The notes beneath the pieces were generated by a model. The model worked only from the letters and a program-made list of their open reading frames with translations, did not search any database and was not told where the DNA came from. This document shows, one piece after another, positions 1 through 64,000 of a stretch of DNA of 64,000 nucleotides; the stretch's first letter is position 1, and every line of letters starts with the position of its first letter. The DNA comes from Sipunculus nudus (taxonomy: Eukaryota > Annelida > Sipuncula > Golfingiida > Sipunculidae): assembly GCA_026874595.1 (NCBI GenBank), contig CM049309.1:17624576-17688575 (forward strand), in the 5' to 3' direction. Position numbers and translations under genes: made by a program.

Positions 1-520
1 AATTGTATGCATTAGACCTAGAATCTTCTAGGGAGGTTATGGGCAAATCTCTTTGAAAACCAGAAATAAGGTTATGGTGCACAGGCTATATTCTGTGCAC
101 TATGAGCCAAAAAAAATATGAATTTAAGCATCCAGACAGACAAGGTACCAATTGTATTTATTTTCCTTGGAACCTTCTGTTGTAAAGTCCAGGTAGATCT
201 CTGGGAAGTCTCCTTTGAATCCTGAAATTAGGTAACTTAATTCTTATAATACATGTCAAAAACAGTCAGATAGGGCATCAGTTGTATCCTTAAGCCCTAA
301 AATCTTCCAACACAACATCCAAGGAGATCTAGGCAAATCCCAAGGGAAACCTGTATGTGACAAGCCAAAAAAATGATCCTTCAATCTTTATTTTCCATCA
401 ATTTTTCAACATATTAACATTAGCCATAGGCTATTCACACAGAAAATATTTAACATTTATAATAAAAGAAAAGAGCACCCTGTCAAATTCAGCTGAGCAT
501 CCTGGCCCATGGGCCACTTG
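1..520 (+). repeat. Family A pearl/HINE-like element, 3' part
   Basis: The 5' end lies outside the window. Two or three degenerate core monomers are visible (at about 10, 160 and 290), each with the 'CCTAGAATCTTC' and 'GAAACC.GAAAT.AGG' blocks seen in the copies at 15-17 kb and 24.4 kb. The right end is diagnostic: CAGCTGAGC, then a perfect 14-bp palindrome TGGCCCATGGGCCA (503-516), then CTTG (517-520) followed by TT. Confidence 0.75.
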
Positions 521-751
521 TTTATATGTCCCTCTCCTCAGTTACCTAGGTCGAAATGAAACACTTAGTTTCCCCAGTTAAATGGCATTTAGTTAATCAT
601 TAAATCATACAAACTTGTCACTAGACCCCTTGTCATTTATCTGAAAGTTTGTTTTTCAGAACAAAAAGCTTGTCCTCCTATGCTTTCTGAAAAACGGTGC
701 TCTACTGTATAATATAACTCCTGCTGTGCCTTCTACACTATTGTTTTGTAG

Positions 752-954
752 CACACCGACAGAAGAGTACATGATATCTCAGGAAAACTTATAAGGAAAT
801 CATCTGAGCTCACCATTTTTCCCCTGGACACTCTGAAATTACAGGAGCTTCGCCATCACATGCCCGTTATAGAGAAGGCCATTGAAGCAGGCTGTGATAC
901 TACTCTGCCTTACTGTGGGCTGCCGTTCTACTACCCTGTCCTTCCAATGTTAAG
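752..954 (+). CDS. ERMP1: ERMP1/Fxna orthologue, coding exon (4th from the end)
   Basis: This exon encodes part of the C-terminal region of endoplasmic reticulum metallopeptidase 1, an M28-family multi-pass ER membrane protein. It reads 67 full codons plus two bases of a split Arg codon. A TAG acceptor precedes it and an AG|GTCAGT donor follows. The peptide contains VHDISGKLIRK and ends LPYCGLPFYYPV, which I match from memory to the ERMP1 block where a 'H.L.G.' segment leads to a 'CGFP.Y.PV' motif. The split codon AG+G joins to the exon at 7180. Upstream exons with the zinc-binding peptidase domain and membrane helices are outside the window, so catalytic competence cannot be judged. The upstream boundary depends on one acceptor and on total phase consistency: the four exons sum to 669 nt, exactly 223 codons. 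Confidence 0.88.
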
Positions 955-1309
955 GTCAGTGAGTGTGTTGTTTTGTCTGTTTATGTTATCTTTGTTATAT
1001 GCAATGGTCATGAAAAATTCTTTCTGTACTTCCTTACACGTAATCACTGCTTTCAACAGCAGGGTATTCTGGGTACTACCATTAAGGAATTGACAGATGT
1101 CAAGTCATGTTCAGAACCATTATAGCAGAGAATTGTGGGTTTCCAACTCTGCCAACTCTGCCAGGACAACTCTTACTGGAAGTACAGTCCAAGTCTGAGT
1201 GCCTTATGTTCAATTCTAAGTCCACCTTCATCTAATCTGAGTAATCTAGAAACCAAGCCCAAGTGCAAGTTCAGTAAATATTTTCTTTTTTTCCAATAAA
1301 AAATTGGAA
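955..1309 (+). other. Intron sequence, nothing recognised
   Basis: This is ERMP1 intronic DNA. A weak 'AGTCCAAGTCTGAGT' tract near 1190 resembles the hAT-like elements at 11.1 and 28.1 kb but is too short to call. Confidence 0.4.
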
Positions 1310-1895
1310 TTTTGTCTCCTCACCCATGGGGAGACATACATTGTTTGGTCTGTCATCAGCAGCAACTTCCATGTTACTTATTCTGAAGGTGATAACTTTT
1401 GAATGACTCAACATTTTTAATGAAATTTGAAATTTAATTTGTTTCTAACATTATGTAGAAAAAACTGTTCAAAAACAGACCTTCATAAATTAGGCCGAAT
1501 AGAAATTTTTAGTGAACCCAATAACCTTTGAGGTATTCTCATAGTTTTCCTAAAATTTGAAAAACTGATTGTATCAACCAAGTTCTTTGACAAGTTAGAA
1601 AACTGGTGACCTACCGGTATACCTGGATCCTCAAGGTCAAATCAGCTTGAATATAAATTATTTTTGAACACTATAATTTTTTAGACAACTCAGATTATTT
1701 TCATGAAATTTCTCCTGAATGTTTCTGCCAAAATCTTGGAAGTGTTAAAAAAAATCCTCTGACCTTGACCTTCATTTTCAAGGTCAAATCAGCTGAAATA
1801 GAAATTATTTGTGAATGTTGTGACTTATGAAGTAGTCTGCAATTTTTCCTAAAATTTGGGGATGGGAGGCCTGTAGGGAGGGGAGACATATGTTT
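1310..1895. repeat. Pearl-like element with about 148-bp core monomers
   Basis: The segment 'CAAGGTCAAATCAGCT' occurs twice about 148 bp apart (about 1633 and 1781). The left edge has a hairpin GTCTCC...GGGGAGAC followed by ATACATTGTTT. The right edge repeats GGGGAGACATATGTTTTT. Element ends are approximate. Confidence 0.5.
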
Positions 1896-3360
1896 TTGCA
1901 TTGCAAAAAAAAAAACCCATAGTCTAGTTAACATTACAATTTGAAATATCCAGTTGCATAATCATTTCAAAATGGCGGGCCAGTTTTGTACAGAACTACT
2001 GAGGTCTGATATTCGATTTAACATACAGACATTCGATATTACTTTTCATTCAAACTAATTTTTTTTACATCGAAGAATTATTTAAATTTAATTTTCCCAG
2101 TCTTTCAATTTCTGAGCAAATAAAGAAGAATTGAAACTGAGAATGGAAACTTATAATGAAAACTTTGATTTAAAGAGATCTGCTCCATCCTCATTGTCTC
2201 CTGAGACTAAGAGTATAAATAAGAAAGCTTCTTTATGAATGTGTTACTTACTATTACACTTCTTATGGTAACAGTTGGTGTTTGATTGAGTTATAACTGA
2301 CCATCCATGGGAAACACAGACTTTTTCGATTGCGGTCATGCTGTCAGCAATGGTTCTCAAGGTTTAAGTATGGCAAATGCACTCTTATGAGACTCTTATG
2401 GTCTCCAAAGATGTCAACATTGCCTTGATACAGTTTCACGGTAACAAGATCAGGGAATATGAGGGATTTCTATGGTCAGCAAAGAACAACTTATGGATTA
2501 TGGCCGAGGGATTACAGATTCCCATGGTTTGGGGCAGTAGCCTGTGTAGGTATCATCCAAGGAAGTGCTATTGATTCTCATGATCAGCCAAGCACTACTA
2601 GTTGTCTCAAATTCCTCTGATAAGGCACATCTGTAATCCGGCAGTCACGATCAACCAGGGAAGACCCCAACTGATGACGTACGCATGTACAGAAGTAGTA
2701 GGGACAAGCACAGACAATCACTGTGTCATTACTGCAATGAAGGTAACTTAACGTTCTGTCATTGGAGTGACCCTTCCCTGGCCACACCAAAGTGGTTTTT
2801 CAACAATTCAAAACTCCAGTTGAGCTTGATGGATGAAGACCTATACACAAGAGATAACGAGGGTTGATGAGGGCTGATGACGGACAAAGCGGACTCTCCA
2901 TGTATCACTCACCAGGGATCACCAGGGATGGTCCTTCCATGATGACTGGTGTTGAGATCCGTGACTTAGGCTTTATCCATGGGTAGACATTGCAACTGTT
3001 CTAAAACTCCTTCCCTATAGCCTCTGCTTGCCATAATATGGTTTGCTGGGTTCTGCTATCAGGTGACTGGCACTGTGCCAATAAAGTTTAGATCAATGAG
3101 AGCAGGCAGGAGGTGTCAAACTTAGACAACCGGCACATTGCAATACCCAACCCTCTGACCATACTTATCTTTCTGCCAGATGTCTTGTAACAAAACCCAG
3201 GAAAAGCAAGCATAGATTATGTGTAAGCAATTATAAAATGATTGCAGCATAGAACCAGTGTTTTTAATGGACTACGGCTAGACTTAGAGTTTGAGGGATA
3301 TAGAAATCATGCCAGGATACCAAATTTCGAACATTTGGTGCCAATAAGGGGCCCATTTTT
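1896..3360 (+). other. Intron sequence, nothing recognised
   Basis: The stretch 2370-2870 has a more balanced base composition than the flanks and short open frames, but no splice-bounded exon or known domain is visible. It could be old transposon remnant. Confidence 0.35.
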
Positions 3361-4038
3361 AGTAAACCTGTGAGCTTATGCGATGGTGTGGTGTCATTTG
3401 GTGTCCGTTGTCCGTCGGCTGTTGTCCCTCATCTGTATGTTAACCCATACTAGCCCATATTAATAGTCTGGATCTATTTATAGCTTTGGCAGACTGCCAA
3501 CTGTTTCAGATTATGCAACAGGTCAAGAATTCACAAAGTGCAGTAGCTTGAGCCTGCAATTTGTCACAGTTCACTCAAGGCAACTGCCTTTCTCACCTAA
3601 GCCTGGTCAGCCCAGAGCATCAAACTCAAGGGAAGTTTGGAGAATTGGCCTGATATTTTGACCTGACTATGCATCATTGATGGCTTTCTTGTTCACAAGA
3701 CAGGTGTCCCCACCTACAATGACTTTTGCACAGTGTATGTCCCTGCTTATTTCTCAGGAGAACTTTGACATATCAGTCTGAAATTGGGCATATGTATATA
3801 TCTCTTATAGCTTTGTTGTATACAATACTGGTGGTGCCAGCTACAATCATTTTTGTGTTGTGTGCACCTGTGCCAGCATTTCAGCAGTGATGTTTGTGTA
3901 ATTTTTTCTTGTTCAAAATGCTTAGTACTTGAACATATACATGTTACACATGTGCTTGAAAAGGAATGGTTGAGCATTGAAGCATTATACCTGGTGTAAA
4001 ACCGATTGCACAGGTTCACATTAGGCCTGTAGAACTTG
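3361..4038 (+). repeat. Family B pearl/HINE-like element, copy 1
   Basis: It begins at AGTAAACCTGTGAGCTTATG, has a degenerate (TCCG)-type tract at about 3400-3430, and ends CACAGGTT, TTAGGCCTGTAG, then CTTG (4035-4038) and TT. AACCTGTG at the left and CACAGGTT at the right form an 8-bp subterminal inverted repeat. The same ends recur at 4064-6901 and 10019-11110. Confidence 0.7.
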
Positions 4039-4063
4039 TTATTAATTATTTTTTCTTATTTTT

Positions 4064-6901
4064 AGTGAACTTGTGAGCTTATGGATGGCACAGTATTGTC
4101 GGTCCATGGTTGGCCGTGCATTAACCCATGCTATATCAAAAAGGGTTGTAGCTAGCATTGCCAAATTTTATGCAAAAAATCAGTCCTCTAAACAGCTCTA
4201 TCAGATTTAGCTTATTTTTATGCCCCCGCCACAAGACCTCAGCCCTCTTTGCCCTTAAGCATGTTCTCTGAGCCAACAGTCGCAATGCCACACAAAGCCA
4301 AGCAGAGAGCCGCAAAGGCCGCCACCGTCCATCCCGAGTCTGTGATCTTTCAGGAAAGCTACAGCATCTACAGCCGCAAAGCCAGAAGCAACCTACATTC
4401 CCTCTACTGATCCCAGCAGCGGAGACCCAGCCATGCCATGCAAGAGCCAAACCTGATCTTATGAACGACAGTGTTTCAAGACGCGAAGCCTTTATACTTG
4501 CGGTTTCGGCCATTGGACCGTATATTCTGTCCTTCTGTCATTCTGATATCAAACAGTTGTACAGACTTTTTTGCGCAATGCCTGCAGATATTGGCCTGAT
4601 TTTTGGTGTGTGCACAGATAATGACCAGTTATAGTTCGAATTTTGCGTCTCATCCCGGTTGACCTATTTTTTTGACCGTTTTACGGCTCCTAAACATAGG
4701 AAATTTCATGAAAAATAGAAATTTTCATGACAAATACACATGTATGGACTTTTATTCACAATGCCTGCAAATATTGGCCTGTTTTTTTATGTATGGGCAG
4801 ATAATGACCAGTTACAGATCGAGTTCATGTTTCGTCCCGGTTGACATTCTTTTGACCGTTTTACAGCTCCTGAACATAGAAAATTTCATGAAAAATAGAA
4901 ATTGTCATGACAAGCACACATGTACAGACTTTTTTTTGCAATGCCTGCAGATATTGGCCTGATTTTTGGTGTGTGGGAAGATAATTACCAGTTTGTTTGA
5001 ATGGTCCCAGTTTGATGAATTTTGGCTGAGATACAGGAAGCTGAACTTTGTCATTTGGCCAAAAAAGGATACTAAAATTACAATATCAGAAATGGCTGGA
5101 GCTATCATCACCAAATTTTATGGGGATGTAGGTCACATGATTCATATTTGAAATTGAGGTATTGGGGGTGCCACCTTCATCAACCTTTTTTGTACAAAGA
5201 TCATCAGTCATCAGTACATTAACCCATAATTTCTCAGGAATGGCAGGAACTAGCATCCCAAAATTTTATGCAAAACTCTGTCACATATCAAATGTTGTGG
5301 GATTGACCTTTTAAGTGGCACCACCTGCATTAACTTAAATTATACTGGGGAAAAGTTAAATAACCCTACAAAATTTTACAAATATTTCTAATTTGCTCAA
5401 GGCGGGGGCATTCGTGTCATTCCGACACATCTAGTTTTGCTATCTGCATTTACTTAGATTTTATAGGGAAAAAGCTATAAAAAAACTTTAAAAATCTTCT
5501 TCTATGAATTCAATATTGTTTAATGTTTCACAGAAATGATCCCAGAGATAAGCTCTCTCAAGTTTGTTCATATGGTTTGGGTTTAATGAATTTTGGCCTA
5601 GTTACAGGAATTTGAACTTGGTCATTTGGCCAAGTAAGCATACTAACATATCAATCTCAGAAACTACAGGTGCTAGTATCACCAAGTTTTGTGCAAATGT
5701 TGGTCATGTGACTCATATTTGAAATTGCAGCTTTTGTGATGCCACCTGCATAGACCCTGTTTTTTACGAGCAAAAACCTCATAATTTTAGCCTCTTTCAA
5801 CAGAATAGTGTTTAATGATGAAACTGTCAAGCTGAATGGTGTTAACAATTCACAAGAATTATCCTAGGGTAGGGTTCTTTCACATGTATAAGTATCGATT
5901 ATGTTCATTGATTTTTGGTTGAGTCATAGATAGCTAAAGTTGGTCTTGTGGCCATTAGGAAGCCTATTTCAAACTGACGGCTGCAAAAAATGATTCTTAG
6001 GAGGCCTTTGTTAAATTTTACTGAAATGATTTTTGGCAAAACGATTGAACCTTTAACAATAAAAGGACTGCATCTTTTATTATTCTGTACATTTTGATAA
6101 ATATATCTTATGAATATGTCAGCTTGAAAAAAAAATGTTGTAGCCAAAGTCTTTCTGTATGTGTAAACAAATTTACCAACAAGGCCAAGAACGTGTCTGT
6201 ATCTATAAATAGCTTGGCAGACTGCCAACTATTTCAGATTTGGTAACAAGCCAAAGGTCAGTCTGGATCTATTTATAGCTTTGGCAGACTGCCAATTGTG
6301 TCAGATGAGACAACAGGTCAAGAGTTAACTCAGTGCACCCAGGTACAGGTCAAGAGTTAACTCAGTCAAGCCAGGTGCAGATCAAGAGTCCACTCAGTGC
6401 AGTAGCTTGAGCCAGCAATTTGTTACTGTTCACTCGGGGCTACTGCCTTTCTCACCTAAGCCTGGTCAGCCCAGTGCATCAAACTTAAGAAGTTTGATGC
6501 ATTGGCCTGATATTTTGACCTGTCTATGCATCTTTGATGGCTCTCCCATTCACAAGACAGGTGTTGCCACCTACAATGACTTTTGCACAGTGTATGTGCC
6601 TGCTTTTTTCTCTAGAGGAATTTGATATATCAGCCTGAAATTGGGCAGGTTAATTCATATTAAAAAGCTATGTTGTAAACAAGACTAGTGGCACCACGTA
6701 CCAAAATTTTTGCACAATGTATGTGCCTGCATATTTCTCAGGACGGGATATCAGCCTGAAATTGGGCATATGTATACATGTCTGATACCTTTGTCGTATA
6801 CAAGACATGTAGGCCTACTTGAAAAGTAATGGTCCAGCATTTAAGCATTAGACCTGGTGTATAAACCATTGCACATGTTCACATTAGGCCTGTAGGCCTT
6901 G
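4064..6901 (+). repeat. Family B pearl/HINE-like element, copy 2, interrupted by family F
   Basis: The left end AGTGAACTTGTGAGCTTATG and right end CACATTAGGCCTGTAGGCCTTG match copies 1 and 3. The region 5437-6900 holds core monomers with 'GCCACCTGCAT' and 'TGGCAGACTGCCAA' blocks, the latter repeated at about 6213 and 6282. A separate 1.2-kb element sits at 4220-5434. Confidence 0.7.
4220..5434 (+). mobile_element. Family F Helentron-like (HINE) element nested in family B
   Basis: Perfect 11-bp subterminal inverted repeats ATGCCCCCGCC (4220-4230) and GGCGGGGGCAT (5401-5411) define the ends. A 3' hairpin GTGTC-ATTCC-GACAC (5414-5428) is followed by AT and CTAG (5431-5434), then host TT. Inside are a GC-rich segment (4230-4515) and tandem monomers of about 182 bp ('GCCTGCAGATATTGGCCTG' at about 4579, 4761 and 4944). 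Its later core is related to family B core. The layout is that of rolling-circle, non-autonomous elements of the Helentron/HINE type. No transposase is encoded. Confidence 0.75.
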
Positions 6902-7179
6902 TTTTCTTTACCAGTCAAGACAATAAGTGGAATTTGCCAGCCTGCTTAGAAAAATTGCTTAAATCTGAAAAAGGTGTATATGACCAACACAAATTTAGTC
7001 TGTTTTTCATAACTTTCAGAGTTTTTTTAGGGAATCTGTGCCACAGAACAAATTAACAACATTACCAAGACCTGGTCTTCATTTTAAAATAAATTGATCC
7101 AAGGAATATGAAAGCCACAGATCCATAGAACAATAAATGTTTTAGGTGTATGGCCTAATTTCCTTTCTTATTTTAACAG

Positions 7180-7292
7180 GACAACCTACTTAATACCAGC
7201 ACTACCTGTTGATTACCCAGGTGCAGATCTTCAGCTGATCAACCGGAAAATCTCCAGGCCTTTGGTGGAAAGGCTTATTTTTAATATAACAG
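7180..7292 (+). CDS. ERMP1: ERMP1/Fxna orthologue, coding exon (3rd from the end)
   Basis: The exon is bounded by acceptor TTTTAACAG and donor CAG|GTAAGG. It completes the split Arg codon of the preceding exon, reads TTYLIPALPVDYPGADLQLI and on to ERLIFNITG, and ends one base into a Gly codon finished at 9752. In ERMP1 proteins this stretch links the CGFP motif to a beta-rich luminal C-terminal domain beginning near 'F.I.GP.H'; that comparison is from memory. The reading frame is open only in the phase demanded by both neighbours. The intron before it is 6.2 kb and filled with pearl-like elements; the one after it is 2.5 kb and holds a C-type pearl-like element and a SINE. Confidence 0.9.
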
Positions 7293-7324
7293 GTAAGGCC
7301 TAATAGAAGCTTTTTTTTTAATTA

Positions 7325-8210
7325 GGGCCCCACTTGAAAAGCGGGTGCCCTATAGTAATCGACCTGTCGGTATGTCTGTCTGTCCGTCCTTCTGTTTGTC
7401 CATCCGTCTGTCCGTATGTCCACAAATTCTTTCCGGATGATAACTCCAGTTAGGATTGACGGATTGAGTTCAAACCTGAAATATGTATTAACCATCAATT
7501 ATGGAAGATCCCTATCGATTTTAGGGTCATGAGGTCAAAGGTTAATAAATTTATTCACAGTTTGGTGTTAAATTTTAGGTCCCTCTTTCAGCAGGGCAGA
7601 AATCATAATTGTAACCATAATTGTTTGTTCCAACTTAACAGTAGGATTGGTCCTCATGTCAACAGCAACGAGGCATGATATATGGTCATGGTCAGCCATT
7701 TTTCTGTAAGTTATGCGGTAAAAACCATTACTGAACACCTAGTAAGGTTGCACTCTCTTAGCAAACATGCATGCAAAAGGACACACATTGTTAACACAAT
7801 AACTCGTAAAAAGTATTTCATATAAGGTCCCCAGACTCACGGCAGTGATGGACCTTTTGATGAACTACATCATGTTTGAAGATGGGTGACCTTGATGGAT
7901 TTCCAAGGTCACAGAGGTGATAATGCTAAAATGATGTTAACCAAATAGCTCGCAAACAATTTGAGTTGACTAACACTCACTGAACTTGCACCAGTAATGT
8001 TTGTTATGAAGGGCTAGGTCAAGTTCGAAGATGGATGACCTTGACAGAGGCGATAATTCTTAAATGATGTCAATGCAATAACCCGCAAAGAATTTTATGA
8101 ACAATCAAATTTGTTTCTGCATAATAACTTCCCTAACATATGATGGATAGGATTCAAACATAAGATGTATCACCCATGGCCTAAGGGAGAAGCTTATTGA
8201 TATTTGGGTC
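7325..8210 (+). repeat. Family C pearl-like element
   Basis: The left end is a hairpin-forming GGGCCCCACTTGAAAAGC with GGGTGCCCTATAG, followed by a TCTG/TCCG tract (about 7370-7430). Core monomers of about 149 bp follow ('GATGG.TGACCTTGA' near 7882 and 8030). I could not find the right end, so the right boundary is approximate. Confidence 0.6.
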
Positions 8211-9003
8211 AGAAGGAAAAAAAAAAGTAATACACAGTTTGGTGTTCAGTTGCTGGTGTCTCCTTCAGAGGCCAGAAATGGATGAATTTTGAGTCACTAG
8301 TGTACAGCGGCATTACATTTTCACAGCATATTTTGTACAGACAATTTGAAGATTCCCCAGAAAAGTATACACTGGCCCAATGCACCACAGTGGCTCTCAT
8401 TTAGACCATGTTTGGACAAATCTATCTCCACTTCCAATATCTCAAGGAATTTGGACCTATTATAGTGACCATCAACAAATTTACATTGATATTCATATTT
8501 AGCCATTCTACACATCACAGCGCATCTGTAGACCCAAGGCGTAGAACAGCTGAATCTCAGTTCAAGGGAATGACCATTTTATCACTACTAACCAACAGCT
8601 GACTCTCTCTAATACTACAAGGTTCATGTACAGACTCAAGCCTCACATAAAATAAGGCCAATTCAACATACAAATACTGGAAAAATATTTGACACAGCCC
8701 AGCCAAGACTTAAACCAAGAATAATTGGCACAGGTACTACAGAAATACAGAAACTAAAAAAGCATGCAGTTCTTTTATATCATTATTTTGATAGCTTTGA
8801 ACATTCACTTTACCATATCTTTTCTTCCAGTTTATACATGTCAGCTGTTCTTTACAGGTTCTTTAATTTTCAAATATCGCTCTTTCAGCCCATGCTACCA
8901 AAGTACACCAAATTTTTAGTTCTTCAATTTATAATGACTGCATCTTTTGCAGGGCCCTTACTGACCTGTCAGTTTTCTAGTTTAATTCATTTTTGCCTTG
9001 TCC
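8211..9003 (+). other. Intron sequence, nothing recognised
   Basis: AT-rich intronic DNA between the family C element and a SINE. No exon-like or repeat signal was recognised. Confidence 0.4.
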
Positions 9004-9264
9004 TTCATGTCAACCAGGTGAACCACTTCTGTGGGTTCATGGTGTGTCATCCCCATTGCTCAGTCATAACACCAAGGAACTCCTGAAAGGCACACTTGCT
9101 TTTGAGTGAAACTTGACTGGAGGGCACAGTATCCCATTAAGCCTGGGGAATGCTCACCATGGGTGGGAGCCAACCACGAAAAATCTCACCGCTTGGGCTG
9201 AGATTTGAACTCAGGATCTTCCATCTTTTGAGTCCTGTGCTCTAACCCTGAGCTACAGAAGTTA
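9004..9264 (-). repeat. tRNA-derived SINE, copy 1
   Basis: On the minus strand the right edge reads as a tRNA-like head with a box A-like 'TAGCTCAGGGTTAGAGCAC' and box B-like 'GAGTTCAAATCTC'. The tail 'GTGAGATTTTTCGTGGTTGG' and the following 'CATTCCCCAGGCTTAATGGG' blocks are shared with copies at 18.1, 24.1 and 25.4 kb. It is not a functional tRNA gene, because the acceptor stem is not formed. Confidence 0.75.
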
Positions 9265-9751
9265 GTCATTTTTATGCATTTTATGAGTATGTTTTTTTTA
9301 ATGACAGCAGTCTAGCTTTCTGTGTATGGGCACACATTTGGTTCCAACTTAACATCAAGACATGATTACCTTAGATTTCTCAGGAGACTTGAATAGTGAT
9401 CCCTAGCATGGCATAAATTCTAAACATTAAACCTGGCCAGAAGTTCAAATTTAACATGCAAACTAGTTGTGATTAAATTTTCTTGGAAACCTTTGATCAA
9501 GTGACTGTGACATATTTTTGCTATGGCCTCTAATAATTTGTGATCAGCTAAGTGTCATAGCCAATGGGGTCATGTAAATGGTAATGAACTGAATTCTTTT
9601 TCAAAGTAATGATGATAGCTACAAGAATGAACTGAAAGACAAAAAAAACTTTAAATTGGGTCCTGGTGATCTGCATGCCCCCCCTTCTTCCCCCATCCTT
9701 TATTTCAAAAATTAAAAAAAAACTTTATTTCCTATTTTATTTTTATTTCAG
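9265..9751 (+). other. Intron sequence, nothing recognised
   Basis: Intronic DNA ending in C-rich and A/T-rich runs just before the 9752 exon. No further feature seen. Confidence 0.4.
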
Positions 9752-9933
9752 GTCCAAACCATGTGAATCTTTTCATTATTATGAAACCACACGTTAAACT
9801 AGTTCGATGGTCAATGGGTGATGGCCACCCTCTGCCAACACAGACGCCCCCTGGTGTGCCAACCACATACTTTGTATACTACTCGTATGGGCAGAAGCCT
9901 GACCATCCATGGCAGATTTGGCTGGAGGTTGAG
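9752..9933 (+). CDS. ERMP1: ERMP1/Fxna orthologue, coding exon (penultimate)
   Basis: The exon runs from acceptor TTATTTCAG to donor GAG|GTGAGT and ends in phase 0. It encodes GPNHVNLFIIMKPHVKL, then RWSMGDGHPLPTQ, YFVYYSYGQ and HPWQIWLEVE. These match the ERMP1 luminal C-terminal signature: 'GP.H....I.PH', 'WS.G.G.P', 'YFV.YS.G' and 'W.FWIEV'. This is the most diagnostic exon for the family call. The translation runs on past the donor for some 29 codons into a poly(T) tract, which is intronic read-through rather than coding sequence. Confidence 0.93.
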
Positions 9934-10018
9934 GTGAGTCACTATTTTTTTCATTTTTTTTTTTTTTTTGCCATCTATGTTATCTTTGCAATTATTCGAG
10001 ATGTGTTTTTTAAATTTT

Positions 10019-11110
10019 AGCAAACCTGTGACCTTATGTGATGATGCAGTATCATCTGTCTACCATTGTCCTTACATTAGAGTAATGCTATCACCAAAAA
10101 AAAAAATGTTATCAAAAAATTACTTACATGTCAAACTCTATCAGGTTGAGCTTATTTTTTTGGCTATCCGCATTGAGTTTGTTTTTGGAGGGTTCCAATT
10201 TGGTGATTTCTGGTCAAGTTACAGGAAGTTAAACTTAGTCATTTGGCCAAAAAACCATACTAAAATTACAAATAGAATTGACTGGAGCAATGATCACCAA
10301 ATTTTATGCAAATGTTGGTCACATAAGTCATATTTGAAATTCAGGTATTGGTGGTGCCACCTGCATTGACCTTATTTGTACAGGATTTGTTGGTCATCAG
10401 TAGTTTTACCTATAATTTCTCAGGAACAGAAAGAGCTGACATCCCAAAATTTTATGCAAACATCGGTCACATGTCCAATGTTGTGGGATTGAGCTTTTTA
10501 CGGGAAAAGGCTTGAAAACCTTTGACAATCATTTTGGCAACAGGCCAAGATTATGTCTGTATCTATAAATTGCTAGACAGACTGCCAACTATTTCAGATT
10601 TGGCAACAGACCAAGTTTCAATCTGTATGTGTTTATAGCCTTGGCAGACTACCAACTGCATCAGATTAGGCAATAGGTCAAAAGTTCAGTCAGTGCAGCC
10701 AGATACAGGACAAGAGTTCACTAAGAGCAGTTTGCTGCACCTGCAGATTTCCTTCAGTTCACTTGGGGGCAACAAACTTCCTCAGTTGAGTTTTGTTGTA
10801 CATAAGACTTGTGGCACCACCTACAATTGTTTTTGGGTTTCATTCATCTGTGCACATAGCTCTAGAGTGGTTTGAAGCCAGTATCTGCCTGAAATTTTGT
10901 ACGTCCATTCATCTTCAATAGCTTTCTTGTACACAAGACTGGTGGCACCACCTACAATCACTTTTGTGTTGCATTGTACATGTGCATATCACACTTGTAC
11001 TTGAAAAGTGATCAGGTACTTTTCTGATAATGGACAAGCATGTTATCAAGGAAGCAGTAAAACCTGATGTATATCCCATTGCACAGGTCGCATTAGGCCT
11101 GTAGGCCTTG
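10019..11110 (+). repeat. Family B pearl/HINE-like element, copy 3
   Basis: It begins AGCAAACCTGTGACCTTATG and ends GCACAGGTCGCATTAGGCCT, GTAGGC and CTTG (11107-11110), then TT. It contains the uninterrupted equivalent of the site where family F sits in copy 2 (near 10150-10170). Core blocks 'TTGGCCAAAAAACCATACT' and 'GGTGGTGCCACCTGCATTGA' are shared with copy 2. Confidence 0.75.
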
Positions 11111-11127
11111 TTCGGTTAATGAAAAGT

Positions 11128-11661
11128 TTGTGGAAGAGCTGAGTGCAGCAGGACATGGATGTTGTTAAGTCCACACCATCCAAGTCCGACTGGAAGTCTT
11201 AGTCCTGGCCACTTGAGTCGAGACCAAGTCCGAGACCTTAAGATTCTAGTCCAAGTCCACCTTCTTTGAGTTTGAGTCCAAGTCATTTGGAACTCTAAGT
11301 CCCATGTCCTAGTCTGAGTCTGATACAAGTTTTCTTATTAAAAGAAATTTGAATGGGATATTTTTGAGATTATCATTCAGATTTTACATTAGTTTACCAG
11401 TGCCCTTTACTTGAACATTTAATTACATTTAGCCCCTGATGCAGAGCTTATTTATGGTATGTATTGTCTTGTTTTTTCTGTTAGCAATTCACCAATTTGC
11501 ACAATCTTTATATTATATGTCACAGTGGTTTCTTTTCTTCTGGACTTGAGATGGACTCATCTGATACTTTGAGTGCTTACCTCTAAGTCCAAGTCCAAGA
11601 CCCTTGATTCTGAGTCCTTAAAGATGTGGACTAGAGTCCGGACTTGAGTACTACATTGCTG
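11128..11661. mobile_element. hAT-like non-autonomous element, copy 1
   Basis: Both ends are rich in GAGTCCAAGTCC-type repeats in opposite orientations. The right end reads GGACTTGAGTACTACATTGC then TG, matching the 'CAGTG-TGTAGTACTCGAGTCC' termini of hAT-like MITEs in inverse. The interior 'TTACATTTA' and 'TTTATATTATATG' blocks align with the copy at 28.05 kb. The left end is uncertain. Confidence 0.55.
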
Positions 11662-12460
11662 TTGGTGCATGCAGACAATTTTCAAAAAGATTTAACCCTC
11701 CAACAGTTTTAACTCTGAAACATTTCTGTGATTGTGCCCTGTATAAAAGTCATAAGTACAGGAATTCATAAGTTCAAACTCTGAAACAAGAAACCAATGA
11801 GTCTTGAATCTCTGTTTAAATGACAAGCAAACAATAATAAAAACTATATATGCATATATATGGAACAAACAGATGTAGCTTAAGGTCTGTAGATTTGTAC
11901 CCTGCTTATAATTACCAAAAGTACAAATATAACATACATAACCAGGAAAGTGAAAATAATTGTAATTTTTTTATCAATTTAAGAGATTTCAGATAGGAGC
12001 ATTCATAAACTGAAAATTGAAAATGTATGGCCTAGGCCTGATTTTTTTTAAAGCTTTCCCAGATTCTCGTTCACAAAAGTATCAGGAGATGGCAGCACTC
12101 TGAACTTTGTTGGAGGTTCGAATGACATGACCTTTCTTCATGGACTCTTCATATCAGGGTTTGTTATACAAGGTCTAAAAAAATGTAGATCAATACATGT
12201 ATGTTATTGTGTTCAGTGCATTGGTCTATCCTACTTGATTCTGACATCTCTGGAATTCCTTGAATTTGAATTGCTTGCTTGAGTATCATAGAATAGCCTG
12301 AAATTTGCAAAATCTCCCAGGGCTCATCATTTACTTTTGAAAGTACTTGCCTAGTTGGGCAAGTGCTATCTTGCTTTTTCTTGTTTTAAATAAATTTTTA
12401 TCCCCTACAAATAACAGTGGTTGTAGCCCCAAACAAAAAGTGTGTTCCACATAATTGTTA
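11662..12460 (+). other. Intron sequence, nothing recognised
   Basis: AT-rich intronic DNA. No exon, TIR or tandem repeat was seen. Confidence 0.4.
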
Positions 12461-12706
12461 TAGTCGCCAGCCTAGGTCTGGCGACTATAGGCTAATCGTT
12501 GTGTCTGTTTGTTAGTTTGTGTGTTTGTTTGTGGGTCTGTTTGTACACACTCTACAGGTCGCAGTTTTGCAGCAGTTGATTTGAAACTTACAGGAAAAGT
12601 GTAAAATCGGTAACTGTCCAAGCCTATTCTTTTTGGCAATGATCGGTCCTAGGTCAAGGTCACGGTTCTTAGCAAACGCTGGCGACTATGTCATGATTAC
12701 ATCTTG
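12461..12706 (+). mobile_element. Family D small HINE-like element (246 bp)
   Basis: Perfect 10-bp subterminal inverted repeats TAGTCGCCAG (12461-12470) and CTGGCGACTA (12679-12688) bound it. The 5' end folds as GTCGCCAG/CTGGCGAC with a 7-nt loop, followed by TATAGG and a TCTG/TTTG tract. The 3' end has a short ATGT/ACAT stem and then CTTG (12703-12706) and TT. Confidence 0.7.
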
Positions 12707-12791
12707 TTTTGCATGTTTTATTGCTTGTTACACAATAAAGGATATAATATAAACATGTTCATATGTTTTTCTTTTAATAATATTTTTCTTT

Positions 12792-13887
12792 AGTACCGTA
12801 TTTATTCCAGTTTGGCGATCCCTCTTATTTCTCGACCCCAAAAAATATTTTGAAAGCATAATTTCTAAAATGACTCTAATTTCTCGACTGCCGACGATGT
12901 TTTCTGTTGACGATGTTAAGGTGTAATGCCTTCGTCTCTCACGGGCACCGCAGTTTGTATCTGACTAGATTCTTATTACACTGGGCATCCACATCAAACT
13001 TGCTTCCAATAAAATTTATGAAGATACAAAGATGCGTTTTTCATGATATATAAACATGATAAAGCGTTCAAGAACCAAATGGGTGTCCATGACGAAGCAA
13101 ACTCAGTGTACCATTCCTGGTACGCACATGCCTCGTGTGCAATTCACGTGGGATCTTCAGCAATAATATTTACAAAATACTGCAAAGCACGCGTGGTGGA
13201 ACAACTGTGATACAGGTTAAACTGTCATCTTAGTTAAGTTTAAACGACCCCTGTTAGTTTTTGGATGGGTCACCGCGCGTACCAAACGGGGCCTGATCGA
13301 GGACACGTGAGCTAGGACCATTTCCGGTCGTATATATTCTAACGCGCCTTTACTTTCCTATATTTATTACGTATTATGCAAATAAAAGTTATCTGATAAT
13401 AGCCAGTTATTTTTTATAAAGTCTTCTTCCAACTTGATGCAGCTGCTTGTCCCTTTTCTGTCCGCCGATATCGCCGCCTGGCGGGTTAACTTGAAACAAC
13501 TGGTGGTTACATGAGTTGCCGTCTATGTCAAGTGATCGTACCTATACGCGAAGTAGTGATCATTTTGTAAAGTGATTGAGCTCAGTTTGATTAATCATTA
13601 GCGTACTGCGTATAATTCATGTGACGGTTGGAAGCCCATTTGTAGAAAATACTGTTAAGCTAACAAAACAAACTTATATACGACCAAATTATCACTCAAT
13701 TCATATGACAGCTCGAGTGTCAGAGTGGCTCTGCGTCTCTACGGGAGGTTATCAAACCGTATGCCTCTAATATCTCGACCACCGCAAATTCTGCATGAAG
13801 ATAATTTTCAAATATCCTCCATTATCTCCACCTCTGAGAAAATTAATTATTTTTAAGTGGTTGCCAAATTAGAATAAATACGGTACT
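12792..13887. mobile_element. TIR DNA transposon derivative (AGTACCGTATTTATTC ends)
   Basis: Perfect 16-bp terminal inverted repeats AGTACCGTATTTATTC (12792-12807) and GAATAAATACGGTACT (13872-13887) continue as an imperfect match (CAGTTTGGCGATCC against TAATTTGGCAACC). It is 1.1 kb long, and its interior is distinctly richer in CpG than the surrounding intron. No transposase frame is present, so it is non-autonomous. A TA or GTAC target site is possible. Confidence 0.7.
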
Positions 13888-14991
13888 TGTACAGATAACA
13901 TTATAGGTAGTTTAAGATAAAGAAGTATTACCAATAAGATTTGATTTCTCCAAGGAGGGAAATAATGACCTTAAGATGAGTCATGATTCAAGCCTTTGGG
14001 TAAAGGTTTATATTGGATCCACTTGCCCTGTTGAACAAGTATGTGCTGATTTTTGATTGCCCTACCACCATTTTCAAGAAATTTTACTTGCTCAGGACAA
14101 GGGGTTTACCATTTATATCAGGCTCTGTCTCCCTTGAAACTTCTAGAAAATTTAGGCTGGCAAAGTTCTTGAATACTGAATCTGTACATTAATGAACCAT
14201 TCTAAACAGGCCTCTACAGCCTTCAGGGGCTATTACAGGCTGTTCAGTGATCTTACTTGTCCTAATTCTTTTCAATTTTTTTGTCTCAGTCCTGTTTATC
14301 TTAATTTTTCTTAGACCTGCAACAGGTCAAGGAATATTTTTTTCTATCATAAATTAATACTCATATTTATCTTATTTCAAAAGGGCCTTGTATAACATTT
14401 TGTTTAATCTGGTTAATTACTCTAGCCCTCAGCAGCCTAATCAAAGTTGAGCAGAGGTCAGTAAATATTTGCTAGATGTGGTTTTTAACACCTACTGCCT
14501 TTGATTGGGTGCACTTATTAATTTGCATCACTTATCACTGCTTATCCCTGTACATTTGCTTGAAATTAGACCATCTTTTGTACAATCTTTTTATATTTTT
14601 TTATTATTTTAGATTTTGGATAAACTAAATATCAGTTCACAGTTTTTAATTTTTGATAAACGATTTTTTAGATAAGTTGTGTTAAGATAAGTGATACTCT
14701 ACTGTACATTTTTTCAACACGTGTGCTATTGCCAGTCCAGCATATTATTGTACTATTCAGGTGCTATTCAACATATTTTCTTCACTTATATCATAATTTA
14801 ATTAGTAAGAATAACATTTTCATAGTGCTAGTTTTGTTTATATGTATTTTTTCTGACTTACCCCCTCCCCCCCCCCCCCCCCAAAAAAAACATACCAGTT
14901 TGCTGAATCTGTCATACATTTTCGGTAATGTGTTTACAGAAATACAGATAAAATGAACATGGAAAATGTCTGCTGAGGACAATTTGTTATT
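13888..14991 (+). other. Intron sequence with poly(C)/poly(A) tract
   Basis: No gene signal. A run of C residues followed by A residues lies at about 14863-14890. Confidence 0.4.
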
Positions 14992-15696
14992 AGCTCAGCT
15001 GACTGTAAGTCATCTGAGCTATAGGGATCACCTTTTGTCCGTCGTCCGTCCGTCCGGCCGTCTGTCCGTTAACAGGGCACAAATCGTAACCGCTAGAACT
15101 GGAATCTTCTTACTTGACATCCTGGGAGGTCTATGGAAATTCTCCTTGTAAACCTGAAATAAGGTCACTGTGACCTATATTCTTCGAGCTATGGGGTTCT
15201 GAAGTACCCCCCAGAATAATGGAAAATTTGATACAAAAGCTCAAGTATCTGAACAACTAATGCATTGATCATCATGATTTTTTTTGCATGGATATTGATC
15301 ATGGAGTGTTTCATCAGTTTCTGCAGACTGGTGGCACCACCTGTATTTTTTCGATTTTTACCAATATTTTTCTCTATTTTTGAGACCTCTTAAGATGCGG
15401 CCATCTGTTAACAGGGCACAAATCGTAACGACTACACCTAGAATCTTCTCTCTTGACATGCAGGGAGGCCCATAAAAATTCTCTTTGGAAACCTGAAATT
15501 AGGTCTCTGTTACCCATAACCTTTGAGCTATGGGGCTCCGAAGTACCCTCCAGATTAATGGAAAATTTGATACAAAAGCTCAAGTATCTAAACAACTATT
15601 GCAATGATCACCATGATTCTTTGCATGGATATTGATCATGGAATGTGTCATCAGTTTCTGCAGTATGGTGGCGCCACCTGTATTTTTTCAATTTTT
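14992..15696 (+). repeat. Family A pearl/HINE-like element, partial 5' copy
   Basis: It starts with the family A 5' hairpin AGCTCAGCTGACT...AGTCATCTGAGCT, then ATAGGGATCACC and a (TCCG)n tract (15040-15070). Two core monomers follow ('TTAACAGGGCACAAATCGTA' at about 15068 and 15408). It runs directly into a second family A 5' end at 15697 without its own 3' end. Confidence 0.75.
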
Positions 15697-17745
15697 AGCT
15701 CAGCTGACTGAAAGTCATCTGAGCTATAGGGATCACCTTTTGTCCGTCGTCCGTCCGTCCGTCCGGCCGTCTGTCCGTTAACAGGGCACAAATCGTAACC
15801 GCTAGAACTGGAATCTTCTTACTTGACGTCCTGGGAGGTCTTTGGAAATTCTCCTTGTTAACCTGAAATTAGCTCACTGTGACCTATATTCTTCGAGCTA
15901 AGGGGTTCTGAAGTACCCCCCAGAATAATGCAAAATTTAATACAAAAGCTCAAGTATCTGAACAACTAATGCATTAATCACCATGATTCTTTGCATGGAT
16001 ATTGATCATGGAGTGTTTCATCAATTTCTGGAGATTGGTGGCGCCAGCTATATTTTTTTATTTTTTACGATTTTTTTTCTCTACTTTTGTGATCTTTAAA
16101 CATTTGGTCATCTGTAAACAGGGCACAAATCATAATGACTGGACCTAGAATCTTCTGTCCTCACCTCCAGGGAAGCCCATAAAAGGTCTACATGGAAACC
16201 CGAAATAAGGTCCCTGTTACCCATATTCTGTGAGCTATGGGGCTCTGAAGTACCCCCCAGAATAAAGATTTGGTCATATATTAACAGGGCACAAATCATA
16301 ATGACTGGACCTAGAATCTCCTTTCTTGACATGCAGGGAGGCCTTTGGAAAGTCTCTTTGGAAATCTGAAATTAGGTCTCTGTTACCCATATCCTTCATG
16401 CTATGGCTCCGAGAATAAAGATTTGGTCATCTGTTAACAGAGCACAAATTATAATGACTTGACCTAGAATCTCCTTTCTTGATATGCTGGGAGGCCCCTG
16501 AAAAGTCTCCTTGTGCACCTGAAATTACATCTCTGTTACCCATATCCTTCATCCTATGCGGCTTTGAAATACCCCCCAGAATAAACATTTGGTCATCTGT
16601 TAACAGGGCACAAATCATAATAACTGGACCTAGAATTTTATTTTTTGACATGCTGGGAGACCCCTGAAAAGTCATCTTGTAAACCTTGAAAATAGGTGTC
16701 TGTTACCCATATCCTTCATGCTACAGAGCTCCATAGTACCCCAATGAATATTGGATGATTTTATACAAAAGGTCAAGTTTGGAAAAAGTATTTCATTGTA
16801 TCGCCAGACATAGTCTGGAGATACTATGGTTTAGGCACGGTTGCGCCGCCGCCGTCGCAGAGATTTCTTTTGGACACAATAACTCAAACAATATTTCAAG
16901 GATCTTTTTCAAACTTGACACATTCATAGATATAGGTGAGAGGACGAAGCCTATTTAAAATGGGGTCATGACCTCAACTAGGAGAGTGACCTTGACCTTG
17001 AATAGATCCATTTTTGGGGAAAATCACACAAATTCTTAAATATCTCAAGAAATCTTTCATGGATTTATCCAAAAATCAAGTTGGACAAAGATCTTGGATA
17101 GTGTTGGTTACACTAAACAAAAAGGACATACTCAAACGGCAAATTATTCCCGAGGGTTTCATTTTCGCGATTATCTCCCATTCGCGAATATCGCGAAATT
17201 AAAACCCTCGCGAACAAAAAGGCAACCACAGTATACTGTGAGCATTATAAGTCAAACAGTAATGGACAGATTTCTTTCATGTTATGCATGTATATAGATA
17301 TGGTTTATGGAATGAGGTATATTTAATTTTAAATTTAATTTTAAAATTTAATTTAATTTAAATTTTTTTTTTAAATTTAATTTTTTTTTTCAAATGTTGG
17401 ATATTTTGGAATGCAGTTTATTTCTCAAACAAGTTACTCCAAACATACATATACAACTCAATACATCATTAAATATATACTTCTATTTATACATAACCTT
17501 TTACATAACAATTGCCTTCACTTTAAATATTCCTATATTATGTACAAATGTTTCTCACATTCATTGCTAAAATACAAATACATCACATTATATCAACAAA
17601 ATACCACAAAACCTCATTTGTCTGGCGATACTATGGCACCAGCGGTGCCAAGAAATGTCTAGTTCAAATTTGACATTCAGATGATAAAATTACTTTTGTC
17701 AATGTCTTCCTGGTCAGCTGAGCGTCATGACCCCTGGGTCACTTG
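15697..17745 (+). repeat. Family A pearl/HINE-like element, complete ends, interrupted by family E
   Basis: The 5' hairpin is at 15697, followed by a (TCCG)n tract and at least five core monomers marked by 'AACAGGGCACAAAT' (about 15779, 16117, 16282, 16433 and 16600), about 150-165 bp apart in the later part. The right end is GTCAGCTGAGC, then TGACCCCTGGGTCA and CTTG (17742-17745). Family E sits inside at 16801-17662. Confidence 0.8.
16801..17662 (+). mobile_element. Family E Helitron/Helentron-like element nested in family A
   Basis: It starts with TC after a host A and ends CTAG (17659-17662) before TT. Subterminal inverted repeats are TCGCCAGAC (16801-16809) and GTCTGGCGA (17620-17628). 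The 5' end folds (CCAGAC/GTCTGG). A 7-bp 3' hairpin TGGCACC-AGC-GGTGCCA (17634-17650) lies 8 nt before CTAG, the classic rolling-circle terminator arrangement. The interior 17310-17600 is extremely AT-rich. Confidence 0.78.
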
Positions 17746-18121
17746 TTTTTCCTTTATCAAGCTAAGTTCAGCTGTTAATTCTCATATAAATCCATATGGT
17801 TGTATATTTAGTGTGATATTTTACCACCAGATGGCAGTAGAATATGGGCTACCTTAATGTGTGCCCTGTTGTCCACTGATGCACCAAGCTTGACAGCTGT
17901 TACCCTCAGACCAGAGACTGGTACTTCATATTACTTCGTGTTCCTTGTGCTATTTTTGTTGTAAGGCCAGCTATTCAAGTGACTATGTATCTTATAATAT
18001 TTATTGTAATAACATGACTTTCACCGAATCAAAAGCTGTCACATGGTTTCCTTTACCACATCAGTTCATTCAGCATGTCATGGCAAAATAGATTTGAAAT
18101 TAAATAAATTGTTTGACCAAA
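17746..18121 (+). other. Intron sequence, nothing recognised
   Basis: No feature recognised between the family A end and the SINE. Confidence 0.4.
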
Positions 18122-18400
18122 TCGGCTTTTGTGGTTCTGGGGTAGAGCACAGGACTCAAAGCCAGGAGATCTTGAGTTCAAATCTCAGCCGAGGCGGGTC
18201 AGCCCCCGACCAGGTTGAGCATTCTGCAGGCTTCATGGGAAGGACATGCCCAACAGCCATGTTGCACTCAAAAAGAGGGTGCCTTTTGGAGGTTTTATTG
18301 GTGGTATGACTTAGCAATGCACATGATTACCCACCCAGTGCTGCAGGTGCAGTGGTCACCATGCCTGGTTAACACCTAGATAAAAAATAAATGCAAGCAT
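18122..18400 (+). repeat. tRNA-derived SINE, copy 2
   Basis: The plus-strand head has GGGGTAGAGCACAGGACTCA (box A region) and GAGTTCAAATCTC (box B), then a body with 'TTCTGCAGGCTTCATGGG', ending near GGTTAACACC. It belongs to the same family as the minus-strand copies. The 3' limit is approximate. Confidence 0.72.
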
Positions 18401-19096
18401 GTGATACTGCCCTGCCACGCATAAGCTGAAACAGGGATTGAATTGCACAAATGTACATGAAATTAGTAAAGCTAGCATTAAAAAATGGAGGCAGTTAACC
18501 TAAAAAAATATAAAGTTAAAAAAATTGTTTGACCAAAACTCCATGAAAGGTATGGTGATGGTGTCCTCCTATTATAAGTTTAGTTTTAGTAACTTTACAG
18601 TAACAAAATATCTCCAAGTAGTAATGAGCATTTCTTGGTAAAACAAACAGTTATCAAATAGATACAGCCATTAAGGGCTGAAATGGGCAATGAGTTTTGA
18701 ACTCAAGAACTCAAAAGGTAACACAGGACTCCAGTACTCATTATCTTGGCAACACTCTACTAGACATTTAAAGTTAGAAAACAAAATGACAAAATTAGAG
18801 TCTGGCAATGTTCTCATGGGTTGAATCATTCATTTTGGTTAATGTTTATAACAAAAAGCCTATATTTCCTTCATATAGTATATATATATATATAACATTT
18901 GACACTAATATTTGATTCTTTTTTTCTGTTCTTTTAAAATGGATTAAAAAATACTCAAGAATTTTTTACCCAAAATATTCCTCCTCCAATCCCCCCCCCC
19001 CCTTTCCCACCAAAAGCTATATTACACATTTCTGGAATAAGCAATGAAAACTAGATAAGTTTTAGATTAGAAAGTTTTATGATTATTGAACATTAT
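18401..19096 (+). other. Intron sequence, nothing recognised
   Basis: Contains a short (TA)n at 18878-18894 and a poly(C) run near 18990. No gene signal. Confidence 0.4.
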
Positions 19097-19720
19097 TTAT
19101 TGGGTCCACTTATGGCCATTGTCATAGTCAGCTTCATTCTCATTCATATTACAGACAGCGCCCCCGGATGATAAATTACTGTTCACCATCAGGTACATGT
19201 GTGTATAATGTATCCAATAAACATCAGGCCACCATCCCACAGGGTACCCTACCTCGTCAGGGGCAGTGGCCATTGTAGCCCTTTCATGTGTTAAAGAAAA
19301 CACAGGCATATATATTAACACCAGTGATGTGCTAATTAGAGTGAACCCGATATGAGGGGCCCCATCATGTGTCCGGCTGCCCCTAGTGTTGTTGGTTCAT
19401 CGATTCGACGACCCTTTGTTGTGTTAGTTCTGTTGTCTAAACGTGCTCACAGCCTCCACACAGTCTCAGCATATTTGCGCAGCTTCTTGTGTGGATATTG
19501 AATGCAATCAATGTATAGAAACAGTATCCGTCTCTCGGAGCCTGTACAGTCACTCCTCGTGAATGCTGGCTTTTGTAACGGTGAGGACTAAAGTGCTGAT
19601 CATGTCCTTTTCATGATGTCAGGATGACGCCCTTGAAAGGTGTCGTGCCGCAATATTGAGCATCTAGCGTCATAAAAAATATGGATTCATACGCACAAGT
19701 GTGCTTCATAAATCATCATT
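19097..19720. other. GC-richer intronic island of unknown nature
   Basis: This segment has more CpG than the flanking intron. The minus strand carries a 74-codon open frame (19097-19321) with residues such as VGYPVGWWPDVYWIHYTH. I do not recognise it and see no convincing splice sites for an antisense exon. It could be a conserved non-coding block, an old repeat or an unrecognised exon. Confidence 0.25.
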
Positions 19721-21762
19721 TACTGTTCACGTGTCCAACTCATGGTTTTTCTGTTGCAAATCATAGTCATCTTTTACCTTAAATGTATATCATACAGATC
19801 GAGGTTGAATTTACAAACTGAAGTTCGTAAAGTATTCATTTTAAAAGAATACATATATTAAATACAATATTATCATAAACTATAACTAGAAATCTGCATT
19901 CTTAAGAATGCAAGCCTGTACCATATATTTGCTTACACTTGTTTGGCTGATATTTAAAGGTTCAGTCATGCATAAGTGACTGTATATTGTGAATATTCCT
20001 TGGTAACGTTCCTGAATCCAGATCATATGCCAAATCCACACCAAAATCTAATTGATTCTTCCTTTGGCCATTCCTCAAATGCCCTGAAAAATTTCATGCG
20101 ATGCAGTTTGGTGATTAGCACCTATAATCCTCTGCTGTTAAGAAGACCCCCACTTTGTGATTTATTGTATGATAAAAACGCTGATTGAGAGAAGAAGATG
20201 AGAAGAAAGAAATAGTGCAAGTGTGTTTATTTCATCATTTACTTATTTATTGGAGAAAAAGATGTAGATTACATATCATCAAATGCTTCTTTGTAATCTT
20301 GATATCTTCAGGCTAATAAATAACTTTTTTAGTTACCAGAGTGCTCAGAACATGTTAGTTAAATGTAAACAGGAAAGGGTTTATTTTAACTGCTCATAGG
20401 AACTAAGGAAGATACCTCCTAACATAGATTATGTTCTCTACTCTGTTGCTCAGGGAGAGAAAGGTGCAGAGGTAATCATTAGCAGCTGAACTGAAACTTA
20501 AAGTATATTCTTTGTAAGAACGTCACTTTTTACAACTTTTTTTCTCGTTCATTATATTCCTGATGATTATGTCACATGATCAGATCCTTCTTAAAAACAA
20601 TTAGGTAAAAACACTGACAGTTATCCTTTAGTTTTATCACAAGCATATCTTGTAGCAAATAACAATAATTTATGTATTCTCAGGCTTTTTATAAAATGAT
20701 TGTATTTTTTTTTTTTCATATTGTTTGTATGCTTTTTGTAACAACATGGCTACACTGCAAAATTTTTTCCAACATCATCTGAGAGACCAAATCTGGCAGT
20801 CTTCTTCAGATGCAGAGGTTGAAGTGTAGGATGTGCAAAACATATTGGGACTCAAGGTTTTAGGTGAAATCCCTATTCATCGTGAGAGTCCTCAGATAGA
20901 AGGAGGGGATCGTTTAACCCCCAGGGAGTGTGGAGAGCAGGATTAGTATATAGGGGAGGGGCTGGAAGCAAGGTGTGTGAGTACTCCCTACCCTTAAGGC
21001 TTGCACCACCGCTGGCCACTTTCAACATTGATGAAGCCAGCGCTGGGCAGCAGGTTTTGTTCCCAGCGGCTGGACAACAGGTGAAGGAGCTTGTTTGTCC
21101 ACGCAAGAAATCGCCTTCAGCTCCAATGCTTCCAACGCAGAATTTTACCTGTTGGTTTATACATCTGGTTTACATGTGATGCATAACTGGCTACTTTCAT
21201 GTTGTGTGTGAGAGTAGATGTGTACACAAACATATATGGTCACTTTGTGCACATAGGTGGTCAGTTAGTTGACTCTAGCTGATAATGAAGTCTAGAAATA
21301 TGGTCCAGTGTTAAAATGCCGAGTAAAATAATGGTACTGACCAAAGTTGCAGGTGTAATTGATGGGGAGTGAGAAATAGGGTATCACACTCGCAATATTC
21401 AGACAAAGAGAGAATGAGAGAAAACATAGTTAACATTTTTGATAAATTAAGTTTTGTTATTCACGTTCAAAATATACAAAATTTAAATATTTAACTTTCA
21501 TATATTTAAATATTTTCTAACTCTAAAGATAAAAAAGTGAAATGAAAAATCAGATTACCTAAAGAATACCTTAATTCTTAGAGCTTATACTTTAGTGACA
21601 TTTAAGTGTAACTGTTTTGCTCATTAGCATCTTTTTCAAAGTCTCAGATTTCAAATTCCTGCCATCTGTGCACTGTGTCTAATAGCTCTATCGAGATATT
21701 ACATCAGCGCGAGTGTCTGTATTGTTAAAGTATTGTACTGTGATCGCAAGTTCCATACATAG
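19721..21762 (+). other. Intron sequence, mostly unassigned
   Basis: AT-rich, with one GC-richer patch at 20780-21180 that has overlapping open frames on both strands. The overlap argues for base composition rather than coding. Nothing identified. Confidence 0.35.
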
Positions 21763-22545
21763 GTGTTTAGTCCATACTGTATTTCATTTTGGTTATGTTT
21801 TGTCCATTCTTAATAAAGATGGGACTTTTTTTTGTCCAAACTGTATTTGTTTTTACCATTTTTGTCCATACCATTTTTTATGGGTAATGATTGTCCAAAC
21901 CATGATTTTATATATCCTATTTGCTTGTCCCATGATTATCCATACCCTATTTAGGCCATTAGTGTCCATTCCTTATATATTTGGGCCATGGTTGTCCATA
22001 CCATATTTGTTTTGGTCATGATTGTCCATACCCTGTTTGTTGGTCCCATGATTGTCCATAACATTTGGGGTTTGATTTTCCGTACCATATTTTTTTTGCC
22101 ATGATTTTCCATACCGTCTTTGTTTGGGCAATCATTGTCCGTACCATATTAGGCCATTATCGTACATACCATATTTATATAGGCCGTGGTTGTTAATCCC
22201 ATATTTCTTTGGCCATGATTGTCCTTATCTTAATTGTTTAGGCCATGATTGTCCATAACATATTTGTTTAGGCTATGATTATCCATCCCATATAAAACTT
22301 ATTTGGGCAATGATTGTCCATACCATATTTGTTTAGGCCATGATTGTCCATACCAGATTTATTTGGGCTATGATTGTCCCTACCATATTCAGGCCATTAT
22401 TGACCATACTCCGCTTATTTAGGCCATTGCTGTCCATACCATATTTATATGGGCCATGATTGTCCATACCATATTTGTTTGAGCTATGGTTGTCCATGCC
22501 ATATTTGTTTGGGCCATGGTTGTCCATACCATATTTTTGCATGCA
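21763..22545 (+). repeat. 30-bp minisatellite array
   Basis: About 25 diverged copies of a 30-bp unit built from ATTGTCCATACCATATTTGT and TTGGGCCATG. Because 30 is a multiple of three, the minus strand stays open for part of the array and reads as a KYGMDNHGPN decapeptide repeat (22333-22581). The best-preserved copies are at the right end. Confidence 0.85.
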
Positions 22546-23090
22546 ACAGATATCAAAGTGTCCCACCCACAGAAGTTTCATAAGAATGAATCAGATCTAT
22601 TATTTGTGATGCTAGGTGAACTGGCTGTGCATAAATTTATCAAAATCACTGAACTTGAATTTGACAGGAAAAGGGAATTTGCCTGCAAAGATCATATTTA
22701 GAATTTGAGAACGTGTAAATAGTCAGGGCCACAAATATCAAGCTTAATGACGGAGATGACATGGAAATGAGCAGGATCAGATTCAAAGTGGGACGTGACC
22801 AATTTAGTAGCCACCAAGGGTGACCAGAATGATAGATAAATCTGATAGAACATTTTAGTCACCACCATGTATGTGCGCTTGGTTGGGATTAACAGCTCCG
22901 TACAATCTGTGTCTGTAGAGGGAGTAAACCTAAAATGATCCTGAGTGTCTCATTTGATTAAGACAAAGTTGTGTTATGGTAAGCTAACTGCATATATATT
23001 CCCAGTTAAGTTCTAATTTAAATATGTCTATATCCCTGATAACACCAGAGTAGTACACAACAAAATGTAGCGGCTACAATATGTTCTTAC
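22546..23090 (+). other. Intron sequence, nothing recognised
   Basis: No repeat or exon signal was recognised. Confidence 0.4.
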
Positions 23091-23652
23091 TAGTGGTGGG
23101 AGTCGGTTCCTTTTCCGTAATCGATCATCAGTTTGAGCAAACCAATTGATGATCGATTAATAATTGGTTCAGGCAAATGTAAAGAAAGCTGCAGTTATCC
23201 GTGAAACTGTACTTTCTTAACCAAATGCAAAAAAAAGAAGTTTTTGCCTTTTTTATATTTTCCTATTTTTGGTAAAATATGCTTATTAAAGTTTCATTTT
23301 AATTATTTATAATAATCAAGAATTAAACGACAATCCAGGACATCTGCTTGCTGCATAGACCCGGATAATTTATGGAACATTTTAACGCCATACAGCCCAT
23401 ATTGTGCAATGTACATCTCGTTACAAAACTCCCTGCTAATTCTGCAGCTCCCTGCCAGTTCACAGAGGTTTATTACGTCCTCCGTTCTCTCATCTACCGT
23501 GTCATACTCAGTAACATAAGAAAGTTATTTGGGAACACAGACTCATCATCATGATTATGATGTAATTTATCATTGCCTTTAGTAATCAAGCGCTTAAAAG
23601 TGGCAGCAAACTGACCGACTTTCGATAAAACTTGATGATCCACCCACCACTA
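23091..23652. mobile_element. TIR element with TAGTGGTGGG ends
   Basis: Perfect 10-bp inverted ends TAGTGGTGGG (23091-23100) and CCCACCACTA (23643-23652). Inside the left end, AATCGATCATCA (23119-23130) pairs with TGATGATCGATT (23147-23158) in a 12-bp stem. The ends resemble hAT-type MITEs, but flanking 8-mers do not match, so no target duplication supports this. Confidence 0.5.
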
Positions 23653-23931
23653 CTGAGTTTTTACTGCTTATGTCTTGGTGGCTATGAGGAGTGCAGCTTG
23701 TGTCTTCTTTGACCAAAGTAAGCAGTAACTGAAAAATCATTATTTCCTGTTGCCAGTAAGTTGAACTCATGTAAAAAATAAGATGCTTTTATCACGGTGA
23801 AAAGTTTTAATGTTGCACTGACACTGATAATTAAGCTGCTATTTTCTGGAAATAGTATCATATTATTGTCATTGTAGGTGGCTCTGACCAATGCTGATGG
23901 ATTATGTTACTGGTCACCATTTTCTATATAA

Positions 23932-24357
23932 TTTTTTTTTTTTGGTGGAGGTAACCACCTCCATTTGTCCATGCTTTCTTATCTAATTCTTAATCTAAGC
24001 ATGTACATCTGCAGAGTTCCATTTTGGTTTGGGCCTACGTGACAGGGGGGTAACACTAGCTTCCTATCAGATTAGTGTTGTATCCTGGTGTCACTAAGGC
24101 CCGGTGTCTACCATACCTGCGGGTCATGGGTGTGTAATCATTCCCAAGCTGGGTCATAACACTGAGGGACCCCCCCCCCCCCCCCCCCCGATGCACTCGT
24201 TTGTGAGTGATACACAGCTGTGTTCCCATTAAGCCTGCAGAGCGCTCACCATTGATTGGGGGCCGACCGCGAAAATCTCACCTCCTCGCCTGAGGTTTGA
24301 ATTCACGACCTCCCGGCTTTGAGTCCTGTGCTCTACCTCTGAGCCACAGAAGCCAGT
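23932..24357 (-). repeat. tRNA-derived SINE, copy 3 (near full length)
   Basis: Reading the minus strand, the head is TTCTGTGGCTCAGAGGTAGA, then GCACAGGACTCAAAGCC and box B GAATTCAAACCTC, then a roughly 330-bp body, and an A-rich tail (poly(T) at 23932-23943 on the + strand). A poly(C) tract at about 24171-24189 interrupts the body. This is the most complete copy. Confidence 0.8.
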
Positions 24358-24385
24358 TACACTGTAAAATCTTTTGTATTTTTTT

Positions 24386-25265
24386 AGCTCAGATGACTGT
24401 AAGTCATCTGAGCTATAGGGATCACCTTTTGTCCGTTGTCCGTCCGGCCATCTGGGCGTCTGTCCGTTAACAGGGCACAAATCGTAACCACTGGACCTGG
24501 AATCTTCTTGCTTTACATCCAGAGAGGTCCATGAAAAATCTCCTTGGAAACCAGGAATTAGGTCTCTGTTACCCATATCCTTCGAGCTATGGGGCCCCAA
24601 AATACCCCCCCAGAATAGTCAAAAATTTCATACAAAAACTTCAATATCTCATTACTACATCACTGATGATCATGATTTTTGGCATACATATTAATCATGA
24701 GATGTTTCAACAGTTTCTGCAGACTGGTGGTGCCACCTGTATTTTTTCGATTTTTTAAGAATTGTTTTCTCAATTTTTGAGATTTTTAAAGATGTGGTTA
24801 TCTGTCAACAGGGAACAAATTGTAACAACTGGACCTAGAATCTTCATTCTTGTCATGCAAGGAGGCCCATGAAAAGTGTCTGTGGAAACCTGAAATTAGG
24901 TCTCTGTTACCCATATCCTTCAAGCTATAGGACTCCAAAGTATCCCTCAGAATTATGGAAAATCTGATACAAAAGCTGAAGTATTTGAACAACTAATCCA
25001 GAGACCACCATGCTTCTTTGCATGGATATTGACCATTAAGTGTTTTTATTAGTTTCTGCAGACTGGTGGAGGCACCTGTATTTTTTTAAAGTTTTCGCAT
25101 TTTTTCTCTATTCTTGAGATATGTTAATACAGACACAATCTCAGCCTGTTGGTTAATCTGTTTGATGCGTCAGTTCAATGGTTATATACTACCATTCAGA
25201 TTGTAAAATTTCCTTATGCAAATCTCTTCCCAGTCAGCTGAGCATCATGACCCATGGGTCACTTG
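24386..25265 (+). repeat. Family A pearl/HINE-like element, complete copy (880 bp)
   Basis: A perfect 13-bp hairpin AGCTCAGATGACT/AGTCATCTGAGCT with a 3-nt loop (24386-24414) is followed by ATAGGGATCACC, a short TCCG tract and two core monomers ('CAACAGGGAACAAATTGTAA' in the second). The right end is GTCAGCTGAGC, TGACCCATGGGTCA (25248-25261) and CTTG (25262-25265). The 5' GCTCAG.TGAC and 3' GTCAGCTGAGC are inverted relative to each other. Confidence 0.85.
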
Positions 25266-25267
25266 TA

Positions 25268-25556
25268 ATTTTTTTTGGTATGAGGTAAACACCCCCATTT
25301 AAAATGCTAGCTTAACTCAATATATGTACATCTGCAGAATCACATTCTGGTTTTGAACCAAGTAAGAGGGCAGTATCACATGTTCTCCTCGTGTTACATA
25401 CTGGTGTCAACCAGGCCCATTGTACCACACCTGAGGGCTCAGGGTGTGCTATCAGAACTGTGAAAAATCTCACCACCACAGCTTGTACATACTCACATTC
25501 TTCTGGCTTTGAGTCTTGTGCTCTGTCCCAAGACCACAGAAGTTGGTGAACTATCG
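25268..25556 (-). repeat. tRNA-derived SINE, copy 4
   Basis: It shares with copy 3 the tail ('TTTTTTTTGGT', 'GTACATCTGCAGA'), the body ('CTGGTGTCA') and the head ('CTTTGAGTC.TGTGCTCT' with CACAGAAG). Box B is poorly kept. It abuts the 3' end of the family A element. Confidence 0.7.
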
Positions 25557-26918
25557 TATACTTCATCATCTTTTGTATTAGCTGCTGCCATGTACAAATC
25601 AGACCAAATGTAGGAGGGTTTATGTAGGTGGTAAGCCTATTGTCTTTTGTTGAAGAGTATTGGCCAGCTTACCTAATATGACCTCATAAATGGTAAAAAA
25701 ATGTTTTACTTTTGCCAGATTCTCTATTATCAGATAATATTCTTTATCATTCTCTATATATTGATGTGATGTACAGGTCTGTATATGGTCTGGAATAAAA
25801 TACTCCTACACAATGGAATAATTACAGTTATTTGACAGCAGAGGTCAACCAATTTTACTGACAATTGGTCATAAAATTGCAACTTATTTCCATCTCTGAT
25901 TTTGGCTACCTGGGTTGTATGCTTTTACTGTGTGCTGAGAAAACTACAACTATGGACAGACCCAAGGACATTGAGAGGAAAAGTGCATAGTCAAGTGAAT
26001 TTGACGAGGTCTAAATAACAGAATATACTGTTAAAGCCACCCATAAGTGGCTGGGCAAATGAGAAGAAGGAGAGTTTGAAAGAGTTAATTACATCAGATA
26101 TATGCACACAGATCTGAAGAGGGGGCACACAACATTTTCAAAAATTAACAGGAAGATAAACTTAATAAAGGCTAGAATAGTAGGATGTCATATTGCCACG
26201 CTGTAGTATGTATTATCTTTATGCATAATTGACAGGAACTCAAGTGGCACTGAAAAGACCTCTCACTAAGCTGATGTTAGTGGGTCCGTTTAATTGCTTA
26301 CATAGTAGTAAGTCTTTTATAGCGGGTAAACGCCCTGGAGCCACCCAGCATGAAATTTTCCTAACCATGCAGCAAATAGACCACACCTTCATGAACACAC
26401 CATAAAGTCAGATTTGAATACAGCGGGCACAAAAGGAACTGGAGCCCAATTCAATATTTAGTGAGTCAATACGCCAGGCAAACACCGGGTGACAGAGAGG
26501 GACAGCTTACAATTTACTCAGGAGCACCCAATTGGACAGATCCCTGTTGCCATGACAATATTGACCAGCTGTTTTGCATGGCATGGCAGGACTTGTTTAG
26601 ACAAGGGACTTACTTAAGGGTCCAATGTCAAAATCATTCTCAGGTCGCAGCGGTGGTAGAATTTGCAAGTGAAATATATGTGTTCCTTTTAATCTGTTAA
26701 AACAAGTACTCTGCAGATTCCAAGACTGTTTACCAGCCCTGATTGGAAACAAGATTCCAGTTATTAAGAGGATGCACAGAAAATTTTCTGTGCAAAATTT
26801 TGTTTTCGAAATTGTTATTATTTGACATATAGTGACTCCTGTCCTGTAGATAAGGTCATTGTATTGTTAGACAGGAGGAAACAGGTTGAAACGACAATAC
26901 AGTGAAGCTGAATCCTTA
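25557..26918 (+). other. Intron sequence, nothing recognised
   Basis: A 79-codon open frame at 26461-26700 starts with GTG and has no known domain or clear splice sites. I regard it as chance. Confidence 0.35.
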
Positions 26919-27195
26919 AAATCTGGGCTGATTAAACTTAAGATCTGTCTGATCAGACCTTAAAAATATGGGCTAATTATACCTAAATATCTGGACTCAT
27001 GATACCTTAAATCTGGATTCATGTGTGATACCTTGAATTGTGGGCTTCTGATACCTCAAAATCTGTGCTTATGATACCACAAAGTCTTGGTTTATAATAC
27101 TGTACCATAAAATCTAGGCAAATGATATACCAATATTAAAATGTGGGCCCATGAAACTTAGAAATTCTGGTTTATGAAACCTAAAAATCCTTTTT
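26919..27195 (+). repeat. Decayed minisatellite (about 28-32 bp unit)
   Basis: Repeated variants of 'ACCTTAAAATCTGGGCTCAT' with GAT recur about nine times ('ATCTGGACTCATGATACC', 'ATCTGGATTCATG', 'ATCTGTGCTTATGATACC' and others). Copies are strongly diverged. Confidence 0.6.
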
Positions 27196-28044
27196 TGTGA
27201 AGTGTAATGAGATCCTGGTAGCCTTAGTGTTCACCAATAAAATTAATATCAATAAAAATTGTAATGTGGGTATAACACTGTCATGTGAGTCAGAGCTAAT
27301 TAATATCAGGTAAAGCCAGCTTTTCATCTTCCTTATCTTAGTATATATGTGATTTATGGCTTACTCTGGGTATGTATTAATGTTTTGTCTGTAAGAAAAT
27401 GCTAAGAAATGTTCTTATAACACCTCTTTAATGGATCACTCAGTGATGTATGATTTTGTTTATCAACAAGCTAGTAGTACACATAGTGCATGTGCCCATG
27501 TTGACAAACAGAAAAAAAAACATGATACTGTAGGTGATTGGTTGCATATGTGCAGAATTTCATACAACACTTGTTGCAAAATACCATGTGCAAAAATCTG
27601 TTTTCAGCCAGATTTCACTGTTGAATATGTGTGGACTTTTATAGCGGCCCCCCACATGTTATATACATGTGCAAATAAATAAATCAAACAGCCTGTGTAG
27701 TGTGGGATTGATGTTTTTTACTTATTTTTGTTAAGGGTTAAAGATATTTTCTTTAGTTCATAAACATCAGATATTAGAATAGGCCCCTTGAATGATATAC
27801 TACACTGGATATGAAGTCATACACTGATCATTTTAACTGTAGTCATGCATTACTTGGTACTGTTAATTCATCACCTGTAAAATAAACACTGGGATAGGAA
27901 GAAGCTGTGTGGTTACAGTGCTGGACTGGTGCTACATATCTCAGGTATGATTCCAATCCAGATGATGACCGGTATCTGGAATCATCATGAAATATGGCAG
28001 CTGTGATAATCCTATTGTTAACTTTAATATTATCATGATATGGG
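27196..28044 (+). other. Intron sequence, nothing recognised
   Basis: AT-rich DNA without recognised features. Confidence 0.4.
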
Positions 28045-28052
28045 TTTTTGTC

Positions 28053-28543
28053 CTGTGATGTTGTCAAGTCTACTAGATCTGAGTCCGAATGCAAGTCCTA
28101 GTCCTGGCCCCTTGAGTCCAAGTCTGAGTCCTTGAGTTCGAGACATCCTTCTTCAAGTCCAAGTCGAATACAAATATCCGAAATAAAGCTAATTAAAATT
28201 TAAAATTTCAGTTTATCATGTACATATTTAAGTTAGTTCACATGTTTTTTACTCTAATGGTTAATTACATTTACAGCTCCTGAAGCTGAGCAAAGCTTGG
28301 TATATATAATGTTATATTTTTCTAATATCCTGTAAGTAGTTTGCACATATACATAAGTCTTTATATTATGTGAAAGAGTTGTTTTCTATATGACTCAAGA
28401 TGGACTTGGCCTGATTTCTCGAGTCCCTTTCTTTGAGTCTGAGGACAAGTCTGAGTCCAGCACCCTTGAGTCCAAGTCAAGAGTCTCCACAAAAGTGGAC
28501 TCAGACTATAGTCCCAAGTCTAGACTTGAGTCCTACATCATTG
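28053..28543. mobile_element. hAT-like non-autonomous element, copy 2, with target duplication
   Basis: The left end is CTGTGATGTTGTCAAGTCTA; the right end, read inverted, is CAATGATGTAGGACTCAAGT. These are imperfect TIRs of hAT type ending in CAGTG-like bases. Flanking 8-mers TTTTTGTC (28045-28052) and TGTTTGTC (28544-28551) match at 7 of 8 positions, the target-site length expected for hAT. GAGTCC/AAGTCC repeats fill both subterminal regions. Confidence 0.68.
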
Positions 28544-28551
28544 TGTTTGTC

Positions 28552-31500
28552 CACAGTTTTGGTACACAGAAAAACCCTTTTAGGATTATTACCTAATGAA
28601 ATGGCATCACCAGGGTTTTTCTGTATTCAGAAAATCATTTATTTTCAAGGATAACATTTATTTTAATGAATCACATTAAATTATGTAGAAGTTATTATTT
28701 TAATATCATAAACATGGGTATTGGTATTTTCAAAAGATGAAAGAATCAAACAGAAAGAGTTACATTCTTCAAGAACTTTGGGAATTTGCGAGCTTATGGG
28801 CACCAGTAGTCCAGGATGCAATGGCAGAAAGCACTTACACTTGTGATACGATATCAAGTGCTAGAATTCCTGTGCCAGATGCTGATATTACAATATCAAT
28901 ATAAACCAAAATAAAATTATAATTTATTTAATCATCATGATGTAATAGACTGGTGTCGTCCCAATTCCTAGTACCATTCTCGCCAGTCACCAAAGGTTAT
29001 CTTAAAAGGAACTTCAGAAATTGGCTGTATTTTTTAATAGGTTATTCTTTCATTCTTAAAAACCTATTCTTGGACACTGGGCAAGATGGTGGTTGTGTCA
29101 TTAGTGTCACAAGAGACTACCTGGGTATGATGTCAGGATGAGCTGTTATGAATGAAATATATTGTTGTAATGATAAGCTTACTTAGCCACTGCCTGCAGG
29201 GTACTTCATGACTCGAGCTTTAATTTGTGTCACTCCTCTGGGTGTGGTGAAATGGGCGCTTCAGGTTTTGTTTGTATAATTATTCAAGGGTCACAATTGG
29301 CAATAGCCATAGGGACATTCAAACACAATAAATGAAATTGCTTATTTTACCTGATGTTGCTTGGTTACGGCTCATCACACCGTAAACGGTGTTCTGTGTT
29401 ACCAAACCTTCATTCTCACTCTTTCCTCTATTGAATCACTCCTGAGCTCCTTCCCTTCATATGGCTGTTAAAGTAGAAACATGCAAATCCCTAATTCTTT
29501 TTTAATTACTTTAAGATCACAATGTTATACATAGACATGTTCTCTTCTCCACCTGAAAGAAAAGGAACTTTTCAGGTAATTTGTTTGAATATTTGTTAAG
29601 ACTACAAATCATTATGCAGATGCCAGTAGAAGTTTGCCAACTGCCATCTAGAAATTGTTTGAACTTTATATCAAGGCCACAGGTCTTTATGGAAACCTCC
29701 AGTTGGAATGAAATTGTACTTTGTGTTTGAGTAACTTTCAGTCACCATGATCATCTCACTTTCCGGTCTATGACATAATATAATCTGTATCCCCCACAAA
29801 GTATTAATACTGATGTAAACTACATTGCTGTGACAAGGCATGGGAAAATGATGCATTGCATTGAAGTCTGCCTTTAATCAATAATCAAATTAGGCATGCA
29901 ATTGATTAATTTCAATTATTGCATTTACTTTCATTTTCATACCTTTTTTTATCTCCAGCTCATACTTAAGGAGGGATCAGCAATAATCATAGTGTAGAAC
30001 ACAAAGTTATTCATTGTACAATTATGTGTGATATGTGTATTGTATGATTTTTCAGCAATAAAATTTATTTTTAAAAAATGTTATTCATTGAAGAAAGTCA
30101 CAATATATCCTGCATTGGATGTTTAAATTGCTTTAATGGATGCGAACATCTTAAACAGACATATTCTGATATCTAATGTCTATCATCTTCAGATAATTCC
30201 TTGAACCTTTTTCAAAAAATAACCCAGAAAAAGCTGATTCCACCACACAAAGGCTGTTCCCTTTGTTTATGTTCATGTGTTAATAATATGTGGGGAGGTC
30301 AACAAGACAGTCTATCCATTATCATCACATAGTGTATCCATTATCACATTATTTGGTGAGGACCCACGAGAATGTGTAGAAATTCCTGTCTCATATAGGC
30401 AGATTATATCAAAGATTTGATATTTAAAATATAATTGAATAATTTATAATATAATATCAATAATATATAACATAATATTATTCATAATTTGATTTAATAA
30501 ATATTTCTATATTTTAAATGACCATTTACCTGTGTCGATAAGATGACTTATTCACGAAGGTTTCATTTTGCGAAAACCACTAATTTGAAACCCTTGCGAA
30601 CAAAAAGACAATCATACTTACTTATGTGTATCTTGTCATGAGCGAAATATTGTTATATGTATCGTATAGTGAGATAATGTATCGTTACAGCCCTAAATCA
30701 GAGCAAATTCAGCTCAGAGAGGTTTGATTGTACCAGACTTTGTCATTTTTTACACAAGATTAATTGTGATCTGCACATCAAAAACCAAATCAACTAATAC
30801 AGCACATTCACCAGCCTGTCTTGTAAACTGAATGTAATAACAGAAGTATGAATAACCCAGGAAGGGGATTAGCAAGCCGGAAGAGCTATGTTTTAAGAAC
30901 ATGAATATTCATACTTCTCTCTTACATTCTTGAAGTTACTAAGCAAGGAAACAGTAGTTTGGTTATTGATTATCATATGCTCCTCTCCAGGCAGACGATT
31001 GTGTCTGTGCGGAGAGTGAATGCTACCTGCAATACGTGTGAGGGCATGTTGTTTGTTCTTCTCCTTCCAGGAACGAGCCTTGGTGCTAAACAAACAATAC
31101 ACCCTGCCCAGCATACCCTTTTGCAACCTCGATCGATCTTTCTTTTACCTGAGTTGCATTTTATCTACATGCTAAGCGTTACAAGGAGTGTCCTACAGAA
31201 AACAGCACACGCAGCTGCAGCTCTCTAAAAAAAGAGTCAGGAAAGGAGAAAGGAACAACAGAAGCCCCCTCTAACAGTTCAGATATGTCATTCTGTTTGC
31301 CCTGTCTACCCTGTTATCATCTGAGAAATCTTGTTATGTTTAAGCTCTGTCGTCTTCCAACTTTATCTCTCCTTTTTTTGTCCTTTCTCTTTCTTCTGTA
31401 TCATTGCTCTATAGAGCCTCATTAATCAGTGACCAGGCATGCTCGCAAATGAGAATTTGTCAAGCTAAAGATGTTGTTTTCTGTGCAAATCATTGCTGAC

Positions 31501-31724
31501 ATTTTTGTAGGTTTAACATCTATACTGATTATATTATTATATTCATGCCTGGTACGTCAGTACTTGTAATTATTACATAGATATTGAAACAGTAATGTGT
31601 TTCACAGTCTTTATCGTCTTATCTAGGATAGTGTTGATGTAGACACAATCATTTGAGCATCATGAACCATAATTTTACTATATTCCCCAGTGTCTTTGTT
31701 AAATCCATCTTATAAAGGTTAATA
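28552..31724 (+). other. Intron sequence, largely unassigned
   Basis: A block at 30550-30612 with 'GAAACCCTTGCGAACAAAAA' resembles part of the family E interior at 17150-17220 ('AACCCTCGCGAACAAAAA'). The 30.8-31.3 kb stretch is less AT-rich but has no recognised exon. Confidence 0.35.
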
Positions 31725-31890
31725 TACAGTGAAACCTGTGTTATGAGACCACCTGTGGCACTGGCCAGAATAGTCTTATGAGACAGGTCAGTTATATAAC
31801 CAATGTGTATGCCTTAGATTCCCTTAAGGGTGTTTTTATTGAACAGGTGGTCTTATGAGACAAGGAGTCTTTCAGACAGGTTCAGCTGTA
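31725..31890. mobile_element. MITE with TACAGTGAAACCT ends, copy 1
   Basis: 166 bp, bounded by TACAGTGAAACCTGTG and the inverted CAGGTTCAGCTGTA. The ATGAGACCACCTG and CAGGTGGTCTTATGAGAC segments are inverted repeats, so the whole element is hairpin-forming. Confidence 0.65.
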
Positions 31891-32304
31891 CATCTTTTCT
31901 TCAAATTAATATGTCTACATTGAGGCATTGTGTATGTATTCTCTCAACTAATATGAGCACCAATCCCTCATTTCTTAAATTGATTTTTCAATCAAGCCAA
32001 GGGTCCTGTGATATGACACAGTGTGCAGAATCAGACTGGATGCTGGTTAAGGGTCTGTAGGTATAGTAAACTATGCCCAGAGTGCACTGGGTTTCTTAAT
32101 ACACCAGTGGTGTAGTGGAGGGAGTAATTTAGGCCATTCAGATTTGTTAGGCAAATTATTTAAAGATGCATGTTTATATGATGAAGGCTTCATGGTTTAA
32201 GAAATATTTTGTAAACATGTGCATATAAAATGTAAACCAGGTGATTTCTTGAATTGTAAAAAATTTTTATTTTGAAGTTTGACAGTTGAGACTAGTATCT
32301 CGGC
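31891..32304 (+). other. Intron sequence, nothing recognised
   Basis: No features recognised. Confidence 0.4.
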
Positions 32305-32506
32305 CAGGGGCGGATCCAGGATTTAGGAAAGGTGGGTGGGGGGGGGGGGGGGGGTTCCAACCCAGGAGGACCAATGACAAAGCCTAAAACAGGTCTCCCA
32401 GCTCCCAGAAAAGGGGGTCCAGTCCCCAAAAATTAGTCTGAAGGCCTTCAAAAAGGTTGTGGAGGATAAAAAAGGGGTTGTCTGGACCTCCCCTGGATCC
32501 GGCCGG
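32305..32506. mobile_element. MITE with CAGGGGCGGATCCAGG ends
   Basis: The left end CAGGGGCGGATCCAGG (32305-32320) is inverted at the right as CCCCTGGATCCGGCC (to about 32506). A poly(G) run follows the left end. Such ends are common in MITEs of marine invertebrates. It lies 210 bp before the last ERMP1 exon. Confidence 0.65.
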
Positions 32507-32715
32507 CCATCCCCACAACTCCTAACTGGAAGAGGTTTGTTTGAGTAAAATGACCTCTGGTGGAAGAATGGTAATATGAGAGGTCAAATCAGGTCAAGGC
32601 CATCAGGTTGGGTAAAATTAGTTCAAGGTAATCTTTATAAAGACAGTTGAATCTTGTCAATAGAATCTTGCCAAGTTGACTGATATGTATAGATCTTTTT
32701 TGCTGTATTTTTTAG

Positions 32716-32886
32716 TATGAAGAGAAGGCAGAGAGAGAGGAGGGTGCCATGACGATAGCAGCTGTGGCCCATTACTTCCATCGTGACAAGAAGGACACAG
32801 AAACCCTGAGGAACTTCCTCGCAGAAATGCCTGACTGGACGATACCAATCGGCTACCCAGCCATCTATGATGCCTACGTATTCTAA
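32716..32886 (+). CDS. ERMP1: ERMP1/Fxna orthologue, terminal coding exon with stop
   Basis: The exon follows a polypyrimidine acceptor (TGTATTTTTTAG) in phase 0 and encodes 56 residues plus TAA. It starts YEEKAEREEGAMTIAAVAHY and ends PDWTIPIGYPAIYDAYVF. The C-terminus fits the ERMP1 pattern 'VA.AAHY', 'FPDWT.P' and 'YD..VF' at the very end of the protein. Joined to the exon ending at 9933 it gives WLEVE-YEEKA with no gap against the family, so no exon is missing in the 22.8-kb intron. A GGATCC-type MITE ends about 210 bp upstream. Confidence 0.93.
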   Translation, partial: YEEKAEREEGAMTIAAVAHYFHRDKKDTETLRNFLAEMPDWTIPIGYPAIYDAYVF

Positions 32887-33002
32887 TTCTTCAGCCACAA
32901 CATTTATACAGTGCTAACTGTATCCTCTTAATTTGGGATATACACAGGTTGTGGTTACTACAGGTAAAAAGTCCTTTAACTTTTGTTAAATAAAGATTTT
33001 AT
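32887..33002 (+). other. ERMP1: ERMP1 3' untranslated region (minimal)
   Basis: This is the sequence after the TAA stop and through the first canonical AATAAA at 32989-32994. Cleavage would be expected some 10-30 bases after the signal. Longer 3' ends using later AATAAA motifs cannot be excluded in AT-rich DNA. Confidence 0.55.
32989..32994 (+). terminator. Polyadenylation signal AATAAA for ERMP1
   Basis: This is the first canonical AATAAA downstream of the stop, about 100 nt away. It is followed by T-rich and GT-containing sequence compatible with a downstream element. Confidence 0.55.
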
Positions 33003-33634
33003 TAAATTTCCTCTCAAAAGTTAACATGAGGTCAGGTTTTCAGTATTGACCCATAGAATTTTTCCCACTATAATCAAGAAATAAGTAAATATAAAGGTTC
33101 TTAATTCTAAAATTAATATGTGCTGACACTAATACATCTACTAATGTTTAAAAAGTATCAATTTTTTTCAAAAGAATTTACTGGCAAGTTTCTACAATTT
33201 TTTTAATGGTGAAATTAATATATTGCAGTATATGAAAACTTTTCATTTCTCATGATTGTAAATATCCAAATTGGGAAAATTTTACCACAGATATTTAGAA
33301 TTGTTAAGATACTACTGTTGCTACATTCATCAAATGTTAGAACTATATATTCCAGCCTGAAATTTACAGCTCGTGTCACTCTAGTCCTTAGTAAGATTGC
33401 TTGTGTGTCGATTGAGCATGTAACATTTAAATGGAAAAACTGTGATTAATCAGGTGTATAGAACACTGTAAAGCATGGCAAAACAAATTTTAATATTGTA
33501 TTAGTAGCTTTTGGTGAAATGTATTTGGTGAATTTATTTTTTTTAATTCTGTGTATAATTTGGAAGTTAAAGACTGGTTGTATGGACATTTTGCTATTTT
33601 TCTTTGAAAAAGGACAACATTGACTTGGAATTCT
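33003..33634 (+). other. Downstream of ERMP1, nothing recognised
   Basis: AT-rich DNA. It may include extended 3' UTR if distal poly(A) sites are used. Confidence 0.35.
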
Positions 33635-33802
33635 TACAGTGAAACTTCAAAATTGCAACCACCAAACATGCTTGAGCATTATCGAGGTGGTCGTCTGAAC
33701 AAAGTCTGATATGAAGGGCAAAAGAGAATTGGGACGGAGAAAAGGTTGTTGTTTTGAGGTAGTTGCTCAACCAAGGTGGTTGTAAGGTGAGGTTTTACTG
33801 TA
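33635..33802. mobile_element. MITE with TACAGTGAAAC ends, copy 2
   Basis: 168 bp, from TACAGTGAAACTTCAAAATT to GTGAGGTTTTACTGTA, inverted at the ends. Internal 'CGAGGTGGTCGTCTGA' and 'CAACCAAGGTGGTTGT' are shared with the copy at 50080-50269. Confidence 0.72.
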
Positions 33803-33900
33803 CTAAAAGATACTTGACAGGTGTTTTATCATGTGTCATAATACGCTATTAATGGGATATGTTTTGTATTGTCATATGAAGTATCATATTGTCAAAAAAA

Positions 33901-34208
33901 GGCCCAAAAAAATAAAAGGTATGGTTCTCAGGCACTGCCCGTGTCAGTTTTAACACCCCGCTTCAAACATTTTTATTTTGATTTTCATCTTTCAAGAAGA
34001 TGAAATAATACAATTTTGATACAATTTTCTTTGTTATGTAATGCTTTTACCTGTTTAGCAAAAAAAAACCTGTTATTCGCATGCTTTTCCAGGGTCAAGG
34101 GACATTTTTATTGAAACATACAAAAAAAAGTCAAAAATAAGATACAACCCCGAGCAGTGATTTCTAAAAAAAGTGCCTGAGAACCATACTTTTTAATTTT
34201 TTTTGGCC
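33901..34208. mobile_element. MITE with about 36-bp terminal inverted repeats
   Basis: The left arm starts GGCCCAAAAAAATAAAA and continues GGTATGGTTCTCAGGCACT (to 33936). The right arm is its near-perfect inverse, AGTGCCTGAGAACCATACTT then TTTAATTTTTTTTGGCC (34172-34208). The interior is 235 bp and non-coding. Confidence 0.75.
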
Positions 34209-37200
34209 TAAGTTATTGTTTTGTTAAATAAGGTATCAGTACAGCCCTTGTCATATTGATGCTTATTGAAAGAACAAACATTGGCATGAAAATGCTACTA
34301 TAATATCTAAGCCTTGCAGGCATTGTGTATCATATTGCCAGTGAAGTGTCATGATATGTATTGTATCATCATATAATGAATCGTTACAGATACAGTGATA
34401 TAAATCATTGATACTTCTTGGGTTCTCATTCATAGAACAATATGCTGTTAAGATATGTATTTTCATTTATTTGTTGATTGTGACTCTGCGAGAATATCCT
34501 TTATGGCCAGAGGGTTAACAGAAACTCAGTTTATTTAGGATGGATTTTTGGTGAAGGTGGTCCTTTTAAATGAGTGTCCTTCTTGACAGGTTTGTCTATC
34601 TCTGGGAGTACAAATGTGATTCAAACTTTATTGATATACTGTGATCAGGAAAGTCTGTAAAGATGCATCCTTTCTGTCTGTGCTTAAACTGTGTTTTTCA
34701 CTTTATTGTTATACTGTAATCAAAAATGTATTGGTGCATGTAACTTTCATGCATTTTGTTGGGGGACTTTATTTTTGATAAAATACATGTCAATTGCTTT
34801 TCAAATTTGATAATAAATGTTGCTGCTCTGTCTATGCAAATTCTTCCTAATGTTGAATATGTTCTTCCGTTATCTGCTGATTTGTTTTAATAATTTCTTT
34901 ATGTTAATTTCTGTTTATAAAAGGACAGTGTTAAATTTTAGAAGGTTATAGATTATATATGAGAACGCTTATGCACCATCAACCAAACAATTTTGGACAT
35001 TGTAATTTAATAAATATTTTTAACCCAATTTAATCCCAGATTTTTCATGCCAGCAAAATATCCAGTATAGCATGCATTTCCTCTAATCAGTTCCCTGGCA
35101 TTTATGGATGACTTATTGAAAAATAGGGTTAAAAAGGGCCATATAGAGGTTTTTGTTCCTGGGCAGAGCCCTTGAGAGTGAAAATGCCATATTTAGAGCT
35201 AGAATTAATATTGAATGCATGTTGTTCTTATGGTTATAGGGCTAGAAATTGATGATGCAATGAAGATGCAATGAAGAATGCAATACAAATATGGGTAATA
35301 TTCTTATAATTATTGGGTGAAAAAAATATATGAGTTGCACAAAATTTGAAATTGAGTGAAGAATGCTTAGTCAGGACTTTTTATCTCTGTTTCATTACAG
35401 TTTTATATTTCCACTATAGCAATGAGGTTATGGCCGTCATTTTGCAGCTTTACAAAATTGAAGTTTTCATACTTGCAGTTGCACTGAAATCAAAACATCA
35501 TGGGTAATCAAAATCGGACATTATCAAAATTATATATAGTATGTAGTTTTTGAGGCTAATGCTATGTTTCACCGGTAAGTACAATCTTTTTCTGAGGACT
35601 ATATGCTGTAGGGAAGAAAAGCTACAACTGAAAACATATATAGTCATAACAGAAAAAAAAGATAGATGTCTTAAGGAATTTTAATTAATTGCAGTAAATG
35701 TAATTTATCAAAAATTATAGAGAGAATATCCAATTATGATGGATTGCAGACATTTTATTTAATATAATTTGTAAAATAGAAATATGACTACTGCCATGTT
35801 AAGAATTTCCACAAATCCGATCATGGAGTTTGGAGAATGTAAAAAAGCCGTAAAATATATAATCAAAATTTAATTATTAATATTATCATACACCTTTTGG
35901 TTTTGATAGACATTACTGGTGAAGCAAAGTTGATTAGGTCATGGTAAATTTACAGGAAAGGTCCTTATGAATTTTTTGTATGCAGGGTGAATAACACAAA
36001 TGCAGGTCTGCCAAATCACACCTTTTGAAAAGTGACTTTTTTAAGGTTTACTGTAGGTGATGCGAATTACTCTCTTTTTTTTCACTAAACGTGGGAATAA
36101 TCGCTGATTTTATTCTCTTTTATTTCAAAGAAGTCTTCTCATTTTTTCCAGTGTACTTGCTCTTTTTCGGTCAGTTACCTTAGGCAGACTTGAAACGTGT
36201 ACTTTGTTGTGAATTTTTACTTATGATGATACATGCAGCCATGTTTATTAGTATCGTTCCATTGTTCATTTGGTGAAACAAAGGTACTTTATATCGGAAT
36301 ATATTCCTTTGTATGGTCCACTTAAATACTTGGTATTTTAAAAGACAGAACAAATATGCTGCCATGAACAGAATTATGATCTGAATATTGGTTTAAGAGT
36401 TTAAACAGGGGAAAAAATCAACTGGGACTGGTGTAACGTGTGCATTTTGTTAAATTGAATATACCTCGATGTATATAGTGAAAGAATATTTCATTCAGAC
36501 TTTATTTCATAGTTTTTAAGATTAGCTTGAGTTGTAGATCTTGAAATTATTATATTAGGCCACATATCCTTATTAGTTTATTATATTAAACATTATGTCA
36601 TTAAGTTTATTAAGTTTGTTTACTTGCATTTGTTGAAAGACATTGTTTTGGAAGTTTTGTTTTCGATATATAGGGGATCTCTTGCAAACTATGCATTTAG
36701 TCAATGGCATTCCAGCATGGTTTATTAGAGTGTGGATTTTAGGTAGCGGTTTGTTTTATTATTTTATTGTTTTGATATTAACACAAATTGTCAGTTGGTG
36801 TTTATTTTTAAATTGTTATTTTAGATAATAATCAGAAGGAAATAATATTTTTCCTCAGCCGCTATTAAGTCAGAGTAATACCATTTCATCGTTAAAAGAC
36901 ACAACAATTTGGAATTATTATATACACACTATTTATGATTTTTTTATTATGCCATTTTGTGACACTTTAAGTACAAGTCAAATCTGGTGTTTTTATTGTC
37001 ATTTTACCTAAATTACTGTTAGCATTCTAGCATTGTCATAATATAAACCAGAGTTAAATGTTAATGGCTTCAACCTTTTTTCAGTGCTTTTTCAGTGCCT
37101 AGTTGCCACGTTCCGACTACACTTGTGATGTATAAACCCAGTACCTCAATAAGTTATAAACATGTTGTTTTTTAATGGAACATTCAGATAATTACGGATG

Positions 37201-39695
37201 GACTGGGCAACTGGCACCCTGAAAGGGCAGTTGGGCCAATCTGTGAAAGCGGAAATAGTTTGTGTACTTGGAAATTTTTGGTCAGTTGGGCTCGTCTTAG
37301 GTCGAAAAGAAATGTGTTTATGTCAATGGCAAAACAAAGAATATGTCGTCTTGTACACAAGTTTTACGGTATAAATTGAAATCTATGTAGGCCCAACAAT
37401 TCCCGCATTTGCTGTTTCGCTGCACTAACCAGGACATCGAAACATCAGGTTTTACAAGGTTAAAAACAATTCTAACATTTATGGATGTTTTAAATTTGAT
37501 CACACATTTTGTAAATGTATATTTTATCTTTTCCCTAAACAACTGAGATATATGTTGTTTGCTTTACCTTCATGTGGTTGAAATTTTTATTAATTATTTT
37601 TTATTTATGTAATATTGTTTAAATTGCAGTATGTTGAAACAGTCATTATGATTAAGTACAAATTTAATTCGTAAAGGACCAGGTAATTATTTCTTCCTAG
37701 GAAATCACAAAAAAAAAGATATTGGCCAGCTGGACGTACCACTATGTAAATTCTTTCCCATCAGTGAGCTAGTTTGCTAGGCATTAGACGGTGTTTTACA
37801 AAACCATGTAAGTGTTAACAAGGCAGTGCACGTTTGGTTTGGACAGGCTGCAGCGTTCTGTGTATGTATATACTGTATTCTACAACAAATTTACAATTTT
37901 GTATTCTGTATGAAGTTTAGTCACCCCTTGTGTTCTTAAAAGTTTACATGTGTACGCCATAATTGTAAATTTTGCAAGGAAACATGACAACAAAACGAAT
38001 AATTGTCAACTCGGTCACTGCTATTAACATCACTGTTATAATAATATTTGTACCTGTTAGGAACAATTATCTCCTTACCTAGTGGTCAGACGCTGCATTC
38101 GTTCTAGAACGCCTTCCACTTAACCACTGCTTGCTACAGCAGTGTTTGCTAGGTTTCGCCACCAGGTGGTTGGCGCAGGGCCAAGAATGCCTCGACCAAA
38201 GACAGCGGGTGTGTCCATCCCCAGAGTGTTCCTCCGGTTTTTAACCACTGCTTAAGGAGTGTAAATAGAGACCGAGTGGCTTTTTAGTATGTAAGTCATA
38301 ATAAAAAAAAAGATGTAACATATTCAGACAATACGAAGATGAGCGTTACTGTGGTGTCATATATTGAGGTAACTACAAAACTAAAGTTGATTAAATTGTG
38401 TATAATTACATTGTAATTTGAGCAATGCTGGTCAGTAGATGTATTTTAATATTACATTGCTTACATGACGTTTATAACATGTGAAAAATATTATGTTCAT
38501 ATATTATTTGTTAATCAGGAATCTTTTATCAATTGTAACCTTTGTGTTATGTCAATCGACGTATTTAAAATGAGTTCTGTTGTGACTTACTGTTATTGTT
38601 AAATCCGTATCATACCAACTTAAATGTTAAAAATTAAGAAACATCATGACTTTAACTGTAAAACTGTGCGATAATTTAGAAGTTACGTTAAACACTTCAC
38701 GCATACGGTTGTCTACTCAAACCATGGCCATATATCCTCTCCCTGCAGGGCGTGCTTTTTCAGTTTCAAGAACTCCGGCCATTGTTTTGTTATCTTGAAA
38801 ACGTGTGTAGAGGCCATCAGTGTATTTTCTAGGATTCCCTCCTATTTTTACTTTTAATTGTTATATATTTTAGGTATGTCATCGTTTAGCTGCAGTGAAC
38901 TAACTGATTATCCTGTAATGGTTGTCGTTGAGAATGAGATGACTTGCTCAGTGTTTCAAATCTGGTTGTTACTCCCATTTACACTTTTTATACCAAGAAT
39001 GACTAAACCTAAAAATTTGCCTTTATATAATATGTTTAGCGGTAAATATTTATTTTTTCCATCACTGTCAACATTGTTGGGCATTTGATCCCTATCCGTA
39101 GTAAAGCTATCTTAACCAAGTCTCTAGTTAAATGTCACCGGGGAAAGCCAGGCACCATGCAGAAACGGAGGAAATTAACCAGCCCCGGGCTTATAGGTTT
39201 GTCCCAGCTTCTACCCCTGCCCAATGTTTTCATGTCAAATATCGGGCAAATAATCCCCGATAGTGGTAACATTTTTATAAATACCAGTCACCAGTGCCTG
39301 TTAAGTGCAAGTGTCACAGTATCCAGAAAAGACTAATTGTCTTGTATGTTTTTGTGTAATCTATCCCTGGTAGCCTTAAAAGCACCTTGCAGGTTAACCA
39401 AAAAGCACGTAGGTTATAATTCTCTCAAACTATCCTACTTGATCCTACAGTTTGTGTCTCGGTCAAATTTTCTCCTTTTTTACTTCAAATTATACTTTTT
39501 CACTACTTCCTTCAGCTTTTTTTTTCAACTTGTAGTTTCAAAATGCCGTGAATTACTGTTAAAGTTTGCTTGGCCAATTTGGAACATGTTTATGTCATAC
39601 AGGAGGCTTTCATGATGTATGGTTTAATAAAATGCAGGTACTGTCTAAGCACCGTATCATGATTGTTTAACTGTGTTCTTAAAAAATATTTTGTT
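34209..39695 (+). other. Intergenic AT-rich DNA, nothing recognised
   Basis: No exon, RNA gene or repeat family was recognised across 5.5 kb. Open frames here are short and of AT-rich, non-coding character. The patch 38060-38280 is GC-richer but unidentified. Confidence 0.4.
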
Positions 39696-39983
39696 AGCTC
39701 AGCTGACTGAAAGTCATCTGAGCTATAGCGATCACTCTTTTTCCGTCAGTCTGTCCGTCCGTATTTACATAGGCCAGCTGACTGCATTCAAAAAGGCTAG
39801 ATTTCATGGGAATGGCTTGATATATCATCATAAAACTTTTTATCCTTGTTCATTTTGAAGAACTTTAATAGTTACAGTTGAATGCATGGGGTTACCATCT
39901 ACTAAATTTGGCAATCAGATCGTTAAATTTATTTTTTTAAAGTCTTCCTAGTCAGCTGGGCGTCATGACTCACGGGTCACTTG
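39696..39983 (+). repeat. Family A pearl/HINE-like element, internally deleted (288 bp)
   Basis: It retains the 5' hairpin (AGCTCAGCTGACT/AGTCATCTGAGCT), a short TCCG tract, and the 3' end GTCAGCTGGGCGTCATGACT with CACGGGTCA and CTTG (39980-39983) followed by TT. The core is reduced to a single fragment. Confidence 0.8.
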
Positions 39984-40187
39984 TTTTATTTCTCTTTTTT
40001 TTTCAAGAACACGCCTGAATAATGTTACAAGTCCTTCTTTTCACAACGGTGTGCTGGACAACTTGTATTCTCGAACTGCATGTAGAGGAGTGTTCTAATT
40101 GAGAATTCATGTATCTGTGGACGATACCATTCGGACGATGTATCTTTATGCAAGTCATCACAAGAAGAGAAACTGGGCCAGATTTGA

Positions 40188-40188
<1 letters not shown>

Positions 40189-40247
<59 letters not shown>
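40189..40247 (+). repeat. (TA)n(TG)n microsatellite
   Basis: A (TA) run to about 40205 is followed by about 20 TG dinucleotides. Confidence 0.95.
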
Positions 40248-40248
<1 letters not shown>

Positions 40249-40543
40249 AATTTAATTAGAAGTGCTCTCAGTAAAGCACATACATCCACCTAGGTAAAAC
40301 AATTCTTTTGTAACTGCTTCTTATTTCGAATGTGGATTGGGGTTTTACCAGCCCCTCTAGAAACATTTCATGGAAATCAGTCCACTACTTTATCATTCTA
40401 ACAAATCGTCAACACAGACGCTGGAGAAAATATAACCTCCTTGGCGTAGGTAATCATGTCACTTGGCATATACATGTATATACACTATCTAACAAAACTT
40501 ATAAAGTATAGATAACGCACAACTTAATACATATCTGTTTATT

Positions 40544-40544
<1 letters not shown>

Positions 40545-40589
<45 letters not shown>

Positions 40590-40590
40590 T

Positions 40591-40640
<50 letters not shown>
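40545..40640 (+). repeat. (TA)n microsatellite with GATA interruption
   Basis: Nearly uninterrupted TA dinucleotides with a TAGATAGATA interruption near 40587. Confidence 0.95.
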
Positions 40641-40645
<5 letters not shown>

Positions 40646-40912
40646 TGAGTACGTGGCAATATCGATAGAAGCGTAGCAAGGGTAAAAAGGGTTCCCTTTT
40701 TTTTGTATTTATCATGACTCACACTTGAGGAGTTTCTCTGTATCGTTTGTGGATATAATTGAACCTTGTCGGCCTTGAATCCTTTTTAAATAAGTAAACA
40801 GGGTAAACTTATTACTTGGTAAATACCTTTAATTTCAGTACAGTAGTTATGTTAACTAAACGTCCTCATCACTTGTGAATACCTTAAGACGTGCCTATTC
40901 ATTTCTTCACGT

Positions 40913-40914
<2 letters not shown>

Positions 40915-40986
<72 letters not shown>
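40915..40986 (+). repeat. (TA)n microsatellite
   Basis: About 35 uninterrupted TA dinucleotides. Confidence 0.95.
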
Positions 40987-40989
<3 letters not shown>

Positions 40990-41044
40990 GAGGGAGTCGT
41001 TAGTTTAGTCGTTAAATCACCATGTATTGCATACATATATACAT

Positions 41045-41790
41045 TTACGTATGACGTCAGCAGAACAATGACGGCGGGAGAACGGTGATGTAGTGTACTT
41101 ACTTTGGACGTCGGGAGATAGAGTACTTAAATTTGACGCAAGAAGAGTTATGGCGCAGAGTACTTACACGTGACGTCAGGAGGGGAAGTTGTGTAGAATA
41201 TTTTGTATGACGTCATGAGGGGTGATGTGGAGTATTAACGTGGGACGTCAGGGAGGTACTGATGTTTAGAATATATTGAGTATTTTGGACGCCATTCTGA
41301 TAATTGTTATGTAGCAAAAAGTTGATCTTTTCAACGGAGAGTATTTAGATTGCAAGGTTTCTATAGTGAGCAGAGAGATAGAAGGGCCGCGGATTTACTT
41401 GCTGATACAAACTGACCGGATGGCTGTAATAGTGATTACTGCGACATGGGGATATTCGTTATATGAAGCCGCAAAAGTGACTTCTGAGATGTAAGAGACG
41501 GAATAGTTGCCACTGTCAACATAGTGACAGGATGGTTGTCTTGGTGAACATAGAGACGCTAGGGTTGTCATAGTCATAGAGACGGGAGATGTCAGTTGTC
41601 AGGGTTACCATGGAAGCGGGAGGGGTTCTTACAGTTAACATGAAGACGGTTAGTTTGAAGGAAGGCTGTGAGTAAACTGAAAGAAAAGTGAGGGTGATAA
41701 TAAAATTTGATGGTTATGATAGTGAGCATAGATACGAGAGTGATGCCATCGGAAGTATAAAAACGGGAGCGTTGTCATGGTGATCACATG
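41045..41790 (+). repeat. Degenerate about 35-bp minisatellite with CRE palindromes
   Basis: The left part repeats 'TTGACGTCAGGAG' with 'GTAGAGTACTTA' at about 33-37 bp spacing. TGACGTCA is perfect at 41052, 41171 and 41208, and near-matches occur at about 41106, 41138 and 41243. The right part (41395-41790) carries looser repeats of 'GTGAACATAGAGACGGGAG' and 'GGTTGTCATAGT'. Confidence 0.6.
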
Positions 41791-43009
41791 GTATAATGCA
41801 GAGTGAATTAACATAGCAGATCTATTTAGAGATAATGTGTTAAAGCACTGTTAGGAAAATCGTACAAACATAAGAATAAGAAAGAGAAGTATGTTCATAA
41901 AATCATATATGTACCGTTGTTGATTAAGAAGTCGAAAGTAGGTATTTTTGAAGATAGATTATATATTCATATTAAGGGTATTAATTATTATATCAGTGGC
42001 CAATTGAAATAATTGTTCTAATGTCTTTGATTTTATTGTCATATTATTTTGAATATGTTCAATGTTTACCCCTTTTTTAACATTTACAGTTTGTATTTGC
42101 CGATGACCCATTTCTGTTGATTTATCAAATGGCATCTGATGTATGTATATATCATGTAAAATTGCTGACATTATACATGTAATTTCTTTGAATCGTGTGA
42201 TTGTCAGTGTTTTAATGAACATTGCTGTATATTAACTGTGACGTTTAATGAAGCACCCTGTACGTGAAGCACCTGTGATTGTCATTTGCACAAGAAAATG
42301 ATTTTATCTAACAATTATGCAATATATGCAAAATATATACTTTGATCAGTCAATTTTCCACCTGTAGTAGCGATATTTAGCTGAATATCAGATCCGTTTT
42401 ATGTATGTCGTCTCCGCATAACCCCCTAAATGGCTGTGCATTAAGTATTTTATTTCATGTATAATTCATCGGGTTACCATATACTTAATTCATTGAAAAT
42501 CCTTAAAATATTTTTGTGTTTACAGTGATTTAAAAGTGCATGAATTTAGCTTATACTGAAAGTTTCATTAAAACATCTATATTTCCGCTCTGTGACAGGC
42601 CTAGAGAAGCAAGGCGCGCTCTCAGCCTGTAAACAAATATATCATTATTGTTGTAAACAGGACTCGTACAGGAAAATAGTGAAATAGGATCAAATGTGGG
42701 GGAATGGACAACTGAAGGTTTTTTTTTCGTAACAAAGTATAAAAAGAACTAAAATACATATTTAGGTCATTAGTAAAAGATCCTTAAATTGAAATAAGAA
42801 AAGTATTATGGGAACCCTGTTAACTGTAGGTTTTAACATTGATGCTTATACGTATTCATACATATTACATTATGAAATATTTGTAATCACGTGATGCAAT
42901 ATACTATATTCGGTGGAATCGTGTTTTTTCTTTTCTGTGCCCTTTTCTCTACCCTTCTGTCATTTAACCCCCGCTTATTAAACGTTTTCTGACCTGAAGT
43001 CAAGGCTCT
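41791..43009 (+). other. Intergenic DNA, nothing recognised
   Basis: AT-rich with no recognised features. Confidence 0.4.
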
Positions 43010-43110
43010 TATATTCCGTAATCTGTCCATCATTCCGTCTGTCCCTCCACAAGGCACGAATCGGAACCGTGGTACGCATGTTTTTCGCGCGAACAAGTCA
43101 TAAATTATTT
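43010..43110 (-). repeat. Fragment of family A-like element
   Basis: It contains CTGTCCATCATTCCGTCTGT and then 'AAGGCACGAATCGGAACCGT', which resembles the tetranucleotide tract and the 'AGGGCACAAATCGTAACC' start of the family A core. By those motifs it lies in + orientation; the minus call reflects only an open frame and is uncertain. Confidence 0.4.
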
Positions 43111-43827
43111 TAAAAAAGCCGTACTTCGACAGCGACAATGTCCAACTCCCACAACCACTCATGTTCTGTGAGAAGGTGTCGAAAGGCCAAAAATACAACT
43201 GAACGTGAATGTGTCAAAGAGGTATTAAGCTAAAGTGAGTCGGCTACGTGCATTCTTGCCTGACGAATAAAAAAAGAATAGCCGATACACCATCACCTGA
43301 CATTTGAGAAAATGTTCAAAGTTCTGTTTAGATCTTTATTATTTTACCAGGCATTGTCTGTGGAGAACGAATTGTTTGCAATGTGCAACGCCTCAACCCT
43401 TTTCCCTTCCCAAAAGAACTAACTGGCATGAGTGAAACCTTGCTAAGTATAAATGAACCATTTATCTGCGAGTGATCTTTTCTTGTATTAGAATCTAAAC
43501 AAAAGATAAGGTATTTTTATACTACTATGTGACAATATAGAAACGAATGTGACAAAAATTGCAGGAAGAGCAAACTTCCCATGCTGACATTTTTCTAACG
43601 AGGTCTCTATGATCATTCAAATAAGGATACCATCACCTATATTCGATATATATGGTTACGAGGCGAACATACGGTAAAGCGCATAAAAAGCTAAGATTGC
43701 ATTCACTAAGAAAAGGTAAAAAAAAAAAAAAATCCGCTGTCGTGAAATTCAAACTCCTAATTGATCTTGTATTGTTACAGAAGACTGGTGGTACTACCTA
43801 CAGTTTTTCTTTTACCTGTATTTATAT

Positions 43828-44662
43828 TCAGGTCCTGTGACCTTAACCAATGACCTTGTGACCTAAAAAGCTGTGTACCAATAATCCTTTTTTTATATTA
43901 AATTATATATATTAAATTTAATTAATTATAAAATTTTTTTTTTTTTTTTTTTTTTTTTACTTAATTGGTGGGTCATTGATAAATCAAGTTTGAAGCCAAT
44001 CTACCTAGCCAAAGCAGAATTGTCATCAATAAACCAGTCTGTGAATGGATGGGCCCTGTGACCTTGACCTTTGACCCCAAATTGAAAAGAATCTTCCCCT
44101 ATTGGCAGGTGAGTAATAACTTGAAGATGGAAGGTTCGTGATGAAACGTTTTGCTTGAAATGCACATACATTCCTTTTAAAGAAATGGATCCTGTGACCT
44201 TGATCTTTGGACCCTAAAATCGACAGGGTTCTTACTTTAGTGGTGAGCCATATATAAGTTAAGTTTGAAACCAATATGTCAGACTAAACTGGGAGTTATC
44301 ATCTTGAAACTAATATGTGAACAGATGGCCCCTGTGACCTTAACCTTTGACCTTTTGACCCAAATTCATTTATGCTCTCCATATACTGGCAAGTCAGCTA
44401 AATGTGCAAGAAGGAAAGTTTGGGATGAAAAGCTTGGCTTAAAATACAGCCATATTCTTTTTTAATATGCGAGTCTTGTGACCTTTACCTTTGACTTCAT
44501 GACCCAAAAAACATACAGGTTCTTTCTATAGTTGTTGGCCATGTGTAGGTCATGTCTGAAATCCATATGTCAATCCAATCTGGAGTTATCATCTGGAAAC
44601 AAATTTGTGTGGATGGACAGACAGACAGACACATGAACAAACATACAGACAAGGTGATTACT
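43828..44662 (-). repeat. Pearl-like element with about 140-bp monomers
   Basis: 'CCTGTGACCTTGACCTTTGA' variants recur at about 43832, 44054, 44191, 44332 and 44476, spaced about 140 bp in the regular part. A GACAGACAGACAGACAC tract at 44617-44632 ends the array, placing the element on the minus strand with its tetranucleotide tract at the 5' side. A long poly(T) run sits at 43930-43958. Confidence 0.65.
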
Positions 44663-44749
44663 TTAGAGCATCCACTACTGATCACACCAGGTTTTGAGAC
44701 ACTAGACAGAATCATAGCTGAGAAATTACATGATGTCATTTTATGGTAA

Positions 44750-45125
44750 AAAAATGAGAAAAATATTCGTAAAAATAAGAAAAAAATATGGGTGGCGCCA
44801 CCACTTTTCGGAAACTGACAAAACTAGTCATGGTCAATACTAAAGGCTAATTTCATGACAATCAATGCATTAATTATCAAGATATTGGAGGTTTTGTATC
44901 AAAAATTTTAATATTCTGGGGGGGGGGGGTATTTACAAGCCCAATAGCTCAGAGGAAATGGGTCGCAGTGACCTAATTTCAGGTTTCCAAGGAGATTTTT
45001 TTATCAACCTCCCTTGATCTTCACTTAGAAGTTTCTAGGACCAACAGTTACGATTTGTGCCCTACTAACGGACGGACGACGGACAGCGCCATTCCTATAC
45101 CTCCGTTGACTTAGTCATTTGAGCT
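44750..45125 (-). repeat. Family A pearl/HINE-like element, 5' part, inverted
   Basis: The minus-strand start is AGCTCAAATGACTAAGTCAA, followed by a TCCG tract (45068-45087) and one core monomer with AGGGCACAAATCGTAAC, down to a 'GGTGGCGCCACC' block near 44795. A poly(G) run lies at about 44920-44930. No 3' palindrome end was found. Confidence 0.7.
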
Positions 45126-45508
45126 AAAAAAAATCATGCTAAATTGCTTAACTAGTTTTCATGTCGGCTGTTACCGCAATAACTAGGAAAATTTTCATAA
45201 AAACTCATTTTGAATGTTTGTAACAAAGTATCTCTCCAGGGTTTGAGTCTTAGCAAAATTTCATGCTTATATAATGAGGGCAAAATCATTTGACTTCTTT
45301 GTTGTTTCGTACCTATGGCCTTTTTGCCACCCATAAAGATTTTCGCGCTCTCTAACAAAACATTACTGCATATGGAAACATATCATGTCAAATTTTCCTG
45401 TTATAAGCCCTTAATTGATAACAAAACGGATCTTTTATGAATTTAATCACAAGGAAATTCTCGCCAATTGTAGAACATAGAAGTTACCTTTTTGTTTATG
45501 CGGTTTTT

Positions 45509-46830
45509 AGTTCGGCTGATTATAAGTCATCTGAGCTATAGTCGTGGTCCATTGTCCGTCGTCTGTCCGTCCGTCCGTCCGTCCGTCCGTCCATAGATGT
45601 GGCACGTTTTGAAACCGTAAGACCTAGGAATCCAAAATTCGGCATAATGTTAGCTGTCCCCAAGATCTCCTACCAAGCCGAAAACTGGGTCTTTGCAACT
45701 TCGTTCCTTTGAGAAATTAAGGAAAACCTCAATTTTTTTATTAAAAACCTATTTTCACACTTCAGAACTGCCTAATATCAAAACCACTCCTCTATTTTTC
45801 CTCATATTTACCATAAATATTCCTCTATATAGTTCCTATGTACATGCCAGAAATTATGCCTGTATTATTTAATTTAAAAGTTATGGGCCAAAACATAATG
45901 CATTTTGTAAAAAATCAGGAAAGATATTTGATCACTTAACACAAAAAAAGCTATGGACCTTTTTTCCAGTAATATAACTTTAATTAATCAAAATTAAATT
46001 GTATACCCAAAATTAGATGAAAATCTTTTAAATTTTTTAAAATATTAATAAAAATAAAAAATTGGTACCTTAAATTTTGCCCAATTTTGACCATGGCACG
46101 TTTTTTTCCTGTAAGTACTGTGGATTTAATTTTCATAGCATGTTTTTGTTAGCATTTCAACTGTTAACACGAAAAATTTGAAACCAGTTGATCAAAAACT
46201 GTAGATTTTATTCAAGTTTTCAAGCACCATGTAACTTTGTTTACATCAAGCTAGTGTTATGCAGTTTGCAATAGCTCAGCTTCCCAGCTTCAGCTCTAAG
46301 TTCCTTAAATTCGGCATACAATTAGATGTCTCCAAAATCCCCTACCATGCCAAGAATTTGGTCACTAGGACTTAATACCTTCGAGATATTAATGAAAAAC
46401 TTCATTTTTCCATTAAAAACCCATTGTTACACTTCAAGACTGCCTAATATCAAAACCACTGATCTGACTTTAATCATAAATAATATACATATTTTTCATT
46501 CTCTATGCACATGCCAAAATAATGTCAGTATTGCGTAATTGTTTTAAGTTATGGGTCCAAACATAATGCACTTTGTAAAAAATCAAGAAATATATTTACT
46601 CCCTTAACAAGGGCATTGCTGAAGCTAGAGATTTTTTTGTCAGGGATGTAACATTATTTAATCAAGATTCAATTGAATACCCAAAATTAGTTCTGAATTT
46701 TTCAAATTTTATAAGTTATTAGTATAAATATAAAATTAGTACCTTAAATTTTGCCCAACTTTGACCATGGCACGTTTGTTTCCCGTGAGCACTGTTGATA
46801 TAATTTTCATATCATGCACACATAAGGATT
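45509..46830 (+). repeat. Family A-like 5' end with a duplicated 0.67-kb core
   Basis: The 5' end AGTTCGGCTGATTATAAGTC leads to a clean (TCCG)n tract (45564-45591). A core unit then occurs twice with about 674-bp offset: 'ATTCGGCATA' (45636 and 46310), 'CTGCCTAATATCAAAACCAC' and 'TTTGACCATGGCACGTTT' (about 46088 and 46762). This core differs from other family A copies. The 3' end is not recognised. Confidence 0.65.
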
Positions 46831-47559
46831 TCAGCTTTTTAGTTTTCAGTACCTCAAACATCAGAGTCTTGCTGCAGCTTAATACATAATTCCTAAATTA
46901 TGGACATACACGCCCATAGACCCTTATCATAGTCTACTATAGATCATGATTGCAAGTTACCTACAGTCTACTTTGCCAATAATATCGCAAATATGTATAC
47001 GAAAAGGATTGGAATTTTGGCACATTTTTTGTAATTCATTCACAATTTATAGCAAATTCATTAAATTCGTTAATTTTTTATTTAACAATGAAAATTCCAT
47101 GATTTTCACCTTGAGACTTTCTTAATTTTTGATGTCGTCTATACATTTGAACGATTAAACTCACATCTATCCAACTTCACCTTAAATGCTATGTCTGCTC
47201 CTTCGTTCGTAAACGGGACAAAATTCGTAAAATTTTGATCAAGAATTGTCCAACTTAAAATGCAGAAAGGTCAGAATAATATTTCTCATCCTCACCTCTC
47301 GAAATTTTACAGTAATATTGATCATATTATATGTATATATTTACTAGTAATATATTTTATTTATCAACATCTTGATACATCCAGAACATTTTCTATAGAG
47401 CTTTTATTATTGACTTTAATTCAGCTGTTAATTCAATTATCTATAAATAGTTTTTTGAAAAACTTGATGAATTTGGTATGGACCTGTTCTTGTGTCTAAC
47501 TTTTTTAACCCCCCTCCCACCCCAAAAAAACATAGTATATGTTGAATCAAATGGTTCAC

Positions 47560-47560
<1 letters not shown>
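46831..47560 (+). other. Intergenic DNA, nothing recognised
   Basis: It may contain a further decayed core unit ('TTTTGGCACATTTTTTGTAA' near 47020). Otherwise unassigned. Confidence 0.35.

Positions 47561-47634
<74 letters not shown>
47561..47634 (+). repeat. (TA)n microsatellite
   Basis: About 37 TA dinucleotides. Confidence 0.95.
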
Positions 47635-47638
<4 letters not shown>

Positions 47639-48539
47639 CATATCGTGTAACAACAACCATTATTGCATCCCCAGGGCTGTGTAATTTCACCAATTTTTTT
47701 AACCTTGTATGCTAATGACTTTAAAACTTACAATGATTCTTGTGACTTTGTTAAATACATGCATGGACGACTAAAACTTCTCATTTTTTTCAAGGGATGG
47801 AAATGAACTGACCAGCATAGGCATCAAATCTTATCCTTATTTGAACCGTTTGATCCTCATAAACGACAATCAGCGGGCTGATATTAAAGGTACCCAATGA
47901 TCTACCTTTTGTAAAAATTTTTTTTGCTATTTCTGGCTTCCTCTGTGTATGTATGAATGATCTAAGGGTAATTTTGGTTGTGAAAATTCTCATAAAGCCT
48001 TCGTGCGGGAAGTGTGAACTTGTTTATCAACAACATGATTGTAAACACAGCATTGTTAACAAACAAGTTGATATGAACAAAACAAGCTGCTGTGTGCGGC
48101 GACATCCACGTTCTCTGGTCTTATATTTATATGAAAGCTCCTATGGATAAGTCCAGTTATATCTACAACATTTTTTTTTAAGAAGGTTGAAAACTTATTG
48201 CAGGACTTAGATCAACCTGCATTTATAACTTGCCACAGACTGGCAGGCGACTGTGCAATATTTGAAGCAAGACAAACAGATATGCTGAGTTGTTTGTATA
48301 GTATTAAATAGCCTTAACAAATAAACATATAATGTAATACTTGACACACAGTGAAGAAACTTACCAGCATGATCAGCTAAGTTATTATTATTCCTTTTTC
48401 TATTATATATTAACGAGATAATGCTAAAAAAACGGATGTTTGGGATCGTAAAGGATCTCAAATAGGGGGTCACCAGTTCCTCAAATGGCAGCACATACCT
48501 GGGCCATATTGCATGCCAGAATGTTAAAAAAAAATTATC
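47635..48539 (+). other. Intergenic DNA, nothing recognised
   Basis: No recognised features. Confidence 0.4.
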
Positions 48540-49345
48540 ACCACAGATTATCTCAAAAGGACAGAATTTCGGATCACAGCATTTTCAAAAAAGTTATTGC
48601 GAAAGGATTTTAAAATATTTGCCTGGCAGTCATATTGGATTAAACAGGAGTCTAAAATTTGAAAGCATACATGCCTTTATGGGTGTCAATGTTCTGTTAA
48701 ATTTTCGCAAAAGAAAAAAATCACTGGTCGTGCTTGGCGGCCAAACTGGATATTAGGCAGGTCTATATTTCGATACGGCTGGAGCCTTCATAGGCACCAA
48801 TCATCCCTGTTAATTAGAGAAATATCAAATTGATTATCGTTGAGATACAACGATCGTAGGAAAATCACCGATTGTGCTCTGGCAGCCACTCGGGTTTCTG
48901 GATGGGTCTTCGATTCGAATGAACTGGAGCCCTGATAGACACCAATCACCCTTGTCAATTTGAGAAAGATAAAATGTATTCTCTTTGAGATAACGCACAC
49001 GAATAAAAATCACTTATTGTGCTCTTACGACCATATTGTCTTTTTGGATGAGTCTGTGATTCGATACGGCTAGAGCGTTCATAGGCACTAATCATCTCTG
49101 TAAATTTTGAGAAAGATCACCATATTCTCCTTGAGATATTGCGCGATAGAAAATTACCAATTGTGTTCTGCCTGCCATTTTGGAATTCGAACAGAGCCCT
49201 CATAAACACCAATCATCACTATAAATTTGAGAATAATTAAACGTATCCTAGTTAGACGCAAAAGAAAGCGTCACTGACGGACGGACGAACGGGCGGAAGG
49301 ATGGACTGACAGACAAAGCGATCACTATACGGCCACGCTGTTCAA
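48540..49345 (-). repeat. Pearl-like element with four to five about 145-bp monomers
   Basis: Monomers carry 'CACCAATCATC.CTGT.AATT' at about 48795, 48940, 49085 and 49207, with an older one near 48681, plus 'GATTGTGCTCTGGC'. A GACGGACGGACGAACGGGCG tract (49276-49295) and GCGATCACTATACGG lie at the right, so the 5' side is on the minus strand. Confidence 0.65.
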
Positions 49346-49599
49346 GGTGTTCCTTGGTATCTTAGTTAATCAAGAAGGTTGTTTATTACATTATCTTAGT
49401 TGCATCTTATAATGTATCTTACATAGCCCGTGTTTATAAGACTTTTTATGATGATGTTGTGACCTCAGCGATATCCAATTTTATGGCGTGAATCCTTGAT
49501 GCATGATAGTCATATTCCTATTATTCAACAGTAAAACTGAAAATATAGGACTTCAGCTTTCATATCATGGTTAATTATACTAATTGAATTTTATTGATA

Positions 49600-50050
49600 A
49601 TGTGATTTATATGTCATTGTAACATGCAGGTGGCGCCACATATAATGACTTACTTTCTGTGAGTCAAAACTGTCTTAAACTTTTCCACTTCTTCCAACTA
49701 TAGGCAGAAAATATAAACGGTAAAGTTTAATGTAAACTGTGTAACTGTGCTTAAGATTAACTACAAATAAACATGCACCAACTGAAATTATTTTTTTAAT
49801 GGTCACTTTAAGAAACTTAAAGTATTGCAGTACATGTATTTGATGTATGTGTATTTTTTATGCAGTACATGTATATGATTTATGTGTGATTTATGAGTAT
49901 TAATTGTTCGTTACCAAATACTGATCATGTGACTTATATGTGCCTTTAAAGTACAGGTGGGGCCACGTATATTTATTTACTTTCTGTGTGTCAAAATGGT
50001 ATAATCAACTATTTTCTGAATGGTTTGCAGACTTCAAACTATAGGCCGTA
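49600..50050 (+). repeat. Two copies of an about 100-bp segment, 0.33 kb apart
   Basis: 'GCAGGTGGCGCCACATATAA' then TACTTTCTGTGAGTCAAAA (about 49626) resembles 'ACAGGTGGGGCCACGTATAT' then TACTTTCTGTGTGTCAAAA (about 49954). Both end near CAAACTATAGGC or CAACTATAGGC. These are probably decayed pearl-type core monomers. Confidence 0.5.
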
Positions 50051-50079
50051 CCATTCGTGCTTGGCCACAGCCGAAATTG

Positions 50080-50269
50080 TACAGTATAGAACCTCGAAAT
50101 TACCACCACCAACGGAACCTTGATAAAGTGGTCGCATTGTCGAGGTGGTCGTCTAAGTGAGATGTTACATAAAGAGCAAAAAAAAAAAAGAATCAGGACC
50201 GTGAGCAAGTGGTCGTTATTTTGTGGTGTTCGCTAAACCGAGGTGGTCGTTAGCCTAGGTTTTACTGTA
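50080..50269. mobile_element. MITE with TACAGT ends, copy 3
   Basis: 190 bp, from TACAGTATAGAACCTCGAAA to CCTAGGTTTTACTGTA. Internal 'CGAGGTGGTCGTCTAAGTGA' and 'AACCGAGGTGGTCGTTAG' match copy 2. Confidence 0.75.
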
Positions 50270-50373
50270 TTTTGTTTTACTGTATTATTGCATTGTTACC
50301 TACCATCATGCAGAGTTATTTGTACAGAGTGAATGTTGTATTCTTTCATGAGAATGAAAAACCACAGTGGTTT

Positions 50374-50490
50374 ACTTAACAGGGCGCAAATCGGCAGATC
50401 GTACAAGGGATATTAGACATGGGTTATAACTAAATATTTAGATCTATACAGGTCTAGTTCAGCTGTGCGTCATGGTCCATGGGCGAGTTG
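50374..50490 (+). repeat. Family A element, 3' end fragment
   Basis: 'TTAACAGGGCGCAAATCGG' and a decayed 3' end 'TCAGCTGTGCGTCATGGTCC' with ATGGGCGAGTTG before TT. The terminal palindrome has lost complementarity. Confidence 0.55.
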
Positions 50491-50641
50491 TTTACACGAG
50501 TCATGTCCTAATTTGTTATTTATTATATGTCAGAAAGGTCAATTGCTTTCATGTCGAACTTTTCAAAATGGAAGTCAATATTAAGTTTCGAGCTGTTTTC
50601 CCTGTGAAATTTAGTAACTTTTTCAATAAAACTTTCATATG

Positions 50642-50644
<3 letters not shown>

Positions 50645-50703
<59 letters not shown>
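50645..50703 (+). repeat. (TA)n microsatellite
   Basis: About 29 TA dinucleotides. Confidence 0.95.
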
Positions 50704-50707
<4 letters not shown>

Positions 50708-50939
50708 GTGGGTCCTTCATTGGGCAGGTCCTGCCTTACGTTATATGCTTTTTGTATAAGACAATCTCGCTTGTTTTAAATGACATTATTCGATCAATTG
50801 AACTATTTAATCTTAAATTTTATGCCTTCTGTGATAATTTTCCTGCATAAAAATGATTTTAATTCATTATATTTCTGTATATATTGAAATATCTTAAGGT
50901 ATTAGAATTTCATTTTCATTTCCTATTGGATTTGGATTT

Positions 50940-50941
<2 letters not shown>

Positions 50942-50999
<58 letters not shown>

Positions 51000-51008
51000 T
51001 CACTTTAG

Positions 51009-51039
<31 letters not shown>

Positions 51040-51075
51040 ATTATCTAAAGTGAGTATATATATATATATATATAT
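50942..51075. repeat. Palindromic (TA)n hairpin with non-TA arms
   Basis: (TA)n, then ACTCACTTTAGATAATATA (arm 50993-51016), (TA)n, then TATATTATCTAAAGTGAGT (arm 51037-51060), then (TA)n. The 24-bp arms are perfect inverted repeats, and the TA tracts extend the symmetry outward. Confidence 0.9.
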
Positions 51076-53394
51076 TGACGGTTATATAAAATATGGCGAC
51101 TTCCCCAATAATTGAAATAACTAAAGCAAAGAAATTAAAATATATACTTTGTATTGTGATCAAACGGACTGAATTTGTTTACAAGCAGTTTTTAAGTGGG
51201 AATCCTTTATAGTCAGTCAGGTAACAGGCATTATCAATGAAAGCATGTTGGAAGTCCAGCTTATTCGGTTAATTCTCGAATTACACCAACAAAAGAGACG
51301 GAGCATAGATATAATAAAAGTATCGAATACATACCTTAGCACTCTGTCTGAAGACCATACATACAAATGTAATTTTACTCCAACATCACAAAAAAATATC
51401 CATGCAGCACATACATATATTCATATATACACATAAACTGCACACATACAATCAGTTGATCTGGTCCAATATGACATTGACCATTCGGTAGCTGCATGTA
51501 CATATTGAATCTTTCTTTAAATTGATAAATTTTAAAATTTAAATATTTTTTAAGGAAAAACAATAATACATGTTACATTTCATGGAAATTTTAGAATTGC
51601 ACAAACTTCTAATCGTTTCCTGTCACCTACGCCTGAAATACGCCTGTATATAGTAGGGCCCAGCTTTTTAAAGACGTGGAAGGCCAAGAAACCAGGGTCA
51701 CCATGAGGAGACTTTTTATATCAGATGAATATTGTGAATGGATTTATGACAAAAAATATATATTTGTTTCAGAAATATAACAGACTGTTTATAAACTCAT
51801 ACCAGAGGGATTTATGTGATGTATAACTGTATATATCCTTGACATGCGTGATCGATGACATAAAATTATTTACTCATTAAATTGGGGTTACAGTCTGTGG
51901 CGGGAACAAAACTTTAAATTTTACAAAGTGCACAAATTCACTTATAACTGCATGCAGAACTAGGGGTCAACTGCTCGTTAAAATATACCCTGCAATGAAA
52001 CATTGTACGTTTATTTCGTTCGGGTGAATATGTGTGATTAAAATTAAAGTGATATGTTTCACATATATTGTTCACTGAATTAAACAAGCTCGTAAATACA
52101 TGTATCTTATATATGATCCTTATATATTCCTTGTACTGATTTATCTGAAAAGCAAATAAAGTTCAAATAAAATGTTTCAATGTATTATGTTTTGATTTCT
52201 AGACAATTTCAATACAAGAATAATAATTTTAAAAAATGAAATTACTGAAAAATGAATGTATGGCGCATTTCGTTTTTCTGACCAATAACGAACAATGGTG
52301 ATATTTTTTAATTGAAATTATCAATGTATAATGCATTTCAGTTCTAAAGAAATTTAAAATTATCAATTTATCAGATACGATATATTTTTTTTTGGTGTGA
52401 TATGATTGAAATATTATGGGATGGGAATGTAGAGTGCATGCTTTATGCATGAACAGTGCGGTTATTTACAGCATAAATTATTTCATGCAATGTTTTCTTA
52501 TTGCCAGATGTTTTTACTTGAAAAGAGAATAGAAAACTCTTAATGGAGCATAATTTGTCAACATCAAGTCCCATAATATGCATGATACTATCTAATATTA
52601 TTGCCTTTTTGTATTTAATAATCCCTCTTTATAACAGATGCCCTGTTTTATATTTATTTATGTTTATATATCAATACATTTGTTTATATAAAGCCAAACT
52701 CATGGTTCATTTATATATAAATTCATGGTTCGCATATATATAAAATCTGATATAAATAATATATATATAAATATATTTACAACAACAAAAAATCTTTAGT
52801 AGTTTGTTGATGGTTATATATATATATTAATTCCACTGGTCCGCATCTAATTTAGTTAAAATATATTCTGATAAGACTACCGGTGAATATATATTTATAC
52901 ATATATATATTTATATATGTATATTTATATATATATATATATATATATATTCATAAAGAAGACAGAAAAATTACGTTTATACACAAAGAAAATTGTAACA
53001 TTCTAATATACATGATAATATATAAATCTTAAGCGTTATGAACAAATGAATTAATATACTATACAGTAAATATGTATATCACAGCAAAGAACGAATAAAA
53101 TCAACTGGGTTTGGAGATATTATTTTCATCAACATGGCATATATGATATACATTTATTTTAAAAGTTTTCTCTTTTATTTAATATATATATATATATATA
53201 TATATGTAAATAGATCTGAGTGTTTATATTTTATGCATATTACATGTAACAGTGTTCATAATCACTGATTAACAGATGTGCCGATCATTAATGGAAGAAA
53301 TTTTAGTTCGATTTTTGTTCATATTTTTCAAAATTGCTAAACATGACATACGCAATAATTATTTAAAAGGCATGACATAATGTAGATTAATAAT
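51076..53394 (+). other. AT-rich intergenic DNA with scattered (TA)n
   Basis: A 39-codon frame starting ATGGCGACTTCC at 51092 and a longer open stretch at 51245-51436 are not recognised. (TA)n tracts occur at about 52874-52950 and 53179-53206. Confidence 0.35.
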
Positions 53395-53530
53395 AATTCC
53401 AAAAAGCATTTCAGGCATTTCGCGTAATGCTTTTGACCTCTAATCATAACATGAAATGACTAAAATGTCCAGATATTTCATGAAATAACATTTTTTCCAA
53501 GTCATTACACGAAATGAATGGATTACAAAA
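53395..53530. repeat. Cluster of CATTTCGCGAAATG-type palindromes, cluster 1
   Basis: Imperfect palindromic units include GGCATTTCGCGTAATGC, TATTTCATGAAATA and GTCATTACACGAAATGA within about 135 bp. A better-preserved cluster is at 55790-55905. Confidence 0.6.
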
Positions 53531-55099
53531 GAATGAACAGAAAATATAAGCTGACACAATTAATGATTATAATCGTCATCAAAGGTTCACCAGACAGTTT
53601 CAGTTTAGCAAATTCTCAGTGATACTCTGTTAATTTGTTTTACGCGAAGAACATATACAGTCATACACCTGCATGTGGGTCATGTCATGCAGTCAGCTGA
53701 AATTGATTATGAAAATATTTGCATAAAACCCGGACATATGTAATGAGTAAATCATTTTAGTTTTGTATAACACTTTTTGTTAATTTCTCTAAACTTACCC
53801 ATTTGCTGTTGAATTTGCACTTAAATGACAGGACAACATGTAAAATGCAGGAGCCTCATACGATCACATATATTCGTAAAAGTATCAGTATATTCGTGAC
53901 TGTGATATGCATGTAAATATACCCTCTGGGAATGAAGGAAACCCTTTGAATTATAAATTAAAGAAGGAAGTGAAGCTGAAATATAATAAGTTTGATATAT
54001 TAAATGAAATAAATGCTTGAAATAAAATGAAATAGTAATTATCAATTTAGAATAAACAAAATTTGATAAGCATATTATAACATGCCAATTAGATATACAT
54101 TGTACAGTGTTAAATGTCGGCCCGAATCCATTTAACTGTGAAATACGGAAAAATGGTGTGTGGATCCTGAGAGTTTATTTAATGTAAAAAAATAGTTCTC
54201 AAAACAGTTAAACATACGGTCAGATGGCTAAAAATTAAATTTGATTTTTTAAAAAAAATTCTATGAAAGTTTGCCCCATATTCCTTATTGAGTATACCAG
54301 TGTTATACATGACAAGGCTTAGCCGGCTTTAGAGATGATTATTATTATTATTATTATTATTAAAAATATTTATACTGGGTAGCCGGTTCAGACAAGATTG
54401 TCTGATCTGCCACAGGGCCCTGTCTGCATGGCTATACAGTTTATACTATGTAAAAAACATGTTAATGCAATCAGAATTAATAAAAGTGACTTAAGATAAA
54501 AATATACAGCGAGATGTGAAATTAAACTTGAATATAAAACTATGACATGAAACGTAGTATGAATGAATGCTACATAGCATACACAAATTTTCAATTTAAA
54601 AAAAAATTTCTCAATATTTTATTTCAGGAAGTTTATTTCAATTAGAAAATTAACCTTTTTTACATAAGTTGAAAACATTTAAATAATAATTAAAAATTCT
54701 TTTTTCTTACGGCTTTAAAGGATCGTTTATAAGATTTAAATCTATTTTAATTTTCAGCTGAAAATAAAGCTTGCAGATCTCAAAACTTAAGTTTAATGTA
54801 ACACCCAAAAACTGGAAAGTTAAATTAACTAGGTGAATTAATGTCATTATAAAACCTTAATTGTATAAATGGCTACTTTTGATTGAATCTAATATTTTAT
54901 CACTTTTTAATATTTTAAAAAATGTAATTAATTATTATAAATTTGCATTATTTGTATAGAGCCTGGGATCCAAGACCTGTTAAACTACAGGAACATAGTG
55001 TATATGATATTTTAATGTATTTAATTATGTAACAGCGTTTTAGAGCACATATCATCATGGATTCTACGCTTTACAAAACAAATTATTAAATCATTATTA
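53531..55099 (+). other. AT-rich intergenic DNA
   Basis: Includes an (ATT)n microsatellite at 54337-54362. Around it 'TTAGCCGGCTT' and 'GGTAGCCGGTT' recur. No gene recognised. Confidence 0.4.
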
Positions 55100-55640
55100 T
55101 AATTTTAACCATAGAAGCTTTCCCAATCGCTGCTTACTACTGCTGGTTTACAGATTATAGCTTAGTCCCCTGCTCAGCTAATACATTTTCTACTCCAGTG
55201 ACCCTTAAGTATCCGTTTGCTGATCACTGTCCATCTGAATATTATTCGAGAGCAAGTACTAAGACCAAATATATTTAAAGTCCATCAATTAACAGGACCA
55301 AAACCGTCTTTTTTAGACCTCAAAAAGAGGTTACGTTCATCAATAACCCAAATGCCCACTTGTATGTGGATCACTGTCCACTCAAACTGTCAATAAGAAC
55401 CTAACCTTTAATTTCATACCAAAATGTAAATTTTTGCATCAACTTGAAATGGCTGAAATTCTGGGACACCCTATGTACTATATCAGAGCTTAAATATTTG
55501 TGTAAGGTTTCCTTGTACACATGATGTGTGGTATTCTAGTCCCCTGCTAAACTATATAACACAAATATGGAGGCTTTCCTCTGCATGCACTACTGCCTGC
55601 TATAATGGCTACCTGCATAAGGACCCCAGTGATAAGAGAT
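55100..55640 (+). repeat. Diverged duplicated segment
   Basis: 'AGAAGCTTTCCCAATCGCTG' with 'TAGTCCCCTGCTCAGCTAAT' (about 55110-55185) and 'TAGTCCCCTGCTAAACTATA' with 'GGAGGCTTTCCTCTGCATGC' (about 55538-55590) are related blocks in shuffled order. 'GATCACTGTCCA' also occurs twice. Confidence 0.4.
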
Positions 55641-55789
55641 ATCCTCATCATCCCCAACTTTGTAGTAAAACAGTTGGGCAGCTGCTCAAATGACTTCCTG
55701 ACAAAACATATGCATTTCACAATTTCACCTGTTACACAGATTGCTTAATTTGCTGTTAGACATTTTGTGTAATCATAACTGTTCATTTT

Positions 55790-55905
55790 CAGTCATTTCA
55801 TGTAAGAAATGAACATTTTAGTCATTTCGCGGAATGACTGGTGCATGGTTACAGGCATTTCGCGAAATGCCTGAAATGTTAAGGCATTTTTTGAAATGAC
55901 TGATT
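55790..55905. repeat. Cluster of CATTTCGCGAAATG-type palindromes, cluster 2
   Basis: Four units: GTCATTTCATGTAAGAAATG, GTCATTTCGCGGAATGAC (55821-55838), a perfect 22-bp palindrome centred on GGCATTTCGCGAAATGCC (55852-55873), and GGCATTTTTTGAAATGAC. Confidence 0.75.
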
Positions 55906-56949
55906 TCACAGACTGACTGTATTATAAGATATAAAAAGAAAACTGCTTGCGATTATGATTGGAATGCAGATACTTTTTAGTGCATGGTGCAAGTCACACT
56001 GATTTGTTTATATTCATAATAACTTACAACCGGTTAATGTTGGTATTTCCTGGAAAAACATTATTTAGAGGGTTTTCTATAGCGAAGTAAGTTGTTTGAA
56101 TATATAAAAGTATCATGCGTACAGGTATTAATTTGGTAATACGTTTAATATAAGGTCACATTCCTATATATTTACATCATTATCTCACTCTCCTCCTAAT
56201 TCAGGTATAATTTAATCCATTCTAAGATTTTCTATAGTTCTTTTAGTTTTCTAAGACCTAATCTGCATTTTTTTAGTTTAAAAATTTGCGGGGTTTGGTA
56301 ACCTTTATAATGCCATTGCCAAGTTCTCATTTCCCCACTCTCTTCGCCATCTCTTATTTTAATTTAAAGTATTAAATCACTAAGGCAATCTCTGAAACCT
56401 ATAGGTACACCAAAATGTTTTAAACAAATGTCGAATGACGAACTACCTAAAATCATACATATTACATTCTTAAAAAATAATGGAAATCATTATAAAAATC
56501 GATGTTAAAATGTGACACATTTATAAACTAGTATTCAGAGATTCCTTTTTGGTCGAAGAATTGTAAAGCATATATCTCCGAAATATTTCAAGCATTGTAC
56601 AGTTTAGAAATTCACACTGAAATTAACATATATGTATACATAACCTTAAAGCATATTTCACATTTAGTTTCTGGGATATAACATACTTTATCATTTTCAA
56701 AATAAAGTTAAAGTAACATTTTATATTTTTTTTAAAAAACCTGACTAAAAAGCGTTTATGACAGACATATACAATGATATATCCTTAGTACATGTTCACG
56801 GCCAGCCTCGGTTTTACAGTTTCAACAATAATACAAATCACTGCAACATCATATTCCATTCAATGTAAACGTAATTACAACTTGACATATGGCATAATGG
56901 GACTCGGGTATTGAATACAATTAAGCTCTTTGTTTAATAACACATGCCT
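55906..56949 (+). other. AT-rich intergenic DNA, nothing recognised
   Basis: No recognised features. Confidence 0.4.
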
Positions 56950-57620
56950 TTGCCGCTAGATATTTGACGTTGCATCCTCTGTGCGTGCAAAGAGCAAGTC
57001 GCGGTGACTTACGGAAAATCCTTTGCGGCTTTTGTTTAATTCCGCCACAACGACTCGTCCGCCTGTAGAAGTTTGACCAGTCCACGACATGGCCCACTTC
57101 ACTTCCATTAACAAGATGGATTTCGATCTAACAACTGTCCCTTGCCAATCATGAGACAACAAATAAAGCTGCATGATTCAACTGACCCCATGCGCAGGCA
57201 TGGCCCGAGAGTTCGTCTGCTGGGCGTTGTCCGGCGGCAACGAATGCGTGTGCTTGGCTTTAATTGCAGACGTGCCGCGACTCAGCAACCCAACCTTACA
57301 CACTGCCGCTTGTCATCGCGACAATATGGACATATGTTGTATACACACTATCATGTTTAAAATGGATTGTGTTTGCGACCGGTCGAAACTATATTCGATT
57401 TTGGGTATAGTCGTCTGCTAGCCGCTGACGTTTCGCCGAAGGACCTGAAATCATCATGTCAAGCTTGCCTGACCGGGCGGATGGCCCCTTAAGGAGACGT
57501 GGGCAGAACTCTTCCAAGAGAGGGCAGGAGAAGGACCCAAATGGCCACTACAGGCAGAGGACCTCTCATTATGAGAGACATGAATCTTCTCAATCAGAGC
57601 CCGATAAATAACCAATCTAA
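56950..57620. other. CpG-richer island, possible promoter or exon of an unidentified gene
   Basis: CpG density is visibly higher than in the flanks. The plus strand has a 51-codon frame at 57456-57611 starting MSSLPDRADG, rich in R, K, S, E and Q with no hydrophobic core (disordered-like). An 82-codon frame at 57173-57421 is cysteine-rich. The minus strand is open at 56956-57174. None is recognised, and overlapping frames on both strands weaken any coding call. Confidence 0.3.
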
Positions 57621-57674
57621 CCGATGCCTGCCGTGAGGAAACCATGTAAATCGCTCTCTTTGATCTCTCTTTCT

Positions 57675-57679
57675 CTCGC

Positions 57680-57741
<62 letters not shown>

Positions 57742-57745
57742 TATA
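57675..57745 (+). repeat. (CT)n(AT)n compound microsatellite
   Basis: About 16 CT dinucleotides followed by about 16 AT dinucleotides. Confidence 0.95.
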
Positions 57746-58789
57746 TAAATCGCAAAACATCAAATTATTCTTACCAATAGCAATACAAATAGCCAAAAAA
57801 ATAAAGACTAAAACATGTCAAGGCCTGACAACTTTGAATGTAGCAGAGAGACAGAGAGAGATTGGCTTTTTACTAAAATATCTGAATTTAAGAAAATAAT
57901 TCTGTATTATCTTAGTTAGGCACGTGCATGAAACACCAGAAAGCCCCTTTTACATACACATATAGGAAGAGAGCGGCACTCATTGTCATGCGATTTTCTT
58001 CATTATCATTCAAAAGCTAGGAAACATTATTTGCCTCGTTTCAGTTGTGGACAGGGGAAGAAGTCTTTCTCATTTGTTTTAGGTATAGGGGGGCCATATA
58101 GTAACTGTTCGATATCTTTTAGTGGAATAAAACTATTGATTTGTACGCATTGATTGTAAGAAAGTTCCACTGTTCAGATTATTCCACATTTTCCTACTTA
58201 ACCAATTAAGAATATTTCGGGTACGGTTTGCGCGGCCGCCGTATGGATCAAGTGTCAACATATATTAAAGTTTATGTTTCTGAATGCTTGAAGAATATTT
58301 ATAAATACTCCATAATATAAAAATTCAAAAATTATAATTTATTTTCATATGGTCTGTTTTCATTATTGAATATATAGATTTATTGCTTTTAGAATTTACG
58401 CCATACATACAAATAGCAAATAAACGTGCGGCATTATAAAAAACAGATAGTTCCTACAACGCCATTGAAATACACACTAAATTAACCGGGATCGGTTTCT
58501 TGTATATATTCTTTTGCTTTACTTTGCTTGACAGCATTCCAGTAGCCTGTACAATTAAAGCATTACTCGTTCCTCTGAAATATTAATAACTATACATTAA
58601 CTATAGGGCTCCTCCAGCCTTGTGTATATTCCTTTGGTATATTTTGGCAAATATGGTATGATTCCTGTAACTATAACATGGTATACATCTAAATGGAAAC
58701 GGTTTTGAGTGGGTCGGAGCATTTGAATAAAACCCGTTTTGTCACACCTCCGCAAATAAAACATAAAACTCCAGATTTAAACATATGGG
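57746..58789 (+). other. AT-rich intergenic DNA, nothing recognised
   Basis: One GC-rich patch near 58220-58250 (GCGCGGCCGCCG). No gene recognised. Confidence 0.4.
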
Positions 58790-59330
58790 TTTGAAAGAAG
58801 CCTTTATTGACCGCGAGAGGTATAGATCCGCCAAACGAGAGCGCAGCGTCGCTTGCATCAAGATTTCTCCATAACAGGCGACGTGGCGGTTGTATCAGTT
58901 TTCTGTGTTTCCATTATTCCATACCTGGCCTGGCTGCGGACGCTTTGTCGAGAGGATATCACTGTTTCAACAAAACGTGCGTTTGCCAAGTTGCGTTTTT
59001 ATCGAGAAGCGTTGCAACTGGAACATGTACCCGAAAACCTACACCACCGTGCGTTAGGCAAACATATTGATTCCATGCTTGTAGGAGTGTTTGCTTCTGT
59101 TTCTATGGCGATATGTCGAGCCTAGAGGCGGCAACATGGAGCACAGCTGAACGTTCATAAAGGACTCAGCTATGCCAACATCTTGCCTGCACTTGGCTCC
59201 GTTTTCGGAATAAAATTCTGGTCTTTCTGCACGCCAGCTTCCTCTTCTGAAGTGGTACCACTCCGGACATGCTGCTGACCACGTGCTGTAAAATTTCCCA
59301 CGTGGCCCAGCAGGTGTCACGCGATATGTC
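58790..59330. other. CpG-richer island with overlapping open frames
   Basis: The plus frame is open from 58826 to 59125 (about 99 codons, no ATG near its start) and includes a hydrophobic stretch VAVVSVFCVSIIPYLAWL followed by a basic amphipathic region. It overlaps another plus frame and a minus frame. No family is recognised. It could be an exon, a promoter or repeat-derived. Confidence 0.3.
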
Positions 59331-61429
59331 GTCTGTTATTCCTTAGGTTGGTTTTTCCTCACAAAAGTCGGTTCAAATAAACCACTAATAATGGCTAAGA
59401 TTTCCTAGGATATATATTAAACTTTGAATGAATCATGAATCAACAACATCATTACCTTGGAAAATCTAGAACTAAACAAGTTGTCAAATACTAACAGAAT
59501 TAATTATCTTAACCTGGAGAGAAAATGCTTATTCACACAAATTTAATTCCCTTTGGCGAAAATTGTCATTTCCTAAAGCTATACAACATCCCAACATACC
59601 AACTAAATACTAACTAACATGGCGCTAAAGATCTATGTATTTAAAAGTCAATATGACAATGAAAAAAATATCTGCTGTAACTACAAACCTATATGATGCT
59701 TTTTCTATTATCAAAAAGGACGTTAGACCGGCATCAATCTTTTTTAAAGGACGTAACTAAATGCTGTATGTTGTGGTTTTATTCTTGACTGGGTTATTCT
59801 AATCATTTACCCATTGTGAATCAGTGTGAATAAAACTCGTGTGTCTGAAATGTAAATGAGTTAATCAATGAATCTCTATTTCTACGTAAATCTTATTCTG
59901 GTATTCGGTTTAAGTATTATACCTGCATGGAAAAATGGAATAGAATATGCATTACTCTTTGAGAAGAATATGGCTCTTTAAGGAGAGCATGGCCCTCTGT
60001 AAAAATATAAGGACAAGTGCAAAAAATAAAATAAGAACGAAATAGTATAATTAACATAATTTTAATTTATCTTGGAACAGGCTATAGTTTGCCCTCAAAC
60101 TGCATCAGAAGCTTTTCATATAAAACTGCTAAAACCTGATTGCCAAATATACCGAACACGCGTGTTCAGAAGATATAAAGATATATACCATTATCTGTAT
60201 ACAGTCCAATATCGTTATATGCCAAACTCTTTTATTATATAACCATGTATTACATTATATAAAATGTCACACTGTGAATTGTCCTACTTAATATCGCGCA
60301 CTTCGACCTCTGCATGACCTCTATGACCTATTTAGCATTTTAACATTTTAGTCTTCCCTGCATGGTTTAACAATATATTCCTGAGTTTATGAAAAGGTGG
60401 ACTTGCATGCATGGTAAAATTGATACACACACATAATGACATCTGTACCTTAATCCAAAACACCCTGTCATTAGCTCTAAAATGCGATCTATGCAGATAA
60501 CCAGACCTTCTGCTTAGGCACAGAAGCGAGTGGCTCATGGCGTGAACCAACAACCCTTTCTGCAGTAACGTGCATGCATGGCATCTGATAATTGGGCTTT
60601 CCTGTAAGTCTTCCTCTGATCGCAGAACACTTAGAAATGAGTCTTAAAAGCTATTAGCAATAAATACCTTCTATTATACGTTTTATTCCGTTCCCAGTCA
60701 ACGAACTAGATCAGTTTATAAAAAGAAGGCGACGCTTACATTTAGGCACAAGGTGTGTTGTATCATGTTCACCCGAGTTTTTTTTTAAATATTTTATCGT
60801 TATATTCTTAAAATGTTTTTTGTTTATGCAATTTCCATGTCAACATGTGGCAAACAAGATTATGCCACAATGAACATTTTCTATAAACGTTACTCTTGTT
60901 TCATTTATACATTATGTTTTACTTTAATTGTTTTACTTCGAATTCCGAAAGTTGTGCTTTAGTAAGCATAATAATTACTGTTCATAGTTTTAACTTTCAT
61001 CCTGAAACGTAACACATGAAACTGTTTAAAAAATAATATTTTCTTTCAGAAAAAGTGGTAGGGGTGGGATTTGTTTGTGAATTGTTAACATTGACACGTA
61101 CAATTTACAACAGAGAAAATAAATGAAAGAAAATGTACTGGTTAACCTTTTGCTCAAACACTGCATGCAGCATTCAAAGAAAACACTTTCACGTATTACA
61201 TAAAAAATACTGACCTAATGGCCAACCCGCATTGGCTCTCACTGCTTCTACAAACACTCTTCAGCAACTAGTCATCCAACATGAATATCAGTTCCAGATC
61301 TCAAACGGACTCCAGTAGCTAAAACCATTAAACAAAACGCACTTGGCCAATGCTACAGGGGGAACCGAAATGTGCTATTCTCAAAGAGATGCTATATATA
61401 GCCTGCCAATAATTTGTTGATTATCAATA
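59331..61429 (+). other. AT-rich intergenic DNA, nothing recognised
   Basis: A TATA-like TTTATAAAAAG occurs near 60715 with GC-richer sequence after it, but no linked reading frame is identified. Confidence 0.35.
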
Positions 61430-61970
61430 CACTTGATTGTGGATTCGAGAGTGGTTACCTCGAGTTTGACCGGGTCTGACATTGGGCCAGCGGCTGCGAC
61501 AAGCTTGGAGGTCTTCTATCTGAAACAGTTGCTGTTATGGACCGTCCTATTGTCACGTTATCTCACTCAAAATGATCAATCGCCCTCAGCAACACGTGAC
61601 TGCCCTGGTAAACATTGTCAATTTCATTTCGTCACATACCACGTGACCAAGAGATTGTTGATTGCCTATTGGCAACATGTCCACATATAACTATTAGAAA
61701 CAAGTGAACTTGTGACATGAAGCCGACCTTTAGAGTGTCTAGTTGCCATTTAGCAAATCCGCGCACAAATACAGTCATGATGCTACTAGCCCATATATTC
61801 ATGATATTCGTGTTGACAAGAACAAAATGATAACGATGGAAGAAAAATTCATGCCCAAAGCTAGACTCTATGAAATTGCCGGGGAATGGAATAATGCAGA
61901 TCGATTGAATTTACTGCCAGATACGGCGAGGGGATTCCTAGGAGCTGGTCAATGGCGAAATTTTTGATCG
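61430..61970 (+). promoter_or_regulatory. Putative regulatory block with two E-boxes and an inverted CCAAT box
   Basis: CACGTGAC occurs at 61593 and 61640 (47 bp apart), and ATTGG (inverted CCAAT) at 61668. An open frame follows at 61743-61967, with its first ATG at 61827 (46 codons, GEWNNADRLNLLPDTARGFL). I do not recognise the peptide. This promoter-like arrangement is inference only. Confidence 0.3.
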
Positions 61971-63139
61971 TATAGACACGACAGCCCTGGTACATGCGGG
62001 CCTTTAGCTAAACTAATTACGAAATAGATTTATATTTAGCCGGAAAAAAACACATACCTGTTATGTTCTTTAATCTTTTCTGAGGAACTGCTTTTCCATG
62101 TACCTCTGCGTGACAGAAAAAAAAAATACCCAGTGTGATAAATAGCTAACGGATAAATATCATTGATCTGTACATATATATTATAACACATATGAATTTT
62201 ATTCAAATAGGTCCTAAAGATGGCTGTTTGAAACAAATATGTATTTTGGCCAGTTTGGTTTGAAAGAATGTTAGATATTGCGTGCATGCATGTTGACAAG
62301 TTTTTGTCTTAAGCCCGCTTTAGAAATCGTCTATAAATTCTCTAACATATATGTATGTTGAAACAAAATCATACCCACTGCCTCGCCTACATATCCACAA
62401 CACGTGCACTCATGCATATTAACATACTGCAATATATTTGCAACATATATCAATTTTATCACAATAAAACTTCGCAAATATATACAAATATTACCAAGGC
62501 CCAGGATAATATTACAAATATTTAGGACTGGATTAAAATGCAATCACTGTAAAGTACAAATATGCGGATATATTAAATTAATAGATACACCAATAGTTGA
62601 AATCCGACTTTTCTTTGAATATCAGTTTAAACAACACTGATTTTAAAATGTTATATAATACTCCCCGGCTATCATAATTTTTTAGTACAGATATATGCAC
62701 CGTTGTTAGCACGACAACTTCTGGATGGAAAGTTGTCAAGTTACCCTGGAAATCGTGTTGATCATCTCTTATTAATGACGTTTAAATGTGGCCAGATGTT
62801 AATCATTATTTTGTCTTTGTCACTAAAGTATAAAAGATATAATTTTACGTGTACGTATATGTACGTAAATATTATAGATAATATATTGATGTATAGATAC
62901 AGACTTGGATCATATAGGAATATAGGATATAGACAATCCGTCAATTCTCAAGTGAAAGGCCGACATCACGTGAAGTACCAGAACCCCTTGGTGGGAACTC
63001 GGCACTTGAGGCATGACTCCGTGACCCGTTTGTCACTTCTCCCTTCAAATATGCACAGACTGCATGTTGGAAAGGACTCCATATTATTCAAAAGAAAACA
63101 TTTGCTTTTACGTGGCATAGTTATGTGTGTCCACTAGAC
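61971..63139 (+). other. Intergenic DNA, nothing recognised
   Basis: A 144-codon open frame at 62703-63137 is the longest in the window but has no known domain and irregular composition. No gene call is made. Confidence 0.35.
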
Positions 63140-64000
63140 AAACACACAATCAACAGCGCGCGCACAACGGGGTAAGCGGTTTGAATAGGCGTTCTTATTA
63201 TGGGACTACGTCAGCCGCACACAGATTTAGTCTTACTCAAACATCATCAAGAGAGTCGGACTCTCTCTGGCAAAATGAACTTGGTTTGTTCTGGGGTCAG
63301 ATATTCTCTATACACCAACATACGTTATGGCTGCCACAAGGTGACATTGAATAGCTCATTGTGGGGTTAGTAAACATAATGTCGGCGGCGCGACTAAAAG
63401 CATTAAATTAGTGCAACGTGCCATATACAACAGGTCTGACGTCGGTTATTTATTCACTAAATACACAGCTTATTAATATTTTAACTCGTTTCCATCAGGG
63501 GTCACAATTCAAAAGGGTACACAATACAAGCTGCTGCAAGTTTCAGTGAAATTCTTAGTTTCATTTCATACCCGTTTGTTCTCCCAATATAACTCCTCGC
63601 AATAACGCGTCTGCATGCATGTCAGCGTTCTGGAACGTATACGTGAGAAATAAGCTAAAACGCTAAAGAATTGAACCACGCGTGCCATCTTGGACGCGAT
63701 CCTCGAACTTGGACAGTATCATTATTAACAATAGACTCTGCATTCCTTTTGTTTTCAACTTTACAATATTTTGGACTATATCTGGACACTTATCTTTCAT
63801 TTAATTTTTAAGTTGTTTGGGGAACAGGAAAAGCACTTGATTTTATCAATTCTAACCGCCCTTTCTGCTGAAGCGCCATCTGTTACTCATTTAGATTTGA
63901 TTCTGGAGTATACCTTTTTCATTGAATCACGTTCACCTTTCCGAAAGGTAACACCGAAAGCGATAATACATTATATTTTTCCCACATGTTAAGCTATTAT
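63140..64000. other. CpG-richer terminal region, unassigned
   Basis: CpG is more frequent than in the AT-rich flanks (for example around 63140-63210, 63380-63440 and 63595-63720). It may be the edge of another gene's promoter outside the window. No exon recognised. Confidence 0.3.

Follow-up and report, generated by a model that had tools for sequence, protein, structure and literature searches.

The six repeat families A to F, which occupy the 64,000-nucleotide stretch of Sipunculus nudus DNA analysed here (the window), look like HINEs, i.e., non-autonomous Helentrons, and lie in and around introns of an ERMP1 gene. HINEs are small relatives of rolling-circle transposons that have previously been described from oysters and mites, and the architecture common to the six families is genuine but ordinary in kind. 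As judged from alignments, the 3′ end of one HINE family is also carried by full-length Helentrons at other places in this genome. The best explanation, and in our view the probable one, is that these HINEs are moved in trans by the Rep-helicase-endonuclease of full-length Helentrons, with end sequences being read by lineage. A previous sequence-only reading had described one terminal plan in families with unrelated ends, and had attributed it to a single machinery that recognises structure. The plan and its exact inverted repeats were borne out, but the unrelatedness of the ends and some of the hairpin claims were not; likewise, the proposed link to pearl elements and HINEs gained support, but the single structure-reading machinery did not. 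The elements are as follows (window positions).

1 to 520, plus strand: further A copy, 3′ part, cut by the window edge; numerous genome copies
3361 to 4038, plus strand: family B copy 1, in which the 3′ stem has been lost
4061 to 6901, plus strand: family B copy 2, with F inserted within
4217 to 5434, plus strand: family F, with 11-bp subterminal inverted repeats (subTIRs), a 180-bp tandem core, a B-like module, a 3′ hairpin and CTAG followed by TT; 5′ inverted arm lost
7322 to 8980, plus strand: family C, with a 5′ hairpin, CTATAG and a GTCC tract, and at the 3′ end AGGGCCC, a hairpin and CTAG followed by TT
10019 to 11110, plus strand: family B copy 3, which lacks the F insertion and serves as empty-site control
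12460 to 12706, plus strand: family D, with a 5′ hairpin, a 10-bp subTIR, a weak 3′ hairpin and CTTG followed by TT
14991 to 17745, plus strand: family A copy 1, with a 5′ hairpin head, a second 5′ head from 15696, a tandem core of ~166 bp, a 3′ subTIR, a hairpin and CTTG followed by TT
16798 to 17662, plus strand: family E, nested within A copy 1, with a 13-bp subTIR, 5′ and 3′ hairpins and CTAG followed by TT
24385 to 25265, plus strand: family A copy 2, in which TA rather than TT follows CTTG
39695 to 39983, plus strand: family A copy 3, short
44615 to 44670, minus strand: C-like 5′ module with a GTCT tract; element body about 43954 to 44670
45070 to 45129, minus strand: A-like 5′ head and core, the core extending down to about 44750
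45508 to 45600, plus strand: isolated A-like 5′ head with a GTCC tract
49291 to 49346, minus strand: C-like 5′ module, with a 145-bp tandem array downstream on the same strand (48769 to 49138)
50458 to 50490, plus strand: isolated A-type 3′ end, decayed (GTTG)

All five inverted-repeat pairs quoted in the sequence-only reading were present and exact (A, 14993/17713; B, 3365/4009; D, 12461/12679; F, 4220/5401); the E pair, quoted at 16801/17620, extends over 13 bp at 16798/17619. SubTIR lengths in the window copies were 11 (A), 13 (E), 11 (F), 8 (B), 10 (D) and 7 bp (C). Thus, A, E and F reach the published family rule of at least 11 identical bp in HINE subTIRs (PMC4067079), and B, C and D fall short of it in the window; an 11-bp B repeat emerged only from combined copies and is absent as such from the plus strand. 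When both strands were scanned blindly for an inverted repeat, a hairpin and CT[TA]G followed by TT, with 30 shuffles as background, 19 matches were obtained, the top three being E (42.8), A (37.1) and F (36.3). Three matches in the window scored 34 or more, compared with a mean of 0.07 per shuffle (shuffled maximum, 35.7); B, C and D were not outstanding. In the real window, 34 permuted decoy terminators reached a score of 34 at 6 of 1439 sites, and CT[TA]GTT at 3 of 74. The terminator plan, CTTG or CTAG and then TT, was common to all six families, with the exception of TA in A copy 2. Tandem cores were present in A, B, C and F as had been claimed, but they are not confined to these families; in E, a unit of ~180 bp is repeated in the majority of the genome copies scored.

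The ends were not all unrelated. By shuffle comparison (uncorrected values from 30 comparisons), D and E resembled each other at both 5′ heads (5 of 500 shuffles as good) and 3′ tails (10 of 500), and likeness was also seen among the 5′ heads of A and B (0 of 500), C and D (4 of 500) and A and C (6 of 500). No 5′ likeness was found for A-D (109 of 500), B-C (94 of 500) or B-D (337 of 500). The A-B, A-C and C-D similarity sits just inside the 5′ end, and a CTATAG/ATC/GTCC module is common to the 5′ heads. Given this relatedness of the D and E ends and of several 5′ heads, the claim of independently changed inverted repeats was too strong.

When the ends were folded, none of 200 shuffles equalled the 5′ hairpins reported for A, C, D and E; F, reported without one, lacks it only in the window copy, and two relatives possess it. 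The 3′ hairpins, claimed for A, B, D, E and F, were more uneven. Those of E (2 of 200 shuffles as good) and F (13 of 200) stood above most shuffles, but the D hairpin was poor (−0.6 kcal/mol, equalled in 152 of 200), and as single sequences those of A (87 of 200), B (47 of 200) and C (42 of 200) were unremarkable. Among 22 distinct A ends, one stem pair was A-T in 15 and G-C in 7 and was never broken, but two further pairs were broken in 6 and 4 ends, and two of five covariation measures were no higher than in shuffles.

Genome-wide searches, which had been proposed as a check, backed the 3′ boundaries of B, C and D; for E, both ends were recovered in 25 of 30 fetched loci. All eight listed B places reaching the 3′ end stop at window positions 11111 to 11113 (query to 11140), and the D boundary fell exactly at 12706 in 27 of 39 places. 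The C 3′ end (8951 to 8980), which was missing from the sequence-only reading and is added here, scored only 28.8 in the blind scan, a background value, but all of the other genome places scored (39 of 39) terminate at 8980 to 8985. TT followed CTAG in 25 of 25 E copies, including the window copy. With respect to target duplications, F is inserted in a B copy, and the uninterrupted B paralogue in the same window shows no duplication; for E within A, the empty-site test gave no clean result, and the match at E junctions was at most three bases in 18 of 25 copies. The ten window junctions had T-rich targets; C has a 7-base junction repeat, TTTAATT, and B copy 2 reaches 7 off its exact ends. Taken together, F, E and these junctions, C apart, show the T-rich insertion without target duplication that is characteristic of HINEs, and F and E lack the target site duplication of DDE-type MITEs. 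It is highly improbable that some families, most likely C, are instead DDE-type MITEs with short inverted repeats that resemble HINEs in appearance only. The presence of TTTAATT at both C junctions speaks for this, as does the occurrence of a 7-base match in 1.6% of T-rich control junctions; however, C possesses a 5′ hairpin, CTATAG and a GTCC tract, 27 of its 39 places span the query from base 5 or less to base 1663 or more, and the F site and E junctions argue likewise.

The repeats showed no coding capacity; stop-free stretches in the window did not exceed 168 aa, and an intact autonomous element within it was rejected on this ground. Pfam was run on 30 of the 127 window stretches of at least 70 aa, and no Pfam family was found in the 20 that came from the repeat-bearing part. 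The genome, however, contained 143 Rep matches, some in frames of more than 2000 residues. Rep, PIF1 and Exo_endo_phos domains were found on pieces of four Helentron loci: Rep lay in L040 and L017, and L071 (in two frames) and L073 (in a single frame) had both PIF1 and endonuclease. A Helentron-type serine in Rep motif 2 was seen in 25 of 27 loci with a recognised motif (30 scanned), including L038 and L040. Pieces of L079 resemble those of L071, and the Rep of the L079 element was matched in the genome search. Pooled across loci, these predicted proteins fit Helentrons, with a Helentron-type Rep, a PIF1 helicase and a C-terminal endonuclease.

A search for autonomous Rep-helicase elements carrying the same repeats, also proposed earlier, succeeded for the A 3′ end and yielded none for B to F. 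Two Rep-helicase-endonuclease Helentron lineages, with 54–68% protein identity, have the 3′ end of family A, which in each lineage is also the point where homology between two copies stops. The C17 and C10 autonomous copies were 98.4% identical over the 1.5 kb that precede the A 3′ terminus, with 97% identity in the last 60 bases and 32% in the next 60; the C3 and C7 copies were 97% identical over 2 kb up to the A-type terminus (98% inside, 33% beyond). A-ended Helentrons lie at C17:35630192, C10:71600289 and C5:42912065. Two C7 copies, L075 and L078, were rejected as independent evidence because they are 99% identical through their flanks. A third, distant lineage was the commonest among the loci fetched (27–38% protein identity to the A-ended ones). 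In three of the eight elements examined, namely both of the commonest lineage and the C13 relative of the C17 element (L080, 89% in protein), no listed end was found within 6–7 kb. L072 and L073, from the commonest lineage, were 99.5% identical across 7 kb. For the autonomous elements with an A-type 3′ end, the 5′ end was looked for and not found; the one candidate, an A-like site near 1695 on the L081 reverse strand, failed since its upstream DNA is the same in C10 and C5.

The A-type ends at autonomous elements could be inserted or fused HINE copies, and hence uninformative on the partner. Such ends occur at high density (5 within the 64 kb of the window), a second one is found close to both L071 and L082, and a weak A-core match lies upstream of the L079 end, so that an old HINE may have become fused to L079. 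We nevertheless consider this quite unlikely as a general account, given that two copy pairs at different places lose homology at the A end, and that an A-type end would fall within 3 bases of a break by chance about 3 times in 10,000 (5 ends per 128 kb of strand). Moreover, A-core matches at L071 (where TG, rather than TT, follows the A-type end) start only past the homology break. An unlikely alternative is that one Helentron machinery serves all families by reading hairpins, the CTATAG-like motif and CT(T/A)G followed by TT, rather than inverted-repeat sequence. The same plan in six families, the 5′ module and the A stem pair changed on both sides are in its favour, but the genome holds several divergent Helentron lineages, two of them carry the A sequence itself and not simply an A-like shape, and the D-E and 5′ similarity may reflect common descent. 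Recognition of structure rather than sequence, as proposed in the sequence-only reading, was thus unsupported, the commonest lineage being yet another one. It is similarly doubtful that a single Rep lineage moves several families via structure and that new families are born by swapping inverted repeats and cores, which could occur because Rep would read only the hairpins, the 5′ motif and the terminator; F, whose own ends flank a B-like core module, would be an intermediate.

We favour lineage-specific reading of end sequences. Beyond the element ends, T-rich targets, empty F site, tandem cores and autonomous A 3′ ends observed here, the mechanism we infer is one in which Rep would nick at the element start, and one strand would be displaced and copied. 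The end would be signalled by the 3′ inverted repeat together with the hairpin and CT(T/A)G, and the single strand would be joined between two T's. Each end family would be paired with particular Helentron lineages that read its sequence, and new families may originate once a usable end pair happens to enclose satellite-like repeats or portions of other elements.

The likeness to bivalve pearl elements and HINEs held for the subTIRs with a 5′ complementary arm, the 3′ palindrome, the GTCC-like tract, tandem cores and T-rich targets without duplication, and the many Helentron-type Rep genes are in line with it. In oyster (group 3; PMC7492417), the coexistence of unrelated HINE families built on the same plan has already been described, and Cg_HINE of Crassostrea gigas likewise has a 5′ subTIR with a complementary inverted repeat, a GTCY/GTCC microsatellite, a tandem core of mostly 140–180 bp, a 3′ subTIR with a palindrome, a T-rich target without duplication, and related and unrelated families together; the likeness is one of described architecture. 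The bivalve pearl family (CvA, CvE), DTC84 and MgE are similarly modular, with up to six core repeats of ~160 bp, again by description (as given in PMC7492417 and PMC5139131). Seven HINE families have been reported in a mite (PMC4067079); HINE-Mo/Helentron-Mo of Metaseiulus occidentalis and DINE-1 resemble the present elements in palindromic subTIRs, a 3′ palindrome, a TT target without target modification and a Rep/PIF1/endonuclease partner. However, the mite HINEs are simple deletion derivatives with 84–99.9% in common with their partners, whereas here only the 3′ end region is shown to be common to a HINE and an autonomous element. For the oyster HINEs, the study in PMC7492417 could link no autonomous Helentron to them and left their movers unresolved, in contrast to the A 3′ end on two lineages here. 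HINEs spread satellite-like repeats through mollusc genomes; because one family's 3′ end lies on two Rep lineages in a genome with many Rep matches, it can now be tested whether recognition goes by sequence or by shape.

Six end sequences, searched as text in the literature, turned up nine papers with unrelated titles. Pattern scans of prokaryote genomes gave no match, and viral contigs likewise yielded none with patterns for the head and tail of A, for D, for B or for a generic 5′ module. The F pattern matched two viral contigs (L001 and L002).

The window (C4:17624576-17688575) is animal DNA from a 1.43-Gb assembly. Its first 10 kb codes for ERMP1 (Pfam ERMP1_C, stretches 752-1090 and 9670-10017), and the repeats of the families are located between and downstream of the ERMP1 exons. 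A mir-31 microRNA precursor was recognized at 59117-59199 on the reverse strand (Rfam RF00661, 52.6 bits against a gathering score of 51), and a minisatellite with units of 15 and 30 bases lies at 21829-22544. The repeats read as HINEs (non-autonomous Helentrons; head, 5' end; tail, 3' end) are placed as follows.

From 3361, 4061 and 10019: family B, copies 1, 2 and 3
4217-5434: family F, inside B copy 2
7322-8980: family C
12460-12706: family D
14991-17745, forward strand: family A, copy 1
16798-17662: family E, nested in A copy 1

HINEs are defined in the consulted sections of PMC4067079, which describe seven families in a mite; those of PMC7492417 report 11 oyster HINEs, with related and unrelated families co-occurring and no autonomous partner identified. 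The oyster elements, as described there, have the same anatomy as the window families, and the latter are further members of this already described kind. The main addition made here is the link between the 3' end of family A and two Helentron lineages.

The five inverted-repeat pairs that the sequence-only reading had assigned to A, B, D, E and F were all found, exactly. When both strands were scanned for the plan only, 19 hits were obtained, headed by E (42.8), A (37.1) and F (36.3); over 30 shuffles, the mean was 0.07 hits scoring 34 or more, and the highest score was 35.7. Within the real window, with 34 permuted terminators as decoys, 6 of 1439 sites (summed) reached 34, compared with 3 of 74 for the true terminator; part of the decoy hits were simple repeats or long palindromes. 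Families B, C and D are credible only through their copies, not from the plan scan.

Genome-wide copy counts are lower bounds. Family B has three window copies with both ends, and all eight of the matches listed that reach its 3' end stop at 11111-11113, the query having been extended to 11140. The 3' end of C was assigned to AGGGCCC, a hairpin and CTAG|TT at 8951-8980; of the other scored places, 39 in number, 27 begin no later than query base 5 and reach at least base 1663, and every one of the 39 stops at 8980-8985, a boundary tested over few bases as the query stopped at 8985. The final G of CTTG, at 12706, is the exact stopping point of 27 of the 39 other places scored for D; the remaining 12 stop elsewhere, two at query base 245 and ten at 254-256. 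Of 30 E loci (window copy included), 25 yielded both ends, and in all 25 CTAG is followed by TT and the repeat is preceded by TTG. The 180-bp core of F is widespread in the genome, and its 3' end was seen at two other places among the matches listed, one of them partial. F shares a module (4990-5312) with the interior of B copy 3 at 82% identity (264 of 321 aligned positions), yet the ends of F and B differ; the B module has thousands of candidate places genome-wide. A copy 1 has two heads (14991 and 15696) and a single 3' end, and is either a nested insertion with a lost tail or a two-headed element. Between D and A, inverted matching ends CCGTATTTATTC / GAATAAATACGG (~12796 and 13871-13883, ~1.1 kb between them) were spotted by eye and perhaps mark a terminal-repeat DNA transposon.

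The 5' hairpins proposed for A, C, D and E were each equalled by 0 of 200 shuffles; in the window copies of B and F, folding against shuffles gave no 5' hairpin. The 3' hairpin proposed as a common feature was equalled by 2 of 200 shuffles in E and 13 in F; taken singly, those of C (42), B (47) and A (87) did not stand out, and that of D (152) was poor. In 22 distinct A ends, one pair of the 3' stem is A-T in 15, G-C in 7 and broken in none, and two other pairs are broken in 6 and 4. Paired cells and covariation score beat 500 of 500 shuffles, although kinship inflates such scores, and the count of pairs changed on both sides was not above all shuffles (489 of 500).

The family ends had been described as unrelated. 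This holds for most pairs (e.g., A-D, 109 of 500 shuffles as alike), but not for D-E (heads 5 of 500, tails 10 of 500) or for the heads of A-B (0), C-D (4) and A-C (6), among 30 uncorrected comparisons in all. A head-derived motif occurs at seven window places versus 0.7 per shuffle (maximum 3), a partly circular count, and in two F relatives (loci L038 and L074) the 5' hairpin is complete and a GTCC-like tract is present. The common 5' plan is therefore in part one of sequence.

F is inserted in B copy 2 at a point, within a run of T's, where B copy 3 is unbroken. Target duplication, which had been named as evidence against the proposed architecture, was not seen when B copy 2 without F was aligned to B copy 3. 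Direct repeats at junctions were of 4 bases or fewer in 8 of 10 and of 7 bases at C and B copy 2; T-rich control junctions reached 4 bases in 33% and 7 bases in 1.6%. Family C has TTTAATT on either side (7315-7324 and 8981-8987), flush with both ends.

Scoring 150 of 195 candidates gave at least 143 Rep matches in the genome, and some of these lie in frames of more than 2000 residues. Rep motif 2 was recognized in 27 of 30 fetched loci, 25 of them with the Helentron-type serine (as given in the consulted part of PMC4067079), and one nucleotide-similar group takes in most of the 30 (L013-L034, L039). Pfam searches on pieces of four loci detected Rep in L040 and L017, and PIF1 and endonuclease in L071 and L073. 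In L017, of the commonest Helentron lineage, an OTU-like protease domain and DUF6570 share the open frame with Rep. Within the 30 loci no window-family end was found except an F-type 5' end, which belongs to a HINE beside or within the Rep element on contig C3, on the opposite strand (L038, ~1-472, with the full 5' hairpin).

DNA downstream of eight Rep elements was examined. An A-type 3' end was present in five: on C3 (L071), C7 (L075 and its segmental duplicate L078), C17 (L079) and C10 (L082); none was found within 6-7 kb at C7:31578448 (L072), C11 (L073) or C13 (L080). The C3 and C7 elements are 97% identical over 2 kb and diverge at the A-type end (last 60 bases 98%, next 60 33%), the alignment ending two bases before the terminus because the final bases differ (CTAG versus CTTG). 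The C17 and C10 elements are 98.4% identical over 1.5 kb and diverge one T past CTTG (97% and 32%). Judged from the five A-type ends in the window, one would fall by chance no more than 3 bases from a given break in ~3 of 10,000 cases. The two A-ended lineages share 68% (helicase) and 54% (endonuclease) protein identity, and 27-38% with the commonest lineage. Autonomous elements sharing the 3' end, a search for which had been suggested from the sequence alone, were encountered for A; for B-F, no autonomous partner was found in the 30 Rep loci or the eight downstream regions.

A weak A-core match lies upstream of the A-type 3' end in L079. An A-like 5' site on the reverse strand of L081 failed as an autonomous 5' end, the upstream DNA being the same in C10 and C5. 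On C3 the Helentron 3' end is directly followed by the 3' portion of an A element that has an end of its own (L071, 3881-4059), as if this Helentron had inserted inside an A element. Inside the A-ended Helentrons, a segment whose head resembles E (67% match) runs from ~1763 on the reverse strand of L081. Five other places match the first part of this segment at 96-98% identity, and many more begin at the same point, as would be expected of a HINE family.
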